Positions 1 to 64,000 of a stretch of 64,000 nucleotides of DNA are shown in pieces; within the stretch, counting starts at the first letter, position 1, and each line of letters opens with the position of its first letter. Source of the stretch: Sphaerosporella brunnea (taxonomy: Eukaryota > Ascomycota > Pezizomycetes > Pezizales > Pyronemataceae); contig VXIS01000173.1 in NCBI GenBank assembly GCA_008704415.1, forward strand, positions 34,539-98,538, given 5' to 3'. Below the pieces are notes generated by a model that did not search any database, had not been told where the DNA came from, and saw only the letters and a program-made list of their open reading frames with translations. The translations under genes and the position numbers were made by a program.

Positions 1-29
1 CGCCAGATTTTCGACGGGCATCGCTATAG

Positions 30-40
30 TATAATAAATA
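30..40 (+). promoter_or_regulatory. TATA-like box upstream of the 231 gene
   Basis: An AT-rich TATAATAAATA stretch lies about 190 bp before the ATG at 231 in otherwise mixed sequence. The distance allows a normal 5' UTR. This is a motif match only. Confidence 0.3.
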
Positions 41-230
41 GGAGCTGAATTTTACTATCATGCTCTTTTCAGTCCAGCATCCATTCCTGTTCCCGTTCCG
101 AGAACTGTAAGTCTGCCTTTCCGCCTCTCCGCAATCTACTGGCTCATCAACTCTTCGTTTTACCTCAACCGCCCATTCTGTACTCTTCGATGCTCTGCAA
201 CGTTCGCGGCCCTAACGACTGTACCACAGC

Positions 231-1123
231 ATGAACAACGAAAACCTTCGCAACGTTGTAGACGGTGGAGAGCCCCAGGGTAACCAAATCTCTTCGATCC
301 AGCCGGACGTCAAGAGACCTACCACTACCAAGCGTCCGGCCTCCGAGAAAAGACATCTGCCGACTCTTGTGTACATTCAGTCGCTGCCGCGGCCTCCGCA
401 GTCGCCGATGCCGCCATTGCCGATGCCGCCGTTGGGCCAGCTGCCGACGGTGGGTGCGTTCCAAGTACTGCTGAACGGATACCTCAACTCGCTTACAGAA
501 AGAAGACGAACCAAGGCGTTGATCACTACGGCGCAATACAAGGCTATCCAAGCCGTCCTCCGGAATCCCAAGTGCACGACCATCGAAACCGCGCACTTCC
601 GGTCCTGGGCCAAGAGCACGTTCGTTTTGGAAGCTTCGGCGAACGGGCGTTCGGAGGTCGTGCGCACTCGGACTCGCCTGGGCAAGCCGGTCGCGGTCAA
701 GGAGGATCTATTTTTCATCTTGACGACCGCCCACATCCGCAGCAGACACGGCGGTCGCAATAAAACCGCCGAATACGTCAATAAATACCACGCATGGTAT
801 GTTTGCCCCCCCCCCCCCTCTTCTTCCGGATCCCGCAGTGAGTGATGGAAGCTGATCCAGTCGATAGGGTGCCGAGGGGGCTCGTTGCACGCTTCGTGAA
901 GAGCTGCCCGGGCTGCCCGATGAATCGGGGCAAACCTATACGCTGGGTTCCGGGCACACTCCCACTCCCGACGGTTGAGAAGCCCAGCCCCGCAGCTGTC
1001 GAATTCGGATCTGCGACTGCCGGGTACAAGCCAGCGCACGGCCTGGCTGAACCGGCGGATAAAGATCAACAGCTACAGACTCCGCAGTTGCTCCATAAAC
1101 TGGCTCCTTTTCTTTTGTCTTAA
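231..1123 (+). CDS. H2C2 integrase-type zinc-binding domain protein
   Basis: Two exons, 231-796 and 868-1123, give 273 residues. The intron 797-867 (GTATGT...ATAG) restores the frame across a Trp codon and removes a run of C. The spliced protein has a variable, Pro-rich first third (PPQSPMPPLPMPPLGQLP) and then a region resembling fungal proteins that carry a retroviral-integrase-like zinc-binding module. The key residues are H168, H173, C202 and C205 in an H-x4-H...C-x2-C layout, with the stretch HAWVPRGLVARFVKSCPGC formed only after splicing. Such proteins are usually chromosomal genes or domesticated integrase derivatives; no DDE core follows here. The C-terminal 68 residues are low in recognisable features, so the 3' end may be degenerate. 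The domain call rests on my recognition of the motif, and the biological role is unknown. Confidence 0.68.
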
Positions 1124-1853
1124 ACGACAGAACTTTCGGGATCACTTCGCGGTACTATCGTCACCGGGCATGCGCAAGGTCGACTCCGGCGAGTGTTGGT
1201 TGTTTCTGAGCTGGCTTCTACACATCCTGGCCATCATTTCGGCAGCTTGCTCGAAGAGATTGGGGGGGAGGGGGTTATCGGTGATAGGGAATGGCTGGAG
1301 AGAATACCCAAAAGTGCTACGTTCATGTTTTTAGCGTTTTAGTCCAATGAGTTTTTATGACCTCCCTTGAGTTGCAGAATTGTGGTTGTGGAGGACAAAC
1401 CTCAACCTCAAGCTGATGCCACCTGTACTGCGAGCCAGGAGGACTACGACAGCGATGGCTCCTGAGTGCGTACCCGGTCAAGGACGGGTCTTTATTCTGT
1501 GAGGAGGCATCTTAAACATCCAGGGGTATGGAGGACATTTGGCGCGGCCGTCCAATATCCGTCAATGGCAGACAGCACAAAGCCATGCGGGCAGAAAGCA
1601 CATCCACGCGGGAGAAAGGAGGGGACTGGAGAAAGAATTGCGGAAGGTAAAACGGAATAGAAGGAGAAAGGCGGGGAGGTGCACGTGCACGCACGGAATG
1701 GCTAGTGGTCTAAGAAGATGATATACAACTAGAGGCTTCGCCTGTGCGGCTCAGAAAAACCCTGAAGTGTGTTGTTTGCTGCAGGCACATTAGGTATCCT
1801 GCATCAGTATTTGTGCGAGCGCGTCTTCATATGGAACGTGCAGACACACAATA
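1124..1853. other. Intergenic region, no gene seen
   Basis: Only short overlapping open frames in both strands are present, with no recognisable domain. An unmarked G-rich tract lies at 1262-1275. Confidence 0.5.
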
Positions 1854-2246
1854 GTGGTACTCAAGGTAGGCTGAAAGGGCCGGCTGGCTGGAAATCAGGT
1901 CACGTTGAGTGGGTTCTATTGGCCGCAGGCCACGAGAGTTTTCCAGCCAGATTTTTCCATCCAGCTCCGAAAAATCAGGCTTGCTGGGCAACAAAGAGAT
2001 CAGATGACAATATTTTCACGTGACCACACGCTTTACTCAGCGAAATTTACTCCGCCCTAGAGCCCACGCTTTCCATACTGCGCGCAAGTTTTGATTTCGT
2101 CACAGCCTGGTGGCATGACCGCGACCAGCCAGCACGTTTTCACAAAAGGTCGCTCAGAGTCTGCAACCAGACTGGGGCCTCCTATTGGATCTTTGGGACA
2201 CTCGATTTCCAGCCAGCCGGCCTTTTCAGCCTACCTTGAGTACCAC
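1854..2246. mobile_element. TA-flanked inverted-repeat element (MITE), family 1
   Basis: About 45-50 bp at each end form an inverted repeat beginning GTGGTACTCAAGGTAGGCTG and continuing through the GGCCGGCTGGCTGGAAATC block. Both ends are flanked by TA (1852-1853 and 2247-2248). At 393 bp with no coding capacity it fits a non-autonomous Tc1/mariner-like element. Only one copy is in the window. Confidence 0.7.
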
Positions 2247-2291
2247 TATTGCTAGGATGCTGCGCTAGAGAAAATCACGGGCGTGATAACC

Positions 2292-2872
2292 CTAAAAGCT
2301 AAATGTGTCCTCTGCGCCTTGTTCCTCCATAGAATTTTCTCCATCCTGCAAAATCAAGCATTCTGATGCTTTTTTCCAGTCCGGTTGATAGGCACGGAGA
2401 TGTGCAGCAACGGCAACTAGTTGACCGCTCCGGACTTCCGAACCAGATGACGGAGCATTCTTTGGACCAGTCAAACTCATTTCAACAGCCAAACGGGCAT
2501 CTTTCACCTCAGGAAAAGGCTGCGAAAATTCCCGGAAAATTGTGTTCTCTTTATCGAAGCTGGTTGTTTTGCCGAAAACATCCACAAGAGAACAATTGAT
2601 TTTCAAAGAACGGTTATCCTTTGAAAAGGGGGTTTTATCAGGTATAGGGTCATTGCCTTCGGCTTTTGGAAATTTTCCTTTTTTGCCAGACCGTTTTGGC
2701 GCCGCCGGAAGCCCACCTTTGTCATTGACTCCCAATGGCCAGAGGTATTATTACCCGAGTCATCAATCCAGTAATACCATTTATACTTGGGATCTAGAGC
2801 CCCAGGCCTTTCACTACCGGCTCCCCATTCATATACAGCATTTCCATCTGCTTTTCGCTCCGCCAGCAACAA
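2292..2872 (-). CDS. Hypothetical protein, partial model
   Basis: Two minus-strand frames join if a 38-bp intron (GTAATA...CAAAG, about 2751-2714) is removed: DPKYKWYYWIDDSG then GLPAAPKRSGKKGKFPKA. The joined product is hydrophilic and Lys-rich in the middle and ends at the stop near 2292. I recognise no domain. No convincing ATG starts the upstream exon, so the true 5' end may lie upstream beyond another intron near 2880-2980, or this may be a gene fragment. The intron is shorter than most introns in this window. Confidence is limited because only open frame and splice consistency support it. Confidence 0.35.
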
Positions 2873-3589
2873 GGAAATACCCGTAGGCAGTGTTCAGTTG
2901 TTGAAGGGGGGCAAGGCAAGCATAGCAGACACCAAAACTGTAGGCCTCTCGGCAGGCAAGCCGGCAACAAGGAGACCACAGTGTGTGTTGGAGCGCGCTC
3001 AATAGGATGTAGATTGGTGAAAAGTACCTCGCGTAACGATAAAAGTCTTTACAAAGAACCCGTTAGCATCGGTACCTCGCGCAACGTAGGGATCGTTTGC
3101 GTAACGTACACGGCGTTGATGACTAAGGGGTGTGGGCGTTGATGGCTAAGGAGACGAGTAATCTAGTCACGTGCTGCACGTGATTTCGTTGCCCTTTCAT
3201 TTTCGCGTAAACTTCAGGGCATTTTTTCGTACGGTACAATTTCAGTTAAATACGTAAAGTTACCCAAGATTACGTCAAACTATAGCAAAGCCATAGCAAA
3301 GCTAAAGAAAACGAGTGATCCGCATTTAAAAATGTCACGAGAAAGCTATTTTTTGAGTCTTTTTTGAGCGGTATTAGATCGCGGTGTTTTTGGGCGAAAC
3401 CTTAGAAATCTTACAGTCACGAACGTATAACCTACGCAAGCGAGGCGAAAGATTCGATCCCTAGGAAAGGCGGTGGAAAGGGGAAGATTGGATGAAGTTG
3501 GGGTTGACTCAGCAAGTCATGTGATGTGCGAGTGATTGGTAATGAGCCACCTCTGCTCCGACGCCGCGAGGGTGCGTCGTAATTGAAGC
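2873..3589. other. Intergenic region, no gene seen
   Basis: A/T-richer sequence with two related GTACCTCGCGYAACG copies (about 3026 and 3071), and no supported open frame. Confidence 0.45.
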
Positions 3590-5345
3590 TGAAAATGAGG
3601 CAAGGATAGACGCAGCTGTCACCAACGTCCATATCAACAGATGGGCTAGCAAGTCGGCATATCGTGGAAATAACAAGGAGGTATACGACGCCGAGCTCTT
3701 TGGCATTGCTTTCAAGCTCGATTTAGCACACACACCCTCGACAACCACACTAACCGCCCGGAAATGCCAAGCCTGTGCGTTGGCACACCGAAAACCCCGC
3801 ACACTTTGGCTTCACGATGTTTTTGTGGTGTGTGTGTCCGCTCTACCAGGCGAGGTAGAGTGTACGGCTTCGATTCAACAACTCATTTGCGCCCGCGATT
3901 CGCCTGCTACCACTTAGTATTGACCTCAGCCGATAGTCCTCACGGCTACTCGTCGGAATGAACGTTTAACGCCAGTTAGCAAGGCGGTAGCGCTTGCAGT
4001 GAGCTCTCCCATCGAGACGGAACGGAACTATATCGTGCGAAGCCTGCGAGCGATACGATCGACCCAAGCCCGCAACCCGTAACAGGGGCCCCTTCTGCGG
4101 GTAGGCAGAGGCACCACCACACTTGACTGCCGGTAACTTGGACTCCTCCGGCGCACCGACTGGTCTTGATGGTCGTGTGGGATCATGGTTTTAGGCAGCG
4201 AAGGCGTTCCATTTCGGACGTTAGAAGCGGGCGTGCATACGGGCGGAGGAATGCACATGGCTGTGGGTAGGTCGGGAAGGGAGCACGTCAAGTCGATATA
4301 GGGATTACTTTCACTGAAGGGTTGGAGGAGGCCTTGGGTTTTCGATTCACTCTTTTCACCGAACGATTTCCTTGTTTCTTTTCCTTCGGAGGAGCGGACC
4401 CCAGAGTAGGACCCGGGCGGCAATGATTCTGTATCTTACATGCCATGGCCGCAAGCGGCCAAATGCAATATGATTAAAACAAAAAAAAGCTCGATTTAGC
4501 ACTCAGATTTCTACCGCAAGGCGACAACGGCTCGAACGCCATCGTACGAATCTTTACCGACGCCCAAACAGCCATCCATAGGATTAAAGATGGTAAGCCT
4601 CGCCCCGGACAGTGGATGCTAACGTAAGATCGTCAGTGCCGAGGCCGAGCTCTCGACTCCGAGGGCTGGACAACCGAATTCCGATGGGCCCCGGGCCACC
4701 AGGACATACCAGGGAACGAATTGGCAGTCCAATTCGCCAAAGAAGCAATCGGCGACAGCTCTAGACGCGTCACAGCGACGAAGGCCACGGATAGGAAGCA
4801 TGGTTACTCCAATACTGCCAGCCTAAGTTGTACTATCGACGATCAAAGAAGGCCAACCTGATCGCTCGAAAGCTCAAAAAGACGCTCGCAGTCCGCTTCT
4901 TCCAACTCAAGCTCAATATGGCACCCACGGCCCCCTATCTGCATAGAACCGGAAGGCGCGATGACGATAAATGCTGGTTCTGCACAGCGAAACCAGTCCA
5001 GACGAGGCAGCACCTTTTCAAGTTCTGTGCCCGCTGACGCAAAGAGCAGGCAGTAATGTGGAATGCAGTGGCGGCAGCCCCAAAGGACTGGCAAAAGAGG
5101 CAAACGATGAATACATCTATTAAGGTTTTGTTGTCTTACGAACACAGTACAGAGGCGGTAATGGCCTTCTTGGACAGTACCAAAGTTGGGATGTGGCCGT
5201 CCAAGGCCTAAATTTGTTTACTGACCCTGTCTTTCTTTCCTTACGTTTGGTCACGAATCTCCTTTGTGTGCACTCATATCTGGTGCGACTTCCCTTGATT
5301 ACTTTTCCTTTGGAAGTGCAGGCCCCACAGTAGGACTCGAGCCTA
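3590..5345 (+). pseudogene. Tad-like LINE, RNase H and C-terminal zinc-knuckle relic, split by another element
   Basis: The frame around 3645-3729 reads RGNNKEVYDAELFGIAFKL, the start of a LINE RNase H domain. After the insertion at 3730-4486 it resumes with LRFLPQGDNGSNAIVRIFTD, then TTEFRWAPGHQDIPGNELA near 4670-4730. The frame carries stops and shifts near 4626 and 4840. The C-terminal block (4860-5037) reads APYLHRTGRRDDDKCWFC followed by HLFKFC, the CCHC-like end seen in Tad-type elements. A 3' UTR runs to about 5345 and shares the segment CCCCACAGTAGGACTCGAGC with the tails of the LINE-tailed elements in this window. The copy is 5'-truncated and broken. No reverse transcriptase catalytic motif remains. 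Confidence 0.72.
3730..4486 (+). mobile_element. LINE-tailed non-autonomous retroelement, copy 1
   Basis: The element is bounded by a perfect 16-bp target-site duplication AAGCTCGATTTAGCAC (3714-3729 and 4487-4502). It begins ACACACCCTCGACAACCACA and ends GATTAAAACAAAAAA. Its last 110 or so bases, including the palindrome GGCCGCAAGCGGCC, match the 3' end of the LINE family, whereas the first 640 bases do not match LINE coding sequence. No long open frame codes for a recognisable protein. It interrupts the RNase H frame of the surrounding LINE. Copy 2 is at 7423-8255. Confidence 0.8.
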
Positions 5346-6094
5346 GGGGTAACATTGCTTCCACCCGCACTGAGAATTATCGCGGCAATCAAACGACACA
5401 GCACAGGGAGCAGGCAGCGCACGGCAAAACGTAAGGTGCCAGGTAGAGGCACGACGCGTTAAGTGGCAATAGCGGCTAAAAGGCCGATATGCAGAGGCGC
5501 CACGGCGTCTAGATGGCGGTGTGCGCCAGGACACTGCCGGGGAGGACATGGCGACGGGATGCCTACCAGCCGTACCCCCAGAGATGCGTGCCAGCCCGAT
5601 GCCTAGCCGCCAGGGGCCCGGAAATCCGTGAGATCTCTTGGGTCCCGATGCCTACGTCCCCCAGCCTCACTGTGCCTAGGAGAACCCGAGGAGGAAGTAC
5701 GCCTAAATACCGTGCACCACCGTGACCGGTTCCTGGTATTACCGCCCAACGAGGCAGCATGCCTATGCCGTACGCGCTTGGATTTTACCATACTCAATGA
5801 GGTGTCAATGCCTCGGCGATTGGGTTCTACCATACATGGTGTGGAATGGGGCGACAGGAGTCTGAGCGAGGACCGAGGCTGATACTGCGTGGTGACATCT
5901 CTCACTTAGCGTAGTTGCTGGCGTTGACCCTGAGCAACTGCCGCGCCGGCGACCGGCAGTGGTGGACCCTGACACCAACGGGAGCCAAAGGAGGGGCAGC
6001 CAACCGCGGAATGACGAAACTCGAGATTCGGGTGGCGATGTTCCACTCCACCGTGACCGTGATCTCGCGATACCAGTGCGAATACAGACCGCAC
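5346..6094. other. Repeat-derived region, no gene seen
   Basis: Short spaced copies of GATGCCTA occur at about 5558, 5599, 5647 and (as CATGCCTA) 5758. Open frames overlap on both strands without a domain. Confidence 0.4.
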
Positions 6095-6560
6095 GGCGGT
6101 GAGGTTTTCAAACCACTCTACCGCGCCAGTGGTGGGAGTTCACGGTATGGGCATGTCAGAGTTTGAGTCAGATTTGGTTGCAAACCGGAATCCAGGCTCT
6201 CCTGCACAGGCGTATATGCGTGCGCATGCGCACCGGCAATCCACCGGTCGGCCTGATCATGGCCATCGCGAGAGTTGAGGATGATCGCAGCCTCCAACTG
6301 ACAACCGGAATCGCACCACCACACACGGAGCCCCCCACCGGCACCGCCTTTGAGTCTGGCCTGAGGGGATCCCCGATAAGGTTGCTAGGCTGCCGAAGGT
6401 GGTGTGGAGCCATCCGAGCAGGCGGCTACGGCGTCTACGGAGCCTCTACAACCGCTTCGGTGTCTCGGCGCACTGGTAGCCTGTCTCGTAGTGCCCTTGG
6501 CACTCGGCCGCCCTGTCTCATTGTCCCCTCGGCGCCCTGTAACTTTGCCGTATCGCGCGC
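6095..6560. repeat. Dispersed repeat, copy 1 (pair with 49650-50105)
   Basis: From GAGGTTTTCAAACCA onward this shares blocks with 49650-50105, including ATCCACCGGTCGGCCTGA and GGTTGCTAGGC(T/C)GCCGAAGGTGG. A related block is on the minus strand at about 47430-47560, next to a LINE relic, so the repeat may be a LINE internal segment. All copies carry stops. Confidence 0.55.
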
Positions 6561-7083
6561 ATGGCCTCTAGGCACCTATGCGTCGGCACGCGTGGTGCCG
6601 TTGCACGATAACCAAAAGAATACCGTATCGTCTCTTAAGCAACGCGGGCCGGAGGGGTGGGGGTGGTAAGGTTGCGGGTGTCGAGGGTTTTCTATTGGTG
6701 GGATTGGACGTCGCGGTCACAATTTGGGTTTTTACACAACTTTAATGATGATCGAAAGGCGGGGCGCGGGTGGTGAGCGGCATCCTGAGCAGGCTCCCTG
6801 GTACGGTCCAAAAATGGTGCCGGTAGCGGACAAACACCGGAAGATGCGGCGCGATGCCCCTGTGAAAAGCACCCGGTGCCGGCCTACCAATAGAAAGAAG
6901 ATCGAGGTCCTGAGCTATTTGGATACCCCGAGGGAGTTTACTATGGGCGCTGGACGACCAACAACGCCGGCACTGTAATGGCTCTGCTGCTGTAAATAAA
7001 AATTAGATACAGCATCGCCCGCGCGCGAGTCTTTAGAAATTAACTTTCACCATCCCGCATCGTTTTCTTGATGCACACTCACC
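6561..7083. other. Intergenic region, no gene seen
   Basis: No domain, inverted repeat or convincing open frame was found. Confidence 0.4.
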
Positions 7084-7085
7084 TA

Positions 7086-7200
7086 CCGTATTATCTCGGT
7101 ACTAAGGCAATGTGGCAAAGTCACTGCGCTCTGTGGGGAAGTCACTCAGCCTCCTGGCGAAGTCACTTAGCCACATTGCCTTATTACCGGGATAATACGG
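7086..7200. mobile_element. CCGTATTA miniature element, 115-bp copy 1
   Basis: Ends are CCGTATTATCTCGGTACTAA and its inverse, extending through GGCAATGTGGC (about 32 bp), with TA at 7084-7085 and 7201-7202. The centre has three AAGTCACT motifs. The 11175-11289 copy has the same length and nearly the same sequence. The TA target and short size suggest a Tc1/mariner-type MITE. Confidence 0.8.
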
Positions 7201-7422
7201 TACACATTAGTGTATTTCAAGTAACTTCAAATCAGCAAAGTTCTAGGTTTAAAGTGCCTTACACCATGTGGTACATCACTCGTGCCTCAATGCTCAAGAA
7301 AGCGAATAGCAGCGGCAATACCTTTAGGTACGTGGTATATAGTGGTAGTCGAGGTTGTGCGAGTTGGGTGTTGTGTTGCTGGATGGATAACATCATAGTA
7401 CTGGTTTGTACGAGTGAGAATT

Positions 7423-8255
7423 CACACACACCTTCGACAACCACACTAACTGCCCGGAAATGCCAAGCCTGTGCGTTGGCACACCGAAAAACCGGCACAC
7501 TTTGGCTTCACGATGTTTTTGTGGTGTGTGTGTCCGCTCTACCAGGCGAGGTAGAGTGTACGGCTTCGATTCAACAACTCATTTGCCCCCGCGATTCGCT
7601 TGCTACCACTCAGTATTAACCTCAGCCGATAGTCCGCTCGGAATGAACGTTTAACGCCAGTTAGCAAGGCGATAGCGCTTGCAGTGAGCCCCCCATCGAG
7701 ACGGAACGGAACTATATCGTGCGAAGCGAGCGAGCGATAACTCCTGAGCGTGTGCGCGTATACCAATCGACCTAAGTCCGCAACCCGGCAAAGTGGGGCC
7801 CCCTCTGTGGGTAGGCAGAGGCACCTAACCCCCACAAATCGCAGTCGCCGGTAACTTGGACTCTTCCGGTGCCCCGAGCGGGGCCGATTGTAGTGTGGGG
7901 ATCATGTTCTTAGGCAGCAAAGAGACCACGTTCCAGAGGGTGAAATATCCCCGACATCGAGGGCACAGCGATGTTTGAGATCTTTCGGGCGTTAGAAGCG
8001 GGCGTGCATATGGGCGGAGGAATGCACATGGTAGTGGGCCGATCGGGGAGGGAGCACGTCAAGTTGATATAGGGATCACTTTCACTGAAGGGTTGGAGGA
8101 GGCTTTTTGGGTTTTCGATTCACTCTTTTTACATTATTTCCTTTGGAGGAGCAGACCCCACAATAGGACTCTGAGCCTAGGGGCAGCGATGATTCTATGT
8201 TATCTATATGTCATGGCCGCAAGCGGCCGAATACATTATGATTAAAACAAACAAA
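7423..8255 (+). mobile_element. LINE-tailed non-autonomous retroelement, copy 2
   Basis: Flanked by a 13-bp duplication ACGAGTGAGAATT (7410-7422 and 8256-8268). It begins at the same point as copy 1 (CACACACACCTTCGACAACC) and ends GATTAAAACAAACAAA. It is longer than copy 1 by a 60-70 bp segment around 7905-7990. The same 5' start in two independent insertions shows this is a defined element rather than a random truncation. Confidence 0.8.
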
Positions 8256-8277
8256 ACGAGTGAGAATTAGTGAGTAA

Positions 8278-8400
8278 ATTGTTTTGTTTTGTTTTGTTTT
8301 GTTTCAATCATATTGCATTCGGCCGCTTGCGGCCATGGCATATATAGAAAAGAGAGACTGTGCTACCCCTTAGGAACAGAGCCTACTACTGGGGCCTGAG
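8278..8400 (-). mobile_element. 3' end of a LINE-family element, minus orientation
   Basis: Read on the minus strand this is the palindrome GGCCGCAAGCGGCC, then GAATGCAATATGATTG and an (AAAAC)n tail at 8282-8305. It lies tail to tail with copy 2. The upstream part is truncated or diverged beyond about 8400. Confidence 0.6.
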
Positions 8401-8855
8401 TAAATAGTTGTGTGACAGTTCACCGCTCCACAAGAGTACATCGCCCGGAGAAAAGCGTAGAAACACAGCGCAGTCCGGCATAGGAGGACAATTCTGTGTT
8501 ACAAATCTTCATCATATGCGCGCGTACAGAAATCCTTATATAAAAAACTTGGTGCTAACAGAGTCAAATGTCCAACACGGTAACAGGTTTTCGAATAGAG
8601 TTATGGACGGGTTATTGTATTACTTGTGGAAGATTTCGGGTATTTGTTGCTCAGGCATTGTTGATTTTACGCTGCCCCCACTGAAAAAAAAGTAAGGGAG
8701 AAGACGACCGATCTAAATGTCAAAACTGAATGCCAACCACTTTGGGTAAAAGCGGGCGTGTGAGGGCCCTTGATTTTGGAACCTCCCAAGTTCCCAAATC
8801 CGTGGAAGATTTCCGATATCTGAGCAGAAACTGCCATATTCCACTCTCTATGAAT
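8401..8855. other. 3' flank of the hydrolase gene, no separate gene seen
   Basis: A modest A/T-rich stretch without a supported open frame. It probably contains the hydrolase 3' UTR. Confidence 0.35.
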
Positions 8856-10690
8856 TTATATACCATCTCCTGTGCGCATCTGAAGGATCTTTGGGGTCCT
8901 TCTCACCATTTCCTTCAGTTTCGCCCGAACGTGCAAGTAGTTTGCATCGTCGCGACCTTTGAACTGCACAAGTTTGGAATGGTCCGCAACGATGGCTATC
9001 TGGTTATGGGCCTCTTCTTCCGGCGCGAAGCCTGTAGCCGACTCTCGCGTAACCACGCGAATCGGTTCCCCCGATCGACTCCAGGAGCCATCCGGCAATT
9101 CCTTGTATGTATCCGTCAGCAAGGTTGTACATTGCAGCGTGGAACTGGCCACCTGCCACAACAGTGTTTGTATCTCGAGTCTCGAAGAAGGATGCAACAA
9201 AACAGTATTTCAGACTGCTCTTATAGCTGCGCTGGAAGGCGATGTGGAGGTTGTTTAGCAGCGCTGAGCTCTCCATCAGGTTTTGCACCAAAGCCTCGTT
9301 CTTTCTGCCCTTTACCAACGACAACAGATATCCGTTGTTGAGACCACGATTGGGGACTCCGAACAGAAAAATTCCAACGCAACAGCGCATGATGGCCTGA
9401 TCGTCCTCAGAGCTTCCTTGTGCGGCCTCTACCAATGCCTGTCCGGCCCCACTTGGTTAAAAAAAACAAGTGATACTAACGGGGGGACAAAAACCATGTG
9501 ACCAGCAGAATTCGGCGATAATCAAAAGCATGGCTTTTCATCTGAACGCTGTACTCACATGTTTGATGATCAGACCGCCAAGGTCATGCCCTACAAAGAC
9601 TACCGGCCGCGTTTTCCCCTGTGTTCGTCGTCAGTTGCTTCAGCTACATTGTCAAGTTTCTGTTACTGATACCTCGCTATCGTCATCTCGTGCGGTGTGC
9701 ACAGCGGTCAAAAGTTGCCGTGAGAAGTCGGCAATGGTGCTGTCGTTCGTACCGTCTCGTAAATCGGATTCATAGCCCCATGTAAGCACCCTGAAATCGG
9801 GAAAATCTAACTGTAAAATATCCCGCAACCACATCACATGAGAGTTTTGAGGCGATTTCCATGATCCGAATGCGTGTGAAGAAAGTCCGGAGACGGCAAT
9901 CACGCTGTTGGGCTCATTGAGTCTATACCCAATGCAAGGATGGTTACTTGACTTACTCGTAGGTAGGTTTTGAGGGAGGATGGTAGAGGGGAGTAATTCC
10001 ATAAAAGTCGCAGTCGACATTGATGGTACTTCCGCCCAGCTCAGGGGGAAGCGGCAACGACAAGCTCCGGCCAGTAGTACACCGGAGAAAGATCAACGGC
10101 TCCTGAGAAAACGAAACAGTTGCCACCAGCCAGTCAACAAAAGGTGCTAGAGATAGAGCAAGGATATTCTCTTTCGGGGGCTGCGACTCGTATTCTAGTC
10201 CCCCGAGAAATTTTCGTAGTTGGTTGTTGTCGACGGACGTTGGGATGAGAGATAGTCGTAATGTACGGGGAGACTTCGGTTGAGGCACGGGGCTGGGCGT
10301 GCTGAGACCTTGTTGCCCCACACTGGCTACAGATATGCTCGGGGTCGAGCGTGATCGTGATGTGCTGGGAGGCTTCAGCGCCAGTGAGTTCTTGGGCATA
10401 GGCATATGAGGGCGCTTCGAGTCCCATTGCCGGGAGGAGGCGAACGCACTAGCCGGTCTCGGTCCCGGCGGGCTCGTGGTCTTAGGCGCGTTTGGACGGG
10501 GTGGGTTCCCGTATTCAGTAACGTTTGTAGACGGCGACTGGATGTTTGGGGGAGAGGATGGTCGCGATATGCCGGCAAGCTTCGGTGCCGGCGGGGTCTT
10601 CGGCTGCCCGGTGCTTCCCGTGTTTGTGGGTGGTTTCGGCCGCCGCGCGATGGGGGGCTTCGGTGCTAGCGAGCTTTTGGGGATCTGCAA
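8856..10690 (-). CDS. Alpha/beta-hydrolase, fungal DUF676/STAND-associated type, with Pro-rich N-terminus
   Basis: The modelled exons are 10690-9957, 9922-9673, 9618-9559, 9438-9160 and 9101-8856, with introns of 34, 54, 120 and 58 bp that all keep frame (522 residues from 10690). The first 150 residues are Pro/Ser-rich. The hydrolase core begins NSVIAVSGLSSHAFGSWK, followed by the elbow VVFVGHDLGGLIIKH, then IFLFGVPNRGLNNGYL, and ends with the SATGFAPEEEAHNQIAIVAD block that carries the expected late His region. The family is normally a Ser hydrolase or lipase-like module, often fused to NACHT/ankyrin parts; here nothing follows. The elbow residue is Asp (about 340), not Ser. The true start is unsettled: 10690 is not an ATG, and an ATG at 10901 (MSSDQDFPKTSQPESHKERV) may begin a 5' exon whose donor I could not fix. 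Confidence 0.7.
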
Positions 10691-11174
10691 ACTAAACTCC
10701 CGCCTCGACTGTGACTGCGCGGAATTCGGCCTTGATGACAGTTAGATAAGCATGGCATATTGGCATCGTTAGGATCGGGAGGGTGGATATATGCCTAGAA
10801 TTGCCAGTTCGGGGGTTCCCGTTCTGCGTCGGTGGCCGCAACACGCGCTCTTTGTGAGATTCCGGTTGAGAAGTCTTGGGGAAGTCCTGGTCGCTCGACA
10901 TGATTCTTTCGCGTATCTAGACTGGTGGTGGACAGAAACCACAGGTTATAAAACCGAACCCGCGACGTAAGGCGGATGTTTTCTATAGATAGTACTGTTG
11001 GCAATATGCACGCTCTGAGTCAGATGGGGTAAAGCTGAATGATATTTCATGATCAGCGCAGCCTAATAGGCGCCGACCGGAAAAGGCTGAAACGGCCCCG
11101 TGTAAAGAGGTGTCCTTAAAATGATCGCTAGTAAAGTGACTAGGCCTGATCGAGAGCACCGCGCCACACCAATA

Positions 11175-11289
11175 CCGTATTATCTCGGTACTAAGGCAAT
11201 GTGGCAAAGTCACTGCGCTCTGTGGGGAAGTTACTCAGCCTCTTGGCAAAGTCACTTAGCCACATTGCCTTATTACCGGGATAATACGG
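11175..11289. mobile_element. CCGTATTA miniature element, 115-bp copy 2
   Basis: Nearly identical to 7086-7200, with TA at 11173-11174 and 11290-11291. Differences are a few transitions in the central AAGT(C/T)ACT motifs. High identity between two loci points to recent movement. Confidence 0.8.
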
Positions 11290-11448
11290 TAATTTGAGCG
11301 ATAAGCATGAGCACCGGATGGTGATGATAGCCATTGCAAAAGTCCTCGCGCCCACTGGCCCCCAATGACCTCTGGCCTGGCCTGCCGATAAGGTTGAAGT
11401 CGCAGGAATCCAAGTTCAAGTCGCATACCAAAATAGGGAGGCCTAATA

Positions 11449-12174
11449 GGGAGGTTCTGCTAAAAATTTTGCACGAGAACGTGCACGCAACAGGGGTACA
11501 AAATGGGTTTGGCTCGTTCACGGCGAAAGAGAGGTTCTGGCACTTCTCTGCACGAGAACTTGCACGATGATAACTAAGCGCGCCATGACACAACTAAGCG
11601 ATATCAAAATTCGCTTACAGCGAACACCAGAACATCGACATGAACAGCGGAAAGAGTGCCAGGGAGCGGGCAGATGGCGCAATGAAGCAGCGAATTTGAC
11701 AGTTCAATGATATAAATACCTCCTTCTGCAGGATTGTACGCAATGTGTCTTTTCAATGTATAGTCTTTGACGACACGAGTCGGTCAGGAAAGTAATGTTG
11801 CTAGGTAGTGTATGCGACGCTGTCTATGCATCAAAAGTTGCGGCAGTGGGCTTTCGGCGGCTTCAAAGGCGGCAAGAATAATTGTGGTGAGGGTGGCGGA
11901 GTTCAGGTCTATGTTCTCAACTTTGGGTGGAATTGTGAAGCCGTGAGAGTGGAATAAAAATTTATAGGTACGTCCGCAACAGCCAATCAGAGCGTTTGTT
12001 TACACTTCTACGTGCACGCTAATTTTTGCACGATCATCGTGCAAGCAAAGGACAGGGATACTGCTTTGCACGGTGGTTAAAACCACTGGGTGAATTCCCC
12101 TTGTCCGCGCTTTGCTGTTTCAGGCCCGTTGCTGTGGTTACAGTTCTCGTGCAAAATTTCCAGCAGAACCTCCC
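11449..12174. mobile_element. Inverted-repeat element with TA target, family 2
   Basis: The ends GGGAGGTTCTGCTAAAAATT and its inverse, through TTGCACGAGAAC, form arms of about 33 bp. TA flanks both sides (11447-11448 and 12175-12176). Further inside, GCACGATGAT near 11562 pairs with ATCATCGTGC near 12034, so the arms are discontinuous. No transposase is encoded in the 726 bp. Confidence 0.6.
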
Positions 12175-12237
12175 TAATGGAAGACCCTCAGCACAGGCAC
12201 AACTGGCTTATGAAGACAAACGAGTGAACATCCGTGT

Positions 12238-12650
12238 GGTGACCAGTCATTAGTACAGCGCCACTTAATGTAAAGTCATACGTACGTTGCAGTCAAGGAG
12301 TATGTGTGAAACACGGCGCAGTTGCTTTCATTCAGTGTCGTCGCTATAGCTCCTCCACGGCTCCGCTCCAGAATGATAGAGATGTGCAGTCGCTTCACTC
12401 CAAAATCCGCCGATCGGAAATTTAGGCGTAACACGCCACCGAAAAACGCCACACCAACTGCATTATGGCTCCGCTCCAGATCCTAGAGCTGCGTAGTCGT
12501 TCCGCAATATCGTCGCTAAAGCTCCTCAATGGCGCCGCTCCGGAATGCTAGAGCTCGCTCCGCAGTATCGTCGCTAAAGCTCCTCCACGGCTCCGCTCCG
12601 GAATGCGCCCCGCATCACAGCTAATCACTCACTATCTTTCCGCGTTGCGC
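12238..12650. repeat. GCTCC(T)CCACGGCTCCGCTCC dispersed repeat, copy 1
   Basis: It starts TGTGGTGACCA and contains CAGCGCCACTTAA, TACGTTGCAGTCA and GAAACACGGCGCAGT, followed by three or four degenerate copies of CGCTAAAGCTCCTCCACGGC with GAATGNTAGAGCT. The same order occurs at 56258-56880. It has no coding signal. Confidence 0.65.
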
Positions 12651-13393
12651 CACAGTGAAAGCCACCACGAAAGCCACCGCGGCACTACCGCATTTGAGGC
12701 TCTGTTTGCTCTATATAGTTATGGATAGTGGCACAGCGTTTGTGAAAGCCGCGCCTTGAAATGACGATAGTCACCTCATCGAACCGTATTCATCAACCCC
12801 TATTCGTTATGTCGATTCATGGCAAGGTGAGCTCGAGTGCGAGAGGCAAGAAACTGACCTCTTGAGGTCAGTTCCCGTTCCTGCACTTAGAGCCTCACAG
12901 TTATCGTTGTTGGCAGTCCTTCACTTCCCCATACCGAGCTGTCCAAGTAGGGTCTCGGTATTGCCACCACTAAGTCTGCAAAAACGGCCGTTCTGCTCAT
13001 ATCCCTAACTAACCATAACCCTACTAGGAAGGTGCAAATTTTGCTTCGTGGGATACACAGTCTTGTAGAGTAGCTTCTTAGCTTTGATTTAAGTCTTTGG
13101 TCAACCGTATTGCTTTAAAACACGTCAAGTTACAGGTGGTTTTGCGTGGGGTGGCGCAATTTTAGCAGGGTTACGGTTTTCGGATTTCCCGAGGGGCGCT
13201 GTTACACATCAAACAATGCTAGAGTAACACGTTAAAACCCTCAAAAAGGCTCTAGAGGCCGATGCCGCCCTACAGCTTTACGAAATTCTGGCGGCGATCT
13301 TGATGCAGTTGCTGGACGTGCGACTTACAGCCGTACCCTGTGCTCTACATCCAATCTTATCAACCGACCAACTACAAAACGCAAGAAACTGAA
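12651..13393. other. Intergenic region, no gene seen
   Basis: A GAGGTCAGTTCC-type inverted pair lies near 12855-12880 (TGACCTCTTGAGGTCA). There is otherwise no open frame or repeat with support. Confidence 0.4.
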
Positions 13394-13395
13394 TA

Positions 13396-13843
13396 AAGTA
13401 TCTAACCATATGATAGTGGATACCAGCAGATAGTGGATGATGCGATAAGATAAGAGATATACCTAATCTGGCTAGCTTGCATCACTTGAGTGATAGCCCA
13501 TGTATCACACTCGCGCGCCCGGCGAAAAAGCTCAACTCCTACTCAATTATCATTTTAAAAATCAGAAAAAAAACGAAAAAAGGAAACGACTACGACGCCT
13601 GTAAATCCGCCTTTGGACTCTGGGATTCCGGCAATTTTTGTGCTCCGGTCTGAATCAGTCGCCCCCTTTTGACGCTTCTTGAGTTCGTCATCCGCTTTCT
13701 TTGCCGGTGCGGCGATTTGCAGCGAAAGGCGATGTTCACAGGCAATCATTCGGGTATCACATGTTAGCCAGATTAGGTATATCTCTTATCTTATCGCATC
13801 ATCCACTATCTGCTGGTATCCACTATCATATGGTTAGATACTT
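13396..13843. mobile_element. Long-armed TA-flanked MITE, family 3
   Basis: The arms are about 78 bp and nearly perfect: AAGTATCTAACCATATGATA through GATGATGCGATAAGATAAGA to AGGTATAT, inverted at 13764-13843. TA lies at 13394-13395 and 13844-13845. The 290-bp loop holds a 64-codon minus-strand open frame (13749-13555) rich in Lys/Glu, AAPAKKADDELKKRQKGATD, unlike the arms in composition. This could be captured host sequence or chance. Confidence 0.75.
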
Positions 13844-14329
13844 TACCTACCATAAAAATTGAGGCCCCTAAAGCTACAGAGCATATGCGGGGGCGGATTG
13901 GAAATAACGAGTGATGCATTGCGAAGCACTCTGCAAGTTAGTCAGCAGACCACCCATCTCGTTGGTAGGTCGCCTGGCAGCTATCCGGAGAGCACATGGG
14001 TGAGCGGCTTGCAATTAGATAAGCATCTTGGCGACACATCTATGCCGAAAATGGAGTCTCCACCGCTAGCTCGCTTATCCTTGCCGCACAGTCCTCCCGA
14101 GCCGCGACGCTGGAGCTACTTCTCCAACCTCCATCGTCACGCCGCTCCTCCATCGCCCTCCTCCATCTGCCCCGCCCCCGCTCCCCGGCTTCTACGCAGC
14201 ACCGCCGGTGCCATGAGTCGCCCCAACAAGCGCAATTTCAAAACACAGCACTTCCGTTCTGGATCGGCCGATTGGAACATTGTCGCCGACGTCGCATGCA
14301 TGTTTCGACCAAACAACCAGAACCCAACT

Positions 14330-15100
14330 GACCGACATCAGCGTTTCAATGTCCCCCGTGGAACTGTCCTCGAGGCGGCAGCGCATTTGAAGGGCACTTA
14401 ATTGTGGTATTTATCTGCAAACGTTTGGAATCAAATCATGTGCGCACGGCTACCGACAGCTATGTTACGGACTCTGCGGCTTCAGCGACCTCCTCCAGCT
14501 GTGGGTGTTGACGCGTGGACAAGCCGATCGGCGTGGACGACGACTAACCCGATCATCTGCGCAGGAATGAAGACGGGGTTGATCGTCACTTGTCGAATCA
14601 CCCACAACTGTGGCCTGGAAGTCAACATCGTCCTGCAAGGAATCGGCCACGCGTACCCCCTCCGCCGCATCGTTGACGTGATGCTCGGAGGGGGCGGCCA
14701 CTGCTTCTTCACGCCCAACACGACGGCGGCGTCCTGCCGTGACGACGACGACATCGACGTGCTCGCCCGAGGCTTTGGTAACACGGTCTTTTTGGACCGC
14801 AAGACATTCGACAAGAAATCGAAGTTGCCGTACCTTGGCTTGTTCGCTTCCACGCACTTGAGCTACGAGATCGATGGCGGCCCGGGCTGAAGGGCCTCAA
14901 CGACCTGCTGAACGCCACCACGCACCGCAAGCAGGGCTTCTTTGCGCTCGTGGAGGCGTCGCGGATCGACCATGCCGGCCACCTCCACGATATGCTAGCG
15001 TACAACGAGGCGCTGCTGGCGATGCGGCGGTGGGTCGAGTGGCACGAACCCGACAGCCCTACTATCCTCATCTCCACCGCTGAATCTAATTTTAGTGACG
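14330..15100 (+). pseudogene. Alkaline phosphatase (vacuolar PHO8-type) pseudogene, locus C
   Basis: Ordered pieces of a phosphatase are readable: VPRGTVLEAAAHLKG (about 14350-14395); an intron-like segment; the nucleophile motif ATDSYVTDSAASATSSSCG in another frame (about 14450-14508); GMKTGLIVTCRITH (about 14565-14605); PLRRIVDVMLGGGGHCFFTP; VFLDRKTFDKKSKLPYLGLF; a frameshift near 14885; FFALVEASRIDHAGHLHDML; and PTILISTAES. The family hydrolyses phosphomonoesters with a Ser nucleophile and two Zn plus Mg. Here the final metal-binding D-H-E motif is lost (AESNFSDD), the order of the active-site exon is duplicated relative to the normal gene, and the frame is broken. It is a non-functional copy. 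Confidence 0.75.
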
Positions 15101-15334
15101 ACCAGGCTTGTGGCAATGCCGAGTGGCGTGGCGGCGATCCTTTTTGTTTTAAATCATTGCCATTGCGCGTTCTATCGCTAGCTACGTACAAACAGGGCCC
15201 AGCCGCAACCGACTATGCCTGCACCTATTAATCCATCCCGTCATCCCGGCAAGCTGAGTGTCTGTGGGCATTCCCCGTCGCCCGCCCGTCCCCGGAAAGT
15301 ATTTCCTCCGATCCCGCCCGCGCTTAAAGCACCC

Positions 15335-16010
15335 CTACGGAGACGTGCCTCCGACTTCCGTTCCTGTCCCCGAACGTATTCGGTTCGCCCTACTCCTCCC
15401 CGTTTTCAGGTCCGGGGTCGTCCTCCTCTTCATCAGGCACCACCGGGGAGGACACCTGGCCGCCCCGGTATCCTTCAAGAACTGTAGGAGCGCCGGCGTA
15501 AACGTGGGCTCCGCCAGAAACCGCGCCATATTCCAGGTTTTCACCCGAGAGTGTGTTTTGGCTTCCTTCTTGACCGCCGCCTCCAGGTCCTTCCGCTCCA
15601 TCCTCCACCGAGGGCAGTGCCTAAACAGGTGCTCGCGAGACTCCGGGTATCGCTTACACCATCGGCATGTGTCGTCGGTCACCCCGCCGATGTGGCGTTT
15701 CTTACAATAGGTGCTGATGAGTGCATGGCCGGTCCGCAGCTGCATCAGGCGACTGGCTATCCCCTTGGGGGCGCTGAACAGCGCTGGGTCTGGTTGGATC
15801 TTTTTGGGCGGCACGTAGGAGTTGCCCTTCGTGGTCCGCTTCTGGGTCCACCGCCTTGACGCCGCCCATTTCGCATGGGTGAGATGTCTCTTGATGAATG
15901 CCAGGGAGGTGAACGAATCCCTGACCCTGTCGTCCTTTCCTGGGAGGTGGCGTCTGGCAGCTTCCTTCGCCGCCTTGTCCGCCGCCGTGGCGGCGATCCG
16001 GCGATGGGGG
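15335..16010 (-). pseudogene. LINE relic: end of RNase H and C-terminal zinc knuckle
   Basis: The minus-strand frame reads AADKAAKEAARRHLPG, the exit of a LINE RNase H, then KGIASRLMQLRTGHALI and CRWCKRYPESREHLFRHCPR, the CCHC-like ending of Tad-type LINEs. It is open for 269 codons but joins unrelated repeat sequence beyond about 16010. No 3' UTR palindrome was found downstream, so it appears truncated at both ends. Its sequence differs clearly from the relics at 4860 and 46400, so it represents another LINE lineage. Confidence 0.72.
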
Positions 16011-16290
16011 GCCTGTTCGCTCAGCCACATTCTATGCTCGCCTTCAAGCTCGCCAAAACCCCCCATGCAGTTCCCTTCAGTCAAGTTCTTCATTCGTCGG
16101 AGCCTCCGGACCCGGTCAGTCCGGGGTCCTCCTTTGCCGGCCAAGCATGCAGCTCCCTGAAGTCAAATTCTGAATTCGTCCGAGTCACTGCCCAGGCCAC
16201 TACCAAATGGCGCGACAGCTATAAGCATCATCGCTGGGGACCTCAAAGAATGGGGAGGACTTCAAGTTTCCGCATTTGCCATCACCGCGA
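16010..16290 (+). repeat. Partial copy of the 21-kb/30-kb dispersed repeat
   Basis: Shares GCTCAGCCA...ATGCTCGCC, GCATGCAGCTC, AAATGGCGCG and AGGACTTCAAGT blocks with 30400-30560 and, inverted, with 21765-21920. Confidence 0.6.
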
Positions 16291-16860
16291 ATCCAGCAAC
16301 TATCCAACGCCGGCTAACCCCCGGACCAGTAGTGATGAAGAGCTAAGCTCTCCTCTTTCTGCTCCTCCTCCTCCTCGCAGCCTTTCCAGCCGTCTTCGAC
16401 GACTGCAGAAACTCTCTTACCCACGTTTGATTCTGGCGGATCCTCTTGCAACGCCAGCTAACCCCCGGGCTGGTGGTGACGAAGAGCCAAGCTGCTCCTC
16501 CTCCGCCTTCTCCTTCTCCTTCTCCTTCTCCTTCTCCTTCTCCTTCTCCTTCTCCTTCTCCTTCTCCTTCTCCTTCTCCTCCTCCTCGTGACCTTTCCAT
16601 CCGTCTTCGGCGGCTGCAGAAACCTACTTACCCACGTCTGATTCCACCGGATCGAGCAACCCTCCAACGCCAGCTAACCTCCGGGCGAGTGCTGATGAAG
16701 AGCCAAGCTCCTCCGCCCCCCCCCCCCTCCTGCTTCTCCCTGAAACCGTCTTCGGCGGCTGCACAAACTCGCCTACTCCGGCGGATCGTCTCGCCAACGA
16801 GAAAGAGCAGAAAAGAATTATTATTACCGCCCCAAGGTGCATGCAACCCACCTGCCGCGC
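16290..16860 (-). repeat. (GGA)n-bearing module, four units, with (TTCTCC)n microsatellite
   Basis: Units contain CTGCAGAAAC...TTACCCACG, GCGGATC or CCGGATC, CAACGCCAGCTAACC and GATGAAGAGCCAAGCTCC. A pure (CTTCTC)n run occupies about 16505-16588 on this strand. The reverse complement recurs at 25390-25860, 35230-35340, 38400-38590 and 38850-38930. Open frames here are low-complexity artefacts. Confidence 0.65.
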
Positions 16861-17478
16861 GATGAAGTGACCCACCTCGCTGTTCTCCAAATCCCCCGCT
16901 GCTGACTCCCGATCCGTACCGCGTAACATCTGTGGCGGTGCGCGAGCCAGTAGCAGCTCAAACGCGCGGCCGGTGTCAGCCTGCGCAAGCGCCCCCCTCG
17001 GTGGGCTTGCCGATTGATTCCACACGCGGCGGCGGCGAAAAGGTTCCCTTCAAAAAGCGCGTGGAGCCGGCGGCGCCGGTGTAAGCTTTCCAGCGGGCCG
17101 GGGGGTGACGGGTCGCACCAGGCCGTCGAGATCGACCCGAGGGCGCGGCGACCGCAAAGTTTCGCGAAACTCCCAGCAACGCGTTTTAAGCGAGCCGCGA
17201 TTTTGCAATTCGTCGTTTACTGCCAATGTCGGCGATTTCCGCGCATGTCGCAGCGGAGAAAGCGCGCCGCATCCGTCGCGAAGCCTTTTCCGGTATCGCG
17301 TCCACGTGTCGCCGGTTGTCTTGGCCTCCATTCTATGTGAATGCTCCCTCCAGGCAGCGATGCGTTGTGGTGGCAGTGCAGCGCGGGGTCCATCGCTTGA
17401 TTCTCGTATCCCCGGCACGCGCAGCACGCCATTGGCCGGCACTCCCGAGCGCTTCGTGGGGGTGTTGCGTTGGTGGCA
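16861..17478. other. Upstream region of the Pro-rich gene
   Basis: GC-rich, with no recognisable gene. The end nearest the gene probably holds its promoter. Confidence 0.4.
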
Positions 17479-17485
17479 TATAAAA
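17479..17485 (+). promoter_or_regulatory. TATA box of the Pro-rich gene
   Basis: TATAAAA lies 121 bp before the ATG at 17600. The intervening leader is pyrimidine-rich with long C runs (17540-17572), as often seen in highly expressed fungal promoters. Confidence 0.55.
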
Positions 17486-17599
17486 AGCAACGAAACACGA
17501 AGAGAACAAAACTCAGCCGCTGCCCCAGCCCCTTGACCCTCCCCCCCCCCCTTTTATCCCCCCCCCCAACCCCCTTCATCACCACCCAACCAACACAAA

Positions 17600-20110
17600 A
17601 TGACCAGCAAGCACCAACGCCGGTGGAGTCTCTTCTTCTCGTCCTCGCGCTCGAACTCGACGCGAAAACTGCAGAAACGCGACGGCAGCATCGTCCAGGA
17701 CGCGACACCACCACCGCCACCGACGAAGAGCAAGGGCTTTGGCCTCCGATATTGGCTCGGTTCGCGGAGAAAACCTCAGCCGCAGCAGCAGCGCCAGTAC
17801 CAGTACCAGCAGCCGCAACAACAACAACAACAACAACAACAGCACCCGCAGCAGCAACAGCTTGTGCAGCCATGCGAGCGCGCCGAGGAGCCGAGAAGGA
17901 GATTCAGCTTTGAAAGCGTGGCGACGGGCACGACGGCGGTGTTTGCCGGGTTGAGCGCGCCGCCGCCGCCGCCGCCGCGAAGAGAGGAAGAGGAGGAGGA
18001 GGAGGTGGTGGTGGTTCGTGGTGTCGCGGGAGCCGAGACCGAGTTTGGCAGGTATCGCGGCAATGGCATGGCTTATGCCAACGGAGGAAGTGGACGAGGA
18101 GGAGGAGGAGGAGGAGGAAATGTCGCGCCCAGGTTGACAAACAGGGCCAGCGCTCCCGTGTTACCGGCGCAGAGGCGGATAAGCGACGTCGACGTCACCT
18201 CTGCAACCGCCAGACGCCAAAGCGACGTTAGCTGGCACAGTGCCTCACCACCACCGGCACCGGCCGAGCGCTTACCTCCCCTTGTCGAAAGAGGGCAGGG
18301 CGTTTGGAACCACCCCCCCCTGCCGCGGCCCTCCAGTGGTGCGATATCTCCGCCCTGCAACCAGATCGAGCGACCCTCACCGCCACCCGCCGTTGCCTCG
18401 CCGCCTCCTCATCGCAATTGGAGCCCCCGGCCGTCCAGCGGCACCATATCGCCGCTGTCCAGCGCGACGATTTCTCCGCCCTACAACCATATCGAGCGAC
18501 CCTCCCCACCATCTACCATTGCCTCGCCGCCTCCTCATCGCGATTGGAGTCCACGGCCGTCAAGCGGAACGATATCGCCGCCCTACCCGCGCCACATCGG
18601 CTCCCCGCCGCCAGGCGTGCTGCCTCCGCACATCGAGCGCCGGCAAAGCGACGTAATCCCAGTCACTGCGCCGCTCGCTTCGAATCGCCGGCAACGCGAC
18701 ATACCCTCACCGCCCCCCACCGTTGCCTCACCGCCGCCTCCTCGCGATTGGAGTCCACGGCCGTCAAGCGGAACGGTATCGCCGCCCTACCCGCGCCACA
18801 TCGGCTCCCCGCCGCCAGGCGTGCTGCCTCCGCACATCGAGCAACGTCGCAGCGACATGCCGTCGCCAGCGCCCTGCTCGCCCCCACCTCCGCTCGCAGA
18901 AATGCGACGACAAAGCGACTGGAGCGCACATGCCGCATCGGCGGGCTATGCGGGCGGGGAGGAGTTGCTGGCGCGCCAGAGCCCGGCGGGGGAGTCACCA
19001 CGCGACGCCAACCAGCCAGCGCGGTACCACTACCACTACTACCACCGCGCGCCGCCGCCGCCGCTCCCAGCACTGCCCTCCGACTCGGACTCCGACTCCA
19101 CGCCCAGCCCGCTACGCACGCAGACGCTCGACGAGCTCCGCTCGCAGGCGGAAGGCTTCTACGCGCTGCCGGAAACCCTCAGCATCGACCAGCTGCCGCT
19201 GCCGAAGGCGACGGCGCGCCACGAGATCATCGCGGAGCTGCACGCGGAGCACGTGCCCGCCGTCAAGATGCGCGTGAGCGGGGGCGAGGAGGAGGGGGCA
19301 GAGGTGCAGGTTCCGGCCGCGTTGATAGCGGGCTACGGAAGAGGCGAGCGGCGGGAGACCATTCCCACCCCCGCTTTTGCCGCCGCCGCCGCCGAGATAC
19401 CACCGCCGCCGCCGCCGGCACTAAGAGTCACCCCGCCGACCCCGATCCCGCTCGCGGGAACCACATCCCCGCCCAACGCTGCCGAAGAAGCAGAAGCCGC
19501 GGCGTTTCCGCCCGAGGACGTCGCGCGCGAACAGTCCTGCGAGGACCAGCAGGAGGAGGTGCACGCCGAGGACGGGAGAAAGGTGTGGCGCGTTCCGGCG
19601 CCGTGGCCGGGCCCCGTGGAGATGGCGGAGGAAAAGATCGTCTTCTCGCCTCCTGTCATCAGCGCCCCCTCGCACCCACCGCCGCAACTCCGCCCGCGCA
19701 CTGCCTCCCCGCCCGCTGTGATTAGCGCCCCCTCGCACCCACCACCGCAACTCAGCCCGCGCACTGCCTCCCCGCCCGCTGTGATGAGCGCCCCCTCGCA
19801 TCCACCGCCGCAACTCCGCCCGCGCACTGCCTCCCCGCCCGCTGCGATTAGCGCCCCCTCGCACCCACCACAGCAACTCCGCCCGCGTACTACCTCCCCG
19901 CCCGCTGTGATGAGCGCCCCCTCGCATCCACTGCCGCAACTCCGCCCGCGCACTACCTCCCCGCCCGCTGCTCCGGCCGTCACCGTCCAGCAACGCGCCG
20001 CCACTGTGCCGCCGCCGCCGCCGCTGCCGCCGAAGCCGCGGCGATATCTTCTGGCTGGTGGTGGCGAGCGCGCCGAGAAGAAGCAGGAGGAGGAGGTGGT
20101 GGAGTGGTGA
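17600..20110 (+). CDS. Large proline-rich, low-complexity protein with tandem repeats
   Basis: A single 836-codon exon begins MTSKHQRRWSLFFSSSRSNS. Features in order: a basic, Ser-rich N-terminus; a Gln-rich tract (about residues 60-92); a Gly-rich stretch (about 165-175); repeated RPSSGTISPPYPRHIGSPPP-type blocks (about 270-415); a more ordinary segment at about 510-590 (LPETLSIDQLPLPKATARHE) that may be the only folded part; five 21-residue repeats of APSHPPPQLRPRTASPPAV type (about 683-790, 63-bp DNA period); and a C-terminal PPPLPPKPRR, which fits a class II SH3 ligand. There is no signal peptide or membrane span. An adaptor or scaffold role is possible but not shown. It is strongly supported as a gene by length, promoter context and absence of stops; its function is unknown. 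Confidence 0.75.
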   Translation: MTSKHQRRWSLFFSSSRSNSTRKLQKRDGSIVQDATPPPPPTKSKGFGLRYWLGSRRKPQPQQQRQYQYQQPQQQQQQQQQHPQQQQLVQPCERAEEPRRRFSFESVATGTTAVFAGLSAPPPPPPRREEEEEEEVVVVRGVAGAETEFGRYRGNGMAYANGGSGRGGGGGGGNVAPRLTNRASAPVLPAQRRISDVDVTSATARRQSDVSWHSASPPPAPAERLPPLVERGQGVWNHPPLPRPSSGAISPPCNQIERPSPPPAVASPPPHRNWSPRPSSGTISPLSSATISPPYNHIERPSPPSTIASPPPHRDWSPRPSSGTISPPYPRHIGSPPPGVLPPHIERRQSDVIPVTAPLASNRRQRDIPSPPPTVASPPPPRDWSPRPSSGTVSPPYPRHIGSPPPGVLPPHIEQRRSDMPSPAPCSPPPPLAEMRRQSDWSAHAASAGYAGGEELLARQSPAGESPRDANQPARYHYHYYHRAPPPPLPALPSDSDSDSTPSPLRTQTLDELRSQAEGFYALPETLSIDQLPLPKATARHEIIAELHAEHVPAVKMRVSGGEEEGAEVQVPAALIAGYGRGERRETIPTPAFAAAAAEIPPPPPPALRVTPPTPIPLAGTTSPPNAAEEAEAAAFPPEDVAREQSCEDQQEEVHAEDGRKVWRVPAPWPGPVEMAEEKIVFSPPVISAPSHPPPQLRPRTASPPAVISAPSHPPPQLSPRTASPPAVMSAPSHPPPQLRPRTASPPAAISAPSHPPQQLRPRTTSPPAVMSAPSHPLPQLRPRTTSPPAAPAVTVQQRAATVPPPPPLPPKPRRYLLAGGGERAEKKQEEEVVEW

Positions 20111-21045
20111 AGTGGTGAAATTTGATTGGAAGCAAAGTAGCGGGTTTTGTAAAATAGATAGACGTGCGTTTTTGGAATACTGGATTATGTAAGCTGCGTG
20201 TTTTTGTCTGTGACCCCGTGGCTGTTGAAGCATAGAGTGTCCGACATCAAGTCAGGGTAGCGTCTTGGCATTTCTTGGCATTTACTGAAGTTTGCATAGT
20301 AATACATGAGTGATGGGTTATGTCCCATATATCTGACTGGAAATGAGTGGTGAATAGGTTCCCAACATAAGAATTCCTCGTAGATGACTTTTAGACTGCC
20401 TCTCATACAATAGGTCAGCCTATCGTGTCGTAATTATCTGAAGAAAAGCGGTTGTGATCACGAAAGCCGTATTTCTCAGTCAATCGATCATGGCTACCCC
20501 TCAACAAAGGACGTCCGTCCGCAATCACGGCCCATAACTCGCCAAAATATCGACTGACTGCTATGATTTTACTTTTGATTTTTATGTTCATACATAATCA
20601 CTCGAATTGCCATTTTTGGCAATTTTTGCAGTTCTGTGGCTTGCAAAAAATTGCGCTGCCCATACAAAATTTATGTTTTTTCAATCCGCTACTGCTCCAC
20701 CACAACGCCCTCGAATCACAAAAGCTCAACGTAGATTTACTCAGCACATGCTCCTCTTTAACTCTACGTTTGTTAAATAAATTCTTTTTTGATTTGATTT
20801 TTGTGGAGGAGAAGCGGTCGGCGTTGGGGGGTTGTGTTGAGGCCTCACCCCCCTGTCGCGCTACCCTGACTAGATGCACTCTACAGGGATGTGGTGTTGT
20901 AACCACAGCAACGGCGGGGGTAAAGCGGGGGTTGCCGCAACACAACTTTTTAGCGCGTTTTGTTATGCAGCAAGCAAACAGCCCTATGCAACAAACAACC
21001 CATTCAGGCAATTGTACTCGAGTACTACCTAATTCGCAGTGATGT
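20111..21045. other. 3' flank and A/T-rich spacer
   Basis: No gene seen. A short inverted pair TTGCCATTTTTGGCAATTTT lies near 20609. The 159-codon open frame at 20563 has no domain and is A/T-driven. Confidence 0.4.
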
Positions 21046-22040
21046 GCAGGTCAACCGGCAGCCAAAATCTCAAAACGCGCGACCATGACCGGAAACGGCG
21101 CCGCAACACACTCGGCAGTCAAATTTCACTCGGCTCCCGGTGCACGTTGCTATTTTTCACCACACCTCATGCCTTTTCCTACTACTCTTATCGCGCCGCC
21201 GAGTCTCTTGCTTGCGGTACGGTACATGTCGCCGTGGAGAGCAGACTGGTTTGATACTGATACAGCTCTCCCCTCCTCCGTCTACTACCACGCCGACCGT
21301 CTTCCCGGCTTTCCGCACTGACTTTCCCTTCGGCCGTAGCGACCTGAGTGCAACACACGTAGCACCGCCCCCCTATCCAGATCGATTGAGAGCCGTCGTA
21401 CATCCCAATGCCTTTTCTGTGTGAGAGAACCCTATCCCTATTTCCATACTGCAAAAGCTTATTCCTTATTCCGGCGTGGCTGTCAGGCGGGTGGATTTGC
21501 CCGCCCACCGGCCCATCAGCTATCCTCCTAAAAACTCAAGACTCAAAACGAAGCGGTCCCGCTCGGTATCCATACGAGAATGGCCGTTGCCGTTGTCCGC
21601 ACGTTCCACAGGACCAGTGTGCGTAGAGCGTTGGAAATCCCCTTGCCGCCCTGTGGATTGATGACGATATCCTCCCCCCTCCCCTCTCTTTCATCGCCAC
21701 TAGCCCGGCGTTGGAGAGCGCTGATGGCAAATTCGGAGAGCGCTGACGGCAAATTCGGAGACTTGAAGTCCTCCTCCCCCCCGCGATGCGTGGTTACTGG
21801 CGCGCCATTTGGGAGTACCCATGGTGGATGACTCCAGAATTTGGCTTCGGGGAGCTGCATGCTCGGTTGATTTGGGGGCGAGCATGGAAGCTGGCTGAGC
21901 GAACAGGCAGGCGGTTTTGTTTTGATCATGTTGTATGAGGGGAGTTCGGACTGGCGGGGTGTTGCCGGTACTTCTCGGGAGGTGCTTCACCTTCTTTTTC
22001 TGTGAGGTTTCGATGGTTTCGCTCTGTGGTTTCTCTCTAG
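21046..22040 (+). repeat. About 1-kb dispersed repeat, copy 1 (inverted relative to 30240-30920)
   Basis: Matches, in reverse complement, two blocks of 30240-30920: GTCAACCGGCAGCC...CGTGCACGTTGCTA (21048-21160 against 30812-30918) and GACTTGAAGTCCTCCTCCCC...GGTTTCGCTCTGTGGTTTCT (21768-22035 against 30262-30556). The middle is not shared. It overlaps a small inverted pair GGGGAGTTCGGACTGGCGGG (21937) and its inverse at 22170-22192, itself a candidate 256-bp miniature element also represented near 41206. Confidence 0.65.
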
Positions 22041-22194
22041 CGGAAACGAAAAAAAAAAATTAAAAAAAAAAAGAAAATCAACACTTTTCCTGGACGAGTT
22101 CAGACCAAAACCAGGTTTTTCGCGGGGAGGGAGGGGGGGGGGGGGTTTCGTCGAAACCATACCACCAAAACCCGCCAGTCTGAACTCCCCTAAT

Positions 22195-22795
22195 CTTCGG
22201 CCGCTTGCGGCCATGACATAAATAACAGGAAGAGACTATGCTACCCCTTCGGCGACGGCGGCTCCTCGAAAGGAAAGGACTAAGGAAAGCACACCAGAAG
22301 ATAAGCGCACCAAGGAAACCCGTCATAGACAGAGGTTCTCAAAACACGACGTCCTTGTCCGGCCAGGCCCAAACTTTGGTGGTGTCAAGGAAATCCATCA
22401 CCGCCTGCGTACACCTGTCATCTGCAGGTAAAGCGGAGGTGGCCGTAGCTGGCCACCGCTTCTGCCCCTTCTCTCTCGTAGCATCCAGTCCGGTGAAGGT
22501 ATGGACCGGTAGGGGCCTTGCACACTCGCAGTTGGTGGAAGCGAGACGCGAGGGCCTTGCGGGTCTTACTGGCGATGGGGTCACCCTTCTTCCTGCGTCT
22601 GCGGTACCCTTTGGGTTTGCAATGCGTGATCAGCCATGCCTCCTTGTCGTGTGCGTTGGCCTCGCTGACTCCAGGTCCGGGTGCGTCGTGTGGTAGGCGC
22701 TTCAGGGCGGCCGGTGCATCGGTGAAGAGGTGGACGCGTCCTGAACAGGCAGGCGTTTGGATGGTGGTCGAGCCGGCACTCAAGCGGGCCGTCGA
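22195..22795 (-). pseudogene. LINE relic: RNase H to 3' UTR
   Basis: Read on the minus strand: VHLFTDAPAALKRLPHDAPG (RNase H strand with the catalytic-Asp context), KEAWLITHCKPKGYRRRRKK, ASRFHQLRVCKAPTGPYLHR, and then a 3' UTR ending in the palindrome GGCCGCAAGCGGCC at about 22199-22212. The zinc knuckle is broken. The upstream side is fused at about 22795 to alkaline phosphatase sequence, so the LINE may have inserted into the phosphatase 3' end. Confidence 0.68.
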
Positions 22796-23265
22796 AATCG
22801 ACGGTGCGGCCACCGCACTCGTGATCGGCGGAGGAAATCAGGATAGCAGGGCTGCCGACTCCATGCGCATCGACGCGCTGCCGCATCGCCAGCATCGGTC
22901 GCCTCGTCGTACCTAGGATATCGTGAAGTGGTGGGTCTTTGGCGCGGCAGCTTCGCGAGCGCAAGGAAATCCTGCTTGCGGTCCAGCAGATCTCTAGGGC
23001 CCTTGATTGCCATCTCCTTCAGCCCGCGTCGCAGCTCACGTGCCCCCAGGTACGGCAACTTCGCTTTCTTGTCGAATGTCTTGCGGTCCGAAAAGACCGT
23101 GCAACCCTCCGGGGAGCGTGTCGCAGTAATCGTCATTGCGGCAGAACCCCGCGGTCGTGTTGGGCGTGAAGAGCCAGCGCCGCCGAGCGTTACGTCAACA
23201 GTGTGGTGGAGGGATTCGAGATGTGACGATCGATCAACCCCGTTTTCATTCCTGCGCACACGGTT
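22795..23265 (-). pseudogene. Alkaline phosphatase pseudogene, locus A (3' exons)
   Basis: On the minus strand: GMKTGLI remnant at about 23250, TVDVTLGGAGSS, CTVFSDRKTFDKKAKLPYLG, GLKEMAIKGPRDLLDRKQDF, then DILGT...AMRQRVDAHG and PAILISSADHECGGRTVDF. The last motif keeps the family's D-H-E metal site. Several frameshifts separate these blocks, and the VEGSRIDHAGH segment is deleted. It lies directly downstream, in the same orientation, of the exon array at 23266-25265. Confidence 0.72.
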
Positions 23266-25265
23266 TGGTTCCAAACGTTTGCCGATGCCACAAGTACCCT
23301 TCAGATGCACCGCCGCCTTGGGGACAGTTCCGCAGAGGACATAGTCGTCATCCTCGCCGATTGCCTTTTGCGCCCGCAGCTGGAGGCGGCCGTCGAAGCC
23401 GCAGAGTCCGTAATGTGGCTGTCGGTAGCCCTGGTGCGCGCATGGTTTGGTTCCAAACGTTTGCCGATGCCACAAGTCCCTTTCAGATGCACCGCCGCCT
23501 CGGGGCCAGTTCCGCAGAGGACCTAATCGCCGTCCACGCCGATTGCCTTTTTCACGCGTCAACACCCCCAGCTGCAGAGGGTGGTCGAAGCTTTCGGGGG
23601 TGCTTCGCAGGCTAGGAGTCGTTGAACCACATGGGCGAAATCGATCAGACGTTGATCACGCTCCTCCTGAGGCAAGCCTTCCGGGGGTGCTTGGGCACCA
23701 GTCTCAATGGCTGTCCAGAGATCGGAGGGAATCTGGAGGTGTGGAGTTCAAGAAAAAGCGTATTTAATGGATGAAATTGCGAACCTCGCAGATTGGAAAG
23801 AAGTGAACCGAGTTTTTCCTGGGCCCCTCAATCTTGCCCACGATCAGCCTCCAGCTTGCCAGTCACGGCGAAGACGTATCTTAGCTGCCGCTCCCCAGTG
23901 GAACCTAGCATGCACACTCGTCGGAAAATAGGCCGCCAAAGTGACGAAATGGAACGATGGAAAGTTCCCAACGACAATCGAGCGGGATATATGGCGGATC
24001 TCGTGCTGTATCGGTTCGGCAACGATTGTCCCGGTCACGCGCATAGTCCGTAACGTGGCCGTCGGTAGCCCTGGTGCGCACATGGTTTGGTTCGAAGCAT
24101 TTGCCAATGCCACGATTACCGTTCAGATGCGCCGCCGCCTCGGGGGCAGGCATAGTCGTCGTCCACGTCGATCGCCTTTTCCACGCGTCAACACCGGCAG
24201 CTGCACAGTCAGTAATGTAGCCCTGGTATGGTTCCAAACGATTGCAGATGCCACAAGTACCCTTCAGATGCACCACGTCCTCACCGATTGCCTTTTCCAC
24301 GCGTCAACACCCGCAGCTAGAGGCGGCCGCGGAAGCCGCAGTGTCCGTAACGTGGCTGTCGGTAGCCTTGGTGCGCGCATGGTTTGGTTCCAAACGTTTG
24401 CAGATGCCACAAGTACCTTTCAGATGCACCACGTCCTCGGGGACAGTTCTGCAGAGGACATAGTCGTCGTCCATGCCGATTGCGTCAAAGCCTGCAACTG
24501 CAGACGGTGGTCGAAGCCGCAGAGTCCATAACGTAGCTGTCGGTAGCCCTGGGATGGTTCCAAACGTTTGTAGATGCCACAAGTACCCTTCAGATGCACC
24601 GCCGCTTCGGGGACAGTTGCGCAGAGGACATAATCGTCATCCACACCGATTGCCTTAAAGCTCGTAGCTGTAGACGGTGGTCGAAGCCGCAGAGTCCGTA
24701 ACGTGGCTGTCGTTAGCCCTGGGGTGCACATGGTTTGGTTCCAAACGCCGCCTGGAGGACAGTTCCGCAGAGGACATAGTCGTCGTCCACGCCGATTGCC
24801 TTTTCCACGTCAACACCCGCAGCTGCAGGCGGTCGCCGAAGCTGCAGAGTCCGTCACGTAGCTTGGTATGGTTCCAAACGTTTGTAGATGCCACAAGTAA
24901 GTACCCTTCAGATGCACCACGTCCTCGCCGATTGCCTGTTCCACGTGAAACACCCGCAGCTGCAGGCAGTGGTCGAAGCTGCACAGTTCGTAACGTAGCT
25001 GTCGGTAGCCCTGGTGTGCACATGGTTTGGTGCCAAACGCCGCCTCGAGGTCAGTTGCGCAGGGGACGTAGTCGACGTCCACGCCGATTGCCTTTTGCAC
25101 GTCAACTCCCGCAGCTGCAGGCGGCGGTCGAAGCTGCACAGTTCGTAACGTAGCTGTTGGTAGCCCTGGTATGGTCCCAAACGTTTGCCGATGCCACAAG
25201 TACCCTCCAGACGCGCCGCCGCCTCGGGGACAGTTCCGCAGAGGATATAATCATCGTCCTCGCCG
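23266..25265 (-). repeat. Tandem array of the phosphatase active-site exon plus intron, array A (about 10 units)
   Basis: About ten copies of the anchor GGTTCCAAACGTTTGC(A/C)GATG occur between 23266 and 25175, spaced about 130-185 bp. A non-array insertion sits at about 23560-24030. Read on the minus strand, each unit holds an exon fragment (ATDSYVTDSAAS...CSCG, then AIGVDDDYVLCGTVPEAAVH and LKG) followed by GTACTTGTGGCATCTGCAAA...CCATGTGCGCA, which is the phosphatase intron with its GT donor. The last unit runs into the acceptor and next phosphatase exon at 23265. Units differ by indels and many are out of frame. Confidence 0.75.
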
Positions 25266-25389
25266 ATCGCTTGGGACGTGCCGCCGCGGATGTTGTGGGG
25301 AGTCGACGGCGGGGGGACTTGGAGGCATCGGGGAGAATGGCGAGGTGGAACACTTCGTCGCGCGGCAGCTGGGGTGGAGCCTTAAACCA

Positions 25390-25860
25390 GTTGGATCCGC
25401 CGGGGAAGCGAGTTTGTGCAATCACCGAGTACGGTTGCGAGGAGGAGGAGGAGCGGGGGAGCCGTAGGGGAATGAGGAGGAGGACGAGAAGAAGGAGGTG
25501 GTGGTGGTGGAGGAGAAGCGTGGCTCTTCTTCACCACCTGCCCGGAGGTTGGCTGACGCTGGAGAGTTGCTCGATCCGCCGGAATCAGACGCGGGAACGC
25601 AAGTTTGTGCAGCCGCCGAAGACGGTTGCGAGGAGGAGGAGGAGGAGGAGGAGGAGGAGGAGGAGGAGGAGGAGGAGGAGGAGGAGGAGGAGGAGGAGGA
25701 GGAGGAGTTGCTGGTGGAGGAGTTGCTGGTGGAGGAGGCAGAAGTGCTGGAGTAGCTTGGCTATTCAAGCCCGGGGACTCGCTGAGCTTGGACCTTGAGG
25801 TGATCCGCCGGAGTAAGCGAGTTTGCGCAACCATCAAAGACGGCTAGAAAGGTTGCAACG
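25390..25860 (+). repeat. (GGA)n-bearing module with long GAG microsatellite
   Basis: Three units of GATCCGCCGGA...AAGCGAGTTTGTGCA...GACGGTTGCGAGGAGGAGG. A pure (GAG)n run of about 75 bp lies at 25632-25706. This is the reverse complement of the 16290-16860 module. It follows the 5' flank of array A. The poly-Glu, poly-Gly and poly-Pro frames over it are not genes. Confidence 0.7.
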
Positions 25861-26236
25861 AGGAGGAGGAGGACGAGTAGAGACGCTTGGCTCCTCATCA
25901 CCACCAGTCCGACGGGTAGCTGTGGTTGCAAGAGGATCCGCCGGCACCAGACGCGGGTACGCGGGTCTGTGCAGCCGTCGAAGGCGGCTGGGAAGGTCGC
26001 GAGGATCGCAGCTCATGGAACAAGGCGAGGAGCGAGTGGGGGGAACCGCCACAAACGCCTTGCCAGCCCAGCCCCGACAGCCACCGCCGCAAACCGCATC
26101 GCGCGGTACAAATGCCGCGAGTGCTCCGCAGTGAACGCCACGCCCGTGGCTGAGGATCCCCAGCGTCGCGATGGCCAGGCCAGCACCAGCGGCAGATTGG
26201 CTTCCTGCGTACGTATGCCCCGTCCTCAAGGTTTCC
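25840..26236 (+). repeat. Duplicated segment, copy 1 (pair with 38436-38853)
   Basis: Nearly collinear with 38436-38853 from GGTTGCAACGAGGAGG through GGTTGCAAGAGGATC, CGCCACAAACGCCTTGCCAG, GATGGCCAGGCCAGCACCAG to CGTCCTCAAGGTTTC. The small differences include a short insertion in the other copy. It ends about 120 bp before the TATA box of the 26474 gene. Confidence 0.8.
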
Positions 26237-26357
26237 TGTCCGCGTCTGCTGGATTTCAATCTCCGCCGCCAGATAGCGCAAAGTTCTCCAAACTGTAACC
26301 TACCCGTCCGACCGACCGGCCACCTTTCCGTATCGCAGACTGCCCTCAGGTTTTGCC

Positions 26358-26364
26358 TATAAAA
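26358..26364 (+). promoter_or_regulatory. TATA box of the 26474 gene
   Basis: TATAAAA 110 bp before the ATG at 26474, followed by a pyrimidine-rich leader. Confidence 0.55.
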
Positions 26365-26473
26365 CCCCCCTCTCCCGCCCCCCTCGACTGCAGCCCCCAG
26401 CTTCCTCACGCAGCCGATTTCAGCTGCCCCCCTTCTCCTCACGCAGCTTCCCCTTCTTGCCCCCACTTCCGAG

Positions 26474-27004
26474 ATGGACCTCTCGCCCCCCAATCCTCCT
26501 CCTCCTCCTCCTCTTCCCTGCGTCCTCTGCGGGAGAGAACCCGACCATCCCGCCTTTCCCGACGCCCGGTTTGGCGGCGCAGCCAAAGCCGTCGGACCCG
26601 CACGCCGCGACTTTCGGAGCCCGCCCTCGGCCTCGCACCTCGCCCTGCCCGCGGCGCAGGGCCCGGGACAGCCGCGCAGCGAGGAGCTGGCGGCCACCCT
26701 GGCCGCCGCGGTCAAGCACCTGACGCGCGCGGTCGAGGCGCTCGTCAAGGAAATCGTCGGGCTGAGAGCGGAGCACAAGGCCGCGCACGACCGGCTGCGC
26801 AGCGCTACGAGCTTCACGCCGGTGTTGCCGCCGATCCCGGAGACGGAGACGCCGGCACCGCCGATCCCGGAGACGCCGGCACCGCCGAGGCGCCGAGAGG
26901 ATTCCGCCGAGTCTTGCACTTACCTCCCCTGCGCGTACCTGCTCGAGCCGCCCGAGATGTCCAGTTCGGCCAGCCGCAGACGGGCCTACAGGGACATGTG
27001 GTAG
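26474..27004 (+). CDS. Small Pro-rich/coiled-coil protein
   Basis: A single exon of 176 residues starts MDLSPPNPPPPPPLPCVLCG. The N-terminus is Pro-rich with one C-x2-C pair (residues 16-19). Residues about 70-110 (ELAATLAAAVKHLTRAVEAL and on to VGLRAEHKAAHDRL) form a strong amphipathic coiled coil. Next come two Pro/Glu repeats (PIPETETPAPP, PIPETPAPP), and the tail ends RRRAYRDMW. A TATA box upstream and AATAAA at 27197 frame it as a transcription unit. No family is recognised; an oligomerising nuclear or regulatory protein would fit but is speculation. Its distal upstream region is duplicated at 38.4 kb without the gene. Confidence 0.6.
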   Translation: MDLSPPNPPPPPPLPCVLCGREPDHPAFPDARFGGAAKAVGPARRDFRSPPSASHLALPAAQGPGQPRSEELAATLAAAVKHLTRAVEALVKEIVGLRAEHKAAHDRLRSATSFTPVLPPIPETETPAPPIPETPAPPRRREDSAESCTYLPCAYLLEPPEMSSSASRRRAYRDMW

Positions 27005-27196
27005 GAGAGCTTGCAGAAGATGGAAAGGAGGATGCGGAAAGCGCGGGGGAGAAGATGGTGGCGGTTCGAAGGTTCCTTTCGTTTGTCTCTATTGTTTGTG
27101 CTCCAGGCGGAGGAGGAGCGGTGCCCCGTCACCGTCTTCCCCCTCCTGGGCCTCCACTATTGTCACTTAATGCCTGGCAGCTTACGTTTTGCGCTG

Positions 27197-27202
27197 AATA
27201 AA
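27197..27202 (+). terminator. Poly(A) signal of the 26474 gene
   Basis: AATAAA about 195 bp after the stop at 27004, followed by A-rich sequence. Confidence 0.45.
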
Positions 27203-27433
27203 CTTGATTACAAAAACCAAAAATGCTAACCACACCACCTTAACCTTCCTTCACAACGGGGAAGCAACATGCCGAGTGAAACCCCCCGTTCGGAGTCCAC
27301 CAGCCATTGGCATCGTAGACTCCAACTTGCCGCCACTCGTCACTCTATATATCCAGCGCGCCCTCAGGAGAAACACCAGCACAGCCAAAGACCCAAGCAA
27401 GAAGACTAAGGAAGACAGCAAAAAGCAAGCATA

Positions 27434-28051
27434 TCAACAGCTCGTCGCCAGCTCCTTGAACACATCCTCCACCACCCGGCCCAACCTGCTGACGATCTCC
27501 TCCACATCGCGCTTCTGAACGATGTACGGCGGCGCCAGCCAGATCTGATCGCCCCGCCAACCATCCGCCGCGCCGGTGGCCGGGAAAATACTGATATCGT
27601 AGCCCTTCTTCAAGCCTCGACTGTGCAGCCGCTTCGCCACCTGCAGCTCCGGATCGAGCGGCTCCTTGGTCGCCTTGTCCGCCACGAACTCGATGCCCCA
27701 GAACAACCCGCGGCCGCGGATGTCGCCGACGTTCGGATGCCCGCCGAGCCGCTCCTTCAGCAGCGCTTCCATGTGCTTCCCCATGCGGCGCACATTCCCC
27801 AGCAGCTTCTCCTCGCGGATGATGCGCTGCACCTCCAGCGCCGCGGCGCACGACAGCGCGTGCGTCTGGTACGTCTGCCCGTGCGCGAAGTACCCGGACC
27901 CCTTTTTCAGCGCGGACACGACGCGGTCGTTGACCAGCAGCGCCGAGATCACGCCGTAGCCGCTCGCGAGCCCCTTGCCGACCGCCTGGATGTCGGGCAC
28001 GACGCCTTCCTGCTCCCACGCGTGCATGGTGCCCGTGCGGCCCATGCCGCA

Positions 28052-28091
<40 letters not shown>

Positions 28092-28945
28092 CAGACGGCC
28101 TTCACGGCTTCGAAGTAGCCCGGAACCGCGGTCACGCAGCCGAGAGCCTGGCCTCGAAGTCTCAACAACACGGAACTATATTCCCCCCGGGAGATAGGAA
28201 AATGCTTACTGTTCCCACCAGCGGCTCCGCGATGAACCCGCACACCGTCTCCGGCCCCAGCCGTCGGAACTCGGCCTCCAGCTCGGCCGCGAGCCGCGCC
28301 ACGTACGCCGCCGTGCTCTCGCCCGCCAGCAACCCGCGGTACGCGTTGCAGGCGGAAACGCGCGTCACGTTGGTCGGGAGCAGTGGCTCGAAGAGCTGTT
28401 TCCGCACCTTGAAGTCTCCCACCGCCAACGCGCCCAGCGTGCACCCGTGCCACGATCCTTCGCGAGCGATAAAGTGCGACCTTGTAGGTTGCGGCGGCGA
28501 CAACTCCAGGAAGTACTGTCTCGCGAGCTTCATGGCCGCTTCGACAGCTTCGGAGCCTGTTGTAGGAACCACCCCCCCGTTATCAGCATCATTAATCCTC
28601 CCCCCACCCCGACAGGGAACAAAAAAACATACCCGACCCAACCAGCACCGCCCTCGCCATCTTCCCCTCCGTCGACTCCACCAAAAAGTCGGCCAACCGC
28701 TCCGCCACGGTGGTCTTGTAGAAGCCAGGATGGACGTAAGCGATTTCGTCGAGCTGCGCCGCGATCGCGGCTTTGACGCGCGCGTTCCCGTGGCCGATGG
28801 CGGTGACCCCGGCGCCGCTGGTGGCGTCGAGGATCTGCTGCCCGCTCTCGAGGGCGAGGTACAGGCCATGGCCGGACTTGACGGTGAGGGCGGTGGAGAC
28901 GTCCGCGTGCTTGTACAGCAGGGCGCTTTCTGTCGGCGCCGGCAT
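27434..28945 (-). CDS. Class III PLP-dependent aminotransferase
   Basis: Exons 28945-28633, 28556-28210 and 28147-27434 give 457 residues, the usual size. The introns are 76 bp (28632-28557) and 62 bp (28209-28148), both GT-AG and frame-keeping. Visible landmarks: VGSGSEAVEAAMKLARQYF across the first junction (cofactor phosphate site), REGSWHGCTLGALAVGD, AEPLVG|TALGC across the second junction, LLIFDEVICGMGRTG with the PLP-pyridine Asp (D249), and AVGKGLASGYG with the Schiff-base Lys (K278), then a C-terminal RGRGLFWGIEFVAD. The family moves amino groups from omega-amino or diamino donors to an oxo acid; the donor cannot be told from sequence. There is no targeting peptide, so it is probably cytosolic. 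The start ATG at 28945 follows an intergenic spacer shared with no divergent gene. All key residues are present, so it is probably functional. Confidence 0.92.
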
Positions 28946-30239
28946 TTCTGGAGAGAGGCGGGCGGGCGAGATTGTGGAAAGTCAACACATTCCGCGGGTT
29001 GGCGTCGCCTTTTTGTAACCTACTTCGTCGCTCGCTTCGAAAACGGGATACCGCGACCCAAGCAGGTCCTCGAATGCTGCCCATGGCGGATTGCCAGGTA
29101 CGTGTGCCCTCATGTGTTTTTTTTCAGCTGCAACGAGAACTCGCTCCGTGTCTAGCGCATGGCGAACGGAACTGGAAATATCTCACAAGACTAGGCACGT
29201 GCAGTAGCTGTTTGGGATGCGCGATATTCCGACGTAGGCATGCGGGGTACTCCTCGACTCGAGTGTTATTGGCCCCCTTCCCCCCCACGCTGACGGGCCA
29301 AGATCCTGACAAGTTGAACCTGAGAAATGGCCCCAAAACGGCCACGCGCGGGAAATTGTCATGACGGCTCTTTGACCGAACCAATCGTCGAAAAGAGTGG
29401 ACTGGATTGGATAGGATACACAAAACGAAGCTCCCTTCCACGGAAATTATGGCCAACCGCGATGATCGTCGTGCCATGTTTCCTTCCGGTCGTACGAAAG
29501 TGGGGCCAGTGGGGGGGGGGGGGACAGTCAAACTCTGCGCACACCCACGTCGCGTATCTGGCAGTTATGGTCTGAAGGCAGCTGAACTTGGTGGGGCGGG
29601 CGTCAGCAATTCCTGCATCTGTATCTAGATGCGTCGACGCCATGCGGCTGGGCATCTGCAAAGCTTTTTCTTGCCACCCAGGCTCGCAGGGATTCCGATG
29701 CAGTCATCATGTCTTACAGGAAGCTGCTCGCCAATCACCGATCTCTGCGCTCCACTCATATTGCGCGGCGCGGCCCGGGAGATCACCCTACTGGCCGGCC
29801 GTGGAGTCTCTGCGCGAGAGGGATTTACGGTCGGTTGCTCTTTCAGCTGAACCTGTCTGTTTCAAAAAAAAATGAACTGCTCAGCGCAAACCCGCCTGAA
29901 GTGAAACGCGCTGGACTGCCGGATAAAGCGGCGGCGGCGTCGGTGAATGCTCCATTGCGGTCCTGAGCTGCGGAGACATGCGACTTCATGCATCCAGTAC
30001 TCGGAAGCGACGATTGGAAAACTAAGGGTTGATGCATGTTGTAGAATGGTAGTACGGAGTGACGGATCTGTTTCGCGATGTTTTTTTTTTTTTTTTTTCG
30101 CACTTTTTGCAACCGGAGTTAGGATGTTCGCGCGACGTCCCCTCGCACACCGGAAACTTGATCCTCGCGATACGACGCCTTACCAAAATGCCCACCACAT
30201 CGCGATACGTTCCGGATAGATGCAATGCGGAGGATGGAA
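28946..30239. other. Intergenic region, no gene seen
   Basis: Holds a 12-G run (29512-29523) and a T run (30079-30099) but no domain-bearing open frame. The promoter of the aminotransferase must lie in its first few hundred bases. Confidence 0.45.
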
Positions 30240-30920
30240 GAATTTTTTTTGTTTCCGCAAGAGAGAAACCACAGAGCGAAACCATCGAAACCTCACAAAA
30301 AAAAAAAAAGGTGAAGCACCTCCCAAGAACTACCGGCAAAAACTCGCCAGTCCGAACTCCCCTCATACAACATGATCAAAACAAAACCGCCTGCCTGTTC
30401 GCTCAGCCAGCTTCGATGCTCGCCCCCCCAAATCAACCGAGCATGCAGCTCTCCGAAGCCACATTCTGGAGTCATCCGACCATGGGTACTCCTAAATGGC
30501 GCGCCAGCAACAACGCATCGCCGGGCGGGGGGGAGGAGGACTTCAAGTCTCCGCATTTGCCATCACCACACTAAGCCACATCTTCATGAACGTAGTAGCA
30601 CGTTCAGCATCCATACAGGCAAGGGCGGGAGCGCTGAGAGCAAAAAGCACTACTGCATTGTAGAGCGCTTCTGCTTTGGGTGCTTGATGCTTTTTTTTGC
30701 TCTGATTTCCGACGCGGGGACGACGATCTCCGCCCATCTCCACCAACCGGGGCCGTGCGACGACGAGGTTTATGTGCCTGCACTACCGCATAAACGCGCA
30801 GGCAAGAGACTCGACGGCGCGAAAAGAGTAGCAACGTGCACCGGGAGCCGAGTGAAATTTGACTGCCGGAGCGTCACGGTCGCGCGTGTTGAGAGCTCGG
30901 CTGCCGGTTGACTTGCATAC
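30240..30920 (-). repeat. About 1-kb dispersed repeat, copy 2
   Basis: The reverse complement of parts of 21046-22040. The unique middle (30560-30780) replaces the corresponding part of copy 1. The A run at 30299-30310 corresponds to the T/A-rich tract at the other copy's edge. Confidence 0.65.
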
Positions 30921-31677
30921 CACTGCATAGAATCTGCTAATCAGGCACCACCTCACGCCTTTTCCTACGACTCTTTTCGCGCCTCCGAGTCTCTTGCTTG
31001 CGAGTTTATTCGGTAAGCGACTTCATACATCCAGTACTCGGAAGCGATAATCGGAAAGCTGCAGGGCCCTGAATCGGCGGGGCGAGGCCTGGAGGTTAGT
31101 ACAGAGCGAGAGCGCATAAAAAGCCAAGACGTCATGTCGACGTCGGTGAAGGCGGAATTCCAAAAGAGGAGTATGCCCGTCTGGGAGTACCGTTCTGATG
31201 CCGTAAGTGCAACCTGCAGGTTTCGATGCATTCGGTTTTGTCTGCATGCGCATAGCGAAACTTCCCCCACCTTCTGCAACTCCGGTTTTTGCGCGGTTTC
31301 CAATCGTTCGGAACTGATCCCAATCCGGGCGCACCCCCGAGAGCTCGCCCATCACGTCGTCAATCACCCAAACGACTGTGCACACACCAAGGCCCGCCCC
31401 CGGAGCGATCTCTCCGTACCCCCCACTCGAGCCATCGAGACCGCGCGGGTCGGTACTTAAACGAACATTGGACTGCGTCGTTGATCCACTGTCGATTGGT
31501 CTATTCCATCGCAAGGCTCCCTGTGGCACCCTCCCCGTCTATATCATCGCGGCAACGAAGCTGGCCTGGCCTTCCCCCTCCGACAGTTTAGGCCTCAGAG
31601 AAGGTGAGGTTACCCCTCCGCCGAGTCTCAACCCCCCACAAGCTAACGGCACCAGTACCCCACTCGAAACATTCGCC
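30921..31677. other. Upstream region of the GMC gene
   Basis: A short block at 30930-30998 (CCTCACGCCTTTTCCTACGA) repeats 21165-21215. No gene is seen. The GMC promoter should be here; no clear TATA box was found. Confidence 0.4.
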
Positions 31678-33397
31678 ATGGAGAAATTCCTTGCCTACGA
31701 TGCCGACTACGTGCGCAAGCTCTGCCAAATCGGCGTCTACGACTACGTGATCGTGGGCAGCGGCTTCGGCGGCGGCATACTCGCGGACCAGCTCGTCAAG
31801 CAGAAGAAAAAGGTGCTGCTGATCGAGCGTGGCGGCGCGACCTTCACCACGCATCTCTGCAACACCGCGCGGCCCGACTTCGCGCGCGGCACGAACAACT
31901 CGGTCGAGGGCAACGAAACCGTGTACAACACCATCAAGGAGCGGGTGCAGACGGCCGAGGGCTCGGACCCGTACGTCGGCGGCCCGGTGTACTGCCTTGG
32001 TGGCCGGTCCAGCGTGTGGGGACTGTGGATCCCCCGCGTCAACAAGGCCTCGCTCGACCAGTACTTCCCCGCTGATGTATCGCACGAGCTCCAAACCTAC
32101 GCGTATTCCCGGGCCTTCGACCTCCTGACCAACTACTCCCAGTCGGAGGTTTACCCGATCGGTGACATACACCTGAACATCAAGGACCTGGACGAGGCGA
32201 AGAAGAACCTCACGGCGCTCCTGCAGCCTATCATCGCTCCAGACGAAGAGGTCGAAATCGGACCGATCGCCACGGAACTCAATTCCCCGGCTGTGTACCG
32301 CTTCCCGATGGGTGGATACAGCACCGTCACCCCGCTGCTCAATAGGATCTATGCGAGAGATCAGTATCTGACGGTGCTGATGGACACCGAGGTCATTCAG
32401 TTCGACTACGATCAGCCAGATGCGGAGGGGGAGAGGTATGTACGCCCGTTTGGGCACAGGTTTACGACCACACAGCTGACGCGCTGTATACAGGCAAGTC
32501 AAGGGCTTGACCGTCCGCACCAAGGGCAGCGGGCAGGTGCACTGGTTGAACACCGCGAAAGCCACAGTGATTCTTTCCGCCGGCACCATCGGCACGCCAA
32601 CGATTGCCCTCAACAGCGGACTGCAATTCATCAACCCCCTGGTCGGCAAAGGCCTGATGGACCACGAGATCTACTACGTCCGAATCGACATCGAGCGAAC
32701 CGACGACGACCCCACCGAACCGCTGAACCTGCAATGCGTGGTCAAGCTCGGCACGGAGCTCGCGCTGCTGACGGTGACCATCAACGCCAACTTCTTCCTG
32801 GCGGGCAGCAGCACCATCCAAACCAGCCAATACTGGTCGGCGGACGGCCACCTCCTCAACCCCGACCACAAGGCGCTCGCGGAGAAAAAATTCGACACCA
32901 TCGCCATCCTCGTGCAGTTCGGCGCCGAGCTGGACGACAACAACGAAGTGCTGGGCCTGCCCACGCCGGACCCTGTGATCCGCGTGCGCCGCCCGATCTC
33001 GCACAACGGCCTGCTGCAGAAGGAGATGCAGGCGGTCGCCACCGATATCCGCAACGGCATCGTGAAGGACATCATCCACCCGGGCTTCGATTTCGGCGAG
33101 AAGGGAGCCGGCGCCCCGGCAGCCCGGTGGCATCCGTTCGCCGAGGACGTGCCGTCGTTCACGTTGCTAGGCTTTGGCGTGTTCTCTCACGAGACTGGGA
33201 CGATGCGCATGAAGGGTCCTGACAACAAGCCCGGCGTTGTCGATACCAATCTTAAGGTCGACGGGTTCAAGGACCTGTACGTGTGCGACTTGTCGGTGCT
33301 GCCATACAGTCCCCCCGCAAACCCGACGTTGACGTTGACGGCGCTGACGTTGCGGTTGGCGGAGAACCTGTTGGGGGAAAATGTGGAAGTTCGCTGA
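31678..33397 (+). CDS. GMC-family FAD oxidoreductase (pyranose-oxidase-like)
   Basis: Exons 31678-32435 and 32494-33397 give 553 residues. The 58-bp intron (GTATGT...TACAG) restores frame across an Arg codon. The N-terminal Rossmann fold reads YDYVIVGSGFGGGILA (about 21-36) with the ribose-binding Glu in VLLIERGG (E50). Next are VYCLGGRSSVWGLWIPRV and the C-terminal GMC block FGVFSHETGTMRMKG...SPPANPTLTLTAL, placing the catalytic pair at H485 and N529. The family oxidises sugars or alcohols and passes electrons to O2 or quinones. The length and C-terminal layout resemble pyranose 2-oxidases, but the place of their FAD-linking His motif is occupied by GRSSVWG, so FAD is probably non-covalent. 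There is no signal peptide, so it is intracellular. The ATG context (GCCATGG) is strong. The substrate is unknown. Confidence 0.9.
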
Positions 33398-33757
33398 GCT
33401 GGTATTTTCCAGCTTGACACACCGTGGGGGTATGGGATGGTCGGCTTTTGTACCAGTCGGGGTTTCTATGTTTTTTCATACATTCATTCATTCAGTCTCT
33501 GTGCTTCGTTTTTCAAGAATGTACGTACCTCTGCAATGAAGGATGGGCGAAACTTGAAGTCCTCCCCTTTCTTTGAACTACACAATGAGAAAAAGGAAAA
33601 GGTAAAGCAAGAACTTGATGTACACACCCAAGCAGGTAAACGAGTCGGATGCGTGGATTGCAAGCAACCACATTCCTTACCTTGGCCTTACCGTTTACTT
33701 GATTGACGGGTTACGATGGCAAATACAGAACCAACTACTTGTGTTTCGACAATTACG
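33398..33757. other. 3' flank of the GMC gene
   Basis: No gene or repeat is supported; it likely holds the GMC 3' UTR. Confidence 0.4.
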
Positions 33758-35161
33758 TGTAGGACGGGTTGTTGTGGGACAAGCCCAGGAGGGTAACCTC
33801 GAGCCTCAACCTCGAGCCTCAACCTCGAGCCTCAACCTCGAGCCTCAACCTCGAGCCTCAACCTCGAGCATTTAGCTAGACCTTCTCTCCATCTCAATTA
33901 GACATCACATTCGATACACATCAACCTGGTAGCAGCACTTTACACCACTACATTCGCCGCGCTTCTCGCGACGTCTGGCAGCTGTGCGACGATACAACGA
34001 GACCTGAGACGATGAGCGAAACCACGATGGACGACTACCTCGACAACCCCTGAGCGACGAGAGAGGAGCAGCAGCGGCAACAAGAATCGCTTGCACGACG
34101 CCTGTACAAAGAGCGACAGCGAGCGCACGAAGCGGCAATGCGCGAGCAGCAGAGCCAACCGAACCTGAACCCGAACCCGAACCTGAACCCAAACCAGTCT
34201 ATTGATGAGCTGGGGACTCGCTTTGCAGGGCTTGGCTACCCGACCCAGCAGGAGGTGAACGAGCAACGCAGGGAGCAAGAGCAGCGCTGGGAGCAAGAAC
34301 GACTTCGCCAAGATGCATTGCGTGCGCAGCAGGAAACTGCGGATTATTGGCATCGTCAGATGGGAGGACAAGGCGGCTTCGGGAGCCGCGGATTCGGAGG
34401 CGGCAGATTCGGAAATGGCGGATTCGGAGGAGGTGGCTTCGGAAACGGCGGAGTTGGAGGTGGTGGCTGGGGACCTCGAACGGACCTATACTCGCGTCCA
34501 ATGCGTTTTCCAAACACCCAACCGTCAATCAACATCACCGAATCCCTTGTCAAGCAATACATGAAGAAGAACGATGTTCCAAGGCTCGACGGCGAGATCA
34601 GTTTGGAGAACCTTCGCAAGTGGCACATGGATGTGGAACAATTCGCAAAAATCACCAGCTTGGGCGAGAACGCGACAATCAACCTGGTCCGAATGGTTTC
34701 AGGACGCAGTATGGAGAGACTTTGGAATTGACTACCTTCCGCAAGACCAGTACCCATTTAGTTGGGAGGACCTCAAAGCCAAGATGACGGAGGTGTTTGC
34801 ATCAGCATTCTCAAGATCACACGTATGGGCACAACTGGTGGAACTCAAGAGAAAGAAAGATTATGACGGCACCAAGGCCTACATCGCTCAATTCCTGGAA
34901 CTGGCAAAGCTGGTCGGTCAGACACCGTACAATGTCTACCATGGCAATCGCGCATGGGAAATCATTTACGGCTGAAATTGGGCTGGCAGAGGAAGCAGAG
35001 GGTCTGGTATGATGAATGGGCAGGAGAGGAGGACGTTTGACCATGTTTCAAAAAGGAGCGGAAGACTTTTTGTGGAGGGAGATGGATGTAGGACGTACCT
35101 AGGGTTGTTGTGGGACAAGCCCGGAGGGTAACCTCGAGCCTCAACATTGAGCATTTAGCTA
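33758..35161 (+). mobile_element. Gag-only LTR-like retroelement
   Basis: Direct repeats TGTAGGACG...GGTTGTTGTGGGACAAGCCC...GAGCATTTAGCTA lie at 33758-33878 and 35087-35161 and flank a gag-like gene. The left repeat is longer because CTCGAGCCTCAAC is tandemly repeated five to six times (33798-33868), whereas the right repeat has one copy. No pol sequence or clear target duplication is visible. A non-autonomous LTR element is the best reading. Confidence 0.6.
34012..34975 (+). pseudogene. Ty3/gypsy-type gag fragment with stop and frameshift
   Basis: From ATG 34012 the frame reads MSETTMDDYLDNP, meets TGA at 34051 (a CGA-to-TGA change would explain it), and continues through a Gln/Glu/Arg-rich coiled region, a Gly-rich stretch, and LRKWHMDVEQFAKITSLGEN. 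Near 34690-34735 the frame shifts; the next frame reads WFQDAVWRDFGIDYLPQDQY, then TMSWEDLKAK-like FSWEDLKAKMTEVFASAFSR and KAYIAQFLELAKLVG. This order matches the capsid region of retrotransposon Gag. No zinc knuckle, protease or polymerase follows, and it ends at 34975. Broken. Confidence 0.65.
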
Positions 35162-35590
35162 CCGTATCTTCCCGGCTTGAAGCAGCCCGGGCGAGGTGGG
35201 ACACTTTCATCGCGCAGCAGCTGGGGTTGAGCCTTGAGGCGGTTGGCAAGAGGATCTCTGTCGGAATCAGACGTGGGTAAGCGGGTTTCTGCAGGCGCCG
35301 AGGATGGCTGAAAAGGTTGCGAGGAGGAGGAGGAGGAGATGTGCATAGTAGGGCTGCTGGCTCCGTGCGCGTCGACCCACTGCCGCATCGCCAGCATCGC
35401 CTCGATATACGCCAGGATATCGTGAAGGGTCGTTGACGTGACCGGCATGGGCGATCCGCGACGCCTCCACGAGCGCAAGGAAATCCTACTTGCGGTGCGT
35501 GGTCGCGTCCGGGCTTTACGTCAACGATGCGGCGGAGGGGGTTCAGGTGGGTGATTCGAGAAGTGACGATCAACCCCGTCTTCAGTCCTG
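35155..35590 (-). pseudogene. Alkaline phosphatase pseudogene, locus B, with GGA module at its 3' side
   Basis: On the minus strand: GLKTGLIVTSRITHLNPLRR and IVDV (about 35590-35515), an internal deletion, then VEASRIAHAGHVNDP (about 35460-35420), DILAYIEAMLAMRQWVDAHG in another frame, and PTMHIS. Downstream (35340-35230) lies one (GGA)n module unit. Frames are broken and most of the metal-site region is gone. The upstream side joins array B directly through a perfect intron-acceptor junction (CATGTGCGCAG|GACTGAAG at about 35590). Confidence 0.7.
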
Positions 35591-38250
35591 CGCACATGGT
35601 TTGGTTCCAAACGTTTGCAGATGCCACAAGCAAGTACCCTTCAGATGCACCATGTCCTCGCCGATCGCCATTTCCACGTGAAACACCCGCATCTGCAGAC
35701 GGTGGTCGAAGCTGCAGAGTCCGCCAGGTAGCTGCCGGTAGCCCTGGTATGGTCCCAAACGTTTGCAGATACCATAAGTAAGTACCCTTCAGATGCACCA
35801 CGTCCTTGCCGATTGCCTTTTCCACGTCAACGCCCGCAGTTGCAGGAGGTGGTCGAAGCTGCAAAGTCCGTCACGTAGCTTGGTTTGGTTCCAAACGTTT
35901 GCAGATGTCACAAGTAAGTACCCTTCAGATGCGCCGCCGCCTCAGGGACAGACATAGTCGTCGTCCACGCCGATCGCCTTTTCCATGCTTCAACACCTGC
36001 AGCTGCAGAGTCAGTATTGTAGCCCTGGTTTGGTTCCAAACGTTTGCAGATGCCACAAGTACCCTTCAGATGTGCCGCCGCCTCGGGGACAGACATAGTC
36101 GTCGTCCACGCCGATCGCCTTTTCCATGCTTCAACACCTGCAGCTGCAGAGTCAGTATTGTAGCCCTGGTTTGGTTCCAAACGTTTGCAGATGCCACAAG
36201 TACCCTTCAGATGTGCCGCCGCCTCGGGGACAGACATAGTCGTCGTCCACGCCGATCGCCTTTTCCATGCGTCAACATCCGCAGCTGCACAGTCAGTATT
36301 GTAGCCCTGGTTTGGTCCCAAACGTTTGCAGATGCCACAAGTACCCTTCAGATGCACCACGTCCTCGCCGATTGCCTTTTCCACGTCAACTGCCGGCGGT
36401 GGTCGAAGCTGCAGAGTCCGTCACGTAGCTGTCGGTAGCCCTGGTATGGTCCCAAACGGTTGCAGCCACCAACAGTAAGTCGCCGTCCACGCCGATCGCC
36501 TTTTCCACGTCAATGTCCGCAGCTGCAGACGGTGGTCGAAGCTGCAGAGTCAGTAATGTAGCCCTGGTTTGGTTCCAAACGATTGCAGTAAGTGCCCTTC
36601 AGATGCACCACGTCCTCGCCGATTGCCTTTTGCACGTCAACTCCTGCAGCTGCCGGCGGTGGTTGAAGCTGCACAGTTCGTCACGTAGCTTGGTTTGATT
36701 CCAAACGTTTGCAGACGCCACAAGTACCCTTCAGACGCGCCGCCGCCTCGGGGACACATGTCGTCCACGTCGATCGCCTTTTCCATGCGTTAAAGCTCGT
36801 CGCTGCAGGTGGTCGCCGAAGCTGCAGAGTCAGCAATGTAGCCACGGTTTGGTTCCAAACGATTGCAGATACCATCAGTAAGTACCCTTCAGATGCACCA
36901 CGTCCTCTCCGGTTGCCTTTTGCACGTCAACGCCCGCAGCTGCAGACGGTAGTCGAAGCTGCAGAGTCCGTCAAGTAGTTGTCGCTAGCCCTGGTATGGT
37001 CCCAAACGTTTGCAGACGCCACAAGTATCCTTCATATGCACCACCGCCTCGGGGACAGACATAGTCGTCGTCCATGTCGATTGCCTTGTCATGCGTCAAC
37101 TCCCGCAGCTGCCGGCGGTGGTTGAAGCTGCAACGTCCGTCACGTAGCTGTCGGTAGCCCTGGTATTGTCCCAAATGTTTGCAGATACCCCAAGTACCCT
37201 TCAGCCGCGCCGCCGCCTCCGGGACAGACATAGTCGTCGTCCACGCCGATCGCCTTTTCCACGTCAATACCCACAGCTACAGGCGGCCGTCGAAGCTGCA
37301 GCATCCGTCACGTAGCTGTCGGTAGCTCTGGTGTGCACATGGTTTGGTTTCAAACGCCGCCTCGAGGTCAGTTGCGCAGGGGACATAGTCGTCGTCCACG
37401 CCGATTGCCTTTTTCACGCGTCAACACCCGCAGTTGCAGACGGTGGTCGAAGCTGCAGAGTCAGTAATGTAGCCCTGGTTTGGTTCCAAACGTTTGCAAC
37501 CACCAACAGTAAGTCGTCGTCCACGCCGATTGCCTTTTGCACGTCAACTCCCGCAGCTGCAGACGGTGGTCGAAGCTGCAGAGTCAGTAATGTAGCCCTG
37601 GTTTGGTTCCAAACGTTTGCAACCACCAACAGTAAGTCGTCGTTCACGCCGATTGCGTCAACGCCGCATCTGCCGGCGGTGGTCGAAGCTGCACAGTTCG
37701 TAAACGTCGCTGTCGGTAGCCCTGGTATGGTCCCAAACGTTTACAGATACCCCAAGTAGCCTTCAGATGCGCCGCCGCGTCAGGGACAGACATAGTCGTC
37801 GTCCACGTCGATCGCCTTTTCCACGCGTCAACACCCGCAGCTGCAGAGTCCGTAACGTAGCTTGGTATGGTCCCAAACGTTTGTAGATGCCACAAGTACG
37901 TACCCTCCAGATGCACCACGTCCTTGCCGATTGCCTTTTCCACGCGTCAACGCCCGCAGCTGGAGGCGGTGGTCGAAGCTGCACAGTTCGTAACGTAGCT
38001 GTCGGTAGCCCTGGTGTGGTTTCAAACGTTTGCAGACGCCACAAGTACCCCTCGCCGATTGCCTTCTCCACGCGTCAACTCCCGCACCTGCCGGCGGTGG
38101 TCGAAGCCGCAGAGTCCGTAACGTGGCTGTCGGTAGCCCTGGTTCGGTTCCAAACGTTTGCAGCCACCAACAGTAAGTACCCTCCCGACGCGCCGCCGCC
38201 GCCGCCTCGGGGACAGTTGCGCAGGGGACTTCGTCGTCGTCCTGGCCGAT
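35591..38250 (-). repeat. Tandem array of the phosphatase active-site exon plus intron, array B (about 19 units)
   Basis: About nineteen GGTT(T/C)CAAACG / GGTCCCAAACG anchors lie between 35606 and 38145. Spacing is mostly 120-185 bp; three adjacent units near 36029-36313 are 141-142 bp and almost identical. On the minus strand these three give an open frame with a 47-residue period containing PEAAAHLKGTCGICKRLEPN. Several units have lost the AIGVDDD part and carry ACCAACAGTAAG instead of ATGCCACAAG. The far (minus 5') flank at 38200-38400 is shared with array A at 25210-25390, so the two arrays descend from one locus. Confidence 0.75.
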
Positions 38251-38435
38251 CGCTCGGGACGCGCCGCCGCCGCCGCCGCGGGTGTTACGCTGTATCGTGG
38301 GGAGTCGATGGCGGGGGGTTTGCAGGCGATGGGAAGAATGTCGAGGTGGCACACTTCGTCGCGTAGTAGCTGGGATTGAGCCTGGAAACGGTTGGTTGGT
38401 TGGCAAGAGGATCCACCGGAGTAAGCGAGTTTGCG

Positions 38436-38853
38436 CGGAGCTGGAAAGGCTGCAACGAGGAGGAGGAGGAGCACGAGGAGAAGCTTGGCTTCTCGTCACC
38501 ACCGGTCCGACGCGTAGCTGTGGTTGCAAGAGGATCTGCCGGAACCAGACGCGGGTACGCGGGTCTGTGCAGCCGTCGAAGGCGGCTGGGCAGGTCGCTC
38601 AGAGGAGGCAGAGGCTTGCAGCTCAGGCAACAAGGCGAGGAGCGAGTGGGGGGAACCGCCACAAACGCCTTGCCAGCCCAGCCCCGACACCCACCGACGC
38701 AAACCGCATCGCGCGGTGCAAATGCCCCGAGCTCCGCAGTGAACGCCACGCCCGTGGATGAAGCAGCTGCGATCGATGGCCAGGCCAGCACCAGCGGCAG
38801 ATTGGCTTCCTGCGTACGTATGCCCCCCCCCCCCCCTCCCGTCCTCAAGGTTT
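38436..38853 (+). repeat. Duplicated segment, copy 2 (pair with 25840-26236)
   Basis: See copy 1. Here a 14-16 bp C run has grown at 38823-38837 just before the CGTCCTCAAGGTTTC end. No copy of the 26474 gene follows; the sequence changes to a GGA module. Confidence 0.8.
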
Positions 38854-38994
38854 CGGACGTGGGGAAGCGAGTTTGTGCAACCGCCGAAGACGGTTGCGAG
38901 GAGGAGGAGGAGCAGAAGGACGAGCTGGTGGAATAGCCTGGCGATTCAAGCCCGGGGACTCGCTGAGCTTGGACCTCGAGGCAGCTGGCAAGAG

Positions 38995-39115
38995 GATCTG
39001 GCGATCCGCGACGCCTCCACGGGCGCAAAGAAACCCGAGGTGCAGCGCCTTCGCTTTGCCCTCGAACGACCTGCGGTCCGAAAACCACGCAAGATCCACC
39101 GACGCGTAGCCGGGA
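38995..39115 (-). pseudogene. Alkaline phosphatase fragment, locus B2
   Basis: Minus strand: SVDLAWFSDRRSFEGKAKAL followed by HLGF and, in a second frame, a VEASRI remnant. It corresponds to the VFxDRKxFDKK...LPYLG...VEASRI part of the other copies with an internal deletion. A GGA module unit adjoins its 3' side (38850-38930). Confidence 0.55.
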
Positions 39116-39539
39116 GGGGGGGGCAGTCGAATGACGCCGCGCGACATCCACCAGAGCGACGTCATAGTGAGGCAAAGGTTCAAATCGGTACGTCAGTCCC
39201 TGACCCCACGCCACAGATTGAATCCCTCCACCCCCCGGATCGTCACCCCCGAGCTACGATCCACCACGAGTGCCTCGCCTCCGTCCCGCGGCCTGGTATC
39301 GCCACATCGTGGACGTGCGTCATCCCGTGGGCGAAACGTGTCGTTTTTCGGTAATCGTAAGGGTCTGCTCACCGCCCAGGCTCCACTGCCATGACATCAA
39401 CAGCTATCGCGGGGACACGTCACTCCTAGGATAGCGAGCGTTGGTCCTCCTCAAAATGGGGACAATCTCCCAGCTCCAGCTCACCATTTCTGGCAGAAAG
39501 AACGAATGTTGAAACACAGCAATAACAACAACAACGATC

Positions 39540-40996
39540 ATGGACAACCCCGGCACGCTCCAACTCTCCTACAACTGGGACTATCCGTACGCCTCGGCGC
39601 AGCTGTTGCTCTCCACCGTATTCCCGCAGTGGAGAAACAGCCCCAACCCTGTCGGGCTCAGGCAATTGACCGAGGACACTGCGAACACGGTAGCCCATCC
39701 CTTTTCCAGCCTGGGCTCACAGCTGATCGTTCTGCAGCTTTTCAAAACCGCAAGCAAGCCTCCGGGCGTCGGAGATGGCGAAGATGGCGACGATGCGATT
39801 GTGTTGCACGTCTACGGTCCGGGCACAGACGTCCTGGTCGACCGCAGGAGTAAGCACCTCCTCACATCTTCGCATGCACCGCAATGGTTTCTCACAGCAC
39901 CGGCAGGGGAGTATTACACCCACTGCCTCCTCGCCCAGCACGGCCTTGCCTCGCCGGTCCTTGCCCGCTTTCAGAACGGCCTTTTCTACCGCCTTGAACC
40001 CGGACGGCCGTGCGAGCCGGCGGATATGGGGAGGGAAGCGGTCTGGCGCGGTGTGGCGCGGCGGCTGGGGGAATGGCACGCGGTCGTGCCTGCCACCGTG
40101 ACCGGCAGCGAAAACGGGAGACTGTTTGTTCCACGCTTCCCCGGTCGTATTGACAGGTTCTGACAACGCGCCCGCCCGTGTATATAGTCCAAGCATCTGG
40201 ACCGTGCTCCGGACTTGGATATCCATCCTCCCAGAGGATACAACGCCCAAATCGGTTTTGCACATCGAGCTGCAAAGGCTGAAGGAACGCCTCGGCGTTA
40301 CTGACGGCTGGAACGCCGAAGGAGTACGTGCCTTTCCCCCCCCCCCCCCCCCTTCCCCATGGAAGAGCCCCGCCGCCGTGCTAGCCGGTGACTACAGATG
40401 GTCCTAGGTCACGGCGACCTCCGTTGTGGAAATGTCATAATCCACCCCCGCGCCGCCGGCGCAGGCGGCGTGGCAACCGTCAGCTTCGTCGACTACGAGT
40501 AACCCCGCCCCTTCACCCGACCAAACCGCGCGACCAGTTGAGTAACAGCCGCAGATACGCGCTCCCCTGCCCCGCAGCCTTCGACCTGGCAAACCATTTC
40601 TCGGAATGGCCCGGCGGCGCGTTCGACTACAGGCTGCTCCCGTCGCGCGCCGTCCGCCGCGACTTCCTGCACGAGTACACACGGAGCTACACCGCCCACC
40701 GCGGCCGCCAATGCTCCCCCCGCGAGGAGGACGAAATCGTCGCAACGCTGGAGAGGCAGGTCGACGTCCTTCGCGGAGTGCCGGGCTTTTTCTGGTAGGC
40801 CCCCCCCCCCCCGCGAAGCGGGCCGCGTTGATGCAGTGAAAACAGGGGCGTCTGCGCGCTCGTGCAGGCCACCGCGTTCGATATCGTCATCGACTTCGAC
40901 GCTTTCAAGTACGCGTACATGCGCTTCGCGGAGTATTGGGAGTGGCGCGCGGACGCGGACAGCGTGCGGGAGAGGCAGTGGGCGGCGGAGGAGTGA
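39540..40996 (+). CDS. Ethanolamine kinase-like (choline/ethanolamine kinase family)
   Basis: Seven exons (39540-39689, 39738-39849, 39907-40123, 40188-40323, 40398-40498, 40555-40794, 40846-40996) give 368 residues. All six introns (48, 57, 64, 74, 56, 51 bp) are GT-AG and frame-consistent. Splicing creates family landmarks: RQLTEDTANT|LFKT, VYGPGTDVLVDRR|REYYTH, LASPVLARFQNGLFYRLEPG, PSIWTVLRTWISILP, the Brenner motif GHGDLRCGNV (H210, D212, N217), FVDYE|YALPCPAAFDLANHF with the metal-binding D237, and FFW|GVCALVQA. The enzyme would transfer ATP phosphate to ethanolamine, the first step of the CDP-ethanolamine branch of phospholipid synthesis, in the cytosol. Choline as substrate is not excluded. 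Two introns hold long C runs. All catalytic residues are present; the glycine-rich nucleotide loop at residues 43-50 is less canonical (EDTANT). Confidence 0.88.
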
Positions 40997-41249
40997 TGCG
41001 ATGCAGCGGAGAAAGTGTTTGCAGTTGGAAACTCTGAAAAAATAAAAAGATCACTTTCCTTTCGATTCGCTACCGTGGCGCCTGTGCAATCATACGTCTG
41101 TTGCGGTCGTAATACGGCATTCCGCCGGATCGCTACGGTAGTGCTATGTGTATTTGCTAAACTTCCTGATTGCGACTGCTGTTTTGAGATGTCATTGAAG
41201 GGAGTTTAGACTGGCGGGGTTTTGCTGGGTGTTGCGTGTCAAAACAAAG

Positions 41250-41861
41250 GGTGCGTTTGGACGCCAGCTTAGACCACAACTAGAGCTAGATGGAAAACCC
41301 ATAGATAAACAACCTCCGACGGGCTTGACAACCGCGCTGCAGCAAAAATCGGTTGGCAAACGTACGGTCATGTGCTTTTAGTAATACACAGGAGTTCTGC
41401 TGAGGGAGTTCTGCTGTCGAAGGAGAGAAATTGTGCGGGTGAGCAGAACCATTCACGGGTCGGCACTCGTAGGTGCAGATGAGCTGCTGAGCACTCGGAC
41501 CATTTCCACTGGCTTTAAATTTCGTGCTATGTTGTGAGGTGGTGTAGTGGAGGTTGGCAACCGTTCTTGGCAGTTTCCCACCCAGCTCTAGTCGCAACGC
41601 AACGAGAACATGATTTCGAGGATTCGGTGGTTGCATCGCAACTTGGTTCCGCGGACCATGGTTCCCAAGGGTCAAAAAAATAGAATCTACCTCCGCGCGG
41701 ACCGCGTTTCGACCGCCCCGCAGTGGTAGAATCACGACTGTGGTCGCACGCTGTTTGGCTCGCGGGCGAATGACGACGTTTGCGCAAACCGTAGTTTCAC
41801 CTCCTCGATCATGGTTTCTCTGAACCACAGTTTACCCGACCACGGGCGTCCAAACACAACC
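41250..41861. mobile_element. GGTGCGTTTGGACG element, 612-bp copy
   Basis: Ends are GGTGCGTTTGGACGCCAGCT and, inverted, GGTTGTGTTTGGACGCCCGT. Internal sequence matches both ends of the 42557-44134 element in the opposite orientation, including the inverse of GAAACCATGATCGAGGAGGT. No target duplication could be fixed. The end sequence is reminiscent of Harbinger-type ends, but this is only a resemblance. Confidence 0.6.
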
Positions 41862-42556
41862 CCAAGATGCTTTCGGTACCAAAACCAACACCAAAACCCC
41901 TTGCGTTGAAACTTTTTGGGGGGTGCTTCCCCCTTTTTTTTTGTTAAGGTTTTTCTTCCATTTCCATCCGCTCCGGAAAAGCCCATGAGGGCTGCTCAGA
42001 CGGGGGTTTTTGACTTGGATATTCGAATTTTCAACCGGCTGTTTATCGATGTCTGTAAGCCATTTGACGCCAAAACTGGCCTTAAAACCAGAAACGTCGA
42101 AAAAAATATAAACGCCTATCTGAGCGGCCCTATAGGACTTCCCGGAAAGTCTGGAAGGGTGTTCAAACCGGATCCAGACGATCAAGCTTTTGTTTGGGTC
42201 GAAACCCCTTTCAGTAACTCTAGACTGCTAGATAGGGCAGAAAGGAAGGTACGGGATGTTTTGGCGCCAAGGAAGGTATCCCCTGTGCTTCCCAACCAAT
42301 CACGCCGTGTTTTCTAACCCTTTCGAAGTTTCAATCGTCTGCAACACCCCGGCAAACACTTCCAGTCGTCCACTTTACGCTTTTACAAGATATTGATCTT
42401 ATCTCCCGCTCTGCCAGGATCCTGCAGCAGGCCGCCCAAGCCGAGTGTTAAAAGTGCCGCATTCACACAGACTGCACCGTGCTAAGGCGTATGCGGTACT
42501 TTTTAACACTGCGCGGGGTTCGCGAGTAAATATTTTACCGGATGTTGCCATAAACT
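41862..42556. other. Unassigned region with open frames on both strands
   Basis: A 133-codon plus-strand frame (41916-42317) contains DLDIRIFNRLFIDVCKPFDA and a 117-codon minus-strand frame overlaps it. Neither is recognised and no introns or promoter were found. Lying between two copies of the same transposon, it may be element-derived. Confidence 0.3.
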
Positions 42557-42889
42557 GGTGCGTTTGGACGAGGGTAAACTGTGGTTCAGAGAAACCATGA
42601 TCGAGGAGGTGAAACTACAGTTGCGCAAACGTCATTTGCCTGCGAGCCAAACAGCGTGCGACCACAGTCATGATGCGACCTCGCCGCCTCCTCGAGCCCC
42701 TCGACCCACCGCCGCCTCCTCAATCACCCACGACCACCGCCTCTATCACCCCCCCGCCACCATCACACACGAGCAAACGAACGACCAAACGCCGAGACAC
42801 CATGCCGGTTTTGTTTGTTTTAACGGTAATTATGCAGGATACCCCCCGCGAGGGGCGTATTTTGTGGATTGACCCCACAAATTTCTTAT

Positions 42890-43302
42890 TATGCAGCATA
42901 CCCCCCACTAAAATTATGTGGGATTTTTTTAAGCGAGCATATCGGAAACAAGAGATGTTGATTTCTTGACCGAAAGAAGGAACTAACTACTGAGCAAGCA
43001 GAACGGCAGAAAACACAGCTACTTAAGATGAATGCGGAGGCCGGCGGGCCTGATCCTCCGGTAGGAGCTTGAGCCAGACCGGCGGCGGAGCTTGAGCAAG
43101 ACCACCGGCGAAAGCAAGACCAGCGGCGAAGCCTGAGCAAGACCGCCCCCGACCAGAAATGGAAACAACCGACAGAGCACCCTATGGCTTGACCGAGTGA
43201 TACACTATGATTCGGTGCACGCGTGCGCTCCGAATCATAGTGTATCACATATGCTCGCTTAAAAAACCCCCACATAATTTTAGTGGGGGGTATGCTGCAT
43301 AA
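42890..43302. mobile_element. TA-flanked MITE with 57-bp arms, family 4
   Basis: Arms TTATGCAGCATACCCCCCAC through AATTATGTGGGATTTTTTTA to AGCGAGCATAT are inverted at 43247-43302; TA lies at 42888-42889 and 43303-43304. A partial end (TTATGCAGGATACCCCCC) sits just outside at 42832. The centre has GC-rich CCGGCGGAGCTTGAGCAAGA repeats and a perfect hairpin TGATACACTATGATTCGG/CCGAATCATAGTGTATCA (about 43198-43248). Confidence 0.78.
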
Positions 43303-43310
43303 TAGCCGTT

Positions 43311-43400
43311 GTTTTAATCATATTGCATTCGGCCGCTTGCGGCCATGGCATATAGAATACAGAATCACCGCCGCCCCTAGGCACGTGGCCTACTGTGGGG
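43311..43400 (-). mobile_element. LINE-family 3' end, minus orientation
   Basis: Minus strand: CCTAGGGGCGGCGGTGATTC...GCCATGGCCGCAAGCGGCCG, then AATGCAATATGATTAAAACA, the same tail as at 4400-4486 and 8150-8255. It adjoins the MITE's right TA. Confidence 0.6.
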
Positions 43401-44120
43401 AAAAGGAAAGAAGACAAGGAAACAAAGAGGAAACGAGCATATATCGCACCACGACAAAGGAGACAGATTCAGGCCCTAATCGGCCGCATTCAGGCCGCAT
43501 TCGGCCACATTCCTACGCTTGTGCTGCTCAAGAAGGCCATCACCGCCTCTATGCAGCGCTCGCCGGCCAGCAGACACCATGCCGGTGGACACGGACAATA
43601 TTATTTTATTGGCGGCCCTCGCACCACTTCTTGAGCTATTGGCATTTAGTACCTGTAGAAATTTTTTCTTTTTCTCATGGGCTCACAAACATTTGAGATC
43701 CGGGTTTTTATTTGTGCCAGTGATCGCGTCGGCGTAAATTTTTCGTTGTACTCTTTTACCTACTGCTGCCCACGCCTCCTTCTTAAACCCGCTCTGCGCC
43801 CTTTTTCCCCTGGCGCCCCTGCTTTCGCATCGACTTTAGAAGAAACCGATCCTTGGTTTCGTCCCACTCCGCTTTTTCCAGCTGGGAGGACGTCGCTTGG
43901 TTACGGCGCGTGGTTGTGGTTGCGGGTGCTTGTTGCCGGTGGTTGTGGTGCAGGTTGGATCCGCGCGGAGGTAGATTCTACTTTTTTTAGAATCGTCAGG
44001 ACCCGCAGGAACCACGGCCCGCGGAACCACGTTGTGATGCAATCAGACAGTCACCGAATCTGCAAAATCATGTTCCCGTTGCGACCATGATTTAGCGCCC
44101 CGGATCGTGGTCCAAGCCGG
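43401..44120. other. Interior of the large GGTGCGTTTGGACG element
   Basis: No recognised gene. The block TAGATTCTACTTTTTTTAGA at about 43973 mirrors AATAGAATCTACCTCCGCGC at 41680. Confidence 0.4.
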
Positions 44121-44138
44121 CGTCCAAACGCACCCCTT

Positions 44139-44189
44139 GTACTTCGACGCCGGTGAAATTGAAATTGCCTTATTACCGGGATAATACGG
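44139..44189. mobile_element. Solo right end of the CCGTATTA element
   Basis: GCCTTATTACCGGGATAATACGG followed by TA, preceded by TACTTCGACGCCGGTGAAATTG as in the 345-bp copy's right end. The left arm is missing. Confidence 0.55.
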
Positions 44190-44191
44190 TA

Positions 44192-44542
44192 GCTCGGCGG
44201 CGTAGTCGGGGAAAGCGCAGCGGTGAAGACTGGGGAACTCAAGCAGGGTGGCCTATGGTGTCACGGTTAGCCTATGAGAATCCGACAGCGCTGGGGAGGG
44301 GGAGTAGTGATGGACATGAGCCGGCTCGAGCTGAGCCGAGGGGTAGGCTCACGCCGATTCGACTCATCACGACTTGGGCTCGGTGAGCTGAGCCGAGCCT
44401 GCAAAGCTCGAGCTTCCGATGCCGGAGGCGGTATGGAAGAAGGCGGTCGGACGAGGTCACATCCTGCGCGCTTCTATACAAAAGACCTCGTGTGCAGCGT
44501 TGTCAGTCTATATCTGGCAAGTCAGACCCGGAGTCAAACCCT
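44192..44542. other. Spacer, no gene seen
   Basis: Contains GCTCGAGCTGAGCCGAGG-type imperfect repeats at 44325-44410 (GAGCTGAGCCGAG twice) but no domain. Confidence 0.35.
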
Positions 44543-44949
44543 TCAATGGCTGCTTCCTGGTCGGCGTCCATTCCTTCGGCCTGAAAGACCTCTGCCTGCG
44601 CCTCGACAGACCTCGTGCTGTTCATCTCCATGGCATCCTCTTGCTGGTCGAGGTCCGTAGTGATCCCAATCGTTCACACTCCTCCGGTTAAGCCAGCTTT
44701 CAAGCAGCAAAACGGCGCTGTTGGCTTCCTCCGGCAAGCGGTTACGCTTCTTGGTAATAATACCTCCCGCCCTACTACCGTGACGAGTAGCAAAAAGGGA
44801 AAGCGAGGGTTTGGACAGCCTACTGGGATAATGACTGCTCACTGGGAACAATGGAGGCGGGAATGGTAAGATAATCGCGTGCCATTCTTGAAACGATGGG
44901 ATAGTCATGTTCATTCGCTTTCCACCACTCAAGTGGAGTTTGAAAACTA
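44543..44949 (-). pseudogene. hAT transposase C-terminal dimerisation domain relic
   Basis: Minus strand: PLEWWKANEHDYPIVSRMAR, DYLTIPASIVPSEQSLSQ and a stop, then after a frameshift GGIITKKRNRLPEEANSAVL and LLESWL. This is the conserved hAT C-terminal block (WW...YP.L..MARDYL..PAS..PSER.FS...ITKKRN). The rest of the transposase is absent: a MITE sits exactly at its upstream edge. Broken and partial. Confidence 0.75.
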
Positions 44950-45294
44950 CCCGTATTGTCCCGACAATAACGCAATTGCACAGACGCCGAAGTGTACTGA
45001 CACGTACCGTTCAGCGGGGGTGAAGCTGGATGGGAAGTGTTTCGACGCGAGCTGGAGTGCGAAGACGCAACATGAAAAGTCAAAAAGACGTCAATGCGAC
45101 GAAGACGCTGGAGGCAAGGTGGAGACGGTCTCCATCTCCCCGCTCTGTTTGAGGATTTATTGACCACCGCCGGTCGAGCGCTGTCCAAGCACGTCGCTTC
45201 CGACCGCCTCTCACACAGCTTCACTGCCCGCTGAACGGTACGTGTAAGTATACTTCGGCGCCGGCGAAATTGCCTTATTGCCGGGGTAATACGG
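44950..45294. mobile_element. CCGTATTA element, 345-bp long-armed variant
   Basis: Arms of about 85 bp: CCCGTATTGTCCCGACAATA ... ACGTACCGTTCAGCGGG against the inverse ending GCCGGGGTAATACGG, with TA at 44948-44949 and 45295-45296. It shares outer ends with the 115-bp copies but has a different interior, so it is a distinct subfamily. It separates the hAT relic from the DDE transposase. Confidence 0.72.
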
Positions 45295-45296
45295 TA

Positions 45297-45936
45297 GACC
45301 CGCGCTCTGGACTCCTTGTCTCCAAAGGCGGCGCCTTCCCTATATGCCTGGATAATACACTGAGTCCGTCGCCAGTACTTGAAAATGAGCGATGGCTTCA
45401 CAGACTCCAAAGCTTCAGGGACTGCTTCCATAAGACCTGATGGCTGTTAGCTTTTGTTGCATCCCCTTACTGAGGAAGGGTTAAATACCGGGCAGAGTGT
45501 AGTTGCAGTACCTCCGGGCATAGTGCTTGCATGCGCGCCAGTAATATTCGATCCAGTTAAATTCGAAGTGGAACTTAGGATAGGACATTACTAGGTGTCC
45601 CGCATCCTCGACAATCTCTCCAATCCGGCTGCGCTGACCGTTGAAGTCATGCTGCGCCGAGAGATTCACCGCCGCCGCGATACACTGCCGCCGAGCGATA
45701 TTCCCGAAGTTCACGATTGCGTGGGCCAGCTTTTGTGAGGTAATGCCTTCCTCACTCTCCGCCATGTGCGCACGTAGGAAAAGGATGGTCCCTTCATCCA
45801 ACAACTTGTCGAGATGCTTCGGGTGCCTCCCCTGCTGACTGCAAAGGAAAGTTCGCGTGCGGACCCAAATGGCCTCTTGTGACATGATTCGGTCCTGCAC
45901 CCACCTTCCCTTCAGGTCCCCAGTAGCTACCATCAA
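45297..45936 (-). pseudogene. DDE-superfamily transposase C-terminal half
   Basis: Minus strand: LSAQHDFNGQRSRIGEIVED, AGHLVMSYPKFHFEFNWIEY and YWRACKHYARRYCNYTLP, then a 52-bp intron (45488-45437, GTATTT...CATCAG) whose removal gives YTLPG|LMEAVPEALESVKP and FKYWRRTQCIIQAYREGAAF. The KFH.E.N.IE.YW motif carries the last acidic residue of the DDE triad in fungal Tc1-like transposases. The frame runs into the MITE at 45296, so the normal C-terminus is cut. The upstream half is not clearly readable beyond about 45985, where another frame gives RRLFRKPRKDLAFDGSYWGP. Confidence 0.65.
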
Positions 45937-46254
45937 ATGCTAGATCCTTCCGGGGTTTCCTGAACAACCTCCGCTTCATCCCCATGAGTTGATAGCCTCA
46001 ATCTGCAGCAGCCACTTGCGGTCTGCACTTTGATTTTCCGCTGGTCGAAGGGTCTTTGGTCTTAAGATCCGCTTGAGATCTGCGCAGGCTGGAAGAACAA
46101 TTAGCTTGAGCGAGCGCCGAGCGCTGGCGACATACCTTCTTTCAAAATCATGGTCATCTGTCGTCGGCCAGCAGCACCGCGGTAGCCGTTGCCGGCCACC
46201 GCCTCTGCTTGCCTTCCTTTGTTGCCTCCTTCACTTCCTTCCAGAGGACTCTCT

Positions 46255-47680
46255 GTTCAGTCTTCCATCTCCGACAGAACTTGACAAAAGTGATCCCAGG
46301 TTTGAACGCAACTCGAGCTGCACCACCAGCACCTGTCGTTCGGCCGTCGTCCAGTCCGATGGAGGCATGGACCGGTAGGGGCTTTGCCTACTCGCATCTG
46401 CAGAAGGGCCTTTCTGGTTTTCTTCGCGATGGGGTCTGCATTCTTCCTTTGCCTGTTGTAGCCCTTTGGCTTGCAGTGTGCAACAAGCCAGGCCTCTGTG
46501 CCTTGGCCTCGGTGACCCCGCGATCGACGTCGGCTAGGGAGGTAGTCGTGATGAGGGCGTCGTCCATACGTTGACCGTCCCTTGCGGTTTGGTCTGCGAG
46601 TCCGTTCCCGGCACGTTGGCATGCTCTGGCACCCAGTGGTACCCCGTTACCCACCCTGGGCCCGCAGGTTGTTCTCAGATCGCACTATCGGGGCACGGTC
46701 GATTGTTTGGAGCCTGCGTCATATGCCTCCTTATTGCCACCTATGTAGCCGGATGCGCACACCCCTTGTCCGCCTTGCCGGTCATGGTCACAGCGGCGTA
46801 GCCGCATCGTCCGTCGTTTAGCCATGAGCCATCCGTATATATGGCAACCCCGTCGTTCGTTGGCGTTTGATACTTTGCCCTTCAGTATTTCAATGAACCA
46901 GCCAAGCAAAGCTTTCTTTTCTCGCGTCTCCCATTCCCCCTTTGCTTTCTTCTCCGCCTCTTCTGGTTCGATGCGATGCCTGGTCCCAGTTCTCGTTGCG
47001 GCTTAACTTTGAAATCTTCGCAGAGCCAGAGATCTGCCTAAGGAGGGGGATGAACGCACGGCTGAAAGCTTTTCAGTCCTCACAAAACCCCACCAGATCG
47101 TTCATTCCCTTGCGGACGGCCCTCTTGCACCACCAGACCGTATTTCCAACAAACGCCGTTCCCTGAGCCCCAGAGGATGAAGCAGTGCCCATCTGTTTCA
47201 ACAAGCACACGATGCAGGCTCGTTTCCCTCGCAGGTCCTTCGCATGCTCCGCGATGGAGTGCGCCACAGTCGTCGTATCGCACTACCGGAATGAGCCCAG
47301 CAAGCAGATTGTCTCACTGGCTTCCAGGGCGTCTTGCGGTTCCAACCGGATAGCACCAGAAAAGAAAAACCGGCAGAGGCGCGTAGGGGATGAGCGCACG
47401 ATATGCTAGTGCACCGAGACGCCGCAGTATGCCGCAGTGGGGTGGGTAGCTGATAGACACCAGTAGACGCGCGGTAGGGGCCGCAGACACCGGTTCGGAT
47501 GACTGCACCCATCTCATCGACGATCGCTGTAGGTGGTACCGTTCCGGTAGTCGGTGGGTGGATGCCGCAGAGTCTTCCGTCGTCGGAATCGTCAACTATC
47601 GTGATGGCTCTGATCAACATTTCCTCAGAGGGATACGGCGGGATCCAGGTTCTTGAGGATGGTGCTGCCGGCAACTGGTG
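46255..47680 (-). pseudogene. Tad-like LINE relic: RT tail, RNase H, zinc knuckle
   Basis: Minus strand, 5' to 3': a region at about 47560-47430 shared with the dispersed repeat of 6.4 and 50.0 kb; LAYRALIPYAPLPVFLF; AIYTDGSWLNDGRCGYAAVT (RNase H start, about 46845-46785); TEAWLVAHCKPKGYNRQRKN; KAPTGPCLHRTGRRPNDRCW and WC...QTWDHFCQVLSEMED (about 46330-46257). Several frameshifts and stops break it. It is most similar in sequence to the relic at 22195-22795. Confidence 0.68.
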
Positions 47681-49649
47681 GGTTTGGGTCTACCTGCTCA
47701 GTTGGCTCCTGCTGTGATCTGTAGACTCTCGGTGGTGGTAACTTCAGGTTGTGGTGGATGTGGCGATGGTAGCTGTTGTCAGCTCGGCAAAGGGAGATCT
47801 ACACACCCACGCCACCCCAATTGGTGGCCTTCGCCGCCCCCGTCCTGTTTTTTAACACATAGAGGAACATTAGGCCGGCGGCGTACGGAACGGGGATGTA
47901 CGAAGGCAGTGGTGTTAGTGCGAAACAAAGAGCGAAGGTTCGAGAGTAGGTTGCCCGCCGTTTCAAGTTCACGTTCTTTGCCGAGTGTACAAAGATTTCC
48001 GGAACATCCGCCCATTGCGCCCATTCCAGTTTCCAAGCCACAAATAGATGCTCGATACTTTTACATGGAGCGTTTGGATTTCGTTCAGTGCCAGTATCAG
48101 TATATGCTCGGTGCTCGGTTTCCGGGGTCGAACATCCAATACCGAACACTGTTGGGTCCTGACCTCGCGAGGTCATTATGAGTTTGTAGGGGTAGAAGCG
48201 CACAGTGTCGGTCTTTGACAGTACCATACTGAGTCGACCAACAGGGTTCGGTATTTGGCCTCAGTGGTTGGTTGAAACGGCCGTTTGGTTCCAAACTGAG
48301 GCTATCCAAATGCACCATGTGGAGTGGATATGGCAGTTGAGGCGCAGTTTCCAGTAATTTACCTATGTAGCCAAATTTTGCAAATGGCGATAGAACGAAT
48401 TTTGAGGTGTTCAGAATTTGACAGCATGTACGCACTGCGGCGGAAGAAATGAAGGCTACTGCAGTGGAACTATCAATCTGCCTGCACCTCCTCCTCCCCG
48501 CTTTCCAGCGCCCTGCGCCGCCAACCCGGACCCCGCCATGTTGCAGCCTTCAAACTGGACCCTCTTCCTTCAGACCCAATCCTCATAGTTCTCAGCTGTT
48601 TCTCCCTCCTTTCCTCTGTTTGTCATTGCTTTCGACCGCCTTTTGGCACACTTTTGATGATCGCCGTCTAGAGTACTGTGTTGTGTTCAACAAAGAAACT
48701 ACCAGCGAAACCTCAAATTTGCTGCAACGTCGGAGCAGCTCAAACTCGTCACATCTCAATCAACAATTCAAAAAAGCCTGTAGTTAAATACTGGGATAGA
48801 AGCGGGAACGAGGGTCTGGGTAGATGCTGTGATGGTTGCATCCACTGTTGGCATTATCGCTCTCAGAATTCAAGTCATCTCATCATCATGAACGGGAAGC
48901 TCTGAGAGCACACAGCAGGCTACGTAGAAGATGAGAACTGAAAACTAATTACGCTGTGAACAACATAAAGCGTTGCTAAAAAAAAAACTATCATTCCAAT
49001 AAACTAATCAACTGAATATGCAAATACAAAGCACACGCAAGATGCCCAGTGAAGCAGTTATGCATTGTGTTGCAACCTTCCCGGGATTCAAAGTGCATGG
49101 TGAAACTACGGTCTCAGATGACACAATCTGCACTCATTACCATCTGCCGAGGTATGTTTCTGCCTAGTCGTGCAGCGTGGACATGTCCACACTACCCACA
49201 ATCCGCACACTGAACAGGCCAGCGTGATTCCAGTCCAACTCGCGGTCTTTGTGTTGCATCGCGGGCAAAGTTCCTTCATCCTGAAGCTGTGGTGGGAAAA
49301 AAGAGTGGTTGCGGTTAATGGAAGGTAGCAGGAGTTGCGAGTGTTGGACGAGGTTGTGGATGGTGTTTCTGCTCAGGCCGGTATGATGTAGCCTCTTCAC
49401 GACTTTGAAGCTGCTTTCTGATTTGAACACTGAGTTGATAGAATGTGTTAGCTACAAAGTAGACAGATTAAATGAATTTTTGTTTTTTTACATCTTGGAT
49501 ATCTCAGACGTTTCGCAAGAGCAGCTTGCCAGAACACTTCAAGTAGAATTATCGCTCAAATTGACTCCAGGCCCTCTGTTCCTGCTTCTACCCGAGTATT
49601 TAACTCAATTACATGGATTCCATATCGCGATTGCAGTGCGCGCCAATGT
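47681..49649. other. Long spacer, no gene supported
   Basis: Several 100-140 codon frames overlap without domains. An 88-codon minus-strand frame (49164-49430) containing VKRLHHTGLSRNTIHNLVQH looks protein-like but is unrecognised. Confidence 0.35.
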
Positions 49650-50105
49650 GAGGTTTTCAAACCATTCTACCGACGCAGTGGTGGGCATTGGGGCTATGGG
49701 GATGTCAGAGATGGAGTCCGATTCGGTCGCAGAAACGGACTCCAGGCTTTCCTGCACGGGCGCATATGCGTTGGCATGCCCACCGGCGATCCACCGGTCG
49801 GCCTGAGGTTGATCATGGCCATCGGGACAGATGCACTTGCCGATGATCAAATACCTCGCTGCACCCGCACAACCGTAATCTCACCACCCCCAGACTCCCC
49901 CAATACCTCCGGGTCTGGCCTAGACAGATTCCCGAATAGGTTGCTAGGCCGCCGAAGGTGGTGTGCAGCCATCCGAACAGGCGCCTGCGGCTTTCGACCC
50001 TGCGCCGGGCCTCTGCAAGGTGTCTACTGGTTACCCACTCCCGCTAGGCATCTCGGCGCCCTGTCGTCCTGTATCCCCTGCAGTGTCGATAGTGCTAGAT
50101 AGGAC
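49650..50105. repeat. Dispersed repeat, copy 2 (pair with 6095-6560)
   Basis: See the 6.1-kb copy. Here the block TGTCGATAGTGCTAGATAGGACTA at the end reappears inverted at about 51130-51160, so 50.08-51.16 kb is bounded by a short inverted pair. Confidence 0.55.
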
Positions 50106-50142
50106 TACACGGCGCTACTAGCAGTATTACTAGGAACAACTG

Positions 50143-50823
50143 CTATTTTTGGGTGCCGAGTGATATCAAAAGCATGCGCCCGGCCTTCCTACGCCCGGGA
50201 AGCCTGCAACACCCACCCGTTTGAAAGGAACAAAAAAATATCAAAAAATAAATAAATGATTTGCCGTTAAATGATTTGCCGTTAAAAGCACGCTGGACAG
50301 AAATATAGCTGGCAGTATTTACAAGACCACCTTGTTGTTTGTGCCATGCCTTTCTCCCCTGCTTTTCGCCTATCAAATCTACACCGCACACACTGTCATC
50401 GAGCCTTCTCAGCGTTTCCTCCAACGTTCCTCGCCTCTCCTGTCGCCTTCCAGGCTCTCGCCTCATCGCTCTCTTAGCATCCGCAGTTATAATATTTTTG
50501 ATTGCTTGCGGTCCGGATCCAAAGGCCCGCTTGATCTGCTTCCAGGCCTGGGTACTCTTTTCCTTATCCTGCACAGCCTCGAAAATGACAAAACTACAAG
50601 TGCAACTACCAAATACCCTCAACCTTAGCGTGGCTATGTTTTCTTGGGCAACAATGATTGGCTGCCCACAATTGCATATTCCCACTCTTCTACTAACCGC
50701 CGTCTTATTCTCTGCCGCAGGTGGACCTTCTGCCTTGCGCTTTCGCGGCCGCAAGACTGGTGGCATAGTAGCGGTGGGTGGCGACACCAAAAATGGGCGA
50801 TTCAGTGACGTGTGTGCATCCAA
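50143..50823 (-). CDS. Hypothetical basic protein
   Basis: A 226-codon open frame, with a second possible start at about 50766 (MPPVLRPRKRKAEGPPAAEN). RPRKRKAE resembles a nuclear localisation signal. The middle has FEAVQDKEKSTQAWKQIKRA and TADAKRAMRREPGRRQERRG, strongly charged and helical, then LEETLRRLDDSVCGVDLIGE. The last 40 codons (NGKSFNGKSFIYFLIFFCSF) look non-coding, with a 16-bp tandem duplication AAATGATTTGCCGTTA at 50262-50287, so a 3' intron or earlier stop is likely. No family was recognised. It lies inside a region bounded by a short inverted pair and may belong to a repeat. Confidence 0.4.
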   Translation of the reverse strand: MDAHTSLNRPFLVSPPTATMPPVLRPRKRKAEGPPAAENKTAVSRRVGICNCGQPIIVAQENIATLRLRVFGSCTCSFVIFEAVQDKEKSTQAWKQIKRAFGSGPQAIKNIITADAKRAMRREPGRRQERRGTLEETLRRLDDSVCGVDLIGEKQGRKAWHKQQGGLVNTASYISVQRAFNGKSFNGKSFIYFLIFFCSFQTGGCCRLPGRRKAGRMLLISLGTQK

Positions 50824-51159
50824 CTGTGGAAAGGTTCGAGAGCATCAAAACTGCACCCATTAGAGGTCATGGACTGTGAGAATTTCGGCCAGCAGCCTGA
50901 GGCAGCGGGCTCTTACTGGTCGGTGACGCAGCAGAACACGAGCGCCGCGGGATATTACGGCGGGTAGCCGGTCGGGGGTGGGAGACGTGGTGAATGGTTG
51001 AACGGGGGTGGGATGGGGGCGGTGGCAACTTGAGCGGGCGTCGCTCACCTACGGTCACTCGCCGATGAGGTTGAACGAGCCAATAACATGCACGCACTAA
51101 TCTCGGTAGCTCTCCTTCTAGCCTGTGTAGTCCTATCTAGCACTATCGACACTGCAGGG

Positions 51160-51320
51160 GATAATTGAAGTACGACGTTCCCTCCTACCTCCCCCAGAGT
51201 GAGATCTAGGCATGCGCCACAATTGAACCACGACGTTCCCCCCTACCTCCCTCAGAGTGCCATCCAGGCGTGACGACGTTCCCCCCTACCTCCCCCAGAG
51301 TGAGATCTACGCGTATCAGG
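51160..51320. repeat. Short tandem repeat CGACGTTCCCCCCTACCTCC
   Basis: Three units of about 55-70 bp containing ACGACGTTCCC(C/T)CCTACCTCC and CAGAGTGAGATCTA(G/C)GC. Non-coding. Confidence 0.6.
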
Positions 51321-52003
51321 GCAATCTTGCCCGCTAGCCCCAAGTGAGCCCTACGCGCACAATCATAAATTGAAGCACCACCTTCCCCGCTTGCTCCCTT
51401 CCTCCTTTACACTCACTACTCACCTCGCCTACCTCCCCATCTCGAAACCTTCAGAAACCAAAAATCACACGCCCAATGTAAGCGCCCCTGCATTGCACCC
51501 ATACAGTCCAATTTATTTTCAGGCTTCACTGATCTTCGCATCGCGCGTGATTCGTGGCTAACATGACCAGATGGGAAATACTACGTACGCATACCTCGCT
51601 GGGAAGCTTGGTTTGGGCTCCACCAAACTTGAAAAGCTGTCCGTTGAGCTGGAGGACCACTTCCAGGCCAACGAGGTGTGGTTGTCCGACAGGGGCAACC
51701 ACACTAAGTGGAGCAAAGCGCTGGCGGAGCGCTTGATAGCCAGCAAGATGCTGATCGACGACGAGTGGTTCAAGAAAGTCCTCGAACTTGGGTACGTTCC
51801 GTGTCATCTTGTTTGACATATCATCGCTGATGCAACAGCGGGTCATCACGGCCACGAAAAAGCTCGTGGCGGACAAGAAGTTGGAGTCCGCGGACAAGGA
51901 GTTGGTGGCCGCCAACACCCTCGTCGATGCCGCTGACCAGGTCATGGCTGTGGCTGAGCTCCGTACCGAGGGTGCTACCCTCGAGGCCGCAGCCGGCCAG
52001 ACT

Positions 52004-52953
52004 CGGAACGGTGATGGGTTGGAACGCTGATGGGTCGGAACGGTGATGGGTCGGAACGCTGATGGGTCGGAACGGTAATGGGTCAAAACGCTGATGGGTC
52101 AGAACGGTAATGGGTCGGAACGCTGATGGGTTGGAACGGTGATGGGTCAAAACGCTGATGGGTCGGAACGGTAATGGGTTGAAACGCTGATGGGTCGGAA
52201 CGGTGATGGGTCAAAACGCTGATGGGTTGGAACGGTAATGGGTTGAAACGCTGATGGATCGGAACGGTGATGAGTTGGGGTCGGGAACGGGAACGAATTC
52301 GGAGGCGGCGGCGAGGCGGAGTCGGGTCGAAGACGGATACGAAAGCGAGTCGAGGACTCACACCAGAGCCGAATATTGCACTGAGGTTGAAGGCAAGCAG
52401 GGAAGGAAAGGAAACCAGCAAAGCAGACCGGAAGGCCCATTAAATACCCCAGATCCTGGCGCCCCACAACCTGATTTTCCAATCAGCGCCTAACAACCTC
52501 TGTCCTCTGAGGAAAAAAGTTTTCTGAGGGGTTTTAGGCCTAGCAATTCTCCCAATGGCCCTCAGAACGCGCAATGCCAACACTGCTCGACCCCATCAGC
52601 GTTTCGACCCATTACCGTTCCGACCCATCAGCGTTTTGACCCATTACCGTTCCGACCCATCAGCGTTTTGACCCATTACCGTTCTGACCCATCAGCGTTT
52701 CAACCCATTACCGTTCAGACCCATCAGCGTTTCAACCCATTACCGTTCCGACCCATCAGCGTTTCAACCCATTACCGTTCCGACCCATCAGCGTTTCAAC
52801 CCATTACCGTTCCGACCCATCAGCGTTTCAACCCATTACCGTTCCGACCCATCAGCGTTCCGACCCATCACCGTTCTGACCCATCAGCGTTCCGACCCAT
52901 CACCGTTTCGACCCATCACCGTTCCGACCCATCAGCATTCCGACCCATCACCG
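52004..52953. mobile_element. Foldback-like element with 16-bp minisatellite arms, copy 1
   Basis: The left arm (52004-52274) is about 17 copies of GGGTCGGAACG(G/C)T(A/G)AT. The right arm (52588-52953) is about 23 copies of its reverse complement. Alternation of the GGTAAT and GCTGAT forms makes a 32-bp higher-order unit. The 313-bp core contains CTGAGGAAAAAAGTTTTCTG and a GATTTTCCAATCAG segment. No transposase is encoded. The flanks GCCGCAGCCGGCCAG and GCTGCAGACCAG are similar but are coding repeats of the host gene, so a target duplication is unproven. Confidence 0.7.
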
Positions 52954-53039
52954 ATGCTGCAGACCAGAAGCAGCAGCTGATTAAACACCGCACTGACGGT
53001 GCCCTCCGTGAGGAGGAGGCTGCCAATCTGCGTTACAAT

Positions 53040-53530
53040 CAGTGTTCCTAATAGCCAGCCCGCCCGTCGGGCGGTGTTTGGGCTGTTTGGGCTGCCAAGG
53101 AAGCCGGGCGGGCTGTTTGGGCTGAAGAAATTCTACGGGCTGGCGGGCGGGCTGCCACACAGGTAGTACAAGTAGAAAAATTCAATTTTTTGCAACGCAA
53201 CATGGCGGTTGTCCCGCGCCTACACTGCCTGAAAAAAAACACCCCCTTTCCTGAACGGGGTCCACCGGGTGCAATCACAGCGACGCAGGATTGGTAGGCA
53301 TATTGCCGTTGAGTGGGGCGTTGAAAGAATGATTGCCTGGTCAACGGACGCTGTTGGCGGCACCCCTCTAAGTACGCGGCTCACTACCTATCACTCGGTA
53401 GTTACACAGCCCACAGCCCGCCCGTCGCAATTTTAGACAGCCCGGCGTAACACGACAACCGCCAGGCTGTGGCTCTTTCGCAGCCCGCCCGACCAGCCGG
53501 GCTTTTTCCGGCTGGCTATTAGGAACACTG
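53040..53530. mobile_element. hAT-type MITE, 491 bp, inside the coiled-coil gene
   Basis: The terminal inverted repeat CAGTGTTCCTAATAGCCAGC is followed by CCGCCCG-rich subterminal repeats. It is flanked by a perfect 8-bp duplication GTTACAAT (53032-53039 and 53531-53538). Eight-base duplications and CAG/CTG ends fit the hAT superfamily. Subterminal GGGCTGTTTGGGCTG motifs recur, typical of transposase-binding regions. Confidence 0.85.
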
Positions 53531-54046
53531 GTTACAATGCGGCAAAGGCTGAGGAGGAAATGGTCGCCGTCAACGTAGAGATGGCAAAGAAGGTGGGCGC
53601 ACTCAAAATAGAGGCGGCCGAGATCGTGGCCGCAGCCGCCAAGGACGAGGCCGAAGCCGCCGCCTTGAAATTGGCGAGGGAGAAGCTCCTTTCCGATCAG
53701 GAAGTCGCGTGTGTTTGTCCACACAATGCTCGTGCGAGGATCGTTGGGATCAACAAAATTCGCACAGTGTATTAGGGCATTTGGATGGAGGTGGCATTAG
53801 GGTTGTATAGAGACTTCACAGATATGATCTTTAGTGATATTTGGAGAAATGATCGCATTCGGAGGTTTTATAACTTGGTAGCATAGAAAATACAAAAGCA
53901 ACGAAGTGCATTTACATATTTTACAAAAATTCAAAAAGCAATTCATCACAATTCCACTCCTTCGCCCACATTGTACCTGCTGTTACCAAGCTTCGCCATT
54001 GGGGTGACCATGAAAATGGATTAGATGACAGCACCGAGCCTCCACT

Positions 54047-54451
54047 TTAGGCTTGGAGGAGTTTCAAATCAAGCTTCAGGTCTTGAACTCCGGCTACTTT
54101 CTCATCGTACTTGTTCAAAAGCCTTTTATTGTCCGCATCATGCTGGTTGCATCTGGTCTCCACCCTCTGTACCTGGTTTTGTAGGACTTGCATGAGCCCC
54201 GACGTTTCGGATATCGCACTGAGATCTCTAGCCGGATCTCTGTTCAGTGCCGAGCTTATCTGTCCTATCACCTGGTCGCGTTGCAAGACTTGGGCTTTGA
54301 TCTCTTCACAAGGGGCATAAAATAGCTCCACGGTTCTCCGGGTCTGTTTGGTGGGTGTTTCAGGCTTCAAGTCAAAGTCCTCCTCGTCATCCTGACTCCT
54401 CTCATCACTGCTGGAGTTGTTGTTCTGCCGAACATTATTCACTGTGGTCAT
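54047..54451 (-). CDS. Small acidic/coiled-coil hypothetical protein
   Basis: A single exon of about 134 residues from ATG 54451 (MTTVNNVRQNNNSSSDERSQ). The N-terminus is Asn/Ser/Asp-rich and acidic (DDEEDFDLKPETPTKQTRRT). The C-terminal two thirds is a heptad-patterned helix: EEIKAQVLQRDQVIGQISSA, SGLMQVLQNQVQRVETRCNQ, HDADNKRLLNKYDEKVAGVQ and DLKLDLKLLQA. It resembles C-terminal coiled coils of fungal DNA-binding or adaptor proteins but no domain is identified. It lies downstream of, and convergent with, the broken coiled-coil gene. No intron is needed. Confidence 0.5.
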   Translation of the reverse strand: MTTVNNVRQNNNSSSDERSQDDEEDFDLKPETPTKQTRRTVELFYAPCEEIKAQVLQRDQVIGQISSALNRDPARDLSAISETSGLMQVLQNQVQRVETRCNQHDADNKRLLNKYDEKVAGVQDLKLDLKLLQA

Positions 54452-56257
54452 TCCCACCTCCGCCCCAATGTCCCGCTTTATTTGCTTGGCTCACGTAACG
54501 TTCAAAGGGCGGTCGGGATCACCGGTGGGAAAGGCGGGCGGTATAGCCTTCAAATGTAGGTATCGGCGCCAGCCCTCTGGTCGCGAGGCATGCCCGACCC
54601 GCGGCTCACGGCAAACTGTTAATCTCCAGCGGACCCGCTCCATTCCCACCATGGCTGCTCTCAGACCGGCATCCAGAGGGTGTAGGGCAATAGCAACGTT
54701 GGTTTTTGGGTCAATCTCACGGGAAGCACCCCGTTCTATTGTATTGCTATCCCAAATTTCCCCACTTGCTATCCGGCCCCGATAGACTTACGGGGAGTTC
54801 TCCATTGTGGTCTCCGTTGTGGGCTGCAGCCAGCCCAGGCCTCAACAGTCTGCCGGGCTTTTTGATCTGCCCCAAATCTGCCCAACGCGGCCAGCGGGTT
54901 TGGGAACACTGTCCATCCTTCTAGAGCTTATAGAGGGAGGTCGGCTGAACTCACTTTTCTCTAGTTTCGAGAGAAGGGATAATAGCATCCCGGGGATCAG
55001 AGTGGCTTTGTTGCTTAGTGAAAATTTGCCATGCTCAGTATCGCACTGCCCTGAAGTACTATATCGCTCAGAGCGGGCCTCGCGGTTACCGCAATTTTTG
55101 AAAGTACGCCCCTGAACTCACAGATATTATATGCGAACGGTGGAGTTGACGAATTACAATATATTTTTGGAGGAACGGAGGGCTGGAATCGTGCCAGCTG
55201 CCAGGCCCGGAATCCGGCGTAGAAGGAGGATTGGCTGTGAGTGTAAGATGGGCGCGTCTGGCGATCATGGGGCTCCCTCCGGTTTTCCAATCCGATGAGC
55301 CGGACTCGTTGAATGATAGCAGTGGTGAACAAGGAGGGCTCGCAGCGATGCCAGCCCACGATGATTTTCTCTCTGCATGTCTCCGCCAGGCCGCAAAGTC
55401 TAGAGGGGTGGGCTCAGTACATAGGGACTTCGCTCTCTCGTTTAATTTGCAATTTTTGTTAGGTATGGAGGCGACATAGTCACCAGAGATGAGGAAAGTG
55501 CAAGGTCCAACCACAATTACACTTGGGTCGAGAAACTGACTACGTACACCCCCGATTACGCATTACGCACTACCCACTTCTGAGCGGTACAGTCTATTTA
55601 GGGTGCACCGCAAAAAAAAAACACCCCGTTCCAACCGCGCAACGCGATGTCTATCGTTCCCCCAGCGGTCGGCCATTGTCATCTATCGGTTATTGACCGT
55701 CCATAGGTCGGCCATCAGTCGTCTACCGGAGCGGCGTTGCCAGTGTGGCATCAATAAGGCATATAATTGCCACACATCTGCGACCAGTCAAGTCCGAAAC
55801 ATCTCACGCATTGCGATCTTGACGGCTTTTCTCAACCCGCAACTACCGGCATCATGCGACTTCTCGCTGTATCCCCTCGTTGCAAAGTACCCCGCGCTTT
55901 CGCTGAGATTTCTCCTCCTCCAGAATGTTGCGGTTGCTCGTCCGCTCCTTCCTTGGCTTGCGTTCTTCTTGTTCTGAGATGGCATGGCGGAAAGGTGTTG
56001 ACCAGCCATATCCTAGAGCCATCCGGATATCTATCATATTCCGTGAAGCTTGGATCCACCATTCGCCGCAAGGCACAGATCCTCGCTGGAAGTTCTTGCC
56101 ATGCAGATCGAGATGCGGAGTGAGCCCTGCCAGCGACTGTTGCTTGTGGGATCGACACGACGATGTTTTGCAGCTAGCTGCGGATCGGATCCGTTGTATC
56201 GACTGGCTGGCGTGTTTTCCGCTGTGTTCTGTTGTTGCCAGTACTAGTAAACAGCCG
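54452..56257. other. Spacer, no gene supported
   Basis: Frames of 100-140 codons on both strands (for example 55015-55514 minus, 55767-56123 plus) have no recognised domain and overlap each other. Confidence 0.35.
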
Positions 56258-56880
56258 TGTGGTGACCACACGGTGTGCAGTCATTCGTACAGCGCCACTT
56301 AAAGTCAAGTCGTATGTACGTTGCAGTCAGGGCGTATGTATGTGAAACACGGCGCAGTAAAGTAAAGAGAGGAGGTAGTTGAAGTAGTAAAGTAAAGAGA
56401 GGAGGTGGTGGGTTAAGGTCGAGTAGGCAAGACCGTCTCACTTCCCGCATGGATAAATACAAATCTATTCCATTCCACAACTATCTACAAATCGTACAGA
56501 AGCAGCGTAGTCGCTCCGCAGTGTGGTTGCTAAAGCTTCTCCACGGCTTCGCTCCAGAATGGTAGAGCTGTGCACGGCTTGCGCCTCCGGAAACCGCCAC
56601 ACTGGTAAACTGCCCTATATAGGGATAGATTAGATCCCACAACTATCTACAAATCTAGCAGTGTGTACGGCAGCATAATCGTTCCGCAATATAATATCGT
56701 CGCTAAAGCTCCTCCACGGCTTCTCTCAGAATGGTAGAGCTAGGCACTCGCTCCGCTCCAGAATTGTAGAGCTGTGCAGTCGCTTCGCTCCAAAATCCAA
56801 CCCTTGAGCCTCCAGACACCGGTAAACGCCGCCACCGTAAAACGCCACACCAACTGCATTATACAGGTGTAGATAGATAT
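56258..56880. repeat. GCTCC(T)CCACGGCTCCGCTCC dispersed repeat, copy 2
   Basis: The same block order as 12238-12650, longer, with an added AGTAAAGTAAAGAGAGGAGG duplication at 56356-56410 and more GGTAGAGCT(G/A) units. Its right part (CACACCAACTGCATTATACA) is cut by the MITE at 56890. Confidence 0.65.
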
Positions 56881-56889
56881 GAACACAAC

Positions 56890-57211
56890 CAGTGTTCCTA
56901 ATAGCCAGCCCGCCCGTCGGGCTGATCGCAAAAACGGGCGGGCTGTTTGGGCTGCAGCCCACGTCGGGCTGGCTGGCGGGCTTCCAGCGGGTGCAGGGAT
57001 CATGCGCTAGGAACGGACTCTTCAGTTTCTTCGGTTTACGACGTAACTAGGTCAAACTGATGGTTGCATGACAGGTTCACCTCAGTCAAAAGTGCTTGGC
57101 AGCCCGACAGCCCGCCAGCCAGCCCGTCGTGATTTTGAGACAGCCGGGCTGTTGCCTTTTGGCAGCCCGCCCGCACAGCCGGGCTTTTTGGGCTGGCTAT
57201 TAGGAACACTG
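56890..57211. mobile_element. hAT-type MITE, 322-bp copy
   Basis: The same CAGTGTTCCTAATAGCCAGC ends as 53040-53530, flanked by a perfect 8-bp duplication AACACAAC (56882-56889 and 57212-57219). The interior differs from copy 1 outside the subterminal GGGCTGG(C/T) repeats, so only the ends define the family. Confidence 0.85.
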
Positions 57212-57270
57212 AACACAACTGCCCACTGAACATCAGTCTGCTGTAGTTTGTAAAAGGCGCATTTTACTTC

Positions 57271-57652
57271 GCGCGGCCGAGCGCCAAGCTCACAAAATTC
57301 TGATTGGCTGCAGCATTGCAAAAAGCAGCGAAGGAAAATAAATTCAATACCAAGCCATGAGGATTCGCCTAAAACTGTGTAACCATAAGCTGACTGTTTC
57401 GCTCAAGGTTGGTGGTGTTATCGGACGCCGCCACACAGCGCACTCCGGCCGCGCACTCCGGCCACGCTGCCCGCATGGCCGCACAATGATATTCACAACC
57501 ACCCTTCCGCCGCATTCCCACCGGACTCCGTTTCTAGTTACAGACAGTGCGACAAAGCATTCCCACCACGGAAGCATTATTTTATTCCGGTTCGTTGCTT
57601 GTGACGCTGCTGCAGCCAATCAGAATTTTGTGAGTTTGGCGCTCGGCCGCGC
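57271..57652. mobile_element. Inverted-repeat element, family 5
   Basis: 45-bp arms GCGCGGCCGAGCGCCAAGCT through CACAAAATTCTGATTGGCTG to CAGCA, inverted at 57608-57652. No target duplication was determined. The interior has no gene. Confidence 0.65.
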
Positions 57653-58742
57653 GCGGACACATGCATCGCGATATTAGAGGGATTCAGCAGTTACTGGCCA
57701 GGCAATGCAGGCGACATTTCTGAGGCGCTCTTGGCACCGCGGCAACAATGGCGCTCTGGTGCAGGCGAGCTTTCCCCAAAATGCGCGGTGACCGGGGTTT
57801 AGCCAACCACTAAACACTCGCTGAGAGTCGGCTTATCTTAGCCAACTTCTGATGCTGGCTAAGGGTATCGTGTAATTGGTGCTGACAAAACACGCGTCTC
57901 GCAAGGGGCAATAAGCCAAAATCCTTCTCTAATACGGTAGTCCGTTGGTCAGCTAACTACCGGGTAGCCACAGGTGGCGTAGCCAGCCCGCTGGGCGACA
58001 CATTTATCACGCAATACATGCATATGCATACGGATGCACCCGACGTGACCCGGTCGGTCGGAGTGGGGGTTCAGTTGTGACCGGGTCGGCCGCGCCAACT
58101 GCAAACGGAGAATTTCCTTTATCAGCAATGTCTACTCTCGGTGCGTGCAGGCGCTAGTTGAGTGGGTGTGGTTAATATATTGGCCGCAGCAGCGTGGCAT
58201 CCGTGCGCGCGCTGCCCGGCCCAGCTACCAAACGGCTGGAATGAGGTGAGACACCCGTGTTTCACGCAAGATGGTGGGGCGGGAACGGGCAATTCCGCGC
58301 CGCTAATCAAATCTGGAGGGGTCGCTTATCTTTACCGCATACCCTTGTCGCTGAAAATCTCCGGCGGCAAACGAACGCGCTTGTTCTGATAAGCGTCCAC
58401 CCGACACAAACGCCCAACCCGGCTATTTCCCGCGACTGGTAATACCGACTCGCTAGCGAGGCAGCCGCTCGCCGCCACCGCGCTGCCGCCCAAATCCTTG
58501 TGCGCCACACCAACGCCGACACCGCTCCGTCCCGCTCCCCGACTGCTAATGTGGCGTCCACCATCCCCGCGACATCACCTCCGTTGGCACGCGTCTAATC
58601 GCGTTTGTCGTATCATGCGACTGCATCCCAACGCGAATGAACAATGGAAAGCGTAAAGTGGAGCCACAACCGAAAGATGCCATACGCTCCCCACAACTAC
58701 TTCACACCCCCCCCCCCAACACCAAATCAACAGCGACCGTGT
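57653..58742. other. Spacer, no gene supported
   Basis: TTAGCCAAC and GTTGGCTAAG-like motifs are near 57800-57860. No domain. Confidence 0.35.
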
Positions 58743-59012
58743 TGTACTCACGCGGCCGGAATCATTCCACATCACGTGCCCGCAGGGTTAGGGTTATATT
58801 TTCTACCCGAAAGCACCCCGCTCGATACCCCCCCATTATCTCAACAACGGCGCGACCGATTTGATTCGAATCGACGTAGTAGGATACGCGAAAATAAGCC
58901 CTCCAAAAATCAGCCCTTGTGGCCTGGCTCCGCCGCAACCCCACACACGTGAAAAATATAACCCAACCCTGTGCGGCACGTGATGTTCAATGATTCCGGC
59001 CGCGTGAGTACA
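58743..59012. mobile_element. Inverted-repeat element, family 6
   Basis: Arms of about 60-65 bp: TGTACTCACGCGGCCGGAAT through CATCACGTGCC to GGGTTATATTTT, inverted at 58950-59012. The left arm includes GGGTTAGGGTTA. No gene inside. Confidence 0.65.
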
Positions 59013-60655
59013 CGACAATACAGCGAATTTTTTATGCGTCGAAAATCGACTTCCCGCGCCGGAGCGAGACGCGAATATCACGAAAAGTTTATCTTCGCGA
59101 AGCGGTTCCTCAACGTCGACGGTACCAAATCCAAATCAACAGCGACTCGCGGGCATGTTTTCGTTGCGAAGCTGTCGCCGAGATGGCATGAGCGCGGGGT
59201 GGGGTGAGCAGAGCTGCATGCGGACAAACACACACTCACCGATTCCGAACCACCATCATCATCAACAACGGCACCCACCCCCTTCTCATCATTACCCTGG
59301 AATCCCACCGATCTTATAGCCGGTATGCGCAAGGCCGAGCCTGAGGGAAGTGCTCCCAGTTGTTGCCTCGCCTTTCGGACTTCACAGCTTCTTCCACAAA
59401 ACCCAAAGTGCGAGAGTGACGTCTACATGCACCAACAAGACGCACAACCCACCACGGACGGCTTACGATCGACTAAAACGCACACCCCGCCTGCGCCGCA
59501 CGGAGCCAGCTGGACTACCACCACCACCACTACTACCACTACTACCACAAGTATGGCATCGACGAGTTACCGGACACCAACTACAAATCATCATCATCGA
59601 TCATGGAACCACTCGGTACAAAGTTGGATCACCATCCACCTTGATTTCGGCATGACGTTGACGCCGTTGAACGCCGGGATGGCGTCAGTAATGATGCGGG
59701 GTCTGCGATACCGCTCCAAAACGACAAATCATCAGCGGCACCAATCCCGAATAACCCGAGACCACCGCCTCCGAATCATCGTCAACCAGACGCAGCGCGC
59801 CCCACACCAACCAGTGCGTGCCGGGCGGACTGCATGCAAATGAGCGGCGGCGGCTTCGTAGCAATCCATCAAACAGGTAGAGTGACACACCCCATCGGGC
59901 ATTCGTTCCGTGAATTGCCACAACCGTTGCCGCGGAAAGGCAAGTCCGGGGGGTGGCCGACCAATAACTTATTGCCAACAATAACATGGGGGGATGGTAG
60001 TTTTCGGTGTTTTGAAGCAATAACATAATCTACTTTCTGAACGTCTTCGTGACGCTTTTGCACGTTCCCCTCCCACCCCCGATGCATCCAGGATAGCTTC
60101 CATTGCGCCTGCCACAACAAAAAACCCTCGCCACCCAGATGCCGAAGAACTCACTGGTTAGATGCAAACGATGGCAGCAAGTACATACCTATGGGAAGTT
60201 GGTTAGGCCTGATGGGTATTTTTCCCCTTTGGCGGGTGGCGGCGGCGGACACGGGAAGGTCGGCACGCGGATGATAACATTGATTCGGATGATTACCTCA
60301 CCTCCCGGAGGTAGGGGGGGGGGGGGACTCAAATCGGGAGCGGGGTATGACCCCGCCGCCACAGCACTTGGTGGTGATTTTTCAGTTTGGTTTGTACGAG
60401 TGCAGGAGGTTTTGAGAGGATCGGTCAATGTGCGACCGGCGGGCGTCGCAACAAAAAAACAAGGCCGGACTCTTTTTACTCTGGCTTGCAAGCGAACAGC
60501 TGGTCGCGCAACCGCGTTGATCGGCGCGGGGAAACACAGGGGGATGCGTTTTTGCGGGCGGGGAAACGCGCCGCTCCATGCAGGCTGACAATCAAAGTAT
60601 GCAAGTCGAATGGGTTAACCGCGTGGGGGGAAGGAAGGTAATGGTAATGGGGGGG
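59013..60655. other. Spacer, no gene supported
   Basis: A 172-codon Thr/His-rich frame (59325-59843) runs through an (ACC/ACT)n microsatellite at 59516-59550. A 161-codon frame (60103-60588) has no domain. CAATAACATGG...TAACATAATC pairs lie near 59965-60030. Confidence 0.35.
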
Positions 60656-61605
60656 GGGTCGGAACGCTGATGGGTCGAAACGCTGATGGGTCGGAACGGT
60701 AATGGGTCGGAACGCTGAAGGGTTGGAACGGTGATGGGATGGAACGGTGATGGGTTGGAACACTGATGGGTCGGAACGGTAATGGGTTGAAACGCTGATG
60801 GGTCGGAACGGTAATGGGTCGGAACGCTGATGGGTTGGAACGGTAATGGGTCGAAACGCTGATGGGTCGGAACGGTAATGGGTCGGAACGCTGATGGGTC
60901 GGAACGGTACTGGGTCGGAACGCTGATGGGTTGGAACGGTAATGGGTCGAAACGCTGATGGGTTGGAACGGTCATGGGTCGGAACGCTGATGGGTTGGAA
61001 CGGTAATGGGTTGGAACGCTGATGGGTCGGAACGGTGTCTATGATCTAATGAATAATTTCCCGAAAGCGAATGTCGAGCGAGGACCTCACACGGGGGGGC
61101 ACGACCAGGGAACCAAAACAGCCCATAGTTGCAACAAAGGCAGGGGTGCCCAGGTTGAAGGTAAAGGGAAGCAAGTGAAGGAAAAGGAAAGGGTGAACAT
61201 CTGAACAATCAAGTGGATGGGACGAGGGGGGAGTGCCAAACTATATAAACATAACCCCACCAGATAATCCCTGGTCGGGAGCGCGGGGCGGGCGCCCACA
61301 CCCTGATTTCTTTTTCCCAAGCAATCATCCAGTCCTAACACGAAGCCGCACCTCTTACTCTGCCCTCCTGCGAGGAAAAAAATTTTCTTCTGCGGAGGTT
61401 TTTAGAACAGGGCCCAGCCAAATTATCTCAATCCTTGAGGGAGAATGAGCCCTATGAGCACCTCGTATAAAACAGGCGGGCGTGGGGGGGCCAACACTAC
61501 ACTAAAGGTGAACGTAAAAGGGGCTGCAGGGGGACATGTGCGCGACCCACCCCAGCCAACCAACACCATCGGGGATCCCATCCCAACGGAAAAAACACTT
61601 AACTG
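60656..61605. mobile_element. Foldback-like element, copy 2 (left arm and core)
   Basis: The left arm (60656-61037) has about 24 units of the same 16-bp minisatellite as copy 1. The core (61038-61605) shares ordered blocks with copy 1: a purine-rich GGAAGGAAAGG-like stretch, CCCCAC(A)ACCCTGATTT, CTGCGAGGAAAAAAATTTTC with GGAGG(T)TTTTAG, and CTGCTCGACC at the right edge. The right arm is not intact. Confidence 0.65.
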
Positions 61606-64000
61606 CTCGACCACCCAGCCCGTACGGCGTTCCAACCCAGGGACCGTCCTCAGGCGGTCGTTCCTACGTCACCATTAAACACCGTTCCGGAAATCCGAAT
61701 AAAAAGCCGTTTCCGACCGAGACCCACTCACCGTTACGGAGAGTGGCGGGGCGGCGGACCGGGGACCGGGGACCCTCACAGCTCCAAATCAGAGCGTCGT
61801 CGTTCGGACCCTATCAATCATCCATTCAAGATAGGCGTTCGTTTCCACCCACAAAACTCCATTGATGTCCAGGTTCAGAACACAAGCGTTTTTCCACCAA
61901 ACCCATTACTATTATTCCAAACACCCAATTATTAACCCTACCTTGAAACCAACCAAAAACACACATTATATTAACCGTTCCGACCCAATGGCAAAAGGTC
62001 ACAAAGACAGGATGAAAAACATCGATTGGCGTTAGTGTTGGGGGCCGACCCCATTGCGGAGGTCGAGATATCAGGTTGGGGGGGAAAACAGCGTATTCAC
62101 AAATTTGTCACAACAATCAACATAAAGTATCGACGGAAGAAACCGAGTTGGACATTCAAAAATCCAAAATCAACGACGTCAAAGCGGTGTTTTTCAAAAG
62201 TTTTATCAGGAAGTTCACGATCAACTCAAATCAAAAAATTTTCAATTCACGTTTCAAAATTATCGAAAAAGCGTTATTGATAACCAGCCGGTTTTTTCAA
62301 TTTTCAAATACACACATTGGGGATAACAAGAAGTTTCAAAAGAATATTCGTGTAACAAACATCAATCCAAATCAATCCATCAACAAACAAAAACCATTTC
62401 AATCAAATTTTCATTCATCACAACAAATCAAACATGAATTTCAGGTTTACATAAATCATCATCAACCCATACATGGCAGGGGAAAAAGAACAGATTCCGA
62501 CACCCATCATCAACCCCGTATCGGGGGACCGGACACCATCACGCGTTTTCCAAACCCATTATACCGTTCAGGACACCTCAGGCGTGTTTCAACCCAAGAA
62601 AACAGCAAATTCAAATCATCAATCCACGAAACACCATTAAAATACCCATTTATATAACCGTTTTCCGAGCATATCCGATAATCAACACAAAGTTTTAAGT
62701 GCAGGTAATTCAACAAAAAAGATTACCATATCCCAAACAACAGAGGGGAGGTCGAACGTCAAAAACGTCTAAACAAAACAACACCACACCAAACGTTGCC
62801 TCACCGCGCCGGTTCCGTTCCCCTGTGCCCGTGACGGAGTATTTCCCGTTTAATACCGTATAATACAATAAACCGACCGTTTTTGAACCGGGTAGTTCTC
62901 CGTATAATAAATTTATAAGCAAACAAATTAAAAAAACCATTCCGTTTGGATCCGATTCCGTTAACCCGACTTCCCGCCCCCGCCCCGTTCCTGTATTTTC
63001 CGCCTGACCCCACCGTTCCATTCCGGAACATCCCAAACTCACAGGAAACACAACAAAAAAACGAGGATTTTACAAACATTTTTCAATCAACGGCATATTC
63101 AAGGCAGGCAACAGGAGGAAGGAAACCAAATCGCAGGGGCAGGCGGGAAACAGAACACCGGGGAAGAACGAAAACGAAGAAAAGAAAGAATCAGCAGGGG
63201 CGTTTTCAAAGCAAAGTAAGCCAATGCATTACCACACAGAAAAAATCAAACACAAAATCGCAGATATCCGACGGCTGACCCCCATCAAGCTTTTTTCACT
63301 CAACCACTTATCCAGATCCAACGACACAGATCGGTCCAAAAACCAATAAGCACACAGAAGCGGTTTTCACATTTCACAATCCTCCCGTCAGATCAGGCAA
63401 AAAACAAATCAAAAAACAAAAAAGACTCCCCATCAACATCACGCAACGAACAGCACAACAACCCAAACCCATCAAGACAACCGCAAACCCACCCATCAAT
63501 TCTCCTTACCGTTCACCGGTACGCCCCCGTTATCGTTTCCAGTTTTTCCGAACACCCTCACACCCATCCAGCGTTTCATCCCAAAGAAAAACTCATCACA
63601 AAAACCTCACATCAAATCATTCATCCATTTCAATCACAACAAAAAAGTCATCTCACCAAATTTCATCACATTTTTCATTTCATCGACCATCACAAAACCC
63701 AGTCAGCAAAACAGAAGAAAAGTGTTTCCGACCCGTCAACAGCGAGTTTCAAAACAAATCAAATTTTCGCAAAAACAATTTCAGTTCTCAAAACACACAC
63801 ACGGGTAAATTCAAGTCAAGTCAGAAATCAAAACAAAAAGGTCCGAGGCTGAAAAAATCATCACAAACCTCAAAATCAGAACCATAAAGACAAAGAGCTG
63901 GTTATATTCCTGTCCGATACACCCTACGTTCCTTAGATTCCGTTATATACCCCCAACTAAAAAAACAAACTGCTACCGTTTTTTATTCCGTCTTCCGACC
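61606..64000. repeat. A/C-rich terminal region with decayed minisatellite units
   Basis: G-poor, A/C-rich sequence with no supported gene. Scattered CCGTTCC, CGTTTC(A/C)A(C)CCCA and ACCGTTCCGACCCAATGG (about 61975-61993) match the orientation expected for the right arm of copy 2. The 113-codon and shorter frames are compositional. Confidence 0.45.

Follow-up and report, generated by a model that had tools for sequence, protein, structure and literature searches.

A 64,000-nucleotide stretch of Sphaerosporella brunnea DNA (contig VXIS01000173.1; called the window here) holds two tandem arrays whose unit appears to be part of a gene, which raises the question of how such a piece came to be repeated and whether the copies have a use. 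An earlier interpretation made from the letters alone, the sequence-only reading, took the unit for the nucleophile exon of an alkaline phosphatase with its intron, and counted about 10 and 19 copies.

Structure and identity of the arrays

Both counts were recovered. Array b (23252..25290, minus strand) has 10 exon-plus-intron units and array c (35588..38265, minus strand) has 19, and each is a tandem array of related units, as in a satellite. The unit in both is an alkaline phosphatase exon (RTRATDSYVTDSAAS…HLKG) with its ~46–50 nt intron, arranged head to tail; the 29 units measure 123–196 bp, the fullest form being 196 nt. Exon, donor and intron stand in this order in both arrays, as expected of a piece of gene structure, and each array then passes through a CAG acceptor into the next phosphatase exon, as had also been claimed. 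This next exon, exon B, continues from the array through TGTGCGCAG in both copies: in copy b it runs from a degenerate MKTGL to DHECGG (22779..23251, minus strand), and in copy c, shortened by an internal deletion, from LKTGLIVTSRITH to HIS (35329..35587, minus strand). The first unit of either array ends short at AIG, and b9 is split by an insertion of ~450 bp (23593..24039, no strand assigned) whose antisense is putatively gag-like, by eye only.

The phosphatase identity of arrays b and c is beyond chance. Best tblastn matches to the Pyronema protein P0001 reached 45.8 bits for b and 54.7 bits for c, with maxima of 24.6 and 25.8 bits, respectively, in 200 dinucleotide shuffles. A protein search assigns the broken gene to the alkaline phosphatase family, and the sequence-only reading thus survives the first of the two refuting outcomes named for it beforehand; Pezizomycete phosphatases are the nearest relatives that were found (59% to Pyronema). 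With the Pfam profile PF00245 (alkaline phosphatase; cut-off 24.4 bits), exon A of a copy on contig C187 scored 34.8 bits alone and 32.1 bits in a genome scan, and two pieces of a further copy in the window, copy a, fell slightly below the cut-off (22.6 and 24.2 bits), rising to 41.6 bits with their neighbours in frame. Arrays b and c are absent from the profile matches of the genome scan; both match P0001.

Other copies and the inverted last exon

Three elements go beyond the earlier reading: copy a (14349–15081), the C187 fragment, and an inverted last exon adjoining each array. With copy a, a third broken copy, and the C187 fragment there are four known loci in all. Copy a comprises a unit end (GTVLEAAAHLKG plus intron) and a partial second unit (RTATDSYVTDSAAS to VDDD) at 14349..14546 (plus strand), followed by exon B from GMKTGL to ILISTA at 14564..15081 (plus strand), which has a frame break near 14885 and is the best kept part of the broken gene.

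The last exon of the same gene adjoins each array, inverted and itself repeated. The tail of copy b (25270..26010, plus strand) is this C-terminal exon with ~4 repeats of its own, inverted with respect to the array. The tail of copy c (38266..38610, plus strand) is also inverted relative to its array, and a second inverted tail piece lies across exon B from it (35190..35339, plus strand); the tail repeats of copy a (16305..16900, minus strand) are likewise inverted relative to its exons. In tblastn searches the tails of C187 and c match P0001 within residues 427–511, and do so on the opposite strand. Tail c scored 37.7 bits against P0001 (at most 28.5 in 200 shuffles). Tail b, with no tblastn protein match of its own at E 0.1, was identified by similarity to tail c and by a shuffle test (28.5 bits; at most 23.1 in 200 shuffles), and the C187 tail has no Pfam match. 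Beyond the tails, copies b and c have a 3′ flank in common (26010..26221 and 38610..38826, both plus strand; 86% identical in the b/c alignment). We had considered the flank beside the arrays as an unrelated dispersed repeat, and rejected this because tblastn shows the gene's own last exon. A genome search with the flank gave 17 matches, 9 at the four known loci and 8 elsewhere, the latter all inside the GGA run of the query. On C187 the order is exon B, tail, exon A units; inversion alone explains neither this order nor the second tail piece of c.

The N-terminal part of the protein (residues 1–75 of P0001) was matched at none of the four loci, and no undamaged parent gene was found in the assembly. 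Comparison with the intact PHO8-type gene that this genome does have (C235), proposed earlier, cannot reveal the parent, since that gene is a different paralogue without an intron at this site.

Reading frames and variation among units

Read by eye, none of the 26 units of b and c keeps the correct frame open between TDSAAS and HLKG, and the arrays are therefore pseudogene. Five of the 26 (b8, c4, c15–c17) are open from xTD to HLK or HLN with the middle in another frame. The motifs named in the sequence-only reading are indeed present in the units, but no unit of the 26 has all of them in one open frame. The C187 copy has an open frame (119 aa), but its nucleophile motif reads T-D-P-A-A, and a D-S-A-A motif in an intact frame occurs in neither b, c nor C187. 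Identity by codon position (82.5/84.0/84.2%; 26 units) carries no codon-position signal, and the intron is conserved as much as the exon (85.8% vs 83.8%; 26 units).

Mean unit identity is 84.5% within b, 84.4% within c and 84.3% between arrays. Of 15 deletion classes (a sixteenth, produced by the cut in b9, being excluded), 9 are found in b as well as in c, which places the origin of many variants before the locus was copied. Three classes start at the unit's first base and have no measurable flanks; among the other 12, only 2 have flanking homology of at least 4 bp. Four of 16 pairs of disjoint internal deletion classes failed the four-gamete test, a sign that units have exchanged sequence. 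In a unit tree with weak support on 18 of 26 inner branches and a bootstrap that had yet to converge, b and c labels changed 7 times, compared with a mean of 9.7 on shuffling; 3 of 200 shuffles gave a number this low. The labels are thus incompletely mixed, so that some units came into being, or were homogenised, in a single array once the two had separated.

Repeat-induced point mutation was rejected as the cause of decay: transitions per available base show no clear excess, with 129 C>T plus G>A changes (5.8%) vs 85 reverse transitions (5.4%). We also rejected a role for the palindrome GTTTGGTTCCAAAC: in conservation the intron does not differ notably from the exon. A 20-mer that contains the palindrome, the unit core, occurs 9 times without mismatch, always within an array, a count biased by the cutting of units at GTTTGGTTCCAAAC, as any motif count would be.

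Origin of the unit

The copies show that the parent gene had exon A (GLVRTRATDSYVTDSAAS to HLKG), a phase-1 intron of ~50 nt and exon B (MKTGL onward). Relatives read HLEG-FKTGL over the intron site, corresponding to HLKG^LKTGL here. The 8-mer TGTGCGCA is present twice, in exon A and at the 3′ end of the intron, and the repeat unit is the stretch between the two sites. On C187 it lies within a 5′ exon that is not duplicated (CTTGTGCGCACCAGG), and in both arrays it stands where the intron ends (CCATGTGCGCAG|GA in array c). With the 8-mer at both unit ends, the unit probably arose by a tandem duplication between short homologous stretches, its number then growing through unequal exchange. The birth junction is kept in 5 of the 27 units scored, and also in b9, whose 5′ part was cut off for this count. 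Such homology is evident at the birth, but most of the later losses, judging from the 2 of 12 deletion classes, do not show it.

We infer that misalignment or repair at TGTGCGCA gave the first tandem copy and that later unequal exchange between copies raised the number of units. The last exon of this gene was repeated too and lies inverted beside the array. The rearranged locus was copied at the DNA level, the intron as well as the 3′ flank being common to b and c, when many unit variants already existed. After copying, the loci decayed without detectable coding constraint. We hold with considerable confidence that the arrays are two local minisatellites that grew in this way in broken copies of an alkaline phosphatase gene of Pezizomycete type. 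Unit matches were found only on contigs C83 and C187 (the counts are lower bounds, and arrays may be collapsed in the assembly), which marks local minisatellites in pseudogenes. The term satellite in the sequence-only reading is thus too strong, as the high copy number and wide distribution of a genome-wide satellite were not seen. No function is indicated for the arrays.

Alternative explanations

The arrays might instead have arisen in a working gene, where the first donor was spliced to the last acceptor and the extra units were skipped as a lengthening intron, the gene dying later. The final acceptor, which leads into exon B, keeps the frame of the donor, and an in-frame AG before the xTD codon is absent in 18 of the 19 units that could be scored (8 of 27 could not), c8 having one. 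Since the first donor and last acceptor are in phase and nearly all internal acceptors are out of phase, any number of copies could be skipped, and the exon could have turned minisatellite at no cost before gene death. The C187 unit, still open over its 119 aa and at 34.8 bits to PF00245 (cut-off 24.4), is also in keeping with this. However, P0001 residues 1–75 are unmatched at all four loci, the leading unit in b and in c breaks off at AIG, at its contact with the inverted tail, and an intact array-bearing gene was not found in the assembly. We consider this sequence of events unlikely, and favour growth inside broken copies.

Capture of the phosphatase piece by a transposon that then spread it is very improbable. 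Four dispersed loci and nearby putative RT-like (15300–16000) and gag-like (34054–34990) sequence, both assigned by eye, count in its favour, but unit matches lie on two contigs only, the four copies have no ends in common, and terminal inverted repeats of at least 14 nt flank neither module b (among the longest 25 of 40 pairs) nor module c. Around b, 24 of the 25 longest of these 40 pairs are GGA/TCC runs and none is flanking; around c, the single pair has one arm in the array and the other in the tail region.

Use of the units, as alternative exons or as a new repeat protein translated straight across the intron, deserves almost no credence: c15–c17, the most alike units (97–98%), do share a stop-to-stop frame of 170 aa open through the intron, c15 and c16 are each 141 bp, a multiple of 3, the Pcf11_C Pfam model gives 26.8 bits (cut-off 26.7) on the whole repeat, no single stretch passing, and c8 has its in-frame AG, but the other 18 scored units lack an in-frame acceptor, which tells against the alternative exon choice suggested earlier and against in-frame splicing of units together as in an exon-repeat gene, the codon-position signal is absent, the 1973 candidates compared at E 0.01 included no relative of the 170-aa frame, and none of the frame's 12 Pfam matches has a stretch passing alone, as in chance matches summed over repeats.

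Significance and comparison with known systems

The origins of tandem repeats are often hard to trace; here the parent family, both breakpoints and the joining 8-bp homology are still readable, and units of different age lie side by side, a small test case for how minisatellites start and spread. They also call for caution in gene prediction, as phosphatase exons may be called at the arrays. We regard the arrays as a useful fossil, not pointing to new function. No fungal phosphatase-derived repeat was found in the open-access literature searched. The sequence-only reading knew of no described satellite of this origin, which is too broad a statement: there are earlier descriptions both of a satellite derived from an intron and of a gene with exon-plus-intron repeats, cited below.

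The amplified gene families of Drosophila Y chromosomes (PMC8794474) likewise have duplicated copies with deletions, often at short homology, but they include genes under selection and gene conversion, whereas the arrays are sub-gene units that give no sign of selection. The CapA satellite of New World monkeys, reportedly from a NOS1AP intron, resembles the arrays as a tandem repeat traced to gene-internal sequence, with duplication and unequal crossing-over proposed; CapA measures ~1,500 bp and makes up about 5% of a genome (PMC8210747, PMC7210261), whereas ours are 123–196 bp, contain a coding exon, number 29 and lie in pseudogenes. The polymorphic SmPoMuc mucin genes of Schistosoma mansoni (PMC2576457) have tandem exon-plus-intron units, head to tail as here, and a single gene can hold as many as about 20 of them in the genome. 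Those units are ~1 kb with a 27-bp exon and are expressed as 9-residue repeats, whereas the arrays are out of phase and decayed; the same source includes truncated genes and pseudogenes in the SmPoMuc family, a likeness to the broken copies described here.

Structure and origin of the repeat unit

Contig C83 is 98,538 bases long (assembly 50.6 Mb, 640 contigs), and the window is its right-hand 64 kb. Within it, 10 unit copies form array b (23252–25290) and 19 form array c (35588–38265), both on the minus strand. Read on that strand, the unit runs through RTRATDSYVTDSAAS, CSCG, IGVDDDY, CGTV and EAAAHLKG into an intron that extends from GTACTT to TGTGCGCA. The motifs by which the sequence-only reading had assigned the unit to an alkaline phosphatase are correct, although they were drawn from different frames and units. 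Against the related Pyronema alkaline phosphatase (P0001), arrays b and c scored 45.8 and 54.7 bits, with shuffled maxima of 24.6 and 25.8, respectively (200 dinucleotide shuffles each). In protein comparisons HLEG-FKTGL is uninterrupted in intact relatives, and the 3′ end of array c reads HLKG^[intron]^LKTGLIVTSRITH, while the more decayed end of array b reads MKTGLI. From this comparison, the stretch in between is a phase 1 intron of about 46–50 nt separating the nucleophile exon (exon A) from the next exon (exon B).

A fourth fragment lies on contig C187. Upstream of its exon A stands NDTITLPIDVMVIGLV, the original, unduplicated 5′ side, and after the exon comes a partial second unit. The C187 exon sequence is CTTGTGCGCACCAGGG, and the intron ends in CCATGTGCGCAG|GA in array c and CCGTGTGCGCAG|GA in array b. 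The common 8-mer TGTGCGCA marks both breakpoints, and the unit is what they enclose (196 nt as it stands in C187); agreement of 8 given bases has a chance probability of ~1.7e-5, a post hoc value uncorrected for the sites looked at. The birth junction is recognisable in 5 of 27 scored units and also persists in b9, which had been trimmed of its 5′ part for that count. At the junction, 9 units lack exactly the 11 nt between two CCA triplets, and 12 lack 21–22 nt.

The third broken copy in the window, copy a (14349–15081, plus strand), comprises the terminal portion of one unit, a fragment of another and an exon B better preserved than at the other loci. Coding remnants that by eye resemble an RT element lie on the minus strand at 15300–16000, apparently between this exon B and the copy's own tail, the gene's last exon. 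The broken copies are closest to Pezizomycete phosphatases (59% for Pyronema and Trichophaea, 56% for Geopyxis). No intact parent gene was found among the genome matches to the Pfam profile (at least 3) or to the Pyronema protein (at least 13). The one intact phosphatase seen, a PHO8-type gene on C235 with 81% identity to a Pyronema omphalodes protein (its best organism-named match), has no intron at the exon A/exon B site and is a different paralogue. Together these similarities make a Pezizomycete fungus the most likely source.

A tail in inverted orientation

The sequence adjoining the arrays resembles an unrelated GGA-rich repeat, a reading that was rejected because it is the gene's own C-terminal exon, lying on the other strand. 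The C187 tail is 45% identical to Pyronema over 62 columns, with no match in a Pfam search, and the c tail, with two stops, 39% over 59 columns (37.7 bits; shuffled maximum 28.5). The b tail gave no protein match of its own at E 0.1 and was recognised through DNA similarity to the c tail; it scored 28.5 bits against a shuffled maximum of 23.1. The tail is repeated within itself, and after it comes a flank common to b and c (86% identity). Along the plus strand at both loci, exon B and then the array stand in reverse orientation, and the tail and then the flank come after them in forward orientation, an order that inversion of the exon A–exon B segment within the gene would yield. Neither a second c tail piece (35190–35339) nor the C187 order (exon B, tail, exon A units) is explained by inversion alone, so that an extra duplication or loss has to be assumed.

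Age, exchange and constraint

Units of array b share a mean identity of 84.5% and those of array c 84.4%, compared with 84.3% across the two arrays (26 units), and 9 of 15 deletion classes are common to both arrays. The unit tree, with weak support at 18 of its 26 inner branches and a bootstrap that had not settled, partly mixes b and c units, with 7 label changes (minimum 2, shuffled mean 9.7; 7 or fewer in 3 of 200 shuffles). Many unit variants are thus older than the copying of the locus, and some by-array clustering is later. Four of 16 disjoint deletion-class pairs failed the four-gamete test, as exchange between units would produce, and local expansions are clear in c15–c17 (97–98% alike) and c6/c7 (96%).

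Identity at codon positions 1, 2 and 3 is 82.5, 84.0 and 84.2%; exons are 83.8% and introns 85.8% identical. The terminal acceptor stays in frame, and the array may once have acted as a growing intron, skipped in splicing. Alternative exon choice between units, a role raised by the sequence-only reading, is argued against by the absence of an in-frame AG before the xTD codon in 18 of the 19 units (of 27) that could be scored, c8 having one. A 170-aa stop-to-stop frame crosses c15–c17, intron included (35911–36420, minus strand); it had no relative at E 0.01 among 1973 candidates.

Other repeats in the window

A 32-bp minisatellite forms an inverted pair of arrays ~320 bp apart (52003–52272 and 52592–52953) and recurs at 60656–61036; contig C311 has a similar inverted pair ~280 bp apart (40559–40922 and 41200–41550). 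The two pairs suggest a dispersed element that carries arrays of this kind. A 119-bp sequence resembling its own reverse complement (7084–7202 and 11173–11291, 97% identical) is like a small hairpin mobile element. An inverted repeat with 81-bp arms of 100% identity (13394–13474 and 13765–13845) is perhaps a recent insertion, and inverted copies ~320 bp long lie at 21744–22055 and 30243–30565 (91% identity).

Comparison with known systems

The copy number in the genome matches obtained, a lower bound, falls short of that of a satellite, the label first proposed, and the arrays are better called a gene-derived minisatellite. A review states that satellite repeats could theoretically start from any random sequence, and names rDNA spacers and transposons as seeds (PMC5615363). 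Like the CapA satellite, whose reported origin is a gene intron (PMC8210747, PMC7210261), the phosphatase arrays derive from sequence within a gene. With the SmPoMuc genes (PMC2576457) they share tandem exon-plus-intron units; those of SmPoMuc are functional, whereas the arrays lie in pseudogenes. The present arrays join features of CapA and SmPoMuc within pseudogenes in which the birth of the unit can still be read.
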